A stretch of DNA of 64,000 nt from Antitrichia curtipendula (Eukaryota > Streptophyta > Bryopsida > Hypnales > Leucodontaceae): the NCBI GenBank assembly GCA_951230915.1, contig OX579637.1:31248001-31312000 (forward strand), in the 5' to 3' direction. Position 1 is the first letter of the stretch; every line of letters starts with the position of its first letter. This document shows, in pieces, positions 1 to 64,000 of the stretch. The notes under the pieces are model-generated. The model did not search any database and was not told the DNA's origin. It saw only the letters and a program-made list of their open reading frames with translations. The position numbers and the translations under genes were made by a program.

Positions 1-1271
1 GACGCTGAGGAGGTAGTACAAGGTGCTGGAAAGACGTACTTGATGCCCATTGCACTACGAGACTTACCACACAAGTTTGTGCTCACGAATGTTGCGGTGA
101 TGGAAGATTTCTATGCGTAAGTTTGTCCTCCAACCGTTCGTCCACTTTACCCTAAACACCCATTAATTACTTCATGGTCGTTCTTTTTCTGTACTGCGAA
201 TCCGCAGAGTTCGGTTTAGGTTTATAGGAATTTATTACATAGAAAGGCAGCACCCCGCCTATAGAGCACTAGTGACAAAGCCATGAGAAGTGGCACGAAA
301 GTTGTGAGAAAGTCATTGAGAAGTAGTGACTAAGTCATTAGAAGTGGCAATGAAGTCGCGAGAAAGTCCTTTAACGTTTCTACTGATGAATGCGCTTTGG
401 CGTAATGCAACTCCGAAATCAATGCCTGTACCTTGGCTATGTCATGATTATTCTGTTCATGTGTCCACTTGTGCCACGGCCTATGCCAAGCGAGCCCAAG
501 GTTAGAATCATGTTTTCACTATCGCCCTACCGGATTCGCAAGAAATGGAGAGCTGAGCAGCGGACAAATCCAACAATTCCAGCACTTGCGGATTGGATGG
601 AGACCACGGTGCAAAGCGCTAATATGGATATGCGGAATCCCGAGGATCGCAATCACCTCCGCCTGAGCTCAAAGCCATCGCAGAGAGCCATGAGGTACTC
701 TCGGATCACTGCTTTTGGTAACCACTACCGAGTGGACGACGCTAGCAACGCTCGCCTACGAAGCTTCAACAGCGGCGTGGCTTCCGTCTTTGAACAACCT
801 TTCGAGACTGCACGTGACTTGTCTGTGAACTATGTGGGGGTGCTGAAAGACATATTTGTGTTGGACTACGGAACTCTGAGTACAGAAATCATTCTCCTGC
901 GATGCGAGTGGGTGAAGCTCCAAGACAACTGAGGGAATGCAACATATATGCACAATGACGCCGGCTTTCTAGTTGTGAACTTCCGCCATAAGTTACCGCC
1001 CATGGCAGAGCCATTCATTTTCCCCAGTCAGGCCACGCAAGTGTTCTTCTCAGATGTTGTAGAGAAGCCAGGATAGAAAGTTGTTTTGCGTAAAGAAGCA
1101 AGAGCCAGGCGGGAGGTGGTGGACCAAACTGACGTTTTCATCACCACCACATCGGATCCCACTGGTCTAGTTGCTCCTTGGATGTGGCCAATTGCACCTC
1201 AAGCAGTGAATCTTGTGGGGGCAATCGAATTGTTCGAGGCCGACAACGTATTAGCACAGGAAGACTACTAG
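1..1271 (+). pseudogene. 3' remnant of a second CACTA (En/Spm) transposase
   Basis: Bases 1-115 translate to a segment starting DAEEVVQGAGKTYLM, matching the end of the DUF4218 region of the CACTA transposase at 45.1 kb (DAEEVLEGAGKPYMM). A donor-like GTAAGT follows. From about 540 the reading matches the DUF4216 region of the other copy: KPSQRAMRYSRITAFGNHYR, then NYVGVLKDIF, LRCEWVKLQD and FPSQATQVFFSDVV. The reading is broken by TGA at about 930 and TAG at about 1075 but stays in frame to the terminal stop at 1271. The element enters from beyond the left edge on the plus strand, opposite to the tnp2-like gene of the intact element. Family assignment is firm; the element is dead. Confidence 0.85.
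281..370 (+). repeat. Short degenerate tandem repeat in the transposase intron
   Basis: Units of roughly 20-35 bases built on AGAAGTGG, GAGAAAGTC and AAGTCATT recur about four times inside the presumed intron of the decayed CACTA transposase. AGTCAT-type words are also the subterminal repeat words of the intact element. Confidence 0.45.
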
Positions 1272-2829
1272 TCCTCAATTTTCTTTGCATTGCATGACCT
1301 AGTTTCAAGGAAGCGAACACTTACTTTACAAAGTCTCTTCCTAAGTAGCGAGTTCGAAGCCCAAGGCTGCCCCACTTCACCTATATATGTATCAGGAGTC
1401 AATGCTTGTCACAGAATAAGCTTTCCCAAAAAATGCAGAATTCATTTTCACTTTACTTCTGAGGCAATCAATAATGATTCTTGCATCTATGTCAATTGAA
1501 TGCAACAAGCTTACATGCTTCCTCTCCAGCTTTACCCCCGTAGTCCTTCCGTAGTGAGGTTATTGTCGCGAAAGAGTGACCCACAGTGCCATCATATGAC
1601 TTCTTGTGACTCTGAAATGACTGGCTCTTCAACTGCTTCCATGTCAGCAATGGGAAATCCACGTAGACAACGTCAGTTCCCCAACTCCTGCACCACATGT
1701 TATGTTCAAGTTATGCCATAGTTGATATGTAGTGACGCCAAGTCCCATAACGTAACTGTGACCGAAGCACGACGACTGTTGTTGAATTGGTCACGACACA
1801 GTTGTATCATAGTAACTAGAAGTCCCAGAAAATGACTTTTACCTTCGTGTAAGAAAAAAAATGAATCGAGAAAGAAATACCGCGTACAAACTCAACTTTT
1901 CTTTCCATTCTTCATCGCCCAGTCACGTCGGCGACTTCAGGGTGATTGGGACGTGGTCCACAAAGGTCATCGCGTGCAATTAGAGAGGGGCAGTCGCGGC
2001 CACGACTGCAATTCTGGATTCCCGTGACTTCGCAGTCATTTATACCCCCTATTACGACTACTAGTAGTCGTAGACCATGCATTAGAGGTATCAATAGGCC
2101 TGACCTTGTAACCATTCTAGAGTATTCTGTATCCAATACAGACTTTGACAATTATAAAATCTAGAGTCTCGCAGTAGGCATTCTAATCCTTGAAGTCATC
2201 GACGACATACAGAAGTCTGACAACCAGGAAGAAGTTGTATAGAACTTGGAAGTCTTCCAGAAATTCCTTTGGAGTACATTTGACAATTACGCCAACTTTA
2301 GCATATTACAAGTCAGTGCCCATATTTTATAGAAGAACAAAATCCATATTGATAGTGAGTGACAGGAATTGTTGTATGGCCTTTTCCTCCTTGGTCACTT
2401 ATATCGAGTACTGGCCGATACTAGCACAACTAGACACTTCCAACTCCGTGTAGGAATAAACATTGCTTGCCTCCCACACGATTGACCTTCCCAAGCAGTG
2501 GCAGAGGAAGACGGTCAAGTCCTTGTCAGGAAACGGAATAGGCATGTTGAGGTTATTAGGAACATCAAGTATATGAACATGCACAAGATAGGGGCCATGG
2601 TTCACCACCCTCTCTACGACGGCCCGCCCAACATAATAGATTCCTTCAAAGGTAAGAGTAACAACATTTTCCTTCCACAGCTTCAATCTTCTAGAACTGC
2701 CATGCTTTGTGAATGCTTCAATAAGACTCACATCAAAAGCAAAATCAACAAATCCACTCATGATTTCTGAATCGGTGGGCAGTCCCTACAGTGTCAGAAC
2801 TGTTGTTGTTTTCAATCCCCAAAACATCT
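1272..2829. other. Non-coding tail of the decayed CACTA element, end not located
   Basis: No convincing gene. Scattered GTGACT, AGTCAT and GACTTC words between about 1.5 and 2.35 kb resemble the subterminal repeats of the intact CACTA element, so this is probably the 3' subterminal part of the same remnant. I could not find a CACTA-type terminus here. Confidence 0.35.
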
Positions 2830-4336
2830 TATCGGCTAGCTACCAATACGTCAGAGAACAACTTGGAAGACGACCTCCAAAACGTATAGAAGCTTTTAGT
2901 TTTCGCTCTCTACCTACTACTACAGTTGGTATAGGTAGGCAATCAATATCAAGTTGGATAATTGGTTGGTAGCCGACACTGATGACTCTTGCTCAGATCC
3001 TCGCTCAGATTACAACCTATAAATCATCCAAGAAGCTAGGGTTTATGACCCTCGTTTAGATCACAACTTGTAAACTAGCTAGGAAGCTGGATTTCAAATA
3101 TAATGAAGCAATCTAGGTAGTTTGCATTGATAATCAGACCAAACCTGATCCATGATATATAAAACTGGATTGGAATTGCAAAACAAAAGAAAATAACAAA
3201 TTGCAAACTGGACCCTCATCTCTTGCAATGACCCTGAGTGTGTCCTAAATTGTACAAGCACAATCCAATGCATTCTACTGCATTCCAGTGCAATGATGTG
3301 TTCAATATTGAACCATTAACCTGTGATTCATACTTAGAACCAGAACCTCATCCCTCATGCTTCTTAGATGTTGTGGCTCAGTGGCTGTAATGAGTAAATG
3401 AAACTGAAAGTCGACTATCCTCCCAATATTGAACCTAAGTGAAGAGGCAAGAGAAGCAACTTGGCGCTCAAAATTTGAATGTGGAGGAGGATGAAGTTGT
3501 GATTACAAAAGGAATAGGTATATACGCTTGAAGACCGACTTGGGAAACATAGGCATCTTCTTGCAATGAGTATTCGTCACTTTGATGTTCTTGGCTGGAA
3601 GCGGAGTACTGGATTCTAGATGAAAAGCGAAGAATGGATGAAATCACTAGATGAATGATAAATAAACAATCATCATTGTGCCTCTTGGTTGGTAGCCCTC
3701 ACTTTAGTAGGGAGAGAGGGATATACTCCCCTGGCCACTTTCATTTTTATTCACTTTTTCTACCTCACTTGCTCTCGCTCTCCGTCTCTCTCTTTGGCTA
3801 GCAATTGACACTCCATCAGAAAACTAAAGAGCAATCGCCGCTCCAATACATTTTAGAACATAGCCGCTACTATTTACTGGGCAGCTAATACACTTGGCGT
3901 TTTAGGAGATAGAGATTCGTTCCCAACCAACAGGTGACACAACCTAGCCAATAAGCAATACAAGCCTACGGCGATGGCATCCTTAGCTACTAAGAGTAAC
4001 AAGTACTTTGCCTAACATTGTATCGGCTGGCCGCCAATACAATTCCTTCAGATTTGCTTTATATATGCCAAGCTCAGAGGCTCTTGTATGTAAATTACGT
4101 TTTTTGAATTTTGGCACATGTCGATTTTATTATCGGTTGGCAGTTGACATTATTTGCAATGCTCACATGGACTCATGGAGCATGTCTCCCAACTATGTCA
4201 ACTGGCCGCGGATATAGTTCTCAACACAAGATTTAGGATTTAAGAGGTTGTATCGGTTGCCAGCCTACACATTAATCTGGATGACTATAATGAATTTCGT
4301 CTCAGTTTGTTGGTTGGAAGCTATTAACTATGTATT

Positions 4337-4943
4337 GTGCTTAATATTTTAAAAACTTATGTGCAAGAAATCGACCCTAATGGCCGGGCTTCTTGGCAAT
4401 CATATCCCAAACTTGCAGATATTAGACGATGGGTTTCCTCCACACACAACCTGGAAAGCAAATCTAGCCATCTAGGAGTGGGGTTCGTGTTGGAGGGAAT
4501 TCTCGGATCGTCTAGTAGAGATTGCATATTCCTTTAAGCTCAAGGGGAACATGATGCCCGGCCACGGCAACGTGATGTCAATATTGGTTGATGGTGGAGA
4601 CGTCCATGTGATGATCTGTCTTCTTCCATTCGGTAACCCAAACAGCATTGCGGACTATTTTGCAGTGGCGTTGCTTGTCAATAAGTGCACGGGGGAAGCA
4701 TGTGGCGTCAAGTCAATGGCAAAGGGTAAGACATTTGTAGAAAACACGCTTGTCGATACTGATGACCTTGTTCAAGGATGGGAATGTATGAAGGCAGAGA
4801 GGGATGAGCAAAATTCAATTATCACTGGGGAGATGGCTAAGGACAACAAGAAGGTGCCAGTGGCTACAAAAAAAGTATCCAAGTCACCAGTTGACGAGAA
4901 TAAATCTGTTGTCACTAAGGCGGGCTCGCCTTGCAAACTGTGA
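4337..4943 (+). pseudogene. Gene A: N-terminal segment of ParB/methylase-like paralogue
   Basis: Two stretches in different frames (4337-4537 and 4551-4943) are colinear with exon 2 of gene B. The stretch VDGGDVHVMICLLPFG, then YFAVALLVNKC and GVKSMAKG, lines up with GLDGDTVLVVVEVKIP, then YGLILDYAKLN and KCKSMAERS of gene B. The following LVQGWECMKAERDE matches the spacing of the WSVAEMKSQWDLIDED stretch. The segment ends in a Lys-rich tail (KKVPVATKKVSKSP), like the linker of gene B. The frame change near 4540 and the missing continuation mark decay. The homology is my own alignment by eye; the function of the domain is unknown. Confidence 0.55.
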
Positions 4944-4944
4944 G

Positions 4945-6640
4945 TGAATTTCACTGTGAGGTAAAATCCATCCACAAAGTTGGCCGAAAAGGAGTGTGTG
5001 GACTCTAATCTAAATGCCTCCAAGCAATGGATTTCCCAATTTTTTCTTTAGTGAATTTTTGATAAACTGAGCCTAAATGAAAAAAGGGCAGCCTCTCAAT
5101 ACACTCCCAAATACTCTTTGACACTTTCCATGTGTCTACTCAAGCATTCTAAGGATGTAGGACAAGTTTCTATATTGAAATTCCATACAAAAATGCCTTT
5201 AGAGGCTTAAAATGACCCCAATTGGACCCTAATTTACAATTCCAGCACATGCCATGACATAAATTCTTTTTAGACTCTTCACCCAAAGCAATTTACATAT
5301 CCAAGTTCAACATACATTTAATTTCACAAGATGTTTTATAACCAAGTGCAATGAAAATTGCAATTGTCCAATTACAAATGGGGAAGCATACGCAAAACCT
5401 TCAATTGGCACCTCCTCCTAGAGGCAGCCAACCTTCCTCTAAAGAATTGGTCACCATCTCTTTGTACCAGCTCCAAATCCACCAAGATCTAATTCGCTCG
5501 GAAGTTAGCTTCAAACCGCTCCTATCCTCTAAAATTCACTTCAATCCAATTTACCATACTCTCGCAATAGCCCACCAAAGTTGGATGTTTCAACATCCCA
5601 CGGCAGCACACCACCTCTCACAAAATTGGCCACCATTTTTTCGTGCCAGCTCCAAATTGGGCAAGCCTAAACTCATTGGAAGGCTCACTTGAAGGTGCAA
5701 ATCCTCTCCAAAGTTCAGCCCCATCCGACCTTCCACGCTCCTACGGTTGCTCGTCAAAGTTGACACTCTCTATTTGTTGCGGCAGCCCCCCTTTCTCCAA
5801 CATCTTTCTCATCTGACCTAAACCATTTTCACTTTTTACCCATATCCCCACATGAAATGGTGAAACCTACTCGACCAATTGTCCTAAACTTTCTCTCTGC
5901 TCATTCTACCTCTTAATTTTTTACTTGTTGCATTTCTCTTCACTTGACTCCCTAAAAATCCAAGCACATACCATAAAAAACCCAAGAGAGTGGAGAGAGA
6001 GAGCTCCTAACCCTAATTTTGCCTATATCCAACACCCTAACGACTAATTTTTCTAATCACATTCATACCCCACTAATTTACTGTGAAAATCCTAATTTAC
6101 TGTAAAATGCACTAAATTAGTGAAAATTGCGCTACTTTGGTGTAGACTGCGCCAATTTAGTGCAAATCCCCCTAAATTACTGTATTTTTTCCAATCTTAT
6201 TGTTTTTACCCTATTTTAGTGTTTCTAACACTATTCTATTATTCTAGTAGTGGTTTTAAGTTTACTAACTTGTCTTGTGTTTTTTCATATTTATTATTTT
6301 TTGTGGTTTTCATTTTAGCTTCATTTCCTACCTATAGTATTTTGGTTTTCATTTTCATTTTATATTTTGTGCTTTCTATTTTTTTGGTTTTTATTTTCAT
6401 ATTTTTTATACGTGATAATTTTTTTGTTTTTTCTAATATCATTTTTCATTTATAATTTTTGTTTTCATTTTCTAAACATTTTTCCCATTTGCCTAATTTG
6501 GTTACTTTACCAAATCTTAATTAAAGTCTTTTTAGTTTTAAATTCTTATTTTTTCCTTAGATTTTTCCCATTACTTTCTCCTAATTGCATTTCTAGATTT
6601 TCACCCTAAATTCCTAAAGTTCCTATTCCTATCTCACGGA
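4945..6640 (+). repeat. Left arm of a large inverted repeat
   Basis: This AT-rich sequence is the diverged reverse complement of about 10760-12250. Matches include CCTCCAAGCAATGG at about 5013 against the complement of CCATTGCTTGGAAGG at about 12160, and the 6225-6310 stretch against 10760-10870. It starts right after the Lys-rich segment of gene A and separates it from the ParB-like exons, so it may be a repeat inserted in an intron. The T-rich open frames at 6120-6609 are compositional. Confidence 0.6.
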
Positions 6641-6736
6641 AAACTCCCTAAATTGTGATTATGGCTTAATCCGGAGTACTAACACTTCCAGACTTGAATT
6701 TAACACATAGCGTTTATATTTTCTACAATCTAAAAA

Positions 6737-7640
6737 GTGAACCAATATAGTGGTTTACACAAACCGAGGAGGAAAGCAAAGAAAAAAGATGATCCCAATA
6801 AGATGCTGGTGCTTACACTGGACAAAACATTGGTTTGTGGGAATCACCTCACGATGAAGACTAAAGATAACGAGGTGAATGCCTTCTACCAAGCATTGGA
6901 GGCGAGGCTACTTCACGCATTTCCTTACTAGAAGCAGCGACTATCGAGTGTCATTTCCTCAAATAAGCTCTACATGCAGCTAACGAGCTGAAGTACCAGA
7001 AGATTGCAAATGATCACCTTAGTAAGGTATTTTATCTGAATTTTCCGACATTGTTCCATATTCCATTTAACTTCTTTCTATTTCAAATGTTGGCTGGAAG
7101 CCAACATATGTTGGTGTTGTTTTTGAATTGAGGGACTTCTTTCATTTCAGGTGAAGACCATGTATAAGAAATATAGGTCTATCAAGAAGAAGCTCAAGAT
7201 TCATGGCATTCCTCTGAAGCAAGCTCCTTTATCAATAGATAAGGAGTTGGACGCAGTGATGGACGTTTGTCCGAGTGAGGTGTCAAAAGTTGTCATTGAC
7301 GGTATATCTATGTCGTGGTGGAAGGTATCAAATATGCACTGGTACATCATTGGAGCCAACATACCATTACTATCTGCTGAGAACTTGCTGGACCTTACCC
7401 CGATGGCTTGCCAACAAAAAAGGATCTCTTGGAGTTCGAGGTCATTCCAGTATTGAGTTGAGACTTGAGTACACTAGTCCGTATCTCCAACATGTTGAAC
7501 TTGAACATCACGGAGAAGGTGGTGATGGATCTTGCATCAAGATGGGGAGGGCGGCATGGGTGAAGGTGGGTTGTCCGGAACCGCACCGTGGAGAAGGCAA
7601 GCCAACAACAACGTTGGAGGTATTCAACATATAATATGTT
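6737..7640 (+). pseudogene. Gene A: ParB/Srx-like segment with broken GGQHT motif
   Basis: The Lys-rich start (RRKAKKKDD) is followed by an exon to 7027, an intron 7028-7150 (GTATTT to TTTCAG) and an exon opening VKTMYKKYRSIKKK. Around 7336-7370 the reading HWYIIG is followed by bases that give G-Q-H-T if one base is restored, matching YFIIGGQHTVRAYRNL of gene B. Next come FEVIPV and SNMLNLN in other frames, matching FNIVPIF and SRALNQNL of gene B. A donor-like GTATTC follows at about 7620. The order and spacing of these blocks support homology. Frameshifts show that it is not functional. ParB/Srx folds bind or cleave DNA or nucleotides; activity here is not expected. Confidence 0.6.
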
Positions 7641-7839
7641 TCATCTATTTGGAACTAAATGAAATCATGTATTTGTTCTTCTCTTGCTATTGTGTCAGCT
7701 GCCAGCCAATACTGATTGAATTTCATAATGTTGATTGAGTTGTCTGTTGTCCTTAACGAACATACGTAATCTCTTTTTTGTCAACTGCCAGCTGATATCA
7801 TTTTTTCATGTTTTGACACTAGGAATTTACACTCGTGCA

Positions 7840-8420
7840 GGCAGCGAAGCTGAATGTCATGGCGCACTTTGTTGACAAAAAGGTGTCGTCAAAGCCGCCA
7901 CTTAACTTTGTTAAAGAAAAGATTTGGGTACTCTAGATTAAGGTGCTTGACGCTTGGGAGAACGTGAGCTTATTTGCAATGACAGGAATATTCCAGATTC
8001 CATTGTTATTCAAAAACTCTTGATTCACATCACCAAAACTGATCTTACACTAACTCTCAGCCTCTGTGATGCCAACCTCTATGAACTCATGCGGGACATC
8101 ATCAACCTCCGTGTGAATATCAGTCTTCAGAAAAGGTGACACTCTTCGATTGGTGCAAGGATAAGAAGCTCGATAGGATCATTATAAAAAAAATCATGTG
8201 GATGAGGAAGAAGTATCTACTTCCTTGTAAGGATGTTGGTTGGGTCCTGTACTTTGACAAGGCCTGGCAAGAACTCGCAGCCGCGAAAGGATATTCTGCT
8301 ACTATAGCTTGGAACATGTGGAAGGACATAAAGAAGTTTACTGAAGGCGGTGAGGAGTGTGACCAACCGGCTCTTGACTCCAAAGCCACCATTTCAATTC
8401 CCGATGCTCCACAGGTAGCA
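7840..8420 (+). pseudogene. Gene A: segment colinear with gene B exon 3
   Basis: An acceptor-like TCGTGCAG at about 7840 precedes broken coding sequence. LTLTLSLCDANLYELMRDII (about 8050-8110) aligns with PLTANDFKTLYGLRAEDI of gene B. After a one-base shift at about 8137, KKLDRIIIKKIMWMRKKYLL and then WQELAAAKGYSATIAWNMW align with KERLIRGMKNELMLHYRK and then WDDLAKEKGIDRD of gene B. In-frame TAG at about 7935 and the shift at 8137 break it. The segment ends at a donor-like site near 8415. Function unknown; it joins the ParB-like part to the methylase-like part in gene B. Confidence 0.5.
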
Positions 8421-8569
8421 TCTCTGAAATTGTTTATTTTCCTTGAGGTCCAAAGAACCATAATGTTCTACAAGCCATTGATTTTCAAGGAAAAGAGTTT
8501 CCATCAAACGTCTCAGATAAGAGATCGGATGGAACTTCAACAATTTATGAGATTTTGTATTAGTTAGGA

Positions 8570-10122
8570 CATCATGATTGTTTTCTGGTCGGATTTGGCT
8601 TTGCCAACTTTGCAACAGTGTCTAGACAAATATTAGATGGAAGGTGCCGGAGAACAAAAAGGACTTTTTTGCCTTTGGGCAAGAGACTTGTGACTTGAGC
8701 ATTTATCAGAATCTGAAGAATCTCGGACAACCAATTTTCTTGAAGCATCTAGCACGACTCCTCGCCTCCTTGTCACTATTGTATACAATGGTGCCTCTAT
8801 AACAATGGTGCCTCTTTAAACAACTCATTGATCATTGATCATATTCTTTGTAGGAATATTTTGAATCTGCCATACAATGCAGTTCACCCACCTCCTTATT
8901 ATTTGGAAGCAAAATTGAAAACTGGGAAACTTCCCTTCCTCCAACAAATGATGATCTTGTTTTTGTATGAATTGCTGTCTTTTGGGCTACTGGTTCTGGA
9001 ATTTTGTCAACTAAATTCAAAAATTGGTCTTCTATACTGCATGCTAGGTTCACCCTTATATAATCAATACGCTAAAGTTATTTCAAAGTGCCAGAAGAAA
9101 TTTGAGGTGCCCTATTTCAGAATAAGAGCTACTACGTGTGGCAGAGGTTATTTAGGGGAGTTCCACTAGTTGCATCTAAACTTCTGCAGCACATGATTAC
9201 AGTATTGTGGTATACCCTTAAATTCTTTAAGGAAGCATTTGATTTCTTTTTGAGCCAAAGCATGCTTTGTCATACATGGTTAGGCATGTCCCTTTTTCCT
9301 TTAACAACCTACTACTTCATTTTTTTGGTTGGAATCGATGATGGATCAATGCTTTTTGGTTTACTATATATTATCAGTCCTACGTATTGGCTAGCAGCCA
9401 ATATTACATTTGACAATCTTCTCAGCTCTCTTATCCATGTCTCATAGTTTTGCATTGTCACATTTCTATTTTGTTCAAGAGTCCACCAATGGACAACCAC
9501 ATTCATTTAAGAAATGTGTGGTTCTTTGTGTCACAAGATTGTTTTGCTTTGTTGACCCAAATATCGATGTAGATAAGTGGGACCCTCACCAAAACGTTGT
9601 CAGACATTTAGGGCTCGTCGAAATGTTTTCTACATTGAGAAGTTCCATGTGGAAATTTGGCTGAAGATGCCAATGCAAGAACTTTGTCCATTGCTTGCGC
9701 ACTTGCTTCCCAAAGTTGTCATTGACAAGCTATCATTTGTATATGGAAGAGAATATTGTAATGATAGTCAAAATTTTCCTTGGTGCTATAAGATGCTCTC
9801 AACACTTTTTGCGAAGGGCCCATCCAAGGAAACGTGTTGTTTGGACCAAGTACTCATGGTCAACATCTTCCCAATTTTGCTACAGAGGACACATGATCCG
9901 GCATGCTACATTCTATTGCCATTTATGGGTGATCTCAACTTTTTGAATGCCAGTAGAGTTATTCCAAACATTTCAACTGGCATTATTCTGTTCATATATT
10001 CCATGTACAAGCATGATTTAGTCTCGAAGTATATGAAAGTCTCCAAAAGACCAAGCCAGTTACATTATGAAGTGGCACAGTCCATTAAGTACGGGCAGCC
10101 CAATTGGAAGGGTATATTCTGA
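8570..10122 (+). pseudogene. Gene A: unassigned downstream coding remnants
   Basis: Protein-like stretches occur in changing frames: WKVPENKKDFFAFGQE (about 8638), DPNIDVDKWDPHQNVVRHLG (about 9555) and a 181-codon open frame at 9577-10122 rich in aromatic residues. A motif A copy at 9385 sits between them, as in the introns upstream. I recognise no family. By position they should match the methylase-like and HAD regions of gene B, but I could not align them convincingly. Confidence 0.3.
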
Positions 10123-10759
10123 TAGCTACCTCTCTCTGGTATGGATTGACAACCAATACCCTTCTCCAATTGTATTGATGGATGTAGTACACATTCCATA
10201 GCTTCATCATCTTCATTAGCTTTATAGCCTTCATCAGCTACATCATCCAAATCAACTGTATTGCCTTCATCGCCTTGGTTAATTTCACGAGCTATCTTGA
10301 GGTTCTTCATGACCTTTCTAAGATATCGGTTGCCAACTGATACTCTCCATTTACTTCACTATAGCGGATGTAGTTAGTGTGTGAGGCAGATGTAAAGTGT
10401 GTTGCACTTTTAGCAACAGATGGTTGTCTTAGCCTATTTTGATAGTTTAGGCAATTTAGCTAGTTCAATCATTGCAATTTGCTGGTTGGTGCAGAGTATC
10501 GGATGGCAGCCAACAATGTTCCAGGACTTTTAGTCCGATTTGTTAGTAGCTTGTACAATTGGTTGTTTCATTTGTTTTACAACTAATTATGAGCTCTGTA
10601 TTCTATTATTCTCAATATATTATGGTATTTCACTTTCTATATCCATTGTGTTTATTTTTGTTCATTGCTTATTGCACACAAAACATTGAATTTTACTTTA
10701 TTAGCGGACGGCTGCTTTATTTTTGGACGATAGATTTGTCCATGATTAGTTAAAAATCC

Positions 10760-12250
10760 GTTAAGTAGGAAATGAAGCTAAAAAGAAAATAAACACCACA
10801 AAAAATAATAAACATGAATAAAACACAAAACAAGTTAATAAACTTAAAACTATTACTACTAGAACACTAGAATAGTGAAGGAACCACTAGAGTAAGGTAA
10901 AAAAAATAAAATTAAAAAAAATAATTAAAAATAATAATTTAGAAGGATGTACACTAAATTAGCGCAATTTTCGTCAAATTAGTGCAGTTTTCACTAATTT
11001 GGCACATTGTACACTAAATTAGCATTTTTACAGTAAAATAGTGATGGATGATTGGAATTAGAAAAAACAATCCATTAGGGAGGTGAGTTTTAACAAAATT
11101 AAGGTTGCAAGCTCTCTCTCGCTCCCTCCTCTCTTGAAACCTTTTGGATGTATGTTTGTTTTTTATGGAATGTTGGGAATATTGAATATTTTTAAACATG
11201 AATTGTGAGAAACTAAGAAAGGGAACCATTTAGGACAATTTGTTGAAGTAGGTTCGCTTGTTGATGAAAAAAAAGTGAAGAAAAATGAGTTTATTTAGGT
11301 CAGATGGGAAATTGGAGGATGGAAGAAAATTAGGGTTTTTTGAAATTGGAAGGGAACCTCCAACTTTGATGGGTGACTGCGAAAGATTGTTAAGATGGAT
11401 GGAGCTGAAATTTGGAGAGGTGGTGCACCTTGAAGCCAGTCTTTTGTAGAGACTAAGCTTGTCCCAATTGAAGCAAGGACAAGCTAATGGTGGCTCATTT
11501 TGTGAAGAGAGGTCAGCTGCCCTTAGCGGTGATTGGTTGCCCTACTCTTAATTTCTTACTCTTGTTAAGTGACATTGAATTTTGAATGTAATGCTTATTA
11601 CAATGTATGGGTGTTTCTGCATGTTTGAGTAAATGATTAGCTATGGTTGCATGGAATCTTCTTGAGGGAAAGGAGAATGATGTTCTATCATTAAACCTTG
11701 GAGTTTAGGTTGAATTGCAAATGCATTTGAGGTCCATGCATGTTGAATTTGGATTCTTGGAAGATTAGTAGTGTGCTGGAATTTTAGGTTAGATCTCAAT
11801 TAGGGCCCATTGTGAGGCCCTCAAGGTGCTTTTTAGGAGAATTTTGTCTTAGAAAGAAACCTTGGAGATCTAGAAAGAATTGCAAATTAATTTAGGACAA
11901 TACATGTGAAGTTGTGGTGTTTGTGGATGGATGTGTGCTGTAATTCCCCTTTAGGACTTTAATTTTGGCCTTTTGGGTTCCCAAAAGGCCGATTTCGATG
12001 GGATTTTGGCCTCGGAGGTGGTCTCAACTTCCTAGAACATGTGTTAGGATGGTTATAGGATTTTAGGGCATAGAATTGGGTGATTTTGGGGTGCTACCCC
12101 ATATTCACTTAAGGTCGTTTAGGTCCAAATTCACCACAAAATACTTATTTAGAATTCCATTGCTTGGAAGGCAATCTAGGTAGAGTCCCATACACTTCCC
12201 GCCGACCAATTTTTGGGTGTTTTTTGCCACATGCGGTGGGAAAAATTAAA
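10760..12250 (-). repeat. Right arm of the large inverted repeat
   Basis: Diverged reverse complement of about 4945-6640, detectable from GTAGGAAATGAAGCTAAAAA at 10766 to the GGTGGGAAAAATT stretch near 12236. Together the arms enclose about 4.1 kb carrying the ParB-like core of gene A. No protein-coding content. Confidence 0.6.
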
Positions 12251-13686
12251 TCTTTTTAGTTGCATTCAAATGAAGTAGGTGAGTAACCTTATAAAGATTT
12301 GTTTTTATTGACCATCATATTGTAAAAATATTTTTTCTAAGTTGCAAAAAATGTTTTTGTGAGAACTGGAAGTACTTCAAATTTGTCCAAAAAATAGAAA
12401 GTACTTTGTAGAGGAAAAACAAACAATTATCTTCAATTAATTTACTATGACTTTGATAGATTATTTGCTATGTGAGGGATTCATGTTGATAGATAGGACA
12501 TAATTGTAGTTAATGCTAGATTTTGGAGTTTTTGTGGCATTTCCTTCTATAGATAAAAGTAGATTAGAAATGGAATGTTTTGGTTGATCCTTTAGTATTG
12601 GAAGCAACATGTACATAGACTTCAGGATGACTAATGGTGGAATCCCTAAAAACATGTGTATTTTTGAAGAAATAATATTTCCTATGGCTAGTGACAAAAC
12701 TACTATGAGTATGTGGATAAAATATCTTAAGGTAATCTGTGGTGTTCATTCCAAAGTTCACTTAAGTCTCAACTACAGATTTTCCAGTATTTTCAAACTA
12801 GAGTTTATTACTATCTACTTTTGTCTTTGTCTTTGTTGTCTCTTCCTTCCATCAAATCAAATGAGAAATATACAATTAGTACAAAAACCAAAAAATGTAC
12901 ACTTTAGGTACTGTTGAATTTTACCGAAATTTTATCTAGTATAACTGACTTCCCTCTCAAGGGGTGTTCAAAGCTTCACTGTTTAGATGGGATCCACCAA
13001 ACTACATATAAGGTCCAGACAAAATTAGTTTGATAAAGGAAGTTAGAGTACACAAAGACAATTGGTTCAATTTGGATTAGTACAAATATTTGTTAGTACA
13101 ACACTCAAAGCTTCACACTAAAGGCCCTCCAAAACAACATTTCCAAAGTATGGTAGAAGGTTGCTTTAGGATTAGTACAAAGAAGAAGTTTAAGGATTCC
13201 TAAATTAAAAAATTCAACTAAAGGGAGCTTGACAATGCTAATACAAGTACCAAATGAACTCTGACGCTCTATAAAAGTGACCACAACAAAAATTCTACAA
13301 AGACATACAACGTAAAAGGACCTCCAAGACCTCCACAAGCTTGAAAAACAACAACAATGGGCAAAAAAGGCACCAATAAACATTGTTAAAGGATTCTTGG
13401 TTAAAATGCCAAAGATTCCAACATAGATTGGACCCAATGGACCCAAGTAAGACAAATGAGGGTGGTTTGAGAAGAAAATGGATTAGGGTTGCTAGCGTGC
13501 GAGCTTGTGAGCCCATGAGCCTATGAGCGGAAATTTTTTTTTGCATAAGAAAAAGGTAAGGGACCTATAACCGTGGATTCTTTACATTCAAAAGCTATAG
13601 AAATGTGAAGCCATTTAACCCTTGAACGACAGACTGACAGCCATGGAAACCATGCATTTTGATACTATCATCAACTCTTGAGATGT
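12251..13686. other. AT-rich DNA, nothing recognised
   Basis: The open frames here are short, overlap on both strands and show no motif I recognise. No repeat or RNA structure is evident. Confidence 0.4.
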
Positions 13687-15625
13687 CTAAGTGGTAGTGG
13701 ACTCACTAACGGAACCTTTAGTAGAAGATGATGATGACTCTGATGTCTCCCTATCCTCTGACGCACTACCATCTATAAACTCTAGAACATTCAAAGTATA
13801 CATATCTTTGCGACGTTTTGGATTAAAGCTTCCGAACTCCACAAATGCAGATACCATCTGCTCGGCATATATGGGAAGATGAAAAGGCCTTTCTGGACTC
13901 AAAAGAAGCCTTTGCCTCTTCATGATCTCATTTGCTATTGTCAATTGTTGATGACTACAAACAAAAGTGAAACAATGTTAGACTTGCAAAATATAAGACT
14001 TTATTTGGAATTAAAAAAATACTAAAAAATCACAAACTTACTTACTGAATGGTGTCTGTCAAGAGAACTTTCGAGGCACAATGGTCATGCCGTCCAGATC
14101 TTGGGATTCCTAAACTGTCGGTGGTGCTTGTTTTGTCTCCATGACCAGAGTAGACTTCTTCATGGGCTCAAGGATGGCTTTGAAAATATCTCCATCCTCT
14201 TCCAATGCAACAATGTGGCGACTTGTGCCATGACAAGCAATAATGGAGGCCCCTAAATGAACAACCTCACATACACTAATTGAATGACATAATTAAAAAC
14301 AATATAGATCTAGTCAACATAATTAAATTAAATTTATACCTATAGCTGCAGTGCAATCTAGAACTACATCTCCTTTGCCTATTGTCACTTCCAAGAGGAG
14401 TTGAAAAAAATAGGATTTTTTTTTGCGAGCTCCACGCCATGGTTTAGGACCGTCCATTGCCAAATCACTCTCCTTTGTAAAGTTCATCAAAATGTCATTA
14501 CGTCTGATGTCCAAGCCTGCATTCTTCATAGTCTATGTGAGTTTGAAAGAAAAATTGGATTTTCCTTTTGTACCAAAATCCTTCACAAGTAGGGTGACTG
14601 AAAACTTCTGCGTTTGTAGGAAACCAAACCAAACATATGTACAAATTTAGTGACAAAATGAATGATAAAATGACATCATTTTAAAAAGAAATTCAATTAT
14701 ATTTACCGTGGTTTTGTTGTCCAATGCCGAAGTCAAGTGCAATCGATTCATGCCCAACCACTCCTTTTTCAACATAGGATAAATCTTGCACAACCCTAGA
14801 ATAGAGCCCTTTGAGTCCACGAAGAATGAATGAATAATAATCAAACATCCATGGTCTTGCAGATGCCTTTCTGCAATGACAAATATTGCATGCATTGCCT
14901 TGTAGTCTATATCTTCATTCCACTGTGGAATCTCACTTGCTGGCACCAACATTCCAAGCATGGGCAAATTTTCTGGACAGTCAAAAAAGATGAGGTCCAC
15001 TCTTGGCTTTTGGTTTATTACACCATTTAAAAATTAAGACTTCCTTGCCGATATCTGCAAACATATCGTATTCTACAAAATAAATTATGAACTCAAAAAA
15101 TCATCATGTCATTCAACCAAAAAAAGATTTTGCAATAACAAATCAAATATATTACCTTCGTAAAAAATTCCATAATCTCAGGATACCACAATGGTTTCTT
15201 CAAGCGCATGTCATCCACAAGGTCTACAATAGAGATATTGAGGACCAAATCCTCCGTGTTGTCTCCGTCATCATCTTGAATCATAAGAGCTTGAGTGCCA
15301 TGCGTAAGGACATCCTCGGTTAGTGCGATAATGCCTTCCTTTTCAATCTATTTTGAGACCCACCTTGCATTTGTGAGCCTTGGTCGACAATAGAAGATGC
15401 CAAAATTGGATTCTTGTTATCCACCTTCTTCTTGCCTTTGGCCTTAGCCTTCTCTTTCTTCTCCTTCTATTTTTCTTGCTCCTTCTTTGCTAACTTCGCA
15501 ATGCGCTCCACTTCTTTTTTCTCTTTTGTGATGATGGTAAGTTTCTCCCTAGCTTCCTTTTTCTTATCATTGTGTTTCCTCCTTGCAATGGCCCTCTTCA
15601 TTTGTTTAGGGTCCGACTAGGGTCT
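13687..15625 (-). pseudogene. N4/N6 DNA-methylase-like pseudogene (beta-type motif order)
   Basis: Read on the minus strand. A Lys/Glu-rich linker (15620-15404) is followed by an exon ending at donor GTAATA (15155), an exon 15054-14707 with VDLIFFDCPENLP in the position of the DPPY motif, and then HGCLIIIHSFFVDSKG. Next, an exon from about 14617 to 14340 joins an exon from 14252 to give VVLDCTAAIGASIIA, the shape of SAM-binding motif I (D-x-F-x-G-x-G), followed by SRHIVALEEDGDIF. DPPY before motif I is the beta-class order of N4/N6 amino-methylases. A one-base shift near 15010 and a TAG near 14535 break the frame. DPPY reads DCPE. It is probably a separate copy of the methylase part of this gene family. 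Confidence 0.6.
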
Positions 15626-16006
15626 AGAGAGCACCAAGTGTACACCTCCAAAAAATGGTTACATCCACTTGTAAAAAATATTCATATGAATTAATTTTAT
15701 ACGTGCCATTATTATTCAAACTATAGATCCAATCAATTTAAATGTGTTTACTAAAAATGCACGACTTATATAAACTTCATCTAAAACTTCAAATACCACA
15801 GATTTTTACAAACATGACCCTAAAACCAAAATTACAGAAGACTCAAGTCAGATAATTTTTGCATAATTATTGCTCGTATCATTTTTTATTATATATTGTA
15901 TTTAATTTTTAAAAAAAAAATATGTTAATATGTATATTTTTAATTACTTTTTAATCTTTCATATGAAAATAAACAAATTTATTTAAAATTATAACGTAGA
16001 TCGTCA
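15626..16006. other. AT-rich spacer
   Basis: Strongly AT-rich, including A- and T-runs around 15880-15960. No gene seen. Confidence 0.5.
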
Positions 16007-16114
16007 TGCTAGTACTAGTTTAGGAGGTGTGAAGGAGATCCTCACCAAGCCCTAGTCGAATCCAACTAGGGTTTGGTGAGGATCTCCTTCACCCCTCCTA
16101 AACTAGTTCTAGCA
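16007..16114. repeat. Foldback hairpin 1
   Basis: Arms of about 50 bp pair around CCTAGTCGAATCCAACTAGG at 16051-16070 with only about five mismatches. The core closely resembles foldback 2 at 17584-17683, so both belong to one small foldback/MITE family or share a hairpin precursor. A transcript would form a long stem. Confidence 0.8.
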
Positions 16115-16585
16115 CAGGAACATGAGCTTGAGCTACGTATGTATATCATTTAGTAATTTAATTGTCAGTCTCTCAATACATCCAATCCTTTTTCAACCTT
16201 ATTTATGGCCAACTAGAAGATCAATTAATATGATTAAAATTAGACATCTGAGCACCAACACAATTTTGAGCACTAATAGACTTCTGAGTACCAACGTCAC
16301 CCACCAACTTGTTGGACATTCAACCACTAACATTTTGTACAGAAGGTCAATACCCCATCTTCGACACATTTCAAGGACCTCTATAAATTTAATCTACAGG
16401 TTACACAAGAAATTTGGTTTTTGAGAGTAATCACTACAAGGGGACTTGCAGTGAGTGATTTATTTGTGTGCTATAGACTTCCTAATTTCATTCTACCAAC
16501 CACAAATTCCACTCTTTTAGAACATTATGGAAGCACATCACATGAACAGGGTTGGAACATTGTGGAAGCACATCGTGGAACAGGG

Positions 16586-17318
16586 GGGTGAATGCAAGAA
16601 AGACTAGTACTATTTTTTGTCACACTTGACGTGTCGGACTTGTTATCGGCTATAACTTTTGAAGAATGAATCTAATTAACTTGAAATTTTTTTTGAAGAT
16701 GGCTAACCTGATCTTGTTTAGATCCCTTATTTTTCAAAAATATTTAAAAATCATTTTATATTTAAATTTCAATTTGGCTAATTTGTCACACTTTGCAGTT
16801 TAGGGGTTTTTAGTACTGGGGAGTATCCAAACTTAATGATCTAGATCTGAAATTTCTATGGTCTATTGCCATAGTAGGAACTCATGTATCTACCAAAGGA
16901 AATTTAAAAATATTTTATTTTATGCCCTCCACATACGTGCAAACAGGGCTCCCTTGCGCGCGCAGTTCTGAACATTCAAAATTGTTTCAAGGTCATTTTT
17001 TTGGTGAAATGTCTTTCCTATAAAGTCTTCCCAAATGGCCAATTTTTAGTTTCCTTAAAAATTGTTTTTTCTATTTTTTACAAATTAAAATGTGAAAGTA
17101 CCTATTTTCATGAGATTTTGCACTTTTTCAGTTCTCCTACTTAGAGAATTTTTCTATGCTTTTCCTTCCTAGGGTAACTTCTTCTTAAAGGTGTATACAT
17201 TGAACATATTTTTCAGATTTTTTTTAAAATTTTTTTCTAATTAAACAGTACTCCCAAAAAAATCAGCAGTACTGTGGAAAACGCTACGCAAATTGGACGG
17301 TCTTTCTTGCATTCATCC
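16586..17318. mobile_element. MITE-like element with perfect 16-bp inverted ends
   Basis: TGAATGCAAGAAAGAC at 16589 is repeated in perfect inversion at 17300-17315. Extending to GG(G/A) on both sides leaves AGGG on each flank (16582-16585 and 17319-17322), a possible 4-bp duplication. The flanks are copies of one short repeat containing GGAAGCACATC (about 16529, 16565 and 17357), as if the element had landed inside a small tandem array. There is no transposase; superfamily undetermined. Confidence 0.65.
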
Positions 17319-17583
17319 AGGGTTAGAATAGGATTGAATAGGGGTAGAACATTGTGGAAGCACATCACATTACATGAACAGGATTTAGACATTTAGACAT
17401 GATTAAGTTAATTCATTATTTATTTAGACAATGCATGGGTGAGCGTCATGAGCAACATGAGTATCCTGAGCAGCTGAACGGATTGAAGACTGAGCAACTA
17501 AAGATTGAGCGACTAAGGACTGAGGACTAAGCAACAAATGAACAAACTGAGAAAACTTGAAGGAATTGCTTCGATGCTCGTCA

Positions 17584-17683
17584 AAGTACCAATTTCGGGG
17601 GATGAAGCAAAGCCTCACCCAACCCTAGTCGGATCCGACTAGGATTTGGTGAAGCTCTGCTTCACCTTCCAAAATTGGTACTT
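17584..17683. repeat. Foldback hairpin 2
   Basis: The arms, running from AAGTACCAATTT to AAATTGGTACTT, pair around AGTCGGATCCGACT centred on GGATCC at 17631-17636. The core CCCTAGTCGGATCC is nearly that of foldback 1 and the arms also share CCTCACC and GAAG words. Confidence 0.75.
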
Positions 17684-17875
17684 CATCAGATACTCAAACA
17701 GAGATTGAAAAGAAAACAGCTTAGCAAAAAATATATTTTTCACCTTTTTGTTTGGAAGCTCTTCGTGGTGTCCGAAATCCTGCGAGTCGTCTTCTTGAAG
17801 AAGATGATGCCTAGCACTGTGCCTCATTGTGGTGGTTTGCTTGATGAGAGTCTGCACGTCAAAATTTAGAAGCAA

Positions 17876-18421
17876 ATGAAGCCACGCAAAATGGAGAAGA
17901 TCAATAGTTGGGCCTTTGCTTGCTCGACTTGGAGCAGCCCAATGCAGCCGCCACTTTTTACCGCTTCTGCAAAACTTCCTTTGCTGCTAAACCACAGGTT
18001 GGTGGATTCCCAGGATTTCCAGGTGGATAAGGTAAGAGTCTACCTGATCAGCATGCATGCGACATTTGATAAATTAGAAAGTTCTGAATTTAGAAAGCAG
18101 TTTGACGCTGCAACTGTTGTGAGCTATCGGAAGGCTAAATGTAGCTGCAACTGTAGAAAAACTTGGATGGGTTTACACTTGGAATCTGCATTAGTTGATC
18201 TAGAAGATTTTCAATTATTCCATATCAGCCATGTAAGACTATGGCAATTGATCAATTCAATGGAGACGTTCAGTACTTTGAGTTCTTTGTCCTCATCTGC
18301 AATAGATCGAGAATCCACAAAGCAGAACAAAAATTCAAGCGCAAAATCGAATCTTGAAGACCGCCGCATTGCCACCTATGACTCGAGCAACAATGATAGC
18401 AGAAAAAAGCAGATGCAATAG
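17876..18421 (+). CDS. Unrecognised ORF, possibly a gene fragment
   Basis: A 181-codon frame that I do not recognise with confidence. It includes DKVRVYLISMHATFDKL followed by EFRKQFDAATVVSY, then a Cys-rich patch (CSCNCRK) and a Ser-rich tail. A donor-like GTAAGA at about 18030 suggests it may be part of a spliced gene. The order of a predicted beta strand followed by an F-D-x-x-x-V-S stretch weakly recalls the DNAAF3 family of dynein assembly factors, but I would not rely on that. The hairpin at 17584 lies just upstream. Confidence 0.3.
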   Translation: MKPRKMEKINSWAFACSTWSSPMQPPLFTASAKLPLLLNHRLVDSQDFQVDKVRVYLISMHATFDKLESSEFRKQFDAATVVSYRKAKCSCNCRKTWMGLHLESALVDLEDFQLFHISHVRLWQLINSMETFSTLSSLSSSAIDRESTKQNKNSSAKSNLEDRRIATYDSSNNDSRKKQMQ

Positions 18422-19164
18422 GGTGGTCTCAATAAAGCACTCTCATCAATCGTGCCATACCTGATCACCGTGCAGAGTTTCATTTGTGAAAACAAAGGTA
18501 AACACTGAACCCACAAATTAAAGCAAAATTTACGGTAAATTGTCCTAAAAATCAGGATCGGAAAAGTAGCTTTGTCTTTTTTTTGAATTGTTTTATCTTT
18601 TATGAGATGTCATATTTCCATGCAAGAAAAGCTCCCCCTTGCGGTGGGATATTTTGCCAAGTTGATGATCTAAAAAAACTCCTCAAAGCATGTGGTCTTC
18701 AAAGCATGCCGCATGCGTGCTACCAACTTCGACACTTAGTTGAGTGGAGTCTGGACAGACCCTATGGATTCCTGTCATCTTGAAGAAATAGTTCTTTGTC
18801 TGTGCCACACTCAAGTCAACCAAATGCTAGATGCTAGAGTTGAGATTTAGCCTGGAAACAATGTCAATCCTCTTTAAACAAATTACCAGCTTAACAACAT
18901 AACAGGAGCAATCCAACACAAAGCGAGTAACCAGCGAGGGTTGCTGGGGAACCAGTCAATTCGAACAAGGCAAATGGTCTCCGTAGGTTGGATGCGATTA
19001 GAAAACTAAATAGTTGTGGCATAGCCCAAGCAATCACCAGTAAGTAACATTCTTGATAGAATCCAACAAGATTTCAAATCATGAAATGTAGACTCAACTT
19101 TGGCATTGCAAATAATTAAGGCACATTAACTAGCAGGATCTAGCTTCTCTGGAGAGCAAGCGTT
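18422..19164. other. Spacer, no gene recognised
   Basis: A short open frame at 18583-18783 has no recognisable motif. Nothing else seen. Confidence 0.4.
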
Positions 19165-19640
19165 TAGTAAAGTAGGTGGCTCCTAAACTGTCACTTCAAG
19201 GGTTGGTTTGCCTTTTTGATGGATTTCAGATGCCCGTTAGTATTTTCCTTTATTTTTCACTTGAAGAAAAATTGATGAAGAATCTATTTTTCAAAGCATT
19301 TTTGAATTACTTATGAATTTCTAAAGAATTCTGCCATAGGAACCTATTTGTGATTCTAGGCCTTGTAAAACCTATACATGCATAGTCTGAAAAAAGATAT
19401 GACTTGATCAAAAACAAGGACTGTGGCATTTAAAAAGTAATGCATAAGGTTCCTAAATGCGACCTTTATTAAACTTAAGAAGATCCTACATTCTTTTAAC
19501 ACTTGTAAGAAGGCTATTGGACAATCAATTTCCATTTAGAAAAACTAAATGAAGACATTCTAGTTTTTAAATGGACCCTTCTTGGCTCTTGTTCCATCTA
19601 TTAACTCCTAAGCGTCAGAGTAGACGTTTCCAAATGCTCA
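19165..19640 (+). repeat. Dispersed repeat R2, copy 1 (empty site for the hAT MITE)
   Basis: Diverged direct copy of 61770-62700. Shared blocks include GTCTGAAAAAAGATATG at about 19387 against 62007 and CATTCTTTTAACA at about 19490 against 62110. Here the sequence runs on from AAAACTAAATGAAGAC to TTTTAAATGGACCC with no insertion, giving the empty-site allele for the MITE at 62178. Confidence 0.8.
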
Positions 19641-21356
19641 AAATCCAAAAAAAATTTGAAGCATTTTAAGAGTACTTTGTAATCAGAGAAGGTACCTTTG
19701 TTGCATGCACTTGTTACAGGATGTAAATCATACAAAAGCGCGGCGCCAATTTGTCCAATTGTGTCAAAATCTTAGTGTGCATTGTTTGTTGTACGCAAAG
19801 GTGACATGGGGTAGTCTAGAATTCCTTGTTGTGACTAGATATGGCCGGTCACAAGCCATTGGTGTTTTCTTCTGCTTTGGATCCTTTGTCGTAGTCTTCC
19901 TGCTAGAGTCTTCCACGATGCGCACTCACAATATGTCCTGCACTAGTTTGTGGTCGTTGAAGGAGATGGCTACGGGACTCTAAATTGTTAGTGGAGGTCA
20001 CTTGATCATGATGTTTGGGACAATTTTGGCAGTTTAAGGTAGGCTTTTGTTTTTGTGGTTGTGCCCTACTTCCTATGCTCAACAAATTGCAATCACAAGG
20101 ACAGCGTGAGACCTGCAATGGTGATGGCGTCCACAATTGAGGAGGACTGTGCTGCTAGGGTGTCGCAAGAAGAAATAGCTCAAATGACAGAGCGATTATT
20201 TACTTGGGCGTATCATGAGCAAAAGACAAGTATACAGATAGCAAGGACTATTAGCAAGTGTTTGAGTGAGAAATTCCTTCTAAGTCTTCCAACGCCTTGG
20301 GTGAGTCAGTGGTGGCCGATAGTTGTGCCGCAAGCTAAAAATTGGAGGTATTTGTTTAGGAGGCAAATAGGGAGGCTCCTTTGCTGGCTTGAGGATTTCC
20401 TCGGGGTCATCCACATGGGTTTTCAAGTGACATTGACAGCATCCTCTACGATCGATTGTAGCCCGCTTGAGAGCACAATGAAAGACCACACTTGCAAGAA
20501 GGCGAAGGAGCGCTTGAAGGCCAGACCACCACAAGAAAGGGGCCGAATTGGCTGTGCCCTTCGCAATGCGCAAAAATAAGGAACGAGGCCATCAATTCAA
20601 GCAATTGGCGACTCAGGGTAGCTCCAATCGGCGGATTTCGATGTGCTAGAAGGAAGCGCCGCATTTCCGAATGCAGCAACAGTGGAAGCAATTTAGAGCC
20701 CACTTCGCGGCGCAACCCTAATTCAAAGTGAACTCAATATTAGAGAAGGGGTGGAAATAGGGAGAAGGGCTGGGTGCCGTGGAGGGAGGCGAGGACGGTG
20801 GAGTAGCCAAGGACCACTACCAGCTCACTTGGGGGAAGGATCGACTAATGGTATTCATAAATGTTGCAGCAACCACGAAGGCAAGCATGGCGGGCGTCAT
20901 CAAGGAGGTTGAGCTAATGGAAATGAAGATGTGCGTCCACCTGGATGGTGCGCGCCTCCAATTGCGGTGGATAGACAGACACCCCCTATTCTGAGGAAGC
21001 ATGCACCGTCCCATCAAGCACAACAAAGAAGCCCAATGATGCCCAGACCTTCATGTGCTCAATCTCAACGTGGGCGTCATGGAGCAGGTCCATTCTTTGG
21101 AAGCCGCCAACATTCCATTAAAATCTAAGATCTAGGCGCGACGGAGACAGTCCCAATTACAGCACTAGGCAACCATATTGTAGAAAGACTGCAACAAGGA
21201 GAGTAGTAGTGAATTTGGTTGACCAAATTGAAAATACAATCTTTGCTCACAACTGGCTTCATAATATTACAAATTTGGGAAGTCTTGAGACACATATACC
21301 TACATTGGTACAGTCCCTTCACCGCATAGGGTGGCTTCACAAGCGACTTTGCTGAC
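19641..21356. other. Low-confidence coding region, both strands open
   Basis: A plus-strand frame at about 20118-20579 (about 154 codons, Trp-rich in the middle) and overlapping minus-strand frames are open. None carries a motif I recognise. Base composition is higher in G+C than the neighbouring DNA. It could be an old gene fragment. Confidence 0.25.
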
Positions 21357-22047
21357 TTGAGCTGGATGGCTGAATTCAGAGATTTTACAAATAAAGATTC
21401 CAACGACTCCAATCCAGACTTGGCATCAGACGATGATGGTGATGTGTGGTTATCGGTAGACAAGTCTATAGACATCAATTTCTATCGACACCTTATATGG
21501 CTGATGCTCGTTTGTGGATCAATTACATTTGAACCAAGTACGATGACGACAACTAGGGTCAGACTAGTCAGGCACTGGCTGATGAACGCAGTAGTTTTGT
21601 AGGACTAGACTCGGACGCTAAACGTAGGTTGACTCGAGCAACATTGCTCCCTATTCATTTTTTTGACCTTTTTTATGATGATATTATTATAGCTCGCTTG
21701 GTAGATAAGATGAATAGATATGCAAATATCCTCAAAAGAGTAATGGTCGCAAAGGCTGGTTTGACACTTATCATGCCGAGATGAGAGCTTGGTTGGGATG
21801 TGTGATTTTCATGGGCATAAAATAGTTTCCAACCATTAGGGACTATTAGATGAAGGATCCATTCTACCAATGCCCTATCATTCCAAAAGTCATGACGCGA
21901 GTGCAGTTTGAAGCATTGCTTAGATGTTTTCATGTTGTAGACAACAACTCTTTGCAAAATGATAGGTTGCATCCCAAATATGACAAGATAGGAAAGATCA
22001 AGTTCATGGTTGACCACTTTGTCACTAGGTCAAAGGAGTTGTATAAT
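21357..22047 (+). pseudogene. PiggyBac transposase fragment
   Basis: An acidic stretch (SNPDLASDDDGDVW) is followed after a frame change by LLPIHFFDLFYDDIIIARLV and DKMNRYANILKR. Another frame then gives AEMRAWLGCVIFMGIK, an in-frame stop, FPTIRDY, a stop, and DPFYQCPIIPKVMTRVQFE, then LLRCFHVVDN. This is the N-terminal half of the DDE_Tnp_1_7 (PiggyBac) domain, including the EMxAWLG and M(T/S)RxxFE-xLLRxxHxxDN signatures. At least two stops and one frameshift are visible. It is cut exactly at 22048 by LTR A, and the catalytic Asp-rich half is absent from the window. Confidence 0.8.
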
Positions 22048-25000
22048 TGTCGTACGCGTAATCTAGAGGTAAGCACCTTTAACACACAATTGTGGTTAGA
22101 TGACACAGAAAATCGTCCCAAGGACTCTACTATATTGCTATGACTTTGGATTTGTCCGGATTATCTCTAAAACACCCCAAGGGAATCCAAAACCTCTTTC
22201 CCTTCTTCCGGAACTTATTTCTTTCCGAATTCTAATCCGGATCCGTCCATTTCCGGAATCCGGATACAATCACTCATCAGTTTGTTATACCCTTGTTTTA
22301 CCTTCAGGGGGTCCGCTTTTACTCTTTAAAGGGGCAGGGACTCCACCACTTATCAATCACACACTCTCACACCTACAAAACAACCCAAGACACTCAACAG
22401 ATCTAAATGTTGCAACAAAATAGGTTTCCGTCTCCTCATGACTTTTCGGATGGCCTATTTGGGAAGCAGGTCACATAAAATCCGGTCTCTCCTCTCCACT
22501 ACAACGACAGATATATAACTAAAGGAAGTCTAAAAGGAAGTCTAAAAGGAATTGGTCTAAAACTACAGTTGGCAGATCTTCCGGTGAGCGGGTTTTTTTC
22601 CCTTGGCGGCCGCTTAACTCCGCACGGAACCACTTCTAGTTCCGAAACCTCACCCTCACCACTCCAATTGGATTACCGTTCTTGTAGTTTAAAGATTCTA
22701 AATGCACAAGTCCTACAGATCCGACCTAGCTCTGTCATAGATCCTCCATTACTGTCTCACTCCAAACAATTATGGAATCCGGATTCCTCCTTCCCAGTTC
22801 CTCACAACTCACAAAACACACAAACACACCGCCCAAGTCTTCCAAACAATACTTAGAGCCTAGAAAGTCCACTTAGTGGCTCGGATCAAAGTAAGGAAAG
22901 TGAAATGAAACTTGAAATTGCATAAGGATGGAATGAATGAGCAACAGACCTGCTCATCATTTAAAACAAAAACAAAAAGGCAAAAAGACAACCAAAAATC
23001 AAGCTAACCAACCACAGAAGCATCCGAGATATCCGGAATGCTAATGAAAGTTATCCCTAAAACTCCGGAAATGGGCCCACATACGGAAAATCCGTTCCGA
23101 AAAACCCTGAAGTCTAAAATTAACTTCTAAACCCTACTTTCTTCGGCTTCTTTGAGCTACTCCTTGACTGCGCCAGTGATGTCCTCGCCCTGGTCTTCGG
23201 CAGTGGTGTGAGCTTTCCGGCCGCTCGAGTCTGGATCTTCCGCTTCTTCGGTGGCAAATCTTCCTCCTCATCCGTCTTCGTGGCGGATTCCGTCTCGAAG
23301 TCCTCCTTCTCGGATTCGAGAATCTCCATCTCCCGGATTGGCGAGTCTAAGTCGATTGGCTCGTCAGCAGGCTTTGGCGACGGTGGCTTTGCTGGAGTTT
23401 CCTCCCGCATGTGGACGAAGTCGTCCGTTGTGTCTTGGCCAGATTCTCCACAGCTCCGATCCGGTTGAGCAGATTACCCCTAATCTGCTTCTTTTCCTCC
23501 GGCGTAGGGGTCTGAGCCGGCGTGGAAGTTCCGCCCTGCTCCGGAACGCTATGTCCATCTCTCTGATTCTGGACCAAAGAGTAAATCCTCTGAGTCAACC
23601 ACTCCCGCTGCACATGTGGCTTCAAGAGAGACTGCAGTCCTCCTGGTTGAGACAGGACCAGAATCCCCACAATTGGCTTTGGCGGAGTCTAGAGATACGG
23701 ATTGGTGGTGAGGTCTGCTTCCGGAAAGGTCGAGAAGTCCATCGCCCTATCCGAATCAATGCGTGCTACTAGGAACTGCATCTCCTGGAGCACCTTCTGC
23801 ATTTGGGCCTCGAAATCCATGAGGATCATGACGATCTTGGATCCGGCCACGTATCCTTCCGACACCAGTTGGGCGTCGTAGAGCCTCGCCTTGTTCACAA
23901 CATCCGCTGGTTGGTCGATTAGGGCTTGGAGGTTCCGGACCAGCTGCATGGCGTCCCTCTTGTTCCTCTGTGCCGCCTTGAATTCCCCTTGTGCCCAATT
24001 CCTCCGGCTTTCCGCCTCCTCACGACTTTTTTCCAAAGTCTGGATTTGTTCGTCCTTTTGACGGATGACTTCCGGATTCAGCCTCCGCCTAATCTCCTCG
24101 ATGATTTCCCTGGGTGGTACGTTCAGCTCTGTCGCCACCTCCTCCATGAACTGGATGGCCTTGTGGTGTAGGTTCCGGGCTTGATGCATCCAGCCAAACC
24201 CAATGTCAAAGAATTCCATGAGAGGCGGCTTCTCCTCTTCCGGTATTGAGCTTGGTTCAACTGGTTCCATCTCAAGCTGCTTCCCCCGTGAACCCGGATC
24301 CGTTGATTTCCACTTGGGCTTCTTCCGCTCTAAGGCTACTTCTTCCGGATCCTCCTCCTCCTTGGGAATCGACTCATCTTTCTCCAATTCATTTGTCAAA
24401 TCGTACTTGATCAGCTCCAATCCGGTGTTGTATGCCAACATCTCGTCCAACATCAATATGTCCCCGTGGTGGTAGATGTGGAAGAGGTAGGGGCTGATCG
24501 GGTTGTACCAGCTTTTGGACCCGTGATCTGCGAGCTTTGACACCACTTGCGCTATGATACGTCTCCAGTGCACTACTCTCTCTTCCATTGCTCCGAAAAT
24601 GGTGTTGGCCATCGTAATTGTGATCCGGGTAGGTTTTTCTGGGTACAGTATGGGGATGAGGAAGTTCAACACCCTCCTATGGCGCTCTTCTACACAGTCG
24701 CTGATCGCATACCCTTCCTTCGCGTGAAGAGGGTTCCGGAACTTCCCGGTGGTGTACTTATCCGCCCAAGAAGCAAACCCTTCTCCGAACTTCCAAAACG
24801 AGTAGACTTCCGCCTACACGTCCTCCGTCCATCCCTTGGGCTGTCCCTACACCGTCAACTCGTATTGGTTCGAAGTACCGTTTATCAGCTCTTGAATCAA
24901 CTCTTCCTCTCTCAGATTCCACGGCTTGTCGAGTAATCCGGCACACCCTAATCTCTTGAGGTCCTACTCCAACTCCTGTCGAGCGGTGGGGTCAGTCGAT

Positions 25001-25513
25001 ATGGCCAGACTCACCATCCGGGCAACTACCGACGCCTTCTCGGATCGTGGCGCACTAGTTTCCACCATCGCTGCATCGACAAAGTAAACCCTAATCCGGC
25101 CTCACCTTTCTCTATCCTTAATCGCACTCTCACCAAACTTTCTCTCAACTAGCTACATGCGGAGGAGTTTGGAAACTCAAGAAGTGAAGAGAGAAGGGCC
25201 GGTGGTGGCCCTTAAGTAGCCAAAACAGCGCCACCAGTTCTTGGATAGGAACAGGATTAGGTTTCCGTTCCCGAGGCGCGTCCCCTAGCCTTGTAGGCCG
25301 GATCCCTAGTCCGTAGGTGGCGGCGTTCCGGTTCATTTCCGGAAATCCTATCTTGACCAGATCGGAAATTAGTTTCTGGATGAAGGTTTATTCCAAACGT
25401 AAGCTCTTCCGGAAGACAACTACCATTCTTTAAACAAAAAGATTTGAAATTTCTCTATCTATTCCATCTATTCTACCCTATCTATACGGAAATTAGGTTT
25501 CCGTGTTGTGACA
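22048..25513 (+). mobile_element. Solo LTR A of a long-LTR retrotransposon (3466 bp)
   Basis: It begins TGTCGTACGCG and ends TGTTGTGACA, so it has TGTC...GACA termini, and is a clear direct copy of LTR B at 32680-36147 over its whole length. There are no gag-pol domains next to it. The flanks differ: ATAAT on the left (inside PiggyBac) and GACTT on the right (inside a HAD pseudogene), so there is no target-site duplication. Either the site was rearranged or this LTR came from recombination between two elements. Confidence 0.8.
23120..25068 (-). pseudogene. Antisense ORF in LTR A (uncharacterised, about 650 aa)
   Basis: Starts MVETSAPRSEKA at 25068 and can be followed to about 23120 with a few stops and a frame change near 23690. 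The longest intact piece is 327 codons (24672-23689). Features are a Trp/Phe-rich N-terminal part (EVYSFWKFGEGFASWADKY), an Asp/Glu-rich hinge, a Glu/Arg/Gln coiled coil (RQKDEQIQTLEKSREEAESR), and a C-terminus with acidic runs and two basic clusters (PPKKRKIQTR, SSSKKPKKVGF) that look like nuclear signals. The same protein is readable in LTR B, so the ORF belongs to the LTR. I do not recognise it. Additional antisense ORFs are known from some plant retrotransposons; a position inside an LTR is notable. Confidence 0.6.
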
Positions 25514-26006
25514 GACTTTTTATTCATCATACTTATAAAGATAACAAATTTGGCTTTACTCGGAGACCCAATCTCAAGAACCTCCTTGACTGGCTCTGTT
25601 TTGGAGTAGTATGCAAGATAAGAACATGTGGAAAATGCTAACAAAAATGCTGTCGGTTACCGCTTTTGGCCCTACAGATTGCACATATCTTTTGCAGGCT
25701 TTGTGCACTCTGTCATCATACCGAGACCCAGCTGAACCAAATAAATCAGTATTTTTGAAGGATTTGTCAACCCTGGTTGAGATGGGCAAAGTTCAATCTG
25801 TAGAGTATGTCCTTTTGGTTGATGACAGTTCGATTAAGAACTTAATGAACCATGTTGATAATGATGTTCACCCAACGACCTGGTCTGGTAAATTAGGCGA
25901 TAAATTCTTGTCACGAACTCTGAAGCCTTGGCTTGAAGGTCTTTTAAAGTCCAAAGAAGCTGTGCAGGTTTATGTCAAAGCCAACCCACTTTCCGGGTGC
26001 CAATAG
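25514..26006 (+). pseudogene. FCP1/NIF-like HAD domain, N-terminally truncated copy
   Basis: RRPNLKNLLDWL, then after a frame change FWSSMQDKNMWKML, then VFLKDLSTLVEMGKVQSVEY, LLVDDSSIKNLMN, DVHPTTW and LKPWLEGLLKSKEAV. These match gene B exon 6 block by block (LGVVEFLDWL, FWSSALSRNV, YFLKDMTTFAS, TIDDSPIKNLLN, AVHPKSW, LKPWLQGLFQSNESV). This is the NLI-interacting-factor/FCP1 fold; DDS stands for the DDSP motif. The DxDx motif I is missing because the sequence starts at LTR A, and about seven codons are lost at the frame change near 25605. Confidence 0.75.
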
Positions 26007-26570
26007 CCGGTGGATCCGTTGGGTAGTGTAGGATTCTAGGTTCTAAAGTGTGTAAAGTATTAAGACTGTGGAATGTTAGGCTGCGTTCATCTAGGGTACT
26101 CTAGATGATCTCTTTTCAATGTTTCCTTAACCCCTGGATACAGCATTGTTGTACATAGAACTAGGTGCAGACTCTCTGACATTTTTTATCATTCTATAAC
26201 TGTTGTAAATGTCTTTCTGTAAAAACTACCTCACAACTATTTTCTGTATTAGGATGACTGCGATAATGTTGTGTTTGTGTCATTTTTAAAATTTAATTGG
26301 CAGTTCAAATCCAAGTTCTTCAGTTACATAGGTGGAATTTGGAATATTAGACAAGAGCAATGATGAATGTCAATATGTAGTATTTTGAATTAAATATTTT
26401 GTCTGAGTTTTTAACAGCATTGCACACTTTCGTCAACATTTGGGTTACGACAATAAGGAAAATGTATTGGTAATGTGCTCTCTTTGGTGAACATTGAGTG
26501 TGTGAATTTTATGCTCTGTAATGGACCCTTCTAATCAATGGTATTTGGTAATCTACACCAGGAGCATTCT

Positions 26571-27049
26571 TGTTGAATATGGATTGTCCGTTCACAATTG
26601 ACCATGTGTTGTCATGTGGGTCTTTGCAGAGAATAGTGATCCTGGTGTTGACAGGTGTTTTGTGCACTGAGGCTGCTGTCGTGGGTGTTCGACAAAACAA
26701 ACAGATTGAGGCCTTTTAGGATTTAGTTGGTTTTATGCTGTCGATGATTTCCGTTGGTATCTGGTCGAACATGACCACTTCTAAATTGGAAGAGCTCCTT
26801 CTCCAGATACTTCTAAGGAATTTTATTGCAATGTTATTTGTTATTAAAGGTTGTGACTTACCAGGCAGTTCGAACAAGTACCCCAATAGAGGCGACCTCT
26901 TCTCATATCTCTTTAGTAAGATGGCATGGCGCAACTTGCTTAGAAATTGCACCCATGTAGTATCTGATGTGGATCCCTTAACTCAGAAGGTTTTTATAAT
27001 ACCCCCAGTTGTACATATTAGAGACACCCAACCAACAGATCTGAAATAG
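26571..27049 (+). pseudogene. Second HAD-like domain, paralogue of the 38.6-39.0 kb domain
   Basis: An acceptor-like TCTTTGCAG at about 26630 precedes RIVILVLTGVLC; then follow EAF, a TAG, VGIWSNMTTSKLEELLLQIL, CTHVVSDVDPLTQKVFIIPP and VVHIRD. The domain at 39025-38591 reads AVVILVLTGALF, FLWSNMHWSSLKEILARLL, RTVHILDIDPMNMRMHLIPP and VVHVRD. The pattern is a HAD fold with strand-plus-WSNM, DxDP and xHPP blocks. The usual two Asp of motif I are replaced by hydrophobic residues, so it would be catalytically dead even without the stop. It lies 0.6 kb after the first HAD domain, in the same order as at gene B. Confidence 0.6.
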
Positions 27050-30000
27050 ACTACCTTAAGAATTGCAAACAATGCTTTACTGTATCTAGTTCCTATTCTT
27101 TCATATATCTAAATGGAAAAATAGTGGTGCCACCACCTTTCTTTATTATACAACTATCAGTGTGTGTGATGTTGAGGGGAGGACATCAGAACGTCTCCAG
27201 TTGTCCAATTCTCAAATTCAGAGTTGGAAATGTCAATTACTAATGCTATGGATTGACAGTCATCAGATGATTTTCAAATCTCCAGTTCCCAACTTCAGTG
27301 TTGGAATTCCTCCATTTCATGATGAATGTGGAGGTCTTAGCCAATCACGTGGAGATGGAAGAATGTAAATTCTCATTGCTTACAAAGAATTGAGGACCTC
27401 TTCTACAAACATCACTATAGTTCCAGATAATTTTGCTATCTATATGCAAGTAACCATTGTCTACATGTTTCATTGCCCAAATATGAAATATTTTCCTTTG
27501 TACTGTCATTGGCACTACGCTCTAACCTCACCCAATAAAAGTAGTAGTTAATTAGAGTGATTTTTCAAAATAGTCCAAAATTCCTTCCAAAGTCCAAATA
27601 TAGTTAAATGCAAAATGGAAACGTAACTGTGAACATAAAGCCTCCACATTATCCTAGCGTTTCATATTGAGTATTGGTCAACTTGAGGAACTACCTATGG
27701 TTGAAGTTTCAGTAATGATCAATGGTTGAAAAGCTTGGGGAATTGTGTCTCCTTTGACTGAGGCTTACCATTTTGTATTTGTTGGTGTATAGGTTCTTTA
27801 CTAGGGTTTTTTTCCATTGGTGAAGGTGGTGAGGAAGTGAAGTAATTTCATAATTACCATAAAACCTCCAAACCTTCCAATATTGTCCACAAGTAAGCAC
27901 TTCCAAGAAATCATGAAATACTTTTAATTGGAAATACATTTTAAAATTCATATATAGATGATAAAGTAAAAGTACCTACTTATGATAACTTACACATTTT
28001 AGCCTCTAATATACAAAAAAATTGTTGAGAACTTGAGCACCATGTATAAAAATATGAGGATGAAGAAGAAGGATAAAAAATAAAAATCTACAAAATGAAT
28101 ATTTTATTCAATATAAATGTGGATTTTTCAGTTGGATCCATTCTAGTTTGATAGACTCACCTATTATGGTTAGCTTTGGAACATCTTCCTAAGCAAAGAG
28201 GGAAGATAGATTAGTGGACGAGAAGGTAGAAATAGGAAATATTTTTCAATGAACAATACATGCAACTATTGTCCACTATAGGTCTCCCTATGAAGTTAGG
28301 ATGGGGGGTTTGTCTGCAATAGGTACTTCTAATTCCACAATGTTGAAGTTTTTATGAGTACGAAAATAAAAAAATATAATTTTGCTTCTTACTGTGGCAA
28401 CAACAAAGGACACACTAGTGTATTTTATAAAGCAATTAGAAGGAATATATTAGATTTTCTTTTACCTTCAACATAGAATTAAGATTAAATTGTCATTCTC
28501 TGAGTAGAATTTTAGTTATTGTGTTCTAAATGGATTTCTCTTAATCCCTAAAGGACCAATGTTCCATCAAGAGACAAAATGGATTTTGGACAGGTTTCTA
28601 TAACCTCAATCTTTAGTGAAACTTGTTGAAACTTTCTTATAAAATAGGAAAATTTCTTACCTTTTAAGGAATGTAATTTTTATTTCAATGGGTACCTAGG
28701 GGCAAAACTTATTCCATCTTAAACATGATTTTCATGTTTCCAAGAAGAAAAAAAAATCCACAGAATCTTGAAATAATTGTTTTTTTCCCTTACATATCAT
28801 ATATTTATTTACATATGAAGCTTTGATTCATTCCATTTGGATTAGTGATTTGAACGTTATAAACAATCTTGTTTTTTCGGCAATCTAAGCATCTTTTTTA
28901 ATAAATAACTTGTAGGATTAACTTTTTAATGCAATTTTTACAAATTTTCTACAAAAAAATGCTTGACAAGGTTTAGTTTGTTTGCAAGAATAAAATCACC
29001 ATTGGGATCATTTGTTTCAACCCATTCAAGAGTTGTTCACGATTTAATATTTCTTTCAATCTTGGACCTACTTCTACTTAACAATAATTTAATGAATGAA
29101 AATCAAGGATTCTCTTTTTCAAAAACTTTCAACTCAATTATTCAATAAGATTTTTTAAAAGTTCAAAGCCTATAGTGCACAACACATTTACACATGGGGG
29201 TCAAAGTCATCTAAAATTGCAAGTTGATGTCAAAAAAACTTTTATTTTCAAGTTTAAAAGTTAATAATTACCAATCTATATGATCAAACTTTATGAAATT
29301 TTTTCAATATGGTCTCAGACAAATAAAGTACAAGATTCTATAGTTAGATATAAGAAAAATACTTTTTTGTTTTCTTGGGTGAACACAATAGAAATGGAAG
29401 CTTTGAGTGTTTTATGACAAAAAAATGGCCTCAGTCCTTTAAAAGTTCAGAAGGTCATTTTCATAAAGTATTGAGTTCTTCCAATGTATGATTTCATTTT
29501 TTTTCATATTGCTTAAGCCTCTACAAATGCATACATCCAAAAAACTTGTGTGCCTTATTACTCAACTTTGATTGAAATATCATTCAATTAACTGATTTGT
29601 TTGCAAAATAGCTTTTAAATGTTTTGAAAAACATATCCGAGGCTAAATTTCAATGTACTCAAATGCTTCTTAATCATTCATAATTTTTTGGATTGATATG
29701 TAGTTTTAGTTACATAAAGTAGATTAGGATCCAGATATTTTCTAATAATTTTATTTAAAGCAAACATTATATTTATAAATAACAAGCTACCAAAGTTTAG
29801 TGTAATTCTAGAATGTCCCCATTTTGAACTCTGAATTTCTTCCAAACATTCAAAACACCGTCAATGTATATGAAAACTTTACCACAATAACTACAATATA
29901 AAGGGTACATAATTCCAACAATTTTGTTAAAAACTAACATTAGATGAAGAAGACATGGAACTCCTAAGTTGCATCCATGACATATAATTCAGTGAACTGA

Positions 30001-30167
30001 AAATGAACCTATAAACTTCAATGGGCTTGGAGAAAATCAATAAAATAGTGTATATATATAGTGTTGTTTTATTGAATGTCTATTAAAATCCGTCTTCTAA
30101 AATTATAAAAACGTCAAATAAAACACAACTTTTTTATAAAGCATGGTCTTTTATATTAATAAAATAA
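27050..30167. other. AT-rich non-coding DNA
   Basis: About 3.1 kb with long A- and T-runs and only very short open frames on either strand. No repeat or gene recognised. Confidence 0.6.
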
Positions 30168-31185
30168 AATGCCTTATTTAACTACTTTTGGACTTTGGGC
30201 CCAATTTCGGATTTTTTGAAAAATATCCTATGATGATTACAACCTACATTATGCAAAAAAACACCGTCATGATGTTGAAAGTAGCTAGGATAATAGGTAA
30301 TAGAGCACATATGTATATTAAAAGCCATATGACAAAACGTGCTTTAGCATTGTAAGCGTATATATTGCGTTTTTTGCTGTTTTACTCATCAAAACAAATC
30401 CATCATCTGGAGATTTCTTGATGTAGAGGAATACTTGTCCACAAATTTACTTCTGAAAATTGCAAACCATGTGTAAGTAATGTAAATTCAAATGCTAACA
30501 TGTCTACATGCTTATTTAATTAGAAGCATTGAGATCCACAACAAAATGGAGGTTTGAAATCCATCACTGAAATTGGGAATTAGAGATCAAGAAATCTCCA
30601 GATGAAATCCCCATAGCATTATACATGCATATAGGATGACATGTTCAATGCATGCAAATAGAGAGATTTTGCAAAATAGAGACATTAGTATAGTGAAGTA
30701 AGGTGAAATTACCACAATTCATTCAAAAAGATACACCAAAGCATACTTAGGCGTGCGCCTTTGAAATGAATATGAAAATAGCTTGCATTTCAGAATCTAA
30801 TGTACAAGTTATTGAGGTCACCTCTAACATGTACGACCAAGAAGATAAAATGCATCCACATGTTCATAGGATCTATATCAAGGAAATGAACTGTTCAATT
30901 CCTAAATACCTCCCTGGCATGAGGATCACTAACGAGGGTCTTCATTTCATGTCAACGATGAGGATGATGCAGTTGCAACTTGCAATATAATTTACATCCA
31001 CAAATTATCCGCCATAACCTCAAAATAAGTTTATGTGGATGAAAACATGCAAAAATCTCTTTCAATGACAACCAGTGCATATTTGACCAGAGGAAAATGG
31101 AAGTCGTTGTCAACAGAAGACTAATGAAGGCCTCAAAGCGTGATAGTGTCTTGACATTAATCTGGAGATCCGAAGCAGGGTTGAC
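30168..31185 (+). repeat. Segmental duplication, left copy (about 1.02 kb)
   Basis: A close direct copy of 37962-38980, beginning TATTTAACTACTTTTGGACTTTGGGCCC and ending near ATTAATCTGGAGATCCGAA. It contains the tail of the ORF seen at 37479-38084, two motif B copies (30404 and 30585) and, on the minus strand, part of the second HAD domain (FEAFISLLLTTTS, FLWSNMHW), broken by stops. It is therefore a derived, non-functional piece of the gene B 3' region. Confidence 0.85.
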
Positions 31186-31189
31186 GAAT

Positions 31190-31412
31190 TAGAATGTCTA
31201 GGGGCAAATCACGTCCAAAATCCGGACGTCCAGACGCAGCGTCCGCGGACGCTGTTGTGGACGCAGCAAACGCAGTGGTCACCATTCAACGGATGGCAAC
31301 CACCAGACGGGCAGACGGGCAGACGGTTCGGTCGGGCGGTTTTTCGGACGGGCAGATGGTGCGGTCGGTGTGGACGGGTAGTCGGGCAGTCGGGAAGAAA
31401 ATTATTGGACCT
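31190..31412. other. GC-rich GGACG/GGGCAGACGG-rich patch
   Basis: A compact GC-rich patch with many CGGACG, GTCCG and GGGCAGACGG words, unlike the surrounding AT-rich DNA. The word content recalls the interior of the hAT-type MITE at 62178-62643, but I find no CAGGG ends or 8-bp duplication, so a related, truncated element is only possible. Confidence 0.35.
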
Positions 31413-31417
31413 CCAAA

Positions 31418-32679
31418 ATGTGCAAAAAATATGTGAAAATGTATCACATCGACAAGTTGTGGCCTCGTGAGGCCTACATTATTCACACACGGAGTTTCTG
31501 TTGCAAGCCATTGAATTGCAAGGATGGACATTTTATCCATCAATCACTTGAGGTTTGGCGGGCCCTCTTCGGGGACAAATCAATGAGTAAGGGATACATA
31601 AACTACAGTGTAGCCTCTATGGTGTATGCTGAGCTCATATTGGCTTGGAAGGTGGATTGGAGCACATTTCCAACGACAAATGCGGCTCCACTTTCGCTTA
31701 GAGAAGGGCAAAAAGATATTGTTGATTTGTATGATCCAAAGGCAAGTCCAAGTGAGGCACCAAAATCACAGAAGCGGCAAAAAGATGATATAATGCAATA
31801 TAAAAAAGAGATCATAGAGGGGGGAAATATTGGAGTACATTTGGATTCTACGAAGATTCCAACTACAATGTCAAATGCCACGGTGGAAGGTGTTGATGGA
31901 GAGGTGTTTTTAACTCCTTGGGCGCATTTGATATGCACACCCAATTTTACATCCGTGGGTGAACAAAGTGGTGCTCCAAGCATGCGGCCCATTTTTGAAG
32001 AACCGGTGGTCCCATCTGCACCACAAAAACGTTGGGAAGAGGTTACTTCCAAACAAATGGCAAAGGCCATTGCATCAATTGATCATCTCATGGAGGGCAA
32101 TGTTATAGATTTTATGACACAAGTGCCTTGCAATCAAGACTTGCCAACCACACCGAGCCCTGTATTGAGCCCCGTATCGAGCCCCGTATTGGGCCCCATA
32201 TCGAACCCAAGAGTTGAAGGGCAGATGTCGCCAAAAAATAGAAAGCAACTTGATGACATGGCGCAAAATGTGTCCATTGATGACAATCCATTGGTTAAGA
32301 GCTATCCGCATTTGTCAACTCAAAATACGGCACAATTGGAGGATCTTCGTCATTTGCCAATGGCGAGTGAATTGGAAAGCTTGTTGGAAGCTTCTTATTT
32401 AATTAGGGCATATCAACAAGACATCTCTCTTCAACCAGACAGAGTAATCGAGACAAACGAGGCCTACCCTAGTAACCCCATAAATGAGGCGAGCTTGAGT
32501 GAAACCGCAAACGAGGCCGGCCCGAGTAATCTCTTTGCCAAATACAGTGATAAATGGCCTAATCTTGTGTATACCGCGAAGAGATTGTTGGTTACAACTA
32601 AATTTGCAGCTAGCATTGCTCCAAAACTTATAAAAGTTGTTGAGGAATTCACCAAATTTGGGCCCAATTTGGTGTTTGG
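31418..32679 (+). CDS. N-terminal part of an ORF interrupted by LTR B
   Basis: Starts MCKKYVKMYHIDKLWPREAY and is open for about 420 codons up to the insertion of LTR B. It contains WRALFGDKSMSKGYINYSVA, a low-complexity SPVLSPVSSPVLGPIS repeat (12-nt units at about 32155-32212) and an acidic second half. Deleting the LTR and one TTTGG copy joins LVFG in frame to AMSFMDFTTSLKPLLEER at 36153 onward, so both parts were one ORF. I do not recognise the family; function unknown. Confidence 0.6.
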
Positions 32680-33774
32680 TGTCGTATGCGTGATCTAGGT
32701 GTAAACACCTTTAACACACAATTGTGGTTAGATGACACAAAATATCGTCCCAGGGACTCTACTATGTTGCTATGGGTTTGGATTATTTGGATTATCTCAA
32801 AAACACCCCAAGGGAACTCAAAACCTCTTTCCCCTCTTCCGGAAATAGCTCCTTTTTGGATTTGATCCGGATCCGTCCACTTTCAAAATTTGGATTAAAA
32901 TCACCCTTTGGTTTGTTATACCTTTGTTTTACCTTCAAGGGGTCCGCTTTTGTTCTTTAAAGGGGCAGAGACTCCACCACTTATAAATCACGCACTCTAG
33001 CCTCTACAAAACAATCCAAGACACTCAATAGATCTAAGTGTTGCGATGGAGTAAGTTTCTGTCTCCTCACGACTTTCCGGATGGCCTACCCGGGAAGCAG
33101 ATCACGCAGAATCCAGTCTCTCCTCTCTACTACAACGACAGATACACAACCATTCGGATTCAATACAAGAAGAAATCTACGAGAAAGAGGCCTAATACTG
33201 TAGTTGGCAGATCTTCCGGTAAGTGGGGATTTTCCCCCTAGCGGCTACTTAACTCCGCACGGAACCACTCTTAGTTCTGGAACCTCACCCTTACCACTCC
33301 AATCGGATTATCATTTCAGTAGTTTAAAGACTCTAAGTGCACAAGTCCTACAAATCCGTCCTAACTCCTTCAAAGATCCTCCCATAATGTCTAAATCAAA
33401 ACAACCATGAACCCGGATTCTTCCTTCCCGGTTCTTTACAACTCACAAACGCACAAACACGCCACCCAAGTCCTCCAAACAACACTTAGAGTATGGAAAG
33501 TCCACTTAGTGGCTCAAATTAAAGTAAGGAAAAATGAAATGAAATTTGAAAATGCATAAGGATGGAATGAATGGGCAACAGACCTGCCCACCATTTAAAA
33601 ACTAAAAGCAAAAAGCAAAAAGGGCAACTGAAAATCAAGCTAACCAATTGCAAAAGCATCCGAGATATCCGGAACGCTAATGTCAATTATCCCTAAAATT
33701 CCGGAAACATGCCCATATACGGAAAATCCATTCTAGAAACCCTATAATTCAAAATTATTATCTAAACCCTACTT

Positions 33775-35703
33775 TCTTCGGTTTCTTCGAGCTGCTCCTT
33801 GTCTATGCCAGAGACGTCCTCGTCTTGGTCTTCGACAGTGGTGTGAGCTTTCCGGCTGCACGGGTCTGGATCTTCCTATTCTTTGGCAGAGAATCTTCCT
33901 CCTCATCCGTCTCCGTGGCAGATTCCGTCTCGAAGTCCTCCTTCTCAGATTCGAGAATCTCCATCGCTCTTACTGGCGAGTCCAAGTCGATTGGCTTGTC
34001 GGCAGGCTTCGGCGACAATGGATTCAGCGGAGTCTCCTCCCCCATGTGGACGAAGTCATCTGGATGAGTCTTGGCCAGATTCTCCATAGCCCTAGTCCAG
34101 TCGAGCAGATTACTTTTAATCTGCTTCTTTTCTTCTGGCATCTGTGTCTGAGCTTGCGTGGAAGTTCCGCCCTACTCCGGAACACTCTGTCCATCCCCTT
34201 GGTTCTGTACTAGAGAGTAGCTTCTCTGCGTCAACCACTCCCACTGCACATGTGGTTTCAAGAGGGATACCAATCCTCCTAGTTGCGACAAGACCGGAAT
34301 CCCCACGATTGGCTTCACCAGAGTCTGGAAATACGGATTGGTGGTGAGGTCCGCTTCCGGAAAGGTTGAGAAGTCCATCGCCCTATTTGAATTGACGCGT
34401 GCTACCAAGGACTGCATCTCCTGGAGCACCTTCTGCATCCGGGCCTCAAAATCCATCAGGATCATTACGACCTTGGATCCAGCCACGTGTCCTCTCGACA
34501 CCAATTGGGCGTCGTAGAGCCTCGCCTTGTTCGCAACATCCGGCGGTTAGCCGATCAACACTTGAAGGTTCTAGACCAACTACATGGCGTCCTTCTCATT
34601 CCTCTGCGCCGCCTTGCACTCTCCTTGTGCCCAGCTCCTTCGGCTTTCCGCCTCCTCCTGGCTCCTCTCCAAAGTCCGAATTTGCTCGTCCTTTTGACGG
34701 ATGACTTCCGGATTCGGCCTCCGCCTAATCTCCTCTATGATCTCTCCGGGTGGCATGTTTAGCTCGGTTGCCACCTCCTCCATGAACTGGATGACCTTGT
34801 GGTGCAAATTCCAGGCCTGGTGCATCCAATCAAACCCGATGTCGAAGAACTCCCTGAGAGCCAGCTTCTCCTCTTCTGGAACTGGTCTTGGTTCACTCGG
34901 TTCCATCTCAAGTTGTTTCCCTCTTGAACCCGGATCAATCAATTTTTGCCTGGATTTCTTCTGCTCCACGACTCCCTCTTCCGGATCCTCTTCTCCTCCG
35001 AAATCGGATCATCTTGCTCCAGTTCATCCGTCAAGTCATACTTGACTAGCTCCATTCCGGTATTGTATACCAACATCTCGTCTGATGTCAATACGTCTCC
35101 GGGGTGGTAGAGGAGGAAGAGGTAGGGTCTGATTGGGCTGTACCGGCTCTTGGATACATGATCCGCGAGCTTCGACACAACCTGCACCATGATTCGTCTC
35201 CAGTGCACTACCCTCTCTTCCATCGCTCTGAAAATGGTGTTGGCAACCGTAACTATGATCCGACTAGGCTTTCCAGGATACAGTATGGGGATGAGAAATT
35301 CTAACACCCTCCTATGGTACTCATCCACGCAGTTGCTAATGGCATACTCCTCTTTTGCGTGAGGTGGGTTCCGGAACTTCTCGGTGGCATACTAATCCGC
35401 CCAAGAAGCAAACCCCTCTCCGAACTTCCAGAATGAATAGACTTCCGCCCATACGTCCTCCGTCCATCCTTTGGGCTGTCCTTGCACCGTCAGCTCGTAC
35501 TGATTCAAAGTCCCGTTGATCAACTTCTGAATCAACTCTTCCCCTCTCAGATTCCACGGCCTCTCGATCAATCCGGCACACCCTAATTGCTTGAGGTCTT
35601 GCTCCAACTCTTAGCGAGCAGTAGGGTCAGCCGGTATAGTCGGACTCACCATTCGGGCGACGACCGACGGTTTCGCGGATTGCGGCGCACTACTTTCCAC
35701 CAT
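33775..35703 (-). pseudogene. Antisense ORF in LTR B
   Basis: Orthologue of the LTR A antisense ORF, starting MVESSAPQSAKP at 35703 and ending near 33775. Several stops and a one-base shift near 34980 break it. The pieces WAEVYSFWKFGEGFASWAD, HWRRIMVQVVSKLADH, FDIGFDWMHQAWNLHHK, RQKDEQIRTLERSQEEAESR and FSTFPEADLTTNPYF are conserved with LTR A, which suggests past protein-level constraint in this retrotransposon family. No known domain recognised. Confidence 0.55.
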
Positions 35704-35844
35704 GGTTGCATCAACAAAGTAAACCCTAATCCGGCTTCACCTCTCTCTATCCGTAAAAGCACTCTCACCAGACTTTCTCTCAACTATCTACGCGCGGGAG
35801 AGTTTGGAAACTCAAGAAGTGAAGAGAGACGAGGCGGTGGTGGC

Positions 35845-35854
35845 CTTTAAATAG
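35845..35854 (-). promoter_or_regulatory. Possible TATA box for the LTR antisense ORF
   Basis: On the minus strand CTATTTAAAG lies about 140 bases before the ATG at 35703. The equivalent site in LTR A reads CTACTTAAGG, i.e. it is mutated. Inference from sequence only. Confidence 0.35.
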
Positions 35855-36152
35855 CCAAAGCACCGCCGCTAGTTCCCGGATTGGAAGAAGATTAGGGTTC
35901 CGTTCCCGAGGCGCGTCCCCTAGCCTCGTAGGCCGTATCCCTAATCTGTAGGTGGCGGCGTTCCAGTCCATTCCCGGAAATCCTATCCTGACCGGATCGG
36001 AAACCAGTTTCCGGATGAAGGCTTATTCCACGCTTAAGCTTCTCCAGAAGACAACTACTGTTTCTAAAACAAAAAGACTTAAAATTTTCTATCTATTCCA
36101 TCTATTCTATTCTATCTATACGAAAATTGGGTTTCTGTGTTGTGACATTTGG

Positions 36153-36606
36153 TGCCATGTCTTTTATGGATTTCACCACGTCTTTGAAACCATTATTGGA
36201 AGAGCGGGTCAAAAATTATTGCAAGCTACACATCTTGACTCAAGAGAATGAAAAATACGAGGCCTTGAAGGTAGAGCATGAGCAATTGAAGGTGGAGATT
36301 GAGCAATTGAAGGGTGCATTAAGGAGAGTTGAGAATGCACAGAACCTCCGATATGACACTCTAGTTGCTCAAAGGGAATTTATCAAGAAATTAGAGTACG
36401 AAATTGTATTGCTCAAGCAAAAGAATTTCAAGGATGGGGGATGTATTATTCCAAAGATCGGCGGAGCTGTGCGTATAGAAGCGGTTGAGGAAAACAACCA
36501 AAAGGAAGTAATATCCGAAACCGCCATGGATAATCCTCCTCCCACATCCCAAGACGCGTCCATGCAAACGGAAGGCCGCGAGTTCGAAGAGGTGAGCATG
36601 AATTAG
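36153..36606 (+). CDS. Coiled-coil continuation of the LTR-interrupted ORF
   Basis: Begins AMSFMDFTTSLKPLLEER directly after the LTR B target duplication and contains a heptad-rich coiled coil (EHEQLKVEIEQLKGALRRVE) with a second helical stretch (KKLEYEIVLLKQK). It ends at TAG 36604-36606. An alternative frame (EHELESVTQQNVYFEAKY) continues the reading beyond the stop, so a one-base shift is likely near 36590. Confidence 0.55.
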
Positions 36607-37415
36607 AGTCGGTAACTCAACAAAACGTCTATTTTGAGGCAAAATATCAAAAAATGATGCAAGTAGTAGAGCTAAATAAATGCTTGCCAAAGAGCAGTTC
36701 CGACACTCGTTGGTTGACGTGGGTTCAAAAACTACAAGACAAACCATTTGTAGTAACCCGAGCAATGAAGGGGCTTCTCAAATTAGCCATGAAGTCAAAG
36801 GAGCAATGTGATGCCATTTCCTCCGACTTCCTATCTATTAGAAGGATGTTTGAGGTACATCATAGGAGTTCAATTGACGTCACATACTTCGGGGACATGG
36901 ATGCAATGTCTGAGCGATTGAATGACGCGCAAAAGATTGCGTCACAGTCCATCAATTAGACCTTGGAACTAGAAGAAGGTTGGGCCCCTTACAACACGCA
37001 TTCAACGCACATCAAAGAGGCGGACAAGATAGTAGTGCATGGTAAAAGTTCAAATAAGGAACTCTTGGAGGGTAAATGCAGCCTTTGTCTAAATCATTTT
37101 GGTCCCGAGGGTGCCTTAATCATAGGCCAATGTCGCCACACTTTCCATATCACGTGTATGGTGAAAGCATCCCTTGTTTGTTCGATTTGTCCCGAGTGTC
37201 GTTCTTCTTTGAGCCCTAGGTTTTACGAAATGGTTGGGCACGAGGAGAGCATGCCCCCTAGCCACGAACACAATCGATGGACCCTTCCACTTGACCAAAA
37301 ACCATTTCTATTCCAAAATTACATTCATTGGAGGCAACCTCTAATTTGGAATGCGCAAAAACTCATGCATGATGTTTGTGAGAACTACAATGATGAATTG
37401 GATGACTTTGACTAG
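36607..37415 (+). pseudogene. RING-H2 zinc-finger segment
   Basis: After VYFEAKYQKMMQVVELNKC and an in-frame TAG (36957-36959), the frame contains a classical RING-H2 signature: CSLC, 13 residues, C-x-H, FHITC and CPEC, i.e. C-x2-C-x13-C-x-H-x2-H-x2-C-x10-C-x2-C, at about 37078-37202. RING-H2 domains usually recruit E2 enzymes in ubiquitin transfer. A short WRQPLIWNAQKLMHDVCENY tail ends at TAG 37413-37415. It lies on the same strand and just downstream of the coiled-coil part, so coiled coil plus RING may be one protein. The stop suggests decay. Confidence 0.6.
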
Positions 37416-37478
37416 ATGACGCTCAATAGAGAGGTGGAGTTGCGGGCCAGGGGTATTTAAGAGTTGGAGGCTTGAGAA

Positions 37479-38084
37479 TTGTTTTGTTGTAGCATGGGGG
37501 GGCACTGGAGCATCTCACATCAAAAGTTCTTCCAGTTTCTTGAAAAAGAAGTGCGGAAAGAAGAAGATGGCGTCTGGATAGAAGTGCATCCATCCCAAGA
37601 GTTCAATGAGCAGTACGGAGCATACAATCACAGCTTAATAGGGAGGGCCCTATTCTTATCAAAATTGGAAGAAGCTGCGCAAGTTTGTGCTGCTCTTAAT
37701 GTAGATGGGCTATCAAGCACAGAACATGCACTCGTGGAGGTGGCAAGTGCATTTGATAAGAGGATCACCGACATTATAACGACGTGGAGGACTTTTCTAC
37801 ATGGCACAGGGCAAGCGATCTCGTTGACCCCTCGAGATGATGACAAAGTGGTAAATGCTATGATAGAAAAGATTTATTTGGCTTTGAGAGCGTTAAAGGC
37901 AGAAGAAGTAGATTTGTCTCCCACGAGGAAAAATAAACGGAAGATTGAAGACGAAGATGACTACATGCCCTATTTAACTACTTTTGGACTTTGGGCCCAA
38001 TTTCGGACTTTTTGGAAGATATCCCATGATGATTACAACCTACATTATGGAAAAAATCACCGTCATGATGTTGAAAGTAGCTAG
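37479..38084 (+). CDS. Unrecognised ORF downstream of the RING segment
   Basis: A 201-codon frame starting MFCCSMGGHWSISHQKFFQF, in the same frame as the RING segment but separated by stops. It is helical and charged, with a KRKIEDEDD patch and a Trp-rich end (FGLWAQFRTFWKISHDDY). The last part lies inside the 1-kb duplicated segment. Convergent with gene B. Function unknown. Confidence 0.4.
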   Translation: MFCCSMGGHWSISHQKFFQFLEKEVRKEEDGVWIEVHPSQEFNEQYGAYNHSLIGRALFLSKLEEAAQVCAALNVDGLSSTEHALVEVASAFDKRITDIITTWRTFLHGTGQAISLTPRDDDKVVNAMIEKIYLALRALKAEEVDLSPTRKNKRKIEDEDDYMPYLTTFGLWAQFRTFWKISHDDYNLHYGKNHRHDVESS

Positions 38085-38980
38085 GATAATAGGTAATTGA
38101 GCACATATGTATATTAAAAGCCATATAATAGAATGCACTTTAGCATTGTAAGCGTTTAGGGTGTGTTTTTTGCTGTTTTACTCATTGAATCAAATCCATC
38201 ATCTAGGGATTTCATGATGTAGAGATTGAAATACTTGTCCACAAATTTACTTCTGGAAATTGCAGACCATGTGTAAATATTGTGAATTCAAATGCTAACA
38301 TGTCTACATGTTTATTTTGTTAGAAGCATTGAGATCCACAACAAAATGGAGGTATGAAATCCATCACTGAAATTGGGAATTGGAGATCAAGAGATCTCCA
38401 GATGAAATTCCCATAGCATTATATAGGCATATAGGATGACATGTTCAATGCATTCAAATAGAGAGATTTCTGCAAAATAGAGACAATTGTATAGTGAAGT
38501 AAGGTGAAATCACCACAATTCATTCGTAAAGATACACCAAAGCATACTTAGGCATGCGCCTCTAAAATGAATATGAAATTAGCTTGCATTTCAGAGTCTA
38601 CTGTACAAGCTATTGGGGTCATCTCTAACATGTACGACCGGGGGGATTAAATGCATCCGCATGTTCATAGGATCTATATCAAGGATATGAACCGTTCGAT
38701 TCCTAAGTACCTCCCTGGCATGAGGATCACTAACGAGGGTCTTCAATACATGTTGACGATGAGGATGATGGAGTTGCAACTTGCAATGTAAATCACATCC
38801 ACAAATTATCCGCCATAACCTCGAAATAAGTTTTTGTGGAAGAAGACGTGCAAGAATCTCTTTCAATGACGACCAATGCATATTCGACCAGAGGAAAACG
38901 GAAGTCGTTGTCAGCAAAAGACTAATGAACGCCTCGAAGCGTGATAAGGTCTTCAAATTAATCTGGAGATCCGAAGGAGA
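37962..38980 (+). repeat. Segmental duplication, right copy
   Basis: Direct counterpart of 30168-31185. This copy is continuous with the full HAD-like exon and more motif B copies, so it is probably the ancestral one. The two copies flank 6.8 kb holding the interrupted ORF and LTR B. Confidence 0.85.
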
Positions 38981-39025
38981 ATCGCCACTGAAGAGAGCAC
39001 CCGTGAGTACCAGGATCACCACCGC
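38591..39025 (-). CDS. Second, degenerate FCP1/NIF-like HAD domain
   Basis: The acceptor TTCTCTGCAG opens an exon at 39025 reading AVVILVLTGALFSGD. Then come RFEAFISLLL, SVFLWSNMHWSSLKEILARL, VLKTLVSDPHAREVLRNRTV, HILDIDPMNMRMHLIPPVVH and a stop at 38591. Block order matches the HAD domain at 41.1-40.5 kb: motif I strand, WSS/WSN, (F/V)LK, D-x-D-P and HP. Motif I lacks both catalytic Asp (ILVLTGAL instead of LDLDGTL), so a phosphatase is not expected. A paralogue at 26.6-27.0 kb keeps the same reading, which supports this strand. The 5' exons are not resolved; it may be the end of gene B or a tandem partner. Confidence 0.55.
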   Translation of the reverse strand, partial: AVVILVLTGALFSGDSPSDLQINLKTLSRFEAFISLLLTTTSVFLWSNMHWSSLKEILARLLPQKLISRLWRIICGCDLHCKLQLHHPHRQHVLKTLVSDPHAREVLRNRTVHILDIDPMNMRMHLIPPVVHVRDDPNSLYSRL

Positions 39026-40465
39026 CTGCAGAGAACAACACCCGCCCACAGTCAAGGACACAATACCTATAATGAAAGGAAATGTGACCTTAATTATCGA
39101 GAGATCTCCTGATGGAATATATCCTATGAAACTGTCTCTAGCATATCCGAACAAGGGATCAGTGTTCCATGAACTGTAGTAATCAAGCACTCTGATTTAC
39201 TAATAAAACTATAAAGAAGAACGCAGAAAACAATTCGTACTTCCGACGACCCCCAGAAGCTTTGGGAAAAAATGTGAGACTTGTGTAATTTTGCTCTCAT
39301 CAGTTCAAAGTAATTCCGAGATGATCGAGAGAAGTAGGGCTCCATTATTAAGTGAACTGCTTATGGAGAATGTAGATCATTCATAAACTAAAGTGAACTA
39401 AAAAACTACCTCCACATGTGGTGGTAGAATTAGAGGAATAGAATTCGGATCGAGGTAAACCATGAAGATCCGTATCGTGAAATCTCATGATGTAGACTGT
39501 AAATGAGTAATACACCCGTACCCGAAAAGTAGAATTATCGAACATCAGGAGATCTCCGGATGAGGTAATAGACGAGCTTATTACAAAATAACATCCAAAG
39601 AGTTTATGCAGAAGAGAACTGAACCAGTGTCCATATTACTGATGGACGAATGAGTTGGTAAGAAAAAAAAAATATTGTAAGAACGAATTCCAAGCGAAAG
39701 AAATGAGAAACAAAACAATGATACCATACGCACTCAGAATAAAGATATGACATGTATAAGGAATCATGTAGCGGGAGATCTCCTGATGAAGAGTTAGCAG
39801 TGGGAGGGCTAGGGGCCCCAACGGACCACAATTCAAATACGATTAAAATTATTCCAAGGGAGGTAGAGGGGTAATAGAATAGCGAGAGCGTAAATGAAGT
39901 ATCTAACAAAAACATAATGAAGGACTCATAAAACGGAGAGCATTTGTGAGACAAATCAGACATCTACATCTCTTCCGAGAAAATCCTAAAACTACGCAAA
40001 TTTAACGAATTGAGTCTGCTCGAAGGATTATCATTTACATATTACAGGATCATGGAAAACAGACGGCCATACTAAGAAATAAACAACCACATTAGCAAAT
40101 TCGCTGGAAATTCCCATCATACGGATCACAGGCATTAGAAAACTCACAGAAGGGACGGAGCATAAAGTACTTTAAAGAGAAAACAAGAAGAGCTTGGTAT
40201 TCGACTACAACAACACTGAAGTTGCAGAAAGCATCGTGAGATATCATGATGATCGCATTACTATGAAGATTACAAGTATATTTATAAGGTCACCCAGTTT
40301 GTTTGTTATCAATATAAGCGTTGAAGTCAGTTACAAAAGATGCATTTACTATGATTATAGTCTATTCTACCAATATTGTGAGACCCACCATCTCTACTTA
40401 TATAGAAGTCCCAGATGTCATCGTGAGATCTCCGGATAACGCCTACCGAGTATGAAAAAACAGTC
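39026..40465. other. Gene B 3' region between the two HAD domains
   Basis: No coding block recognised. It carries six motif B copies. On the minus strand a frame at 39963-39604 is open, but it runs through a motif B copy and shows no domain. Confidence 0.45.
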
Positions 40466-41121
40466 CTATTTAGGAATTCCACCCAGAATACTCTTCGCCA
40501 GCCTGGAAAACTTAATCTCCGACCTCTGACCACCCGGAAGTGGATGGTTCAAGACGTAGGAGACGACACTCTCGTTTGACTGAAACAGACCCTGAAGCCA
40601 TGGCTTCAACTGCCCCTCCAAGAAGTAGTCCCTCAGATCACCAGCCCATGATTTTGGATGAACGGCGGTGCATGGATCATTCAGGAGGTTCTTAATCGGA
40701 CTGTCATCAATTGTAAAAACATTGTCTAAGGAATTTATTCTCGCGATACTGGCGAAGGTGGTCATATCCTTCAGAAAGTAGGGCCTATCCGGATTGTTGC
40801 GGTCTCTAAAGGACGACACCCTGCAATCCTCCTGCGAGAGAACAATGACGTCCGCTGCTTTAAATGAGGTGGGCCGCAGAAGGGTATCCAGTAGAGACCT
40901 CACATTTCGGCTCAAAGCGCTGCTCCAGAACGCAACGGCTGCATGTCTACGCAACCAGTCAAGGAACTCTACAACACCCAGACGGGGTACAATCTTGCGT
41001 CGATTAAGATCATCAAAAGATCTGTGAAGAAGAAGCCCACTGAGGTCAAGGACCACAGAGTACCGTCTGAAAACTACCTCTCTCGATGAACTCGCCACAA
41101 GCAAGGAAGGCATTCTAAGCT
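40466..41121 (-). CDS. Gene B exon 6: FCP1/NIF-type HAD domain
   Basis: From acceptor CTTTTGCAG: YSVVLDLSGLLLHRSFDD, RLGVVEFLDWLRRHAAVAFW, SSALSRNVRSLL, YFLKDMTTFASIARINSLDN, VFTIDDSPIKNLLN, AVHPKSW and QLKPWLQGLFQSNESV, ending SILGGIPK before stop 40466. This is the NIF/FCP1 C-terminal-domain phosphatase fold. Motif I is D-L-S-G-L rather than D-x-D-x-T, so the second catalytic Asp is missing, while the DDSP motif is kept; a pseudophosphatase or binding role is likelier. About 220 residues, a normal length for the domain. Confidence 0.75.
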
Positions 41122-41218
41122 CTGCAAAAGACAAAAGAAACATGTAGTTAGAGTCAATTCAGGAGACATAGCTTTAAAACAAGATATGATACAATGAAAT
41201 AGTAGAGCACTCAAGCAC

Positions 41219-42788
41219 CTGTGACATCTTCCGTCTCATTTCCCCTTGGCTTCAGCGCATTGCTCTCCGATACTTTCAGAGCATCTTGTAACGGCGCCCC
41301 TTGTTCAAGATTCCAGTTAAACACCTCTTCGTATATGAAACGATTCGCTTGCCTTACGGCTTCCAGATGCTTTGACTTTGGATTATCTAGTGGCCGATTG
41401 GGGTAAGAATTTAGACTTGAGAAATGACATAACTCCTTGAACACATCAAAATTGCTGACCTTCAGAACCTCTGGCCCATCTAAGGGCAAGGCATGCAAAA
41501 AACCCGTGTCCACACCTGTATCGCTTTCTCGAGCAACCTCACCTGCTGCCTCGAGGGCGATGTTTACTACAGATGCCTCCTCAAGCCTCGACGAGTCCCT
41601 ACCTGGTACGAGACTAAATAAGTCCAAATCCGTCATAGCATCCCTTCGAATGTCAACACTCATGTCCACCTGCACGCGCTTATCTATAGGCACTATCGTG
41701 GGATCCCCCGATGAAGGAAGGTTCTCTTCCACCGTCTCTATACCCTTCCCCTTGCTTCTAGAAGTAACATAGTCATGGGAGATAACCGGTGTCTCCTTTA
41801 GCATCTCACCCGATACCGAAGTGCCGGTTGCAAGTTTTGATTCCTCCTTCCCTAAGTTCCGCGTCTCACTTGCAGGACTCGTTAGCAGCTCAGACTCTCC
41901 AGTCCTCAACTCAATCACCTCTTCATGTATGTCGGGAAGCTCCAGCGTGCAGCCAAGTGTAGGGCTAAGTGACTGACCGTCTTGCCCAACGACGATCGGG
42001 CTCTCCTGTGTCATTGTGAGATCCCCCGATGACGGCTGGGCAACTTCCTCCTGCGGTCGTCCTGCCCCCTTCACAGGTGACTGAACATTCGGACCCTCTC
42101 CATTTCCTTGTTTCGCATCAGACATCTGAGGATGCTCAGCACCCGTGAGTGTGACTGCTTTGGACTCTAAATGTGAGGGTCGAGAGGCGTAGGAAACAAG
42201 TGTCTTTGCGGCTTTTGACGCTTCCGGTGACGGCGAATCCACTGCATCGTCGCCGGAGCCCTTTCCCTATTGATTTTCGGTGGCCCCCATTTTAGGATCT
42301 GAGCGACGAACAAACCGGTCCTTGTCAATCACTTCCACGTCAGGTGACGAGATGATTCCATCCTCCAAGAATTTCTCCGCCGCCAACACTGCGGTACTCT
42401 TGCTCTTCTTCTTAACGATAACCTTGTCCTTCACCTTCTCCAGAACATCAGAAAGCTTCTTCTTGATTTCTGGTTTCTTCCGCTTCTCCTGCGTCGACTG
42501 CTCTGGACCTCTGACTGACTTCGAAGACTTCTTGACGGCTTTCTTATGGAGTTTTCTCTTGTCAGTAAGCGCCACGTCCGCAGCGTCGTCCTCCAACTCA
42601 CTGTAGTGACAAGCAGCACCTGAACCAGCTGGTGAATCTCGAGCTCCCTTCCCATGCCTTTCCCTCACGCTCTCCCGCGCTAGACGAACTTCCTTTTCTA
42701 TCTTATTGACCAAGGGCGGAGTCTCAAAGTCACCCGTCTGCCCCCTTCCTTGCGGAGAGTCCTCCTGCGTCGGAACATGCCAACCACA
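41219..42788 (-). CDS. Gene B exon 5: long Ser/Pro/Lys/acidic linker
   Basis: From acceptor TTATTTCCAG: CGWHVPTQEDSP, a strongly basic stretch (KKPEIKKKLSDVLEKVKDK, VKKKSKST), a TAG at 42269-42267 (ENQ then stop then GKGS), and then about 340 codons of low-complexity, acidic, Ser/Thr/Pro-rich sequence ending EVFNWNLEQGAPLQDAL and EDVTG at donor GTGCTT (41218). Looks disordered and nuclear. Two motif B copies (41694 and 42012) are read through as coding. Confidence 0.55.
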
Positions 42789-42886
42789 CTGGAAATAAGA
42801 AAGCCATTGGGATAGCGTATATCGTTGATGTGCGCTGCCAGGCATCCGGAAATCTCACGATGGCTCAACAAGAAGTGGACATTGAC

Positions 42887-43126
42887 CTTATTGTTCCCCT
42901 GCAATAACCCAGTTCCTCCTTCTTGTTCTCGCTCGCCGGAAATGTCCAATTCCTTGTACGCTTCTTCCTCCTCATCCGAGTCCTGCTCCTCGTTGTTCAG
43001 TACTTGGTGCTCAGACAGTGGCTTCGGCTTCAAGTGGAAGTGGTCCCACATTTGTCTCGCAAAGGCTTGACTCTCATTGGCAGCCTCCGCGGAATTCACA
43101 ACTTCGAGGACTTTTATTTTTGCACT
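42887..43126 (-). CDS. Gene B exon 4
   Basis: From acceptor CTGCTGTAG: SAKIKVLEVVNSAEAANESQ, then DHFHLKPKPLSEH, an acidic run (EEQDSDEEEEAY) and GNNK at a weak donor GTCAAT (42886). The first part continues the methylase-like region (strand plus helix after motif I). The intron 42886-42789 has the length needed to enter the exon 5 frame and contains a motif B copy. Confidence 0.5.
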
Positions 43127-43275
43127 CTACAGCAGAAGGGAAAGAAGAATACGTCAGGATCTGTTAGTTTATGGGAACAACATAATATTGGAAGGCGATG
43201 AAACGAAAGGGACAATCAGTTGCGTACCATTCCTAGGAATGTGAACTCTGGTCCACTGTTTATGTTAACGACAAT

Positions 43276-43296
43276 CACTAGTAAAAAAAGGGCTGT
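43276..43296 (+). repeat. CACTA element left terminal inverted repeat
   Basis: 21 bp, CACTAGTAAAAAAAGGG followed by CTGT, identical in inversion to 57126-57146. Confidence 0.95.
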
Positions 43297-43961
43297 TTTG
43301 TAACCACTAAAACAATGACTAGAGGCTATAAAAGACTGAACAGTGACTGCAGGCCAAAAATATGGCGCAAAAACTGACTTGGGAAGCATTGTAGTCATAG
43401 GTGAGTCATTTGAAAGACTACTAGATGATGAGAGGATGACATAGTGGAATAGAACTTCTTCATGAACGTTTTTTCATTGGTCATGTGCTGCCATCGTTGA
43501 TGTGGTCGCAGGCTAGTCATAGTGTAGTTTTGTAAGAATGCCACTGCAAAGGCAATGACCTGTAAATGACTGGCATATGACCAGCAACAAATGGCGGTGG
43601 CAATAATATATTTTTTTTTTTTGGAATGCCAACTTGGCGAGTCTGACTAGGAGTACTCGTGGCATAGTTGTTGTACAGTCATTGCCTGTATAAGTAGGGG
43701 TTTTCTATATGAGTCATATAGTAGTTGCAGTTGTTGACGTGGATGCAGACCATTGACTTGGAGGTAGTTATTGTGTAGTTATTCAATGTCTCCGGATGGA
43801 TTTCAAGCACATGTGGTTGGAGGCACTTAAGAGAAAATTATAAATACATAGTAGGGATTGCCGAGTAGCACTACAATGTAATTTTGAAAGAGTTCAAGCT
43901 GAATTGAAAGTGTCATCCATGTTTTGAGGACATACACAGCTAACTTCTGCTGAAAGCAATG
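43297..43961. repeat. Left subterminal repeat region of the CACTA element
   Basis: Many short AGTCAT / ATGACT / GTAGTC words in both orientations between 43310 and 43760. The right end (about 56240-57115) has the same words (AATGACT, AGTCATT, AAATGACTAG). In En/Spm such subterminal repeats bind TNPA; that role here is inferred. Confidence 0.7.
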
Positions 43962-46900
43962 CTAGTATTGTGCAGATGCCAACAAGTGATCTTCTGCAGA
44001 AAGTTCGATGGCCCTAATAAGAGAAGCAGTCATTGGCGGTGCTGGTACAATTTCTGGAGCAATAAGGCCGTTGCACTCCACTGTTGTTGTAACGAAAGCA
44101 TCAGGTGCATCGACAACCTCCTTCCTTGACCGTGCTTCCTTTCGCAGCACGACTTTCCACCCCGGTCTGTCCACTACATCAGAGAAGAAAACTTGGGTTG
44201 CTTGGTTGGAAAATATGAATGGCTCAGACATGCGTGGCATCTTGTGTCGGAAATTGACAATTAGAAAACCAGCATCATCTTTTGTGTATGTTGGGTTACC
44301 GCGATTATCTTGTCGTTTGACCCATTCGCATCTAAGAAGCACTGCTGGAGTTTGAAGTTGGCCATAATCAAGCTTGAGAATGTCCTTGAGCACTCCTACA
44401 TAGTTGACAAACACCTCCCTTGCATCAGCACAAGGCACTTGAAAAACTGATGCAACACCAGAATCGTAAGTTACCATTGCAGCAGATGATTCGTCTTCCA
44501 CTCGATAATGGTTTCCAAATGCCTTCATTCTGTTGTACCGCTTTGCTCTCTGTGAGGGTTTGCGGCATAAAAGTAATCTGTCCATATCCTCAGCATTTGA
44601 AACGTCAAGGGCTTCAGTTCTTACAAATTCAGTCACCGACTCTTCAAAGCATTGAATGGTACCATTGTTGTGATGCTCTTCTTTCCACTTCCTGCATGAC
44701 AAAGACATTTGTAAGGCACACTACATAAACATGATGCATATATACTGATGAGAAGTTCAGTAACCAACTAAAACAGTTGAAGGTCGTTTGAAATGCGTTT
44801 GCACAGGAATGCTATACAAATGACTGAAGTTGTAGTCATTAATTTGCTGAAATTGTGCTCATACGTTACTTGACAATGATTTCTACTTCCTGAATAACTG
44901 CAGAGCAAACTAAACAATAGAGAAATGACTGCACGCAGTCATTGTTAAGAAGTCCATTTTAGGGCGTCCCTGTAGTTTAATTTGTTACGATATTGCACTT
45001 CCATTTCAGTACATGATAAGGAGACTATGTAAGAACTCACATTATCCAAGGCTGCATGGAACTTGCGTTGTTCAATACATACTGATGTGCTAGATCTTGT
45101 AGTGCCGTAGTCATCATATATGGTTTGCCTGCACCCTCCAATACCTCTTCGGCATCACCGTATTCTTCCTTAGCATCCCAAACGCGCCTATGCACAGCAT
45201 CGAATCTCTGCAAGTACTCCGTGACAAACCCGATGCACTCGTCCTTTAGATATCCCTCAGCCATAGATGCTTCTGGCCTAGCTGTATTGAGCACGTATTT
45301 TTTCAGCGTCTTCATGTAGCGCTCAACGGGATACATCCACCTTGCTACCACTCGGCCACAAATGTCCAACTCCTGCGCTAGATGATATGGTAGGTGTGTC
45401 ATGATGTCAAAGAATGACGGCGGGAACTCCATTTCCAGAAGTGCCATACTTTCTGCCACGTCCAGTTCCAGAGAGTGAAAGTCAGCGGGATTGTAGACTT
45501 TTGTATACAATCTGCGGAATATTTTCGACATTCTCATGACTGCCATTCTGGGGCCCGGCTTCAGTAAGCCTCGCAAAGCCAGCGGCATGATCTGTTGCAT
45601 GAGAATGTGGTAATCATGTGATTTGAGGCCACCAAATTTCTTTTTCCTAATGTGCTTCCCCAATGTTGAAGAATATCCTGATGGTGTCTTCAAGGACTCA
45701 ATCGTGCTCGCGAATTTCTCAAACTCTGCATCAGAAAGCACATATGAAGCTGCTGGTTTCATCATTTTCCCACTCCTTCTTGGATTCGGTGTGAGCCACA
45801 AATGTGGACGTATTTTCCTCCTCTGCATATCTCTCTTCACTTTCACTGTATCCTTCTTCCCCGTAATTGTCTTCAAGAAGTTCTTTGCCATATTGACTTC
45901 GTAGTGCATGGGATCTAAAGTATGTCGAATGAATAAACCCTGCATATAGGCAAGCACAAGGAGTCCACATTTGAGAATGGGTTCTTCTACATCATGCACC
46001 CTTTGTTTGTATATTAAGCAGAATCTTTGAACGTGACATCTGCCTATCTACAGATTTTTGAAAGCTACTTCGCTCCTACATATGCACAAATGTAATTTCA
46101 GGGATGCCTCTTGTCTGCAGAGAAGCACAGTGGCCTAACGCACGGAGTACTAGTATGTGTGCCGTATGGCACTTCCATAATTGTCACGGTAGACAAATCA
46201 ATTCCCTGCCATTCATAAATAACTACAATACTACTTGACAATTACTACTTATAGTCATTCATGTAGAAAATCAGTGTTAATGGAGTGCTTAGTGCAGGAG
46301 GTGTGCTTTCCTCTACTGCTGCCTGCACCACTTCTTTGCCCATAGTATAGCTGGTCAAAGAAACCTTGCGGACATGAGACTCAATTATTTCCGCTTTGCA
46401 TTATACATATTCTTCAAATATAGAGATATGAGGCATTAGAAACCATGTGTACGCACCTTCCAGTAGGGTAATATGTGGAATATAGTTGCTCTCTTCACCC
46501 CATGTTTTTTTGATGGATCGCCAGGCGCACCATCTCGGTTTCCTGCTGCTCTCCATGCCGCGTATTCTTCAGCGTATTGCAATTGCTCCTCAACTGATAT
46601 CGCTTTCGGTTTACCGCGATTCTCCACTTCTCCATTGAAGTGATTCTTCATGGCAGATGCTCTGTACTTGTGATCCTCAGGTAGCCACCTCCTTGTTCCA
46701 CCATAGGTTTGCTTGCATAACTCAATGGAGTGCTCAGCATCTAAGTCACATCCACACCATGGACATGCAGCATAGCCCTGGTGAGCTACTCCTGCCACAG
46801 TGCCGTATCCTGGGAAATCATGGATTGTCCATAGCAAGACAACTCGCAAATTGAAAGTTTTGTTGCCGACATTTGCACCCACATCATATGCTGGAATACC

Positions 46901-48253
46901 TTCCCATAGTACAAGGAACTCTTGGATGAGTGGCTCAGCGTATACATCAAAAACCTCAGAAGTGACAGATTCTTTCCCAGGAATTAATAGACCCAACATC
47001 ACAAAAAATTTCTTGGTGCTCAACCAGGGCGGCAAGTTGTAATTCAGCAGCAGGACGGGCCAAGTGGACCAGATTGAACGAGTTTGCTTGAAGGGGTTCA
47101 CCCCATCTGCTGCCAAAGCAAAGTGGGCATTCCGTGGATCATTTGCAAATGATGGGTCCACATTAGTATGAAAGTGATGCCATGCTTTTGAATCGCAAGG
47201 ATGTCTCACCAAGTTGTCTCCACCCTCTCAATTGCTTCTATTCTGTGAATGCCAAATCATGAGCTCCGAAATTGCAGGGCTACGGAACATGCGTTGTAAT
47301 CTGGGAATAATGGGGAAATGCCTCAGAACTTTCACAGGGAACTTCTTCCGCACCTCATCCTTGTACCTCCGCCCATTGCAATGGGGACAACGTACTGCAT
47401 CAGCAAAGTCACCTCTGAATAGCACACAACCGTTTTCACATGCGTGAATGCTGTTGTATGTTAGTCCCAGCTTGCTCGTCAACGTTTTTGCAGCGTAATG
47501 ATTCAGTGGTAAAGAATTAGCCTCCGGGAGAAGGTGGCGTCCTAGTAAAGTGAGGAGCTCATTCACAAATGAGTTGCTGACCCCATGTACAGTGCATAAG
47601 TTCATTAGCAATATAGTGGCTGATAGTATTGTGCACTTTGCTCCTGCATACAATTCGTGCAATGCGTCCTCTAGAACAGAAGCCTCGAAGTTCAAATCTC
47701 CGCCACTTTCAGGGCTGCCCATTTCTTCTTACCCTTCATGCCCAGTGGAACTAGTGCTGAAGTTTTTGTCGCTATCCACACTTTCAGTGCTGTGGTCGTG
47801 AACATCATCGGCAACCATGAAAGTTTCCATAACAACGTTCCTAACTCTTTCCTCTAATGCTGAAGTGTCATCCTCTTCAGCTATCATTTGACGGGTATTA
47901 ATTTCTTCATCAAGCACCACATTCCGTGATGCTGTTGGCCTCCAAAATTCTTCCTCCCACTCTTCGTCTGATGACGTCTTCTCTCCGGGTCCTCTCCACA
48001 CTCGAAATTGTGGATGTCTTCCATTACGTATAAGGTGGTCTCTCACAGTGGAAAGCCTCCACTTTCGTTGGCCCTTACACTTCAAGCACGGGCAGTGCAT
48101 GCGACTCAAGTTCAATAATCGAGCTCTGTTCACTTCACGAATCCAAAGGCGATCATCGCGAAGGCCTTGACGTTCTGCCATTGACAAGGGCGCCCTTGCA
48201 GCGTCCATGCTTGACAAAGAAACAAGTAACTGCGGCTTCTCCCTGCACTGCAA
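43962..48253 (-). pseudogene. tnp2-like: CACTA tnp2-like transposase (Transpos_assoc, tnp2, DUF4218, DUF4216)
   Basis: Reads from about 48253: Transpos_assoc-like zinc region (MHCPCLKCKGQRKW, VRDHLIRNGRHPQF), then HACENGCVLFRGDFADAV and a CPHC finger, FPIIPRLQRMFRS, and the tnp2 domain (DPRNAHFALAADGVNPF, YNLPPWLSTKKFFVML, HDFPGYGTVAG, ACPWCG). Exons join by clean GT/AG sites: 46457 to 45939 (YWK then GLFIRHTLDPMH) and 45041 to 44691. DUF4218 is seen as GGLKSHDYHILMQQIMPLAL and FPPSFFDIMTHLPYHLA, and DUF4216 as NYVGVLKDILKLDY, LRCEWVKRQDN and SNQATQVFFSDVV. Two in-frame stops (TAA 47731-47729, TGA 47230-47228) interrupt otherwise continuous coding, so the protein is probably not made whole. 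Confidence 0.9.
47228..47731 (-). other. Two nonsense codons in the tnp2-like gene
   Basis: TAA at 47731-47729 (HEG, stop, EEMGSPES) and TGA at 47230-47228 (RSN, stop, EGGDNLVRHP). The frame is unchanged on both sides and the downstream sequence matches the family, so these are point mutations, not exon ends. Confidence 0.75.
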
Positions 48254-48870
48254 AAAGCATTTGGTGAAGAAGCATGATGTATTTTAGTTGAAGGCATATT
48301 GCATGACTATATCATGACATACAGCTGAATAACAGATGCAACATTGCAGCGATGGGTACATTATGTGTTCTCTATACAGTTTGAGGACTTTCATCATGTC
48401 GATACCTTGCCAAAAAGAAGCCATTCAATACATCATAAAACCTGTCAATGCAAATCTACTTTGCAAGCTCACGTGTTATGGAAGATCGTGGGCGACTGGG
48501 CGTTCTACTGAAGTTCAGTTTGTCAGAAGTCCTGCATATCCCTGCCTGAGTGCTGCTGCAGAGGAAACTGCAAAATCACAAACACAATGGAGTCATCAAT
48601 TCCGTAGTAGTTAATGCCATTAAAGCTTGAAGCTTCCACACTAAACGCTTCAGCAATCACATGAACATTGAGGTTGCCCTTCTATGCTAACAAGTATTGC
48701 AATCAGAAACTGAGCATTGTCTTTTCTTCATGTGGATTTCACATCCTGCATACTACTCTCCAATTCTACTTTGGAAAACACACAGATGCAATTCATCACT
48801 TTTGTCTTAGAAGAGTTGCACATATTAAGAGTCAGGATCACCAATATATGTACGTAGGACTTCTAGCAGA

Positions 48871-49028
48871 ACATCATTTATTACTATGCATGTTCATCAG
48901 GATGTCCACTATTAGCTCTCTATGTGGTATTCTTTATGAAAGTTTGAGTACATCATTTATTACTATGCATGTTCATCAGGATGTCCACTATTAGCTCTCT
49001 ATGTGGTATTCTTTATGAAAGTTTGAGT
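48871..49028 (+). repeat. Exact 79-bp tandem duplication
   Basis: The unit starting ACATCATTTATTACTATGCA at 48871 is repeated without visible change at 48950-49028, pointing to a recent event. Confidence 0.9.
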
Positions 49029-50364
49029 GGAACTTGCCATTTGTTGGCGTTGTCTTCACATTCAAGGAAAGGGAGTACATACCCTTCTATGCTATCATGG
49101 TGTCCTGGAGAAATGCCAACACACGACAATAATAAGCAAAGCCATAAACTGGAAGAAGTATGAAAATTCAAAACGCATTTTACACCCTGAACTTTGACAT
49201 TCTTGGCTACAGTCTGTTGTCCCCTTGCATGGGACGCTTCTGGCCGTCAATTCCCCTTCAAATCAAGAGAGGGCACTGTCTCCACTTCCTTATCCTTCCA
49301 AAATTGCCAACCTTTTTCTTCATCATATGGAATTTTAATGTTTGGTCATGCTAAACAAGAGAACACATCTGACTTCAAACTCTGACACTTGTATTGTCAA
49401 CATGTACTTCTCTCTAACTATGCCCATTTAGTTCATGAGAATGTACTGAATAGACTGCCTTCAGTTTCTAAGCGAATGTTCCATTTCCTCCCTTTATCAT
49501 TCCAAATCTTCTTGGTCATGGACTCAAGAATTACATGCTCAGACTATTCATTTGAAAATGCCACCATCTCCCCCCAGTATTGAAAGGCATGCCTGAAATC
49601 ATTGTAAAGTGAATCATGACCACTGTCCAACACAAATAACTACTAAATGACTACAACAACACTCTGTGCAGTTACTCATGAGTCATTCCTATGGCATCCA
49701 GCAGTGGCTGAACATAGAGTGTTGTATTTTAGACTAAAATTAAGTAAGTGACGACTGCACTTCCTTTCCTGTCAGTGCAAGTTGATTCAGGCATCTGTGA
49801 AGTACAGACAGGAACGATGTGTTCTAAGCAATTCAAAAACTTAGTGGAGACTGAACCTGAGATGAAATTGGACTAAGCACATGGGCCACACTTAACTGAT
49901 AGTACGTTTTCATCCCCTCCAGAAAATGTACCTCATCAATGAATGTGGCCCCCAGTTGTCATCAGCAACCTCCGACGCTTTCAACTAGTCCACCAATTCT
50001 TGAATTCCAAGTTGTAGCTTCAGAGACCTGCACGCAATACCTTCAATTCTCCTTCCATGTCTGTTGTCCAGCGATATCCAAGTTCCAATAGACAGCACTT
50101 CTTCTTAAATGCACTTCACAGCACATCCCTAGTTGTATACAGCAGGAATATCTGAAAACACTACAGAGAACACAATGACACACTGTACTAGGGAAGAAAA
50201 GTCTGAATATGAACTCGCTCGTGATGCACGTATACTGCAGTTAGCAAAGAAATTGGAACCAGTGAAGGCCGCCGTTGTAGCATTGTAAGTCCCTTTCTTG
50301 GTGTTTTGCTTGTTGAAGTTTCTACTTGCATAGATAGAGAGTGAGTGCAAGTGGCGACGGTGGA

Positions 50365-50504
50365 GGCTTACCTTCAAAATGGCGACAGTAGCATAGATCT
50401 CCTATGCATCTATTGAGAGTCATTTGTCGGTGTAGGCCTACCATTAAAATGGCGGCAGTAGCATAGACCTCCTATGCATCTATTGAGAGTCATTTGTCAG
50501 TCAC
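50365..50504 (+). repeat. Two-copy 70-bp tandem repeat
   Basis: Units contain AAAATGGCGRCAGTAGCATA and CTCCTATGCATCTATTGAGA, with copies near 50377 and 50447 differing at a few bases. Confidence 0.8.
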
Positions 50505-52640
50505 TCTATAGTCACTTCAAAGTCATATAGTGATAGCTTTGTCTGATTGAAATCATAAGGAAGTCTAAATGTAGTCTTCTGTGTAAAACAGCGCCGACCC
50601 CTCATTTAATGCAGCCATAATTTTCTCCAACTACGTGGCGCCTAGGGGTTCCTTTGGCGCCGTCATCCCTGAAGTCCTTCTTTCTTTTGAGCCGCCAATA
50701 TTGCACACCTTCCAGCAAGTATTCTAGGGATTGCGGCTTTTGCTTTGATTTTCCTTGTCTTACCGTAGGGTTTGCTGGGTAGGAGACAATCGATCGTTGC
50801 ATTGAAGCCGAAGAAGACGTCTGCAGTGTCGCCTGACAAAGAAGCATATTCTGCACCACCAAGGCGGAGTTTGAGAATCGCACGTTTGGCCGCTGCTGAG
50901 GGGAGTCTGCAGCATAGGCAACTTTTGCAGAAACGTCAAAACTTAGCTGCAAACAAGCGCACGAAGATGAGCAGCACCTCGGAGTCCGACCAGACTGGGA
51001 CTGATAATGAATTTGCGGCTGCAGGTTCTTCTCTAACTGTCTTGGTCATTGCTCTCTCTTTCGAGTGTTGGGGTTTCTTTGCAGCGCTTACACAATGTAT
51101 TCCGTGGTCCTTGCACAATTGACATATTCATTGTTTTAGGTTTGGTTTCGCAAAAGAAATGGCCAAGGAGACTTCACTTTGTAGGTGTGTGTCGAGGATT
51201 TAGGGTTTTCACAAGACGTTTGGCAACAGATGGCCACTATATGTATGCTTGCAATCAATTTGTGCAGGCAGTGTCAAAGTGCTGAAATCAAATTTCTTCC
51301 TTTGTAATGTCACGTTTATACTCTGTAATGCACGGTACAAATGTCCATATTGCTGAAACATTACTGTAGAAGGAGAAGACCTACCTCTGTCATAGATTAG
51401 GATTTTCCTTGCAATGCTTGCGGCCATGGCTGTAAAGTAAGACGCGCAATTGATGGCAGCTTGTCCTTCCATTTCAAGCGCACATGCTGCGCAGTGGATC
51501 AAAGTCCAATAATCCAGCTTTCTTTCATCACTTAACGACTCACTGCAGTGCACATGTGTTCATGGCAGCACATGCTGCTTGGCAAACTAAAATCATGCAT
51601 GACTGTATGCTACTATATGAGAGGCAAGGATTGGCAGTTGTGAAACGGCAGTGACTTTGGTCTGTTGGACACAATGTAGATGTACTGTCCGGACTTCTGC
51701 ATCCTTGAATTTCAGTTCCTTGAATTTCAGATCGTTGCCTTTCCTATTCTACTTCTTTGTTTTGCTTTGTGCTTGATGTAGAAGACTAAGTTTATCTTCG
51801 TGACAGTGTTGGATAGGTTCAACAGGGAAAGACGTAGTCACTGCATGCGCCTTCAACTGTGGGCTGCTTGGATTTAGAGCAACTTTGAAATCTGTTTGTC
51901 ATTCTTAACTGAGTTCTCTTGATGTTATTGCCCAGTTTTTTTCAATGTATATTCAGGAGCAACATTACACTAGCGGAAGTGCAACGAAGTTGGCATTGTC
52001 CAAGTAAATGTAGACCTATAAGCAGGAATTCCTTCTACTAGTACGCCTTAGAGCATCTTTCGGTTGAACATGTTTAAGTCCTGCCTTTCATTACTTCTGT
52101 TTTCAGTTAGGTAGTCTTTGCCAAGGTTATTGAGTTCCTTGATTGGAGGTGCAAGGGCAGACTGATTCTAGCATATTCTGGGGACTTGCAGGTGCAACAG
52201 GGCTTCTTAGTCTGCTACCGTACTTCTGTCCTCTTTCTAATTATTAGGCATTTCTGAGTTCATAGTGTGGGTTTGCATGTCCTTGTCCTAAGTGTTCTTA
52301 GAGTGACCAAGTTCTGTACAATGAAGCATTGTCCAAGCAAACGCCACTAAGGTGCTATGAATTCCAATTGCATTAAATGCTGCTTGTCAAAGTTGGATTA
52401 AGTTCATTGTCTAATGTTGCAGGATGCATCAATCATTTTAGCAAAGACGTGCTAAATCAGAATGCTTAGGGACCTTAGGCTGTGAAAGATAGTCCTTCAT
52501 GTACATGTCAAATGCTGCAGTGCATCCATGAAGACTAACTTGCCGTAGTGTAGAGCAGTCAGGGCAATATAGGAAATTCTTGGTTATGGTCTTCCTCATG
52601 TCTTGTTTGTGGTGTTGCAAGTGAAGGCAAACTGGCCATT

Positions 52641-55600
52641 ATGTCCGATGAAGACATCGTGGACGACTCGTTCAAGACAAAGCGTTGGTGGTTGAAGAAA
52701 GGAACTTCTAGTGCTTTGACTACATCGCTTGTACCTGCCCCTCGCAATGACACATCTTCTTTGCCTCCTGGAGGATTTCAAACACCGTGGCAGTGGATGC
52801 AGTCAGCATGGATGCAACCACAACACATGCAGCCTCCACCATGGCTCATGGGAGGGCAGCCGAGCTCAATGCCTTATGCTGTTCCTTGGAATGGCCCATC
52901 TCAGGCTGTGGAGAGCCGGTTGCCGGACAGCGTAGTCCAAGATTCAAGAAGACAGAAGCGGAAGCTATATGACAGTACTACTGCCGACAGGAGCACGGTA
53001 GGGATGAAACCGCATCAGCTACACATCCGTGAAGGTGGGGAGATTGACATTACTTGCGATGGCAAGAATGCATGGGATGATAGCATCCGCACACAAGTTC
53101 CACGCATATTGGATCTCAGTGTCCTGGAATGGGAGGGCCAGAAGTCGGAGGCTATAACACTACTGCGGCAGACGTTGGATGCTGAATTCGAATATGTAGG
53201 ACACCCTCTTAGTATGCAGGGATTCTGCAGTGCCATAAAACGATATATGAAGGCGGAGCGAGCAAGGCTGAAGGCAAGGTTTGTAGGTGGCTCAGAGGAC
53301 TGCCCAGTGCATGTGGACCCAGGTCAATGGAAAAACTACTGACTTATTGGAAGACGGGAACCCAACAAGAGAAGGCAGCAAAGATGGTGACCGCACGCGC
53401 ACAGGTGAAGGACTACACACACGTTGGGCGTAAAGGGAAAGCAGGGAAGGAGGCCATTGTGGTAAGCTTCACATTTCTAAATTTTTGGTTTATTTTGTAT
53501 CTATTGGTATTCAACTTCTACAGTGGAGCATGGTTGGTAATGGATACTACTAACATTCTAATTGTTTTCTTGAATATTAGACCCAAGGAAAGCAAGGGAG
53601 TCCGGGGCTGACTGAAATCGCTAAAGGGATTGAGCAATTAGATGCTCAGGCCCCTAAATCATCGGTATTTTTCAATTGCATGACGTTCATGGATAGGCAG
53701 CTGTCCTAGGGCATGCGGTGCATTTACTGCTGCTGTGGTGCTTTATAAGCATGGAATCATATGTAGTGCTTACAGTCATACATTTGATCACATAATGATG
53801 CACGAGTAATTGAAGTTGTCTAAATAGTATTTTATGAGTCATTAATTTCTATCATAGTCATTTGTTGACAAAACCAGCAAGTCAGCATGCTAGGGTATGG
53901 TTCATAGGAAGAGTTCTCTATGCCTGAGAAGTAGTGATTGTGTAGTCATTCTTGTCTGCCTCAGTCATACAGCAGTGATATAGTAGTCATTCTGGCCAAA
54001 TCCTTTTCAAATGTAACAAATGGAAGATTCTACTTTTTTTGAACATAATCTGACCTTCACTTCCACTGTGCCATTGTGTGTAGGGTGTGAGAACAGAAGT
54101 CTTTGCTCAAGTCTCAGCGTTACAAAGCAAGCATGACGACTTGGATGCAAAGTTCAAGAAGGTGCTTCTAAATCAATGTGAAACAACGGAGTCTCTACAA
54201 GAGATGAAGGGTATGCTGAGCAAGTGCATGGCCAAATTGTTTGGCACAAGCGATGCATCGGTCGATGTATCAAACTCGACTTTGCAGACGTTTCCCGATG
54301 GTGTACCTGATGTGTAGGTCATTGTGGGATGCCCAATGCTGAATTCTGAGAAGGCAAGAGGATCTTCTGCTGCACGAAGTCAAATAGACGAAAGTGACAG
54401 TGACGATGTCCAAGAACTGAAGGCCCCACCTACTGCTGAGGAGAATGCAAAGCTTATGCTCAATAAGCACATTGGCGGTGCATGCAATGAGGACTTCATC
54501 AAGGATGGCTTGCCTGAATTGTCAATGGGCACCACTTTTGCTACCAAAGTACGATCTAAGTCACCTGATTCTGCAAATGAACAGCTAGTCATGGAGAAGG
54601 GAACAAAGGCAGTAGTAAAGGACAAGAATGACACTAATGAAGAACTTCAGTTGGGGCCCCAGAATTCAGCAGAGCTCGATTGTGCTGAAGTACCGGGAAG
54701 TTATAAACCCGTTGTCAAGAAGGGCAAAGTGGCAGAGGGAAAAAACATTGTCGGGGTTCGCAAGTCAGCAAGGATAATGAAGAAGAAAAAAGAAGAAGAG
54801 CCAAGCCAATCAATTACTGAGGCAGCGGTGGGATTGTTGGAGGCCTCTGCAGTAGCAAGGGCTGCAGCATCAACACCACGTCTTTTTGCTTCTCCAACAA
54901 AGAAGAGGCTTCCGTCTAAATCAACCTTCAAAGTACTGGCCCATGATGTACATGAATCAAAGAAGGTGAGATATCCTTATGCACAGTCCATTCTCAATGT
55001 TCATGGTGGTGTGAAGCCTATGAAGCTCTTCATTGTGAATATGCATGTCACATGGCTTGATAGCCACTTATTAGAACAGGATAAGCCTAATATAAAAGTG
55101 AGGATCAGAGAGCATGGCTTCTAGGGTTCTCTGCAATCCTTTTGTAAATGCCAGTATGCCATTTACAGTCTATGTGATGCAGCACCTCAAGGAAATTGGG
55201 GATGACAATAACTTCTTGAAGTTATCCTTGTGGCCGCAGTGCCATGGACAAGCGGCTTCTTCAAACAATGCAAACTTGAAAGACCAATCTTCAAATGCAC
55301 TTGTGCAACCTCAGACTAGTCCATTGGAACTCCTTGAGCAACACACTGTGATTGGAATAGCGGTAGAAGTGCAAGGTGAGGGGACTTGCGAACCTCTTGG
55401 TTCTGCTTGCAATTTGTCCCCTTACCTTGCATTGAATTACCACTCTGACTGGTGAAAATTGAATGTGCAGATGACCTCCACAAAGACAGACAATCGCCTC
55501 AACACAATGCAGGAGAAGAATTCTGCCACTCATAAGGTAAGATTTTAAGATTTACATGGACACTGAATCAAAAGATTGAACACTACAATGCATAGAACTT

Positions 55601-56065
55601 AACGAAGTTGGTATGTAGTCATTCTTTCTTCAAATGACTTAGAAATGACTTTCTTATGACTACTGAATCACTTCCAGTCATTGACGCTGAGCCATTAACA
55701 ACCCACTGTCCTGACCTACGCTTGGAACTTCTTAAACTCATATCCTTTGTTTTTACCATAGCCGCTTCCTGAACTTCTCTTTTATTCTTGGTGTACAGTT
55801 TACCATGGGCCAGCGAGTGATGTTGATGAATCCAAAGTCTATAAATCAAGCTGTGGCATCAGGTGCGATCAGCGGCCTAGGGGGAGAGCATAAGTACCAT
55901 TTCAACGACATTCCTCCCTCTTGGTTCAAAGTGAATGTGTATGAGGCAATCTGGCCGCATGTTTCTCTAATGTTTCCAAATGAAAATGCAGACCAGGTGA
56001 AGCTTAAGGATGTGGTCGAATCTTGTGCACTTTGGGATGGCAAGTACATGAAAGCTGCCAAGTGA
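52641..56065 (+). pseudogene. tnpA-like: CACTA tnpA-like accessory protein gene
   Basis: First exon MSDEDIVDDSFKTKRWWLKK, a Met/Gln/Pro/Trp-rich stretch (WQWMQSAWMQPQHMQPPPW), then a plant Spm/ptta-type core ending VDPGQWKNY, with a one-base shift at 53340 to LTYWKTGTQQEKAAKM. Intron 53460-53580 (GTAAGC to TATTAG) leads to TQGKQGSPGLTEIAK. Next come EVFAQVSALQSKHDDLDAKF, an in-frame TAG at 54315-54317, a Lys-rich region (ARIMKKKKEEEPSQ) and a last exon from about 55801: GQRVMLMNPKSINQAVASGA, then VKLKDVVESCALWDG, like the TNP1/En/Spm C-terminal domain. TNPA-type proteins bind subterminal repeats. The shift and the TAG mark it as damaged. Confidence 0.7.
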
Positions 56066-57125
56066 AACCTCAATTTCACGTACATATGCATGTAGGTACA
56101 TAGTCATAGGTTTCTAGTATTTTTATAAGAGGCATAGTATATATACTTATCAGACTTTGCACTGCTGACTTCTGTTGTTTTCTACACTAAAGACAGTGAA
56201 TGTCAGACACTGCACTCATACACTAGTCTTTTCTATGTAATGGTTTCATTTTCATTTCAGTCATTTCCTAATTTCTAGTAATACATGACATCTTCTTATG
56301 CAACTATTGCAGTCATTGTTCTCTTGTTTACAGTACAGTCATATGCACAACAGTATAATGCTCTAAACTTCTGCTGTCATTTTGAGCTCAGTCATTACTG
56401 AGTTATACTTCTTAGAAATTACTTTTGAATGACTGCTTCTGCTTTTGGGAGGCCACACTCTATCCACTACTGAATACTATAAATGACTATACAACTACTT
56501 CTTTGAAGAGCTTTCTACTACTAGTTACTCATAAATAAGTGCACAGTAATTATTTAATGACTTCAGTAGTCATTCAATACCGTACAATGAACTAGCAAAT
56601 GACAGCTCACTAATTATTTATTATTGTCATTGTTCATGGGAGGACGCAAGGCTAGACAAATTACCTGCTGCCACATCTACAATAGGAGGTCCTACCATAT
56701 CCATCTTCCATAGGAATAACTGAAGTATGACTGCATGACCGCACGCCACATCATATTTCCCCAGACACGTCAGCAAAAATCCCTCTTCCAAATTTACAAC
56801 GTCACTAGCCACGTCCACACATGCAGCCCACATCAACTAGTCCTGGTCAGCCATTGAATCCATGTCACCCACCAGATGGGATGCCCCAAGCCACGTCAGA
56901 CATGCCTCGTCACAAACTATGTCCACCTCTGCAATCCAGTCAGCAAACCACTTGATGAAGTTCCACATCAGTAAACGGATGGAAAACAACTGTTTTGTCC
57001 TAAATGACTCACTTGTCCTAAATAACCCGTCCACAATGACTGTAACCCCAAATTTTGGCTCCAGTCTTTCTCTAGTCATTTGTGTCCTAAATGACTAGTT
57101 TTTGAGTCATTTACCCCAGTTATTT

Positions 57126-57146
57126 ACAGCCCTTTTTTTACTAGTG
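57126..57146 (-). repeat. CACTA element right terminal inverted repeat
   Basis: Perfect reverse complement of the left end; ends ...ACTAGTG at 57146. Confidence 0.95.
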
Positions 57147-58451
57147 GATAAGGTCTCCATAAACGTGCTCGAAGAAGATGATCATGGCCGTCGACATCTT
57201 CAAGTACAGTACATTCTGCCGTCTCCAATATGTGAAGTCATCCCGATGCTCCTTGGACCTGTATACTTGCTTCATCTTTTTAGATTCTCCCGGGAAGAAG
57301 GTTTTGAAAGACAATTGCAAACCATAGTCCTTGTTGTACCCGAAGCAGAACACAATGAAGACGTTGAAGCCCTCCCCGGCGATAGCCTCCGGGAATCCGT
57401 CCTCAGGTGCCGTCATGTAATTGACGAGGTGCAGGTCCCACACTCTGGTGTTGCCGTTTTCACGTCTTCGCTTCTCCAAATGTTGACACAGCATGTGGAA
57501 TCCGTCTGCATCAATAAGGAGTACGGCGGCAGACCGGGCTATGACAAGCTTCGTGTATGAGTCGTAGCACTCCATAGCGTCGAAGAATAGTCTCAGTCTT
57601 CGGTCCTCCAGAAGTTTTGCCGGTGATCCCAAATCCGTCTGCTCAAAGAGAAACCAGAAGTACATGTGCGGCTTACTTCCATCTCGCCATGAAACGATGT
57701 CGGGGTTCCTCAGAACACTGCTGAGATTTCCGGAGTGATCGTCCAAGACTCTGCACATGTAGTTATCGGAGTACCCCTTCTCAAGTGCCTCCTCCTCTCC
57801 AATGGTCGCCGTCGAACTGAAATACGCCTCCGACATGTCCCGCACAAATTGCGGACAGTCGGCTGGGTCGATTGTCTTGTTAAGCCCCGCTGTGCGATCC
57901 AGCAGCCACTTCGATCCCGAATGCGAATCCATGGCTTTGTTCACCCAAAGCTCTACTTAATCGCGATCGATTCCTTTCTCCTTCGCCAAGTCGTCCCACT
58001 CCGTTGCGGAGTATGGTTCGTACTCCGGCTTCTTGCTGGGTAGAGGATGCTTCCTGTAGTGTAGCATCAACTCGTTCTTCATCCCCCGAATGAGGCGCTC
58101 CTTGGCACCTGCCGAAGCAAGAGTCGTGAGAGGTTTCGGGGTCTTCACCTTGGAGCTCTTCACAGAAAAAAAATTCTCATCCACAAGAGTCGCAAGGTAG
58201 TTGATGTCTTCCGCTCGAAGCCCATACAACGTCTTGAAATCGTTTGCAGTAAGGGGCTTGTGCTTCAGAGTTCCGGTCTCATTGACTGACCCCGCGGTGT
58301 CCGACAGCAACCCCGTCATGTACTTCTCTTCAATTTTAATCCATCTGTCAACATCCTTATCGTCCTCGAGAAAGGCAAGTGGAATTCGCAGCTCCTTGTT
58401 GTCTTTTGCCTTCTGACCCGTGAAGATTGTCACAAGGGACGGAGGAAATGC
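57147..58451 (-). CDS. Gene B exon 3: degenerate N4/N6-methylase-like region, split by CACTA
   Basis: Starts AFPPSLVTIFTGQKAKD after acceptor TTGAGTAG. One in-frame TAA lies at 57959-57957 in the place of an ordinary residue in paralogue A. The later part has VLLIDADGFHMLCQHLEKR, RVWDLHLVNYMTAPEDG, FNVFIVFCFGYNKDYG and YLKMSTAMIIFFEHVYGDL, then across the insertion VVNINSGPEFTFLGM (43275-43228). Against the 15-14 kb methylase-like copy, the DPPY place reads NYMT and motif I reads NINSGP, so catalysis would be lost. The relation to methylases is an inference from colinearity with that copy. Confidence 0.5.
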
Positions 58452-58716
58452 CTACTCAAGACCAGAATCACAACGGGACTATTAGTACAAAACCGTGGAC
58501 AACACTGAAGCATCAGGGGATCTCACGATGATTAACTATTTCTATGGAAGTCACCGTGTACTTCGGCAATCGAAGTGGACATTTCATTCTAGAGTAAGCA
58601 AACTCATGATCCTAGATTAAGAGCTACATTAGCATCAAGGGATCCCACGATATTGAGAATGATGACTGCATTTATTAGTGGTCCGACCAAATGAGGGCAT
58701 TTGACATCACTCTTAC

Positions 58717-60037
58717 CATGTACTTCTTGTTGTGCTGCCTGCCTATGAGTGCTGGTTGCGGGCTGCCCATATCTCTCCATTTGATCTTGGCGTTGATTAG
58801 CTGCTTTGTGAAGCATTGCTCTTTCTGTTCGCCAGCAAGATTTTGGTTGAGGGCCCGTGAAAGCAACAACACGTTACCGAAGTTCTCCTTCTTGGCAAAA
58901 ATGGGTACTATATTGAATGTTGTTGCTAACTTCTTGTTTGCCTCTGCTATCTTGCCGTCTTTCACCAGATTCCTGTACGCCCTTACAGTGTGCTGCCCCC
59001 CTATAATGAAGTACTGAGTCTTAGCGCTGAATATTGACATGTCGGGCTCTTCTTTGTAGAAGTCGGCCTTCTTCTTGTCCCCATAAGGACCGCGCTTGAC
59101 AGGGAGCACCGTTATAACCCTACTATCTGAGTCGAACTCAGGTGCGATTCTGGCCTTGTTTGTGATCCCTTCAAGGCGGCTTTGCTCTATCCCTCTGTAC
59201 ACGAGAATTCGGGGGGGAGCCTCGTGCAAGCAATCGTAGTGTACGCGGATGGGATTCCCGGCCACATTGCAGATTGGTTTCTTCCCCCATCGGTACAACT
59301 CCGTGAAATGGGTGTCATATAACTTCTTCATCTTAGTCATGTCCTCCTTGGTCAGCTTCTTGATTTCGCTCTCTTCCATATTCACGCACACGTGAATAGA
59401 TAACTCGGTCCCTACCTTTCGCTTTTTCCCAGATGATGTGGCTTCTTCTGCCACCTCTTTGTCACCTGGAGCTCCGGCAGCTGACTTGCGCTTCTTAGCC
59501 TTCTTCTTTGGAGATGGTTTGGTAGGAGTACTTTGAACAACTGGACCCTCGGGAGCTCCAAAGTTGATCCGATCCTCGTCAATCAAATCCCACTGAGATT
59601 TCATTTCAGCCACACTCCAATGGAGTGATGAGGTGCTTCTATAGAACAGCAAGGATCTCTCTGCCATGGACTTGCACTTCGTCATGTTGAGCTTAGCGTA
59701 GTCCAGGATTAAGCCGTAAGTTATGAACTGGTCACTCTTCGGTATCTTCACCTCCACAACGACAAGAACTGTATCCCCATCAAGGCCCTGCATCTCCGTG
59801 ACGTTTAGCCCAGTTGGTTTGTGCACCCTGTCGACATGCTTCAGCATTGGGACGATGAGTGCCTTGCCTTCCTCTATCACGAACTCCAGCCACCACTCTG
59901 TGACGCTAAGGTTGCATCAGAAAACTGCCGCCGGATTGTGCTCTCCGATGTACTCGAAGGAATGTATCCAGTAGTCGACAAAGGCTGCAAGTTTCCTTGG
60001 GCTCAAGTCCTCAGGAATGTCGTGCATCTGTGCACCA
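58717..60037 (-). CDS. Gene B exon 2: N-terminal domain, Lys-rich linker, ParB/Srx-like domain
   Basis: Reads GAQMHDIPEDLSPRKLAAF, then a TGA (59919-59917), then VTEWWLEFVIEEGKALIVP. A Lys-rich linker (PSPKKKAKKRKSA) leads to a segment with NPIRVHYDCL, VITVLPVK, YFIIGGQHTVRAYRNL, FNIVPIFAKKENFGNVLLLS and RALNQNLAGEQKE. The order GG-x-H-x-R...VP-[VI]-F...L-x-x-x-LNxN is that of the ParB/sulfiredoxin N-terminal fold (GxHR box, then VPV strand, then a helix with N). It ends at AAGTACATG before donor GTAAGA (58716). The linker suggests nuclear location. No crystal-grade proof; the assignment rests on motif order. Confidence 0.6.
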
Positions 60038-61374
60038 CTGCAACATTCCATATCATACAATGTGTTAGATTAGAGTGTCATCAAAGCAAGTCCACATCTG
60101 GAATCATCGTGAGATCACACAATGTCTGCTTATATTGTAGGGCTTCTATGAACAGATTATTACGTCACTGCGGCTTCGAATGGAACCAGAGAGTTCCTAC
60201 GTGAGCATCATCAGGGGATCTCACAATGTTATGACTATTACTGGTCATCATCGTGAGCTCTCACGATGTGTCCTCACTCATACATCCGGGTTGCACGCTT
60301 TTGACCGAACTACTTATTATTCATGATCTGTTGGTCTACTTTGCTTATCAGGGGATCACACGATGCAATCACTATATGGGAAGCAACTCTGGTTGGATAG
60401 ACTACAATAAGCTTTGGTGTTCTGGGATACCACTCATGTTCCGTTATCGTGAGATCTCACGGTAATCTCTCTTTTATTCTACAGCTTCAGTCTCAAGAAT
60501 GAGATTTTACGGTTATGCGGTTGCGTTTTCAGCTAATTGAGTATCTTATTTCCCTCATTTCTTAGATGTCTCTTGGTTATCAGGGGATCTCACGATGATT
60601 TGAATGTGAATACATTCATTGACCGGACAGCCTATGCAGATTAACTGTCCCAAATTTCCCAGTCGAACTACTCTAATGGATACTTCATCGTGGGATCTCC
60701 TGATAGGGCTGACCCATTATGCATCTCTCTGGTTGATGCCACGCTACGATGCGCGGTTATAGGGTTTTAACAACCCTAAAACCGTGGGTTCTGAACTACA
60801 GACCTGTAATTATTGTGCATTCTTCAATCTGCTAATTCTAAAACCTCTGTTGTTCTTGTCTAAAACTCTATAATGGTAGTATGCTGAGATCTCACGACAT
60901 ACGGTTGAGAACAATTTACCCGTCATTCCAAATTGGAAGGCCTCCGCTGCGTTGTGATGACTGTCTTGCCATGCTTTGTCTTCAACGTGGTCAAGGCCAC
61001 AAAGCAACCTTCAATGTACGGGACAAATCGTAGCCTCAACTCCTGATATATGACGGCAAAGATCAACATCAGGAAGCCATAAATTGGAACTATGTATCAA
61101 ACTCAAACAACTGCAATGGATACAACTTTAACTTGCACGCCAATGAGCATAAGAACGAGGTGGGACAAAATTGAATGGAAGCAAGTAGCATTTCTCCTAA
61201 ACTCAATGAAACTACTGATAACATCTACATGCCGTCCAACGTCCACAATGTCAAAGTTAACAACAAGATAGCAGAAGCTAACTGCACAATTGTTCTCAAC
61301 GCACAAAACAATGCAAGTCATTGCATGGCCAAAAGCGAGCAAGTGGGGACACTCAAACGGAGACATCAACTCAC

Positions 61375-61583
61375 CTGCGCAGCAAATCTTTCAAGCCCGC
61401 TGCACGTCGCAAAGCTGGTACTATTTGCTCCAAGGTCGGACGCGCTCCCGCAGTAGCTCCAGTGTCCTGCAGCTCCCACAAGCCTCCAATGTCAGACGCG
61501 CCTCGTCGCCAACAACGCCGAGTTCCACTCACTGACGACGAGGGAAGTTTTCTACTCCGGAAGACCAGCGGCACAAAACGCAA
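61375..61583 (-). CDS. Gene B exon 1
   Basis: Candidate first exon from ATG 61583 (MRFVPLVFRSRKLPSSSV) to LRRAAGLKDLLR, ending at a consensus donor (GCAG then GTGAGT) at 61374. Its phase joins exactly to exon 2 at 60037 (acceptor TGTTGCAG). The ATG is a guess; transcription may start in the GC-richer stretch at about 61600-61750. Confidence 0.5.
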
Positions 61584-61769
61584 AGGATCAGGATCGAAGA
61601 CTGGAACATCGAGAGAGAAAACAGCGTGAGGTTGGGGAAAGGAAGACTATCGGGAGAGAAAACAACGGGAGGGAGCAAAACTCTCATCGGAGGAAAGAAA
61701 AAACCATCCGGAGGCGTAGAGGCCACGTGGCGCAAGCGGACAGGGCAAGGCGGAAGACCGGCAGCAGAT

Positions 61770-62277
61770 GTAAGGTAAGTGGCTCATAAAGCGACCCTTT
61801 AAGGTCTGTTGGGTCTTTTTGATGTGTTTCAGATGCTCAAAAATATTTTCCCTTATTTTTCACTTCAAGGAAAATTGATGCAAAATCTAACACAAGTGGT
61901 TTCATAATTTTTGAAGTATTTATGATTTATTTCTGAATTTCCAAAGAATTCTGACATAAGCAACTATTTGTGATCCTAGGTCTTACACAACCCACACACA
62001 TGCAATCTGAAAAAAGATATGTCTTGACCCAAAACAAGCATTGTAGTATGCAGAAAGTAATATACAAGGTTCCCAAATGCGACCTTTACTAAAATAAAAC
62101 AGACCTTACATTCTTTTAACATTTGTAAGAAGGCAATTGGACAATCAAATCTCATTTAGAAAAATTAAGTGAACACCAGGGTTGTCTATCCGGACGTGAC
62201 GTGGGGTTTTCACGTCCAGATGTCCGTCGGCGTCAGTCCGGATGCGTCCTGACGCGTCAGAATTGCGTCAGGATCAA

Positions 62278-62313
<36 letters not shown>

Positions 62314-62720
62314 CAAGGACGGCCTGTCCGTCGACCTGGACGGACCGTCTGTCCACAGGGATGGCCAGCCGTCAACAGGGACGGACCAGCCGTCCACAAA
62401 AAAAAAAAAAATTTTTTTTTGAGGACGGCCTGTCCGTCAACTTGGACGGACCGTCCGTCGACCTGGACGGCCGTCCGTCCACAGGGACGAACCAGCCGTC
62501 CACAGGACGGACAGACTGTCCACAAAAAAAAAAAAAAAAATTTTTTTTTTTTTTTTTCTGGATCCTGACGGACGCCGAGGTTGAATCCTGACTTCCGTCC
62601 GGACATCCTGACGGACTGACAGGACGTGACAGGGACAACCCTGGTGAACACACACTGGCTTTAAAATGGACCCTCCCTAGCTCGTAATCCATTTGTTGGC
62701 AAAGTTTGAAGCAATCAATG
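61770..62720 (+). repeat. Dispersed repeat R2, copy 2, carrying the hAT MITE
   Basis: Diverged direct copy of 19165-19640, interrupted at 62178-62643 by the MITE. Outside the insertion the two copies align at both sides. Confidence 0.8.
62178..62643. mobile_element. Non-autonomous hAT-type MITE (466 bp)
   Basis: Ends CAGGGTTGTC...GACAACCCTG, flanked by a perfect 8-bp duplication GTGAACAC (62170-62177 and 62644-62651), both typical of the hAT superfamily. The interior holds many GGACGG/CCGTCC words in both orientations, separated by A/T homopolymer blocks (about 62277-62313, 62398-62420 and 62523-62558). There is no transposase. Empty site available at 19.6 kb. Confidence 0.92.
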
Positions 62721-63743
62721 ACAAGTCTTATTATGCTCACATTGTTGACAGTCCACTTAATGTCCGTTTTAGAACCACCACTTAATGTTTGTTTTGGAAC
62801 CACCTACATGATTGTTTCAAGAAGCGGATCGCTTTATGAACCACTTACAATACAGGGCCATGATGACCACAATTCATCAAGGAACTCCCTTCATTAAATT
62901 CCACATCATGAGATTTTTATAAAATCCATGAAATACATATCATGAGATTTTCTGGCTCCTGTAGAAGACGGAGGTCTAATCAAAATTTATTTAACTTATT
63001 ACTAACTATTCAAATTTCAATGGATGGACACTCTTTTCCAATAAGTTTTAGAACTACTTTCTTATTTATATAATAAATACTTGCTTAGAACATGATGTGT
63101 AGTATCCGAGTGTGTACAACCAAGATAAAAGTAAAGAAAAGGTTAACTAATTAGTTTATAATTGAATTAAAGTATGTCAATTATTTTTGACACCCTAAGC
63201 AACGTAACAAATGTCCAATTCAACAATGCAGCGAAGGATTATTTCCTACGGTTAAGAAATTGAAAACACTACGAGTGTTTTCTTCTAGTTAATGGTCCAT
63301 CAAGATTAGAATTAGTTTAAAAAAAAGAAAGTGTACAATGTCATTCGTCCTATTTCCAATATATAGGAATACCTATTTTTCTTAGTGCAAAATCTTAACA
63401 ACTTTATTAGATGTTACTTCGTCACATTTTCAGAACGTTAAAAAATTGACCACCCTGGTCGAGAGTAGCTCACTTTGTCTGATCCAAATTGGATCGTGAG
63501 CATCTTACATCTTATAACTTAGAGTAATAATCACAAAATGAATCAATTATTACAATCAAATAACCTAAATTGGATCATGTTTTATTAGGAATACTTGCAA
63601 TTTAGCAAAACGCTATAAGGTTAGCGAAGTTCAAAGGCCTTTCTTCCATGAACACCATATTCATTCAAATGAGAGTTTTCCATTGAAATGAAAGATAAAT
63701 TAAAAAAATTCGGTGAAAAGGTTTTAATGCAATTGAAGTCGAG
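62721..63743. other. AT-rich spacer
   Basis: No gene or repeat recognised. Confidence 0.5.
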
Positions 63744-63891
63744 TTTTGACCTGAATTGACATAAAACCTTTGAGATTTGACCTAATTTTGAAAGGTTTTC
63801 TTGCAATTTATGTCGATTCGTCCTAAATTGCAAGAAAACCTTTCAAAATTAGGTCAAATCTCAAAGGTTTTATGTCAATTTCAGGTCAAAA
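63744..63891. repeat. Near-perfect 67-bp-arm hairpin
   Basis: Left arm 63744-63810 (TTTTGACCTGAATTGACATA...) and right arm 63824-63891 pair with a single one-base gap around a 13-base loop. No target-site duplication seen. It could be a foldback element, a recent inverted duplication or a small-RNA precursor. Confidence 0.85.
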
Positions 63892-64000
63892 CAAATATTC
63901 ATTGCTACAAAATACTGCCGCAATCATCACTTGCTGGAAATGAAGATTATCTATGTAAATAAAAATCATGTAATTCATGTGCATAAATTAAATGTACTTG

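Follow-up and report, generated by a model that had tools for sequence, protein, structure and literature searches.

A 20-bp palindrome repeated through a decayed gene and its flanks: candidate internal binding sites of a proposed plant mobile element

PMC12477816, citing Iyer 2011 and Petroll 2025, describes a proposal that a large accessory protein carried on a big transposon binds and modifies the element that encodes it. In that account, the Ectocarpus transposon Sola1-1_Ec32 has a gene with a ParB-like domain and a DNA methyltransferase domain, and similar genes are described in green and red algae. TNPA recognises the subterminal repeats of CACTA (En/Spm) elements (PMC2613891), and VANC binds a motif that is dense in the introns of the VANDAL genes of Arabidopsis and in the regions upstream of them (PMC5735166, PMC10398659). 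Here we describe a 64-kb stretch of DNA (the window) in which a 20-bp palindrome recurs through and around a decayed gene, gene B. Our preferred reading, to which we give slightly better than an even chance, is that we see here the internal cis-sites of a plant mobile element, now decayed, and that these sites would have been bound by a DNA-binding protein, the likeliest being the gene B product.

Array copies were defined as matches of at least 15/20 to the consensus CATCGTGAGATCTCACGATG, and the whole window was scanned. Of the 22 such matches, 21 lie within 38200-60899 and the remaining one is at 30404. Twenty simulations of the window with a first-order Markov model gave a mean of 0.4 matches and never more than 2. 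The preliminary description of this DNA had reported about 23 palindromes in and around gene B; the array is real, but at this cut-off the range holds 21 copies. Exact GAGATCTC occurs seven times, and the central GATC is retained in 16 of the 21 copies. A symmetric weight matrix trained on these 21, which it recovers by construction, additionally picks up 30404 and 30585, the latter a 14/20 match to the consensus. All 23 sites score at least 17 bits, and the next best score in the rest of the window is 7.1 bits. Twenty-one of the strong matches lie in the repeated unit that contains gene B (copy 1), and two lie at homologous positions in a second copy of that unit (copy 2). At 21 copies per approximately 9.4 kb of proposed element, with motifs elsewhere in the window only in copy 2, the array is locus-specific within the window, as had been suggested.

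Gene B is encoded on the minus strand. Its first exon (58675-60027, start codon placed by eye) encodes a conserved domain containing IIGGQHTV and has relatives P0001-P0007 at 42-52% identity. The similarity of these relatives stops at the intron that follows (58452-58674), beyond which lies an exon with no named domain (57147-58451, minus strand; relatives P0013 and P0014, 46 and 50% identity). The middle exons (41211-43275, minus strand) are partly low in complexity, and none of the three frames scanned matched a Pfam family. The last exon (40466-41158, minus strand; relatives P0008-P0012, 42-46% identity) encodes a NLI-interacting-factor (FCP1-like) phosphatase domain, PF03031, at E 2.4e-12 and 47.3 bits against a gathering cut-off of 21.8.

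A CACTA element with 21-bp ends CACTAGTAAAAAAAGGGCTGT (43276-57146, minus strand) carries a tnp2 transposase, DUF4218 and DUF4216. CACTA elements of this DUF4216/DUF4218 type make a plant the probable host. It sits inside a gene B exon, since P0013 continues past the insertion point and resembles the frame that resumes at 43275. The triplets flanking the element, AAT and GAT, agree at two of three bases. In-frame stops are present at 59917 (TGA), 57957 (TAA) and 42267 (TAG); by eye, the first two positions carry sense codons in the relatives, and the third falls outside the comparable sequence. Because of these stops and the CACTA element in the exon, this copy of gene B is dead, a pseudogene. 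Within the insert, four positions match the consensus at 13/20 and none match better, which is the chance level (11.7 matches of at least 13/20 are expected by chance over the whole window). The array is older than the insert that interrupts the exon, in keeping with the preliminary description.

Given the minus-strand direction of gene B, motifs of the left cluster lie in the 3′ flank of the gene and those of the right cluster in the 5′ flank. The left cluster (38200-40438, plus-strand coordinates) has eight copies, starting at 38200, 38385, 39095, 39473, 39543, 39769, 40232 and 40419. Two coding copies follow at 41694-42031 (starts 41694 and 42012, plus strand), translated as PSSGDPTI and PSSGDLTM. 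The copy at 42843-42862 (minus strand), in a likely short intron recognised by eye from its GT..AG borders, begins the right-hand, mostly reversed set. Two further copies (58511 and 58633) lie in the intron at 58452-58674, and the right cluster (60105-60899, plus strand), upstream of the gene, has eight, starting at 60105, 60209, 60249, 60346, 60445, 60578, 60686 and 60880. The "intron 1" of the preliminary description is thus the 3′ flank, and its "3′ flank" is the upstream side.

The left part of the locus is repeated within the window. The unit has its left end at 37970-37994 (plus strand), where a 23-mer from 37972 recurs identically at 30176 (plus strand) and with 21/23 bases at 27609 (minus strand). 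Copy 2 (30169-31178, plus strand) repeats the left end at 90.5% identity to 37965-38979 and contains the motifs at 30404 and 30585. Copy 3 (25520-27609, minus strand) repeats the left part in the opposite orientation, as a NIF piece, a frame like that of gene C and the terminus, at 59-65% identity in pieces. In the self-comparison, 25688-25999 (61%) and 26615-27384 (59%) match the end of gene B and its 3′ flank, inverted, and 27482-27609 matches copy 2 (65%). Gene C (38591-39040, minus strand) is a possible degenerate FCP1/HAD-like frame downstream of gene B. It had no Pfam match and matches the gene B NIF domain weakly by profile (E 0.007, probability 5%); the corresponding frame in copy 3 is 39% identical to it. 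Beyond the 23-mer terminus, the sequences flanking copies 1, 2 and 3 are unrelated. The common terminus, the differing flanks and the two orientations suggest mobility, and the shared left end supports the possibility that gene B was encoded inside a transposon.

A candidate right target-site duplication, CTACATGCC, is found at 61225-61233 (plus strand); its left copy, an identical 9-mer, occupies 37961-37969 and directly abuts the left end of the unit. A target-site duplication of about 9 bp is a Mutator-like/VANDAL trait; this one is a single instance, for which we calculate a chance probability of about 3% (1500 positions at each of 5 offsets, divided by 4^9), and the proposed right end of the unit is placed from it. 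Comparison of the left end with 60850-62400 gave no convincing inverted terminal repeat. The unit does not have CACTA...TAGTG termini, its left end being ATTTAACTACTTTTGG. The right half has no second copy within the window, and we assign it to the unit because gene B is continuous and the motif is present. With the right half lacking a second copy, copies 1-3 could be segmental duplicates of the 3′ part of a host gene.

No tnp2-type transposase was found in the unit itself, outside the nested insert, and Transposase_21 is confined to that insert. Pfam matches to a transposase domain, the mudrA/VANA type included, were absent from the frames scanned for genes B and C. The element may have been one without its own transposase.

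The motif is slightly asymmetric, with arms near CATCGTGAGA or near CATCAGGRGA. An EM orientation fit, blind to position, scored 8 of 10 copies as forward from 38200 to 42012 (6 of 8 in the left cluster) and 2 of 11 from 42843 on, with the right cluster mostly reversed and two right-hand copies undecided at 0.50 (counted forward) and 0.47. The flip gave a permutation P of 0.0018 and a Fisher P of 0.009 in this fit. Hand scoring by arm type gave 7:1 with two ties on the left and 2:7 with two ties on the right (P 0.015), disagreeing with the EM fit at 38200 and 60105; the orientation scoring was picked after the sequences had been viewed, and both scorings assume independent copies, which is perhaps untrue. 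Homogenisation on each side would be able to mimic such a flip. The flip point falls between 42012 and 42843, and the midpoint of the proposed 9.4-kb element is at about 42662.

An inverted motif orientation between the two halves, in a unit with no detected transposase, could also mean that the sites are subterminal repeats proper, serving a transposase that a partner element provided in trans, with gene B merely cargo. Giant elements that have no transposase genes and are mobilised in trans are reported in the relevant passages of PMC12477816. We nevertheless regard this arrangement as unlikely, as the sites reach as far as the middle of the unit, in exons as well as in introns, and matching ends were searched for and not found. 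Equally improbable, in our estimation, is a reading of gene B as an ordinary plant gene that was duplicated locally and whose palindromes bind a host dimeric transcription factor. The eight copies in the roughly 875 bp that precede the likely start codon would suit regulation of this kind, but copies are present in exons, introns and the 3′ flank too, and the orientation flip, the common end beside unrelated flanks in two orientations, and the setting of a pseudogene amid transposons all argue against it.

Selection for the palindrome or repeated spread had been offered to explain why the copies vary and yet stay symmetric. Arm identity inside copies is 7.19/10, against 7.33 (sd 0.20) under random pairing. 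Compensatory changes between arms are rejected, as pairing within a copy is no better than random, and the symmetry of the arms is that of a common consensus, not of counter-change. The two motif copies common to units 1 and 2 agree at 36/40 bases against 881/969 in their surroundings, a comparison of little power. Taken with the missing covariation and the pseudogene state of gene B, this gives no support to present selection for the palindrome. The edges of the motif are not perfectly sharp, given that some similarity extends to 29 nt in five right-hand copies (69-83%) and that a single base prevails in 11/21 copies at each of -1, -2 and -5, with T or A just outside the left edge. Repeated spread as small inserts is disfavoured, and that the locus was seeded by the 20-mer itself, as a mini-repeat able to move or to copy itself, seems to us very unlikely: the motif flanks are mostly unrelated by eye and copies occur in coding sequence, but the diverged copy 3 has no 20-bp gap at two comparable places (at about 60% identity, with sites predating the split possible) and no copies are scattered elsewhere in the window.

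Under our preferred reading, that of internal sites in a decayed element, the element would be about 9.4 kb long, from 37970 to roughly 61224 minus the later 13.9-kb CACTA insert. The protein encoded by its gene B would have begun with a conserved domain bearing a ParB-like motif, followed by a middle domain without a name and a disordered stretch, and would have ended in an FCP1-like phosphatase domain. The many 20-bp dyads in the flanks, in introns and in coding stretches that tolerate them would be occupied by a DNA-binding protein, most probably this product, and their dispersed arrangement suits a dimeric binder. The binder would act in the way proposed for the ParB-like/methyltransferase accessory proteins in algal transposons, with binding that would mark the element or protect it from silencing. 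In this reading the array, its restriction within the window to the unit and copy 2, the common terminus, the orientation flip and the decay are observed, and the mobility, the right end, the binding, the binder and its purpose are inferred.

By eye, the IIGGQHTV of gene B resembles the ParB/DGQHR motif. One of eight relatives matches DUF6551 in the ParB-like region, and below cut-off (E 0.029). Nothing above cut-off was found for the first and middle domains in Pfam, PHROGs and PDB, nor for the first domain in NCBIfam and PADLOC; a ParB match to the first domain was absent from Pfam, NCBIfam and PDB. P0013 has a stretch in the middle domain that resembles methyltransferase motif I by eye, and neither Pfam nor PDB gave a methyltransferase match for that domain. 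Pattern searches of IMG/VR and GTDB genomes gave 33, 78, 23 and 23 matches, none of them confirmed as a relative; the exact palindrome had no occurrence in IMG/VR, phage records gave two matches at E 1, and Rfam gave no match. A literature text search with four motif fragments listed matches that were all, by title, on other subjects, and a search for comparable systems listed no further case beyond PMC12477816.

The first motif of FCP1 is DxDxT. Gene B resembles the NLI-interacting-factor/FCP1-like phosphatases in having a PF03031 domain at its 3′ end; its first motif reads DLSGL, whereas the relatives have DLNGV or DLNGL. The array resembles the subterminal repeats of CACTA elements in consisting of many diverged copies of one family-specific motif, of the kind that TNPA recognises in En/Spm (PMC2613891). 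The unit itself, however, has neither CACTA ends nor tnp2, and its motif is a 20-bp dyad running through exons and introns. With VANDAL elements the locus shares a short, family-specific motif that is dense in non-coding parts of the element, the introns and upstream regions of its own genes included (PMC5735166). The VANC21 motif is a 9-mer in one orientation and in tandem repeats, in contrast to the dispersed dyads with a flip seen here, and no relative of VANC or mudrA was recognised in the frames scanned.

The ParB-like/methyltransferase proteins of algal transposons share more with this locus, at least in the passages of PMC12477816 that describe them: gene B has a ParB-like motif ahead of an unnamed middle domain, and the element has a nested insertion. 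They differ in that neither a ParB nor a methyltransferase domain is profile-supported in gene B, in that no transposase was found in the unit here, and in the FCP1-like phosphatase domain at the end of gene B, which does not appear in those passages. No target motif is mentioned in them either. An accessory protein of this type is the most likely kind of binder by analogy, although gene B is not an established member. As a more tentative proposal, which we consider possible but would not call probable, the array may be the missing target of such a transposon-encoded protein: about 20 GATC-centred 20-bp dyads, bound and perhaps methylated by a gene B product joined to an FCP1-like phosphatase, in a system of self-marking that would be independent of both TNPA and VANC. 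Should gene B belong to the ParB-like/methyltransferase kind, the array gives a concrete, testable 20-bp target. It also offers a handle with which to find and bound an element family that has no recognisable terminal repeats. Among the systems compared, the algal ParB-like/methyltransferase transposon proteins appear to be the closest to this locus.

The palindrome CATCTAGGGTACTCTAGATG, with 9 of 10 positions paired, lies at 26088-26107, directly past the NIF piece (FCP1-like phosphatase domain, PF03031) of copy 3, a diverged minus-strand copy of the unit's left part. Its outer arms are identical to those of the unit's 20-bp motif, but the core is different. This single instance is possibly the version of the motif that belongs to copy 3's subfamily. 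Copy 3 is directly adjoined by the first of two 3.47-kb direct repeats (22048-25513 and 32680-36147, 83% identity), both of which contain minus-strand reading frames.

Left of the unit, a RING-H2 finger reading frame (36960-37415) is followed by a further frame, which the unit's left end interrupts at ~37970. At 672-1271 lies an inverted stretch with 65% similarity to 43962-44561, the DUF4216 part of the CACTA insert in gene B.

Beyond the unit's proposed right end, a hAT-like miniature element at 62177-62643 has the termini CAGGGTTGTC/GACAACCCTG, is flanked at either side by the 8-bp duplication GTGAACAC, and contains interior GGACGG/CCGTCC repeats. The similarity of copy 2, a repeat of the unit's left end, to the unit stops at 31176, where CAGGGTTGAC starts. 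This sequence resembles the hAT-like end at 62177, and perhaps represents an insertion related to that element.
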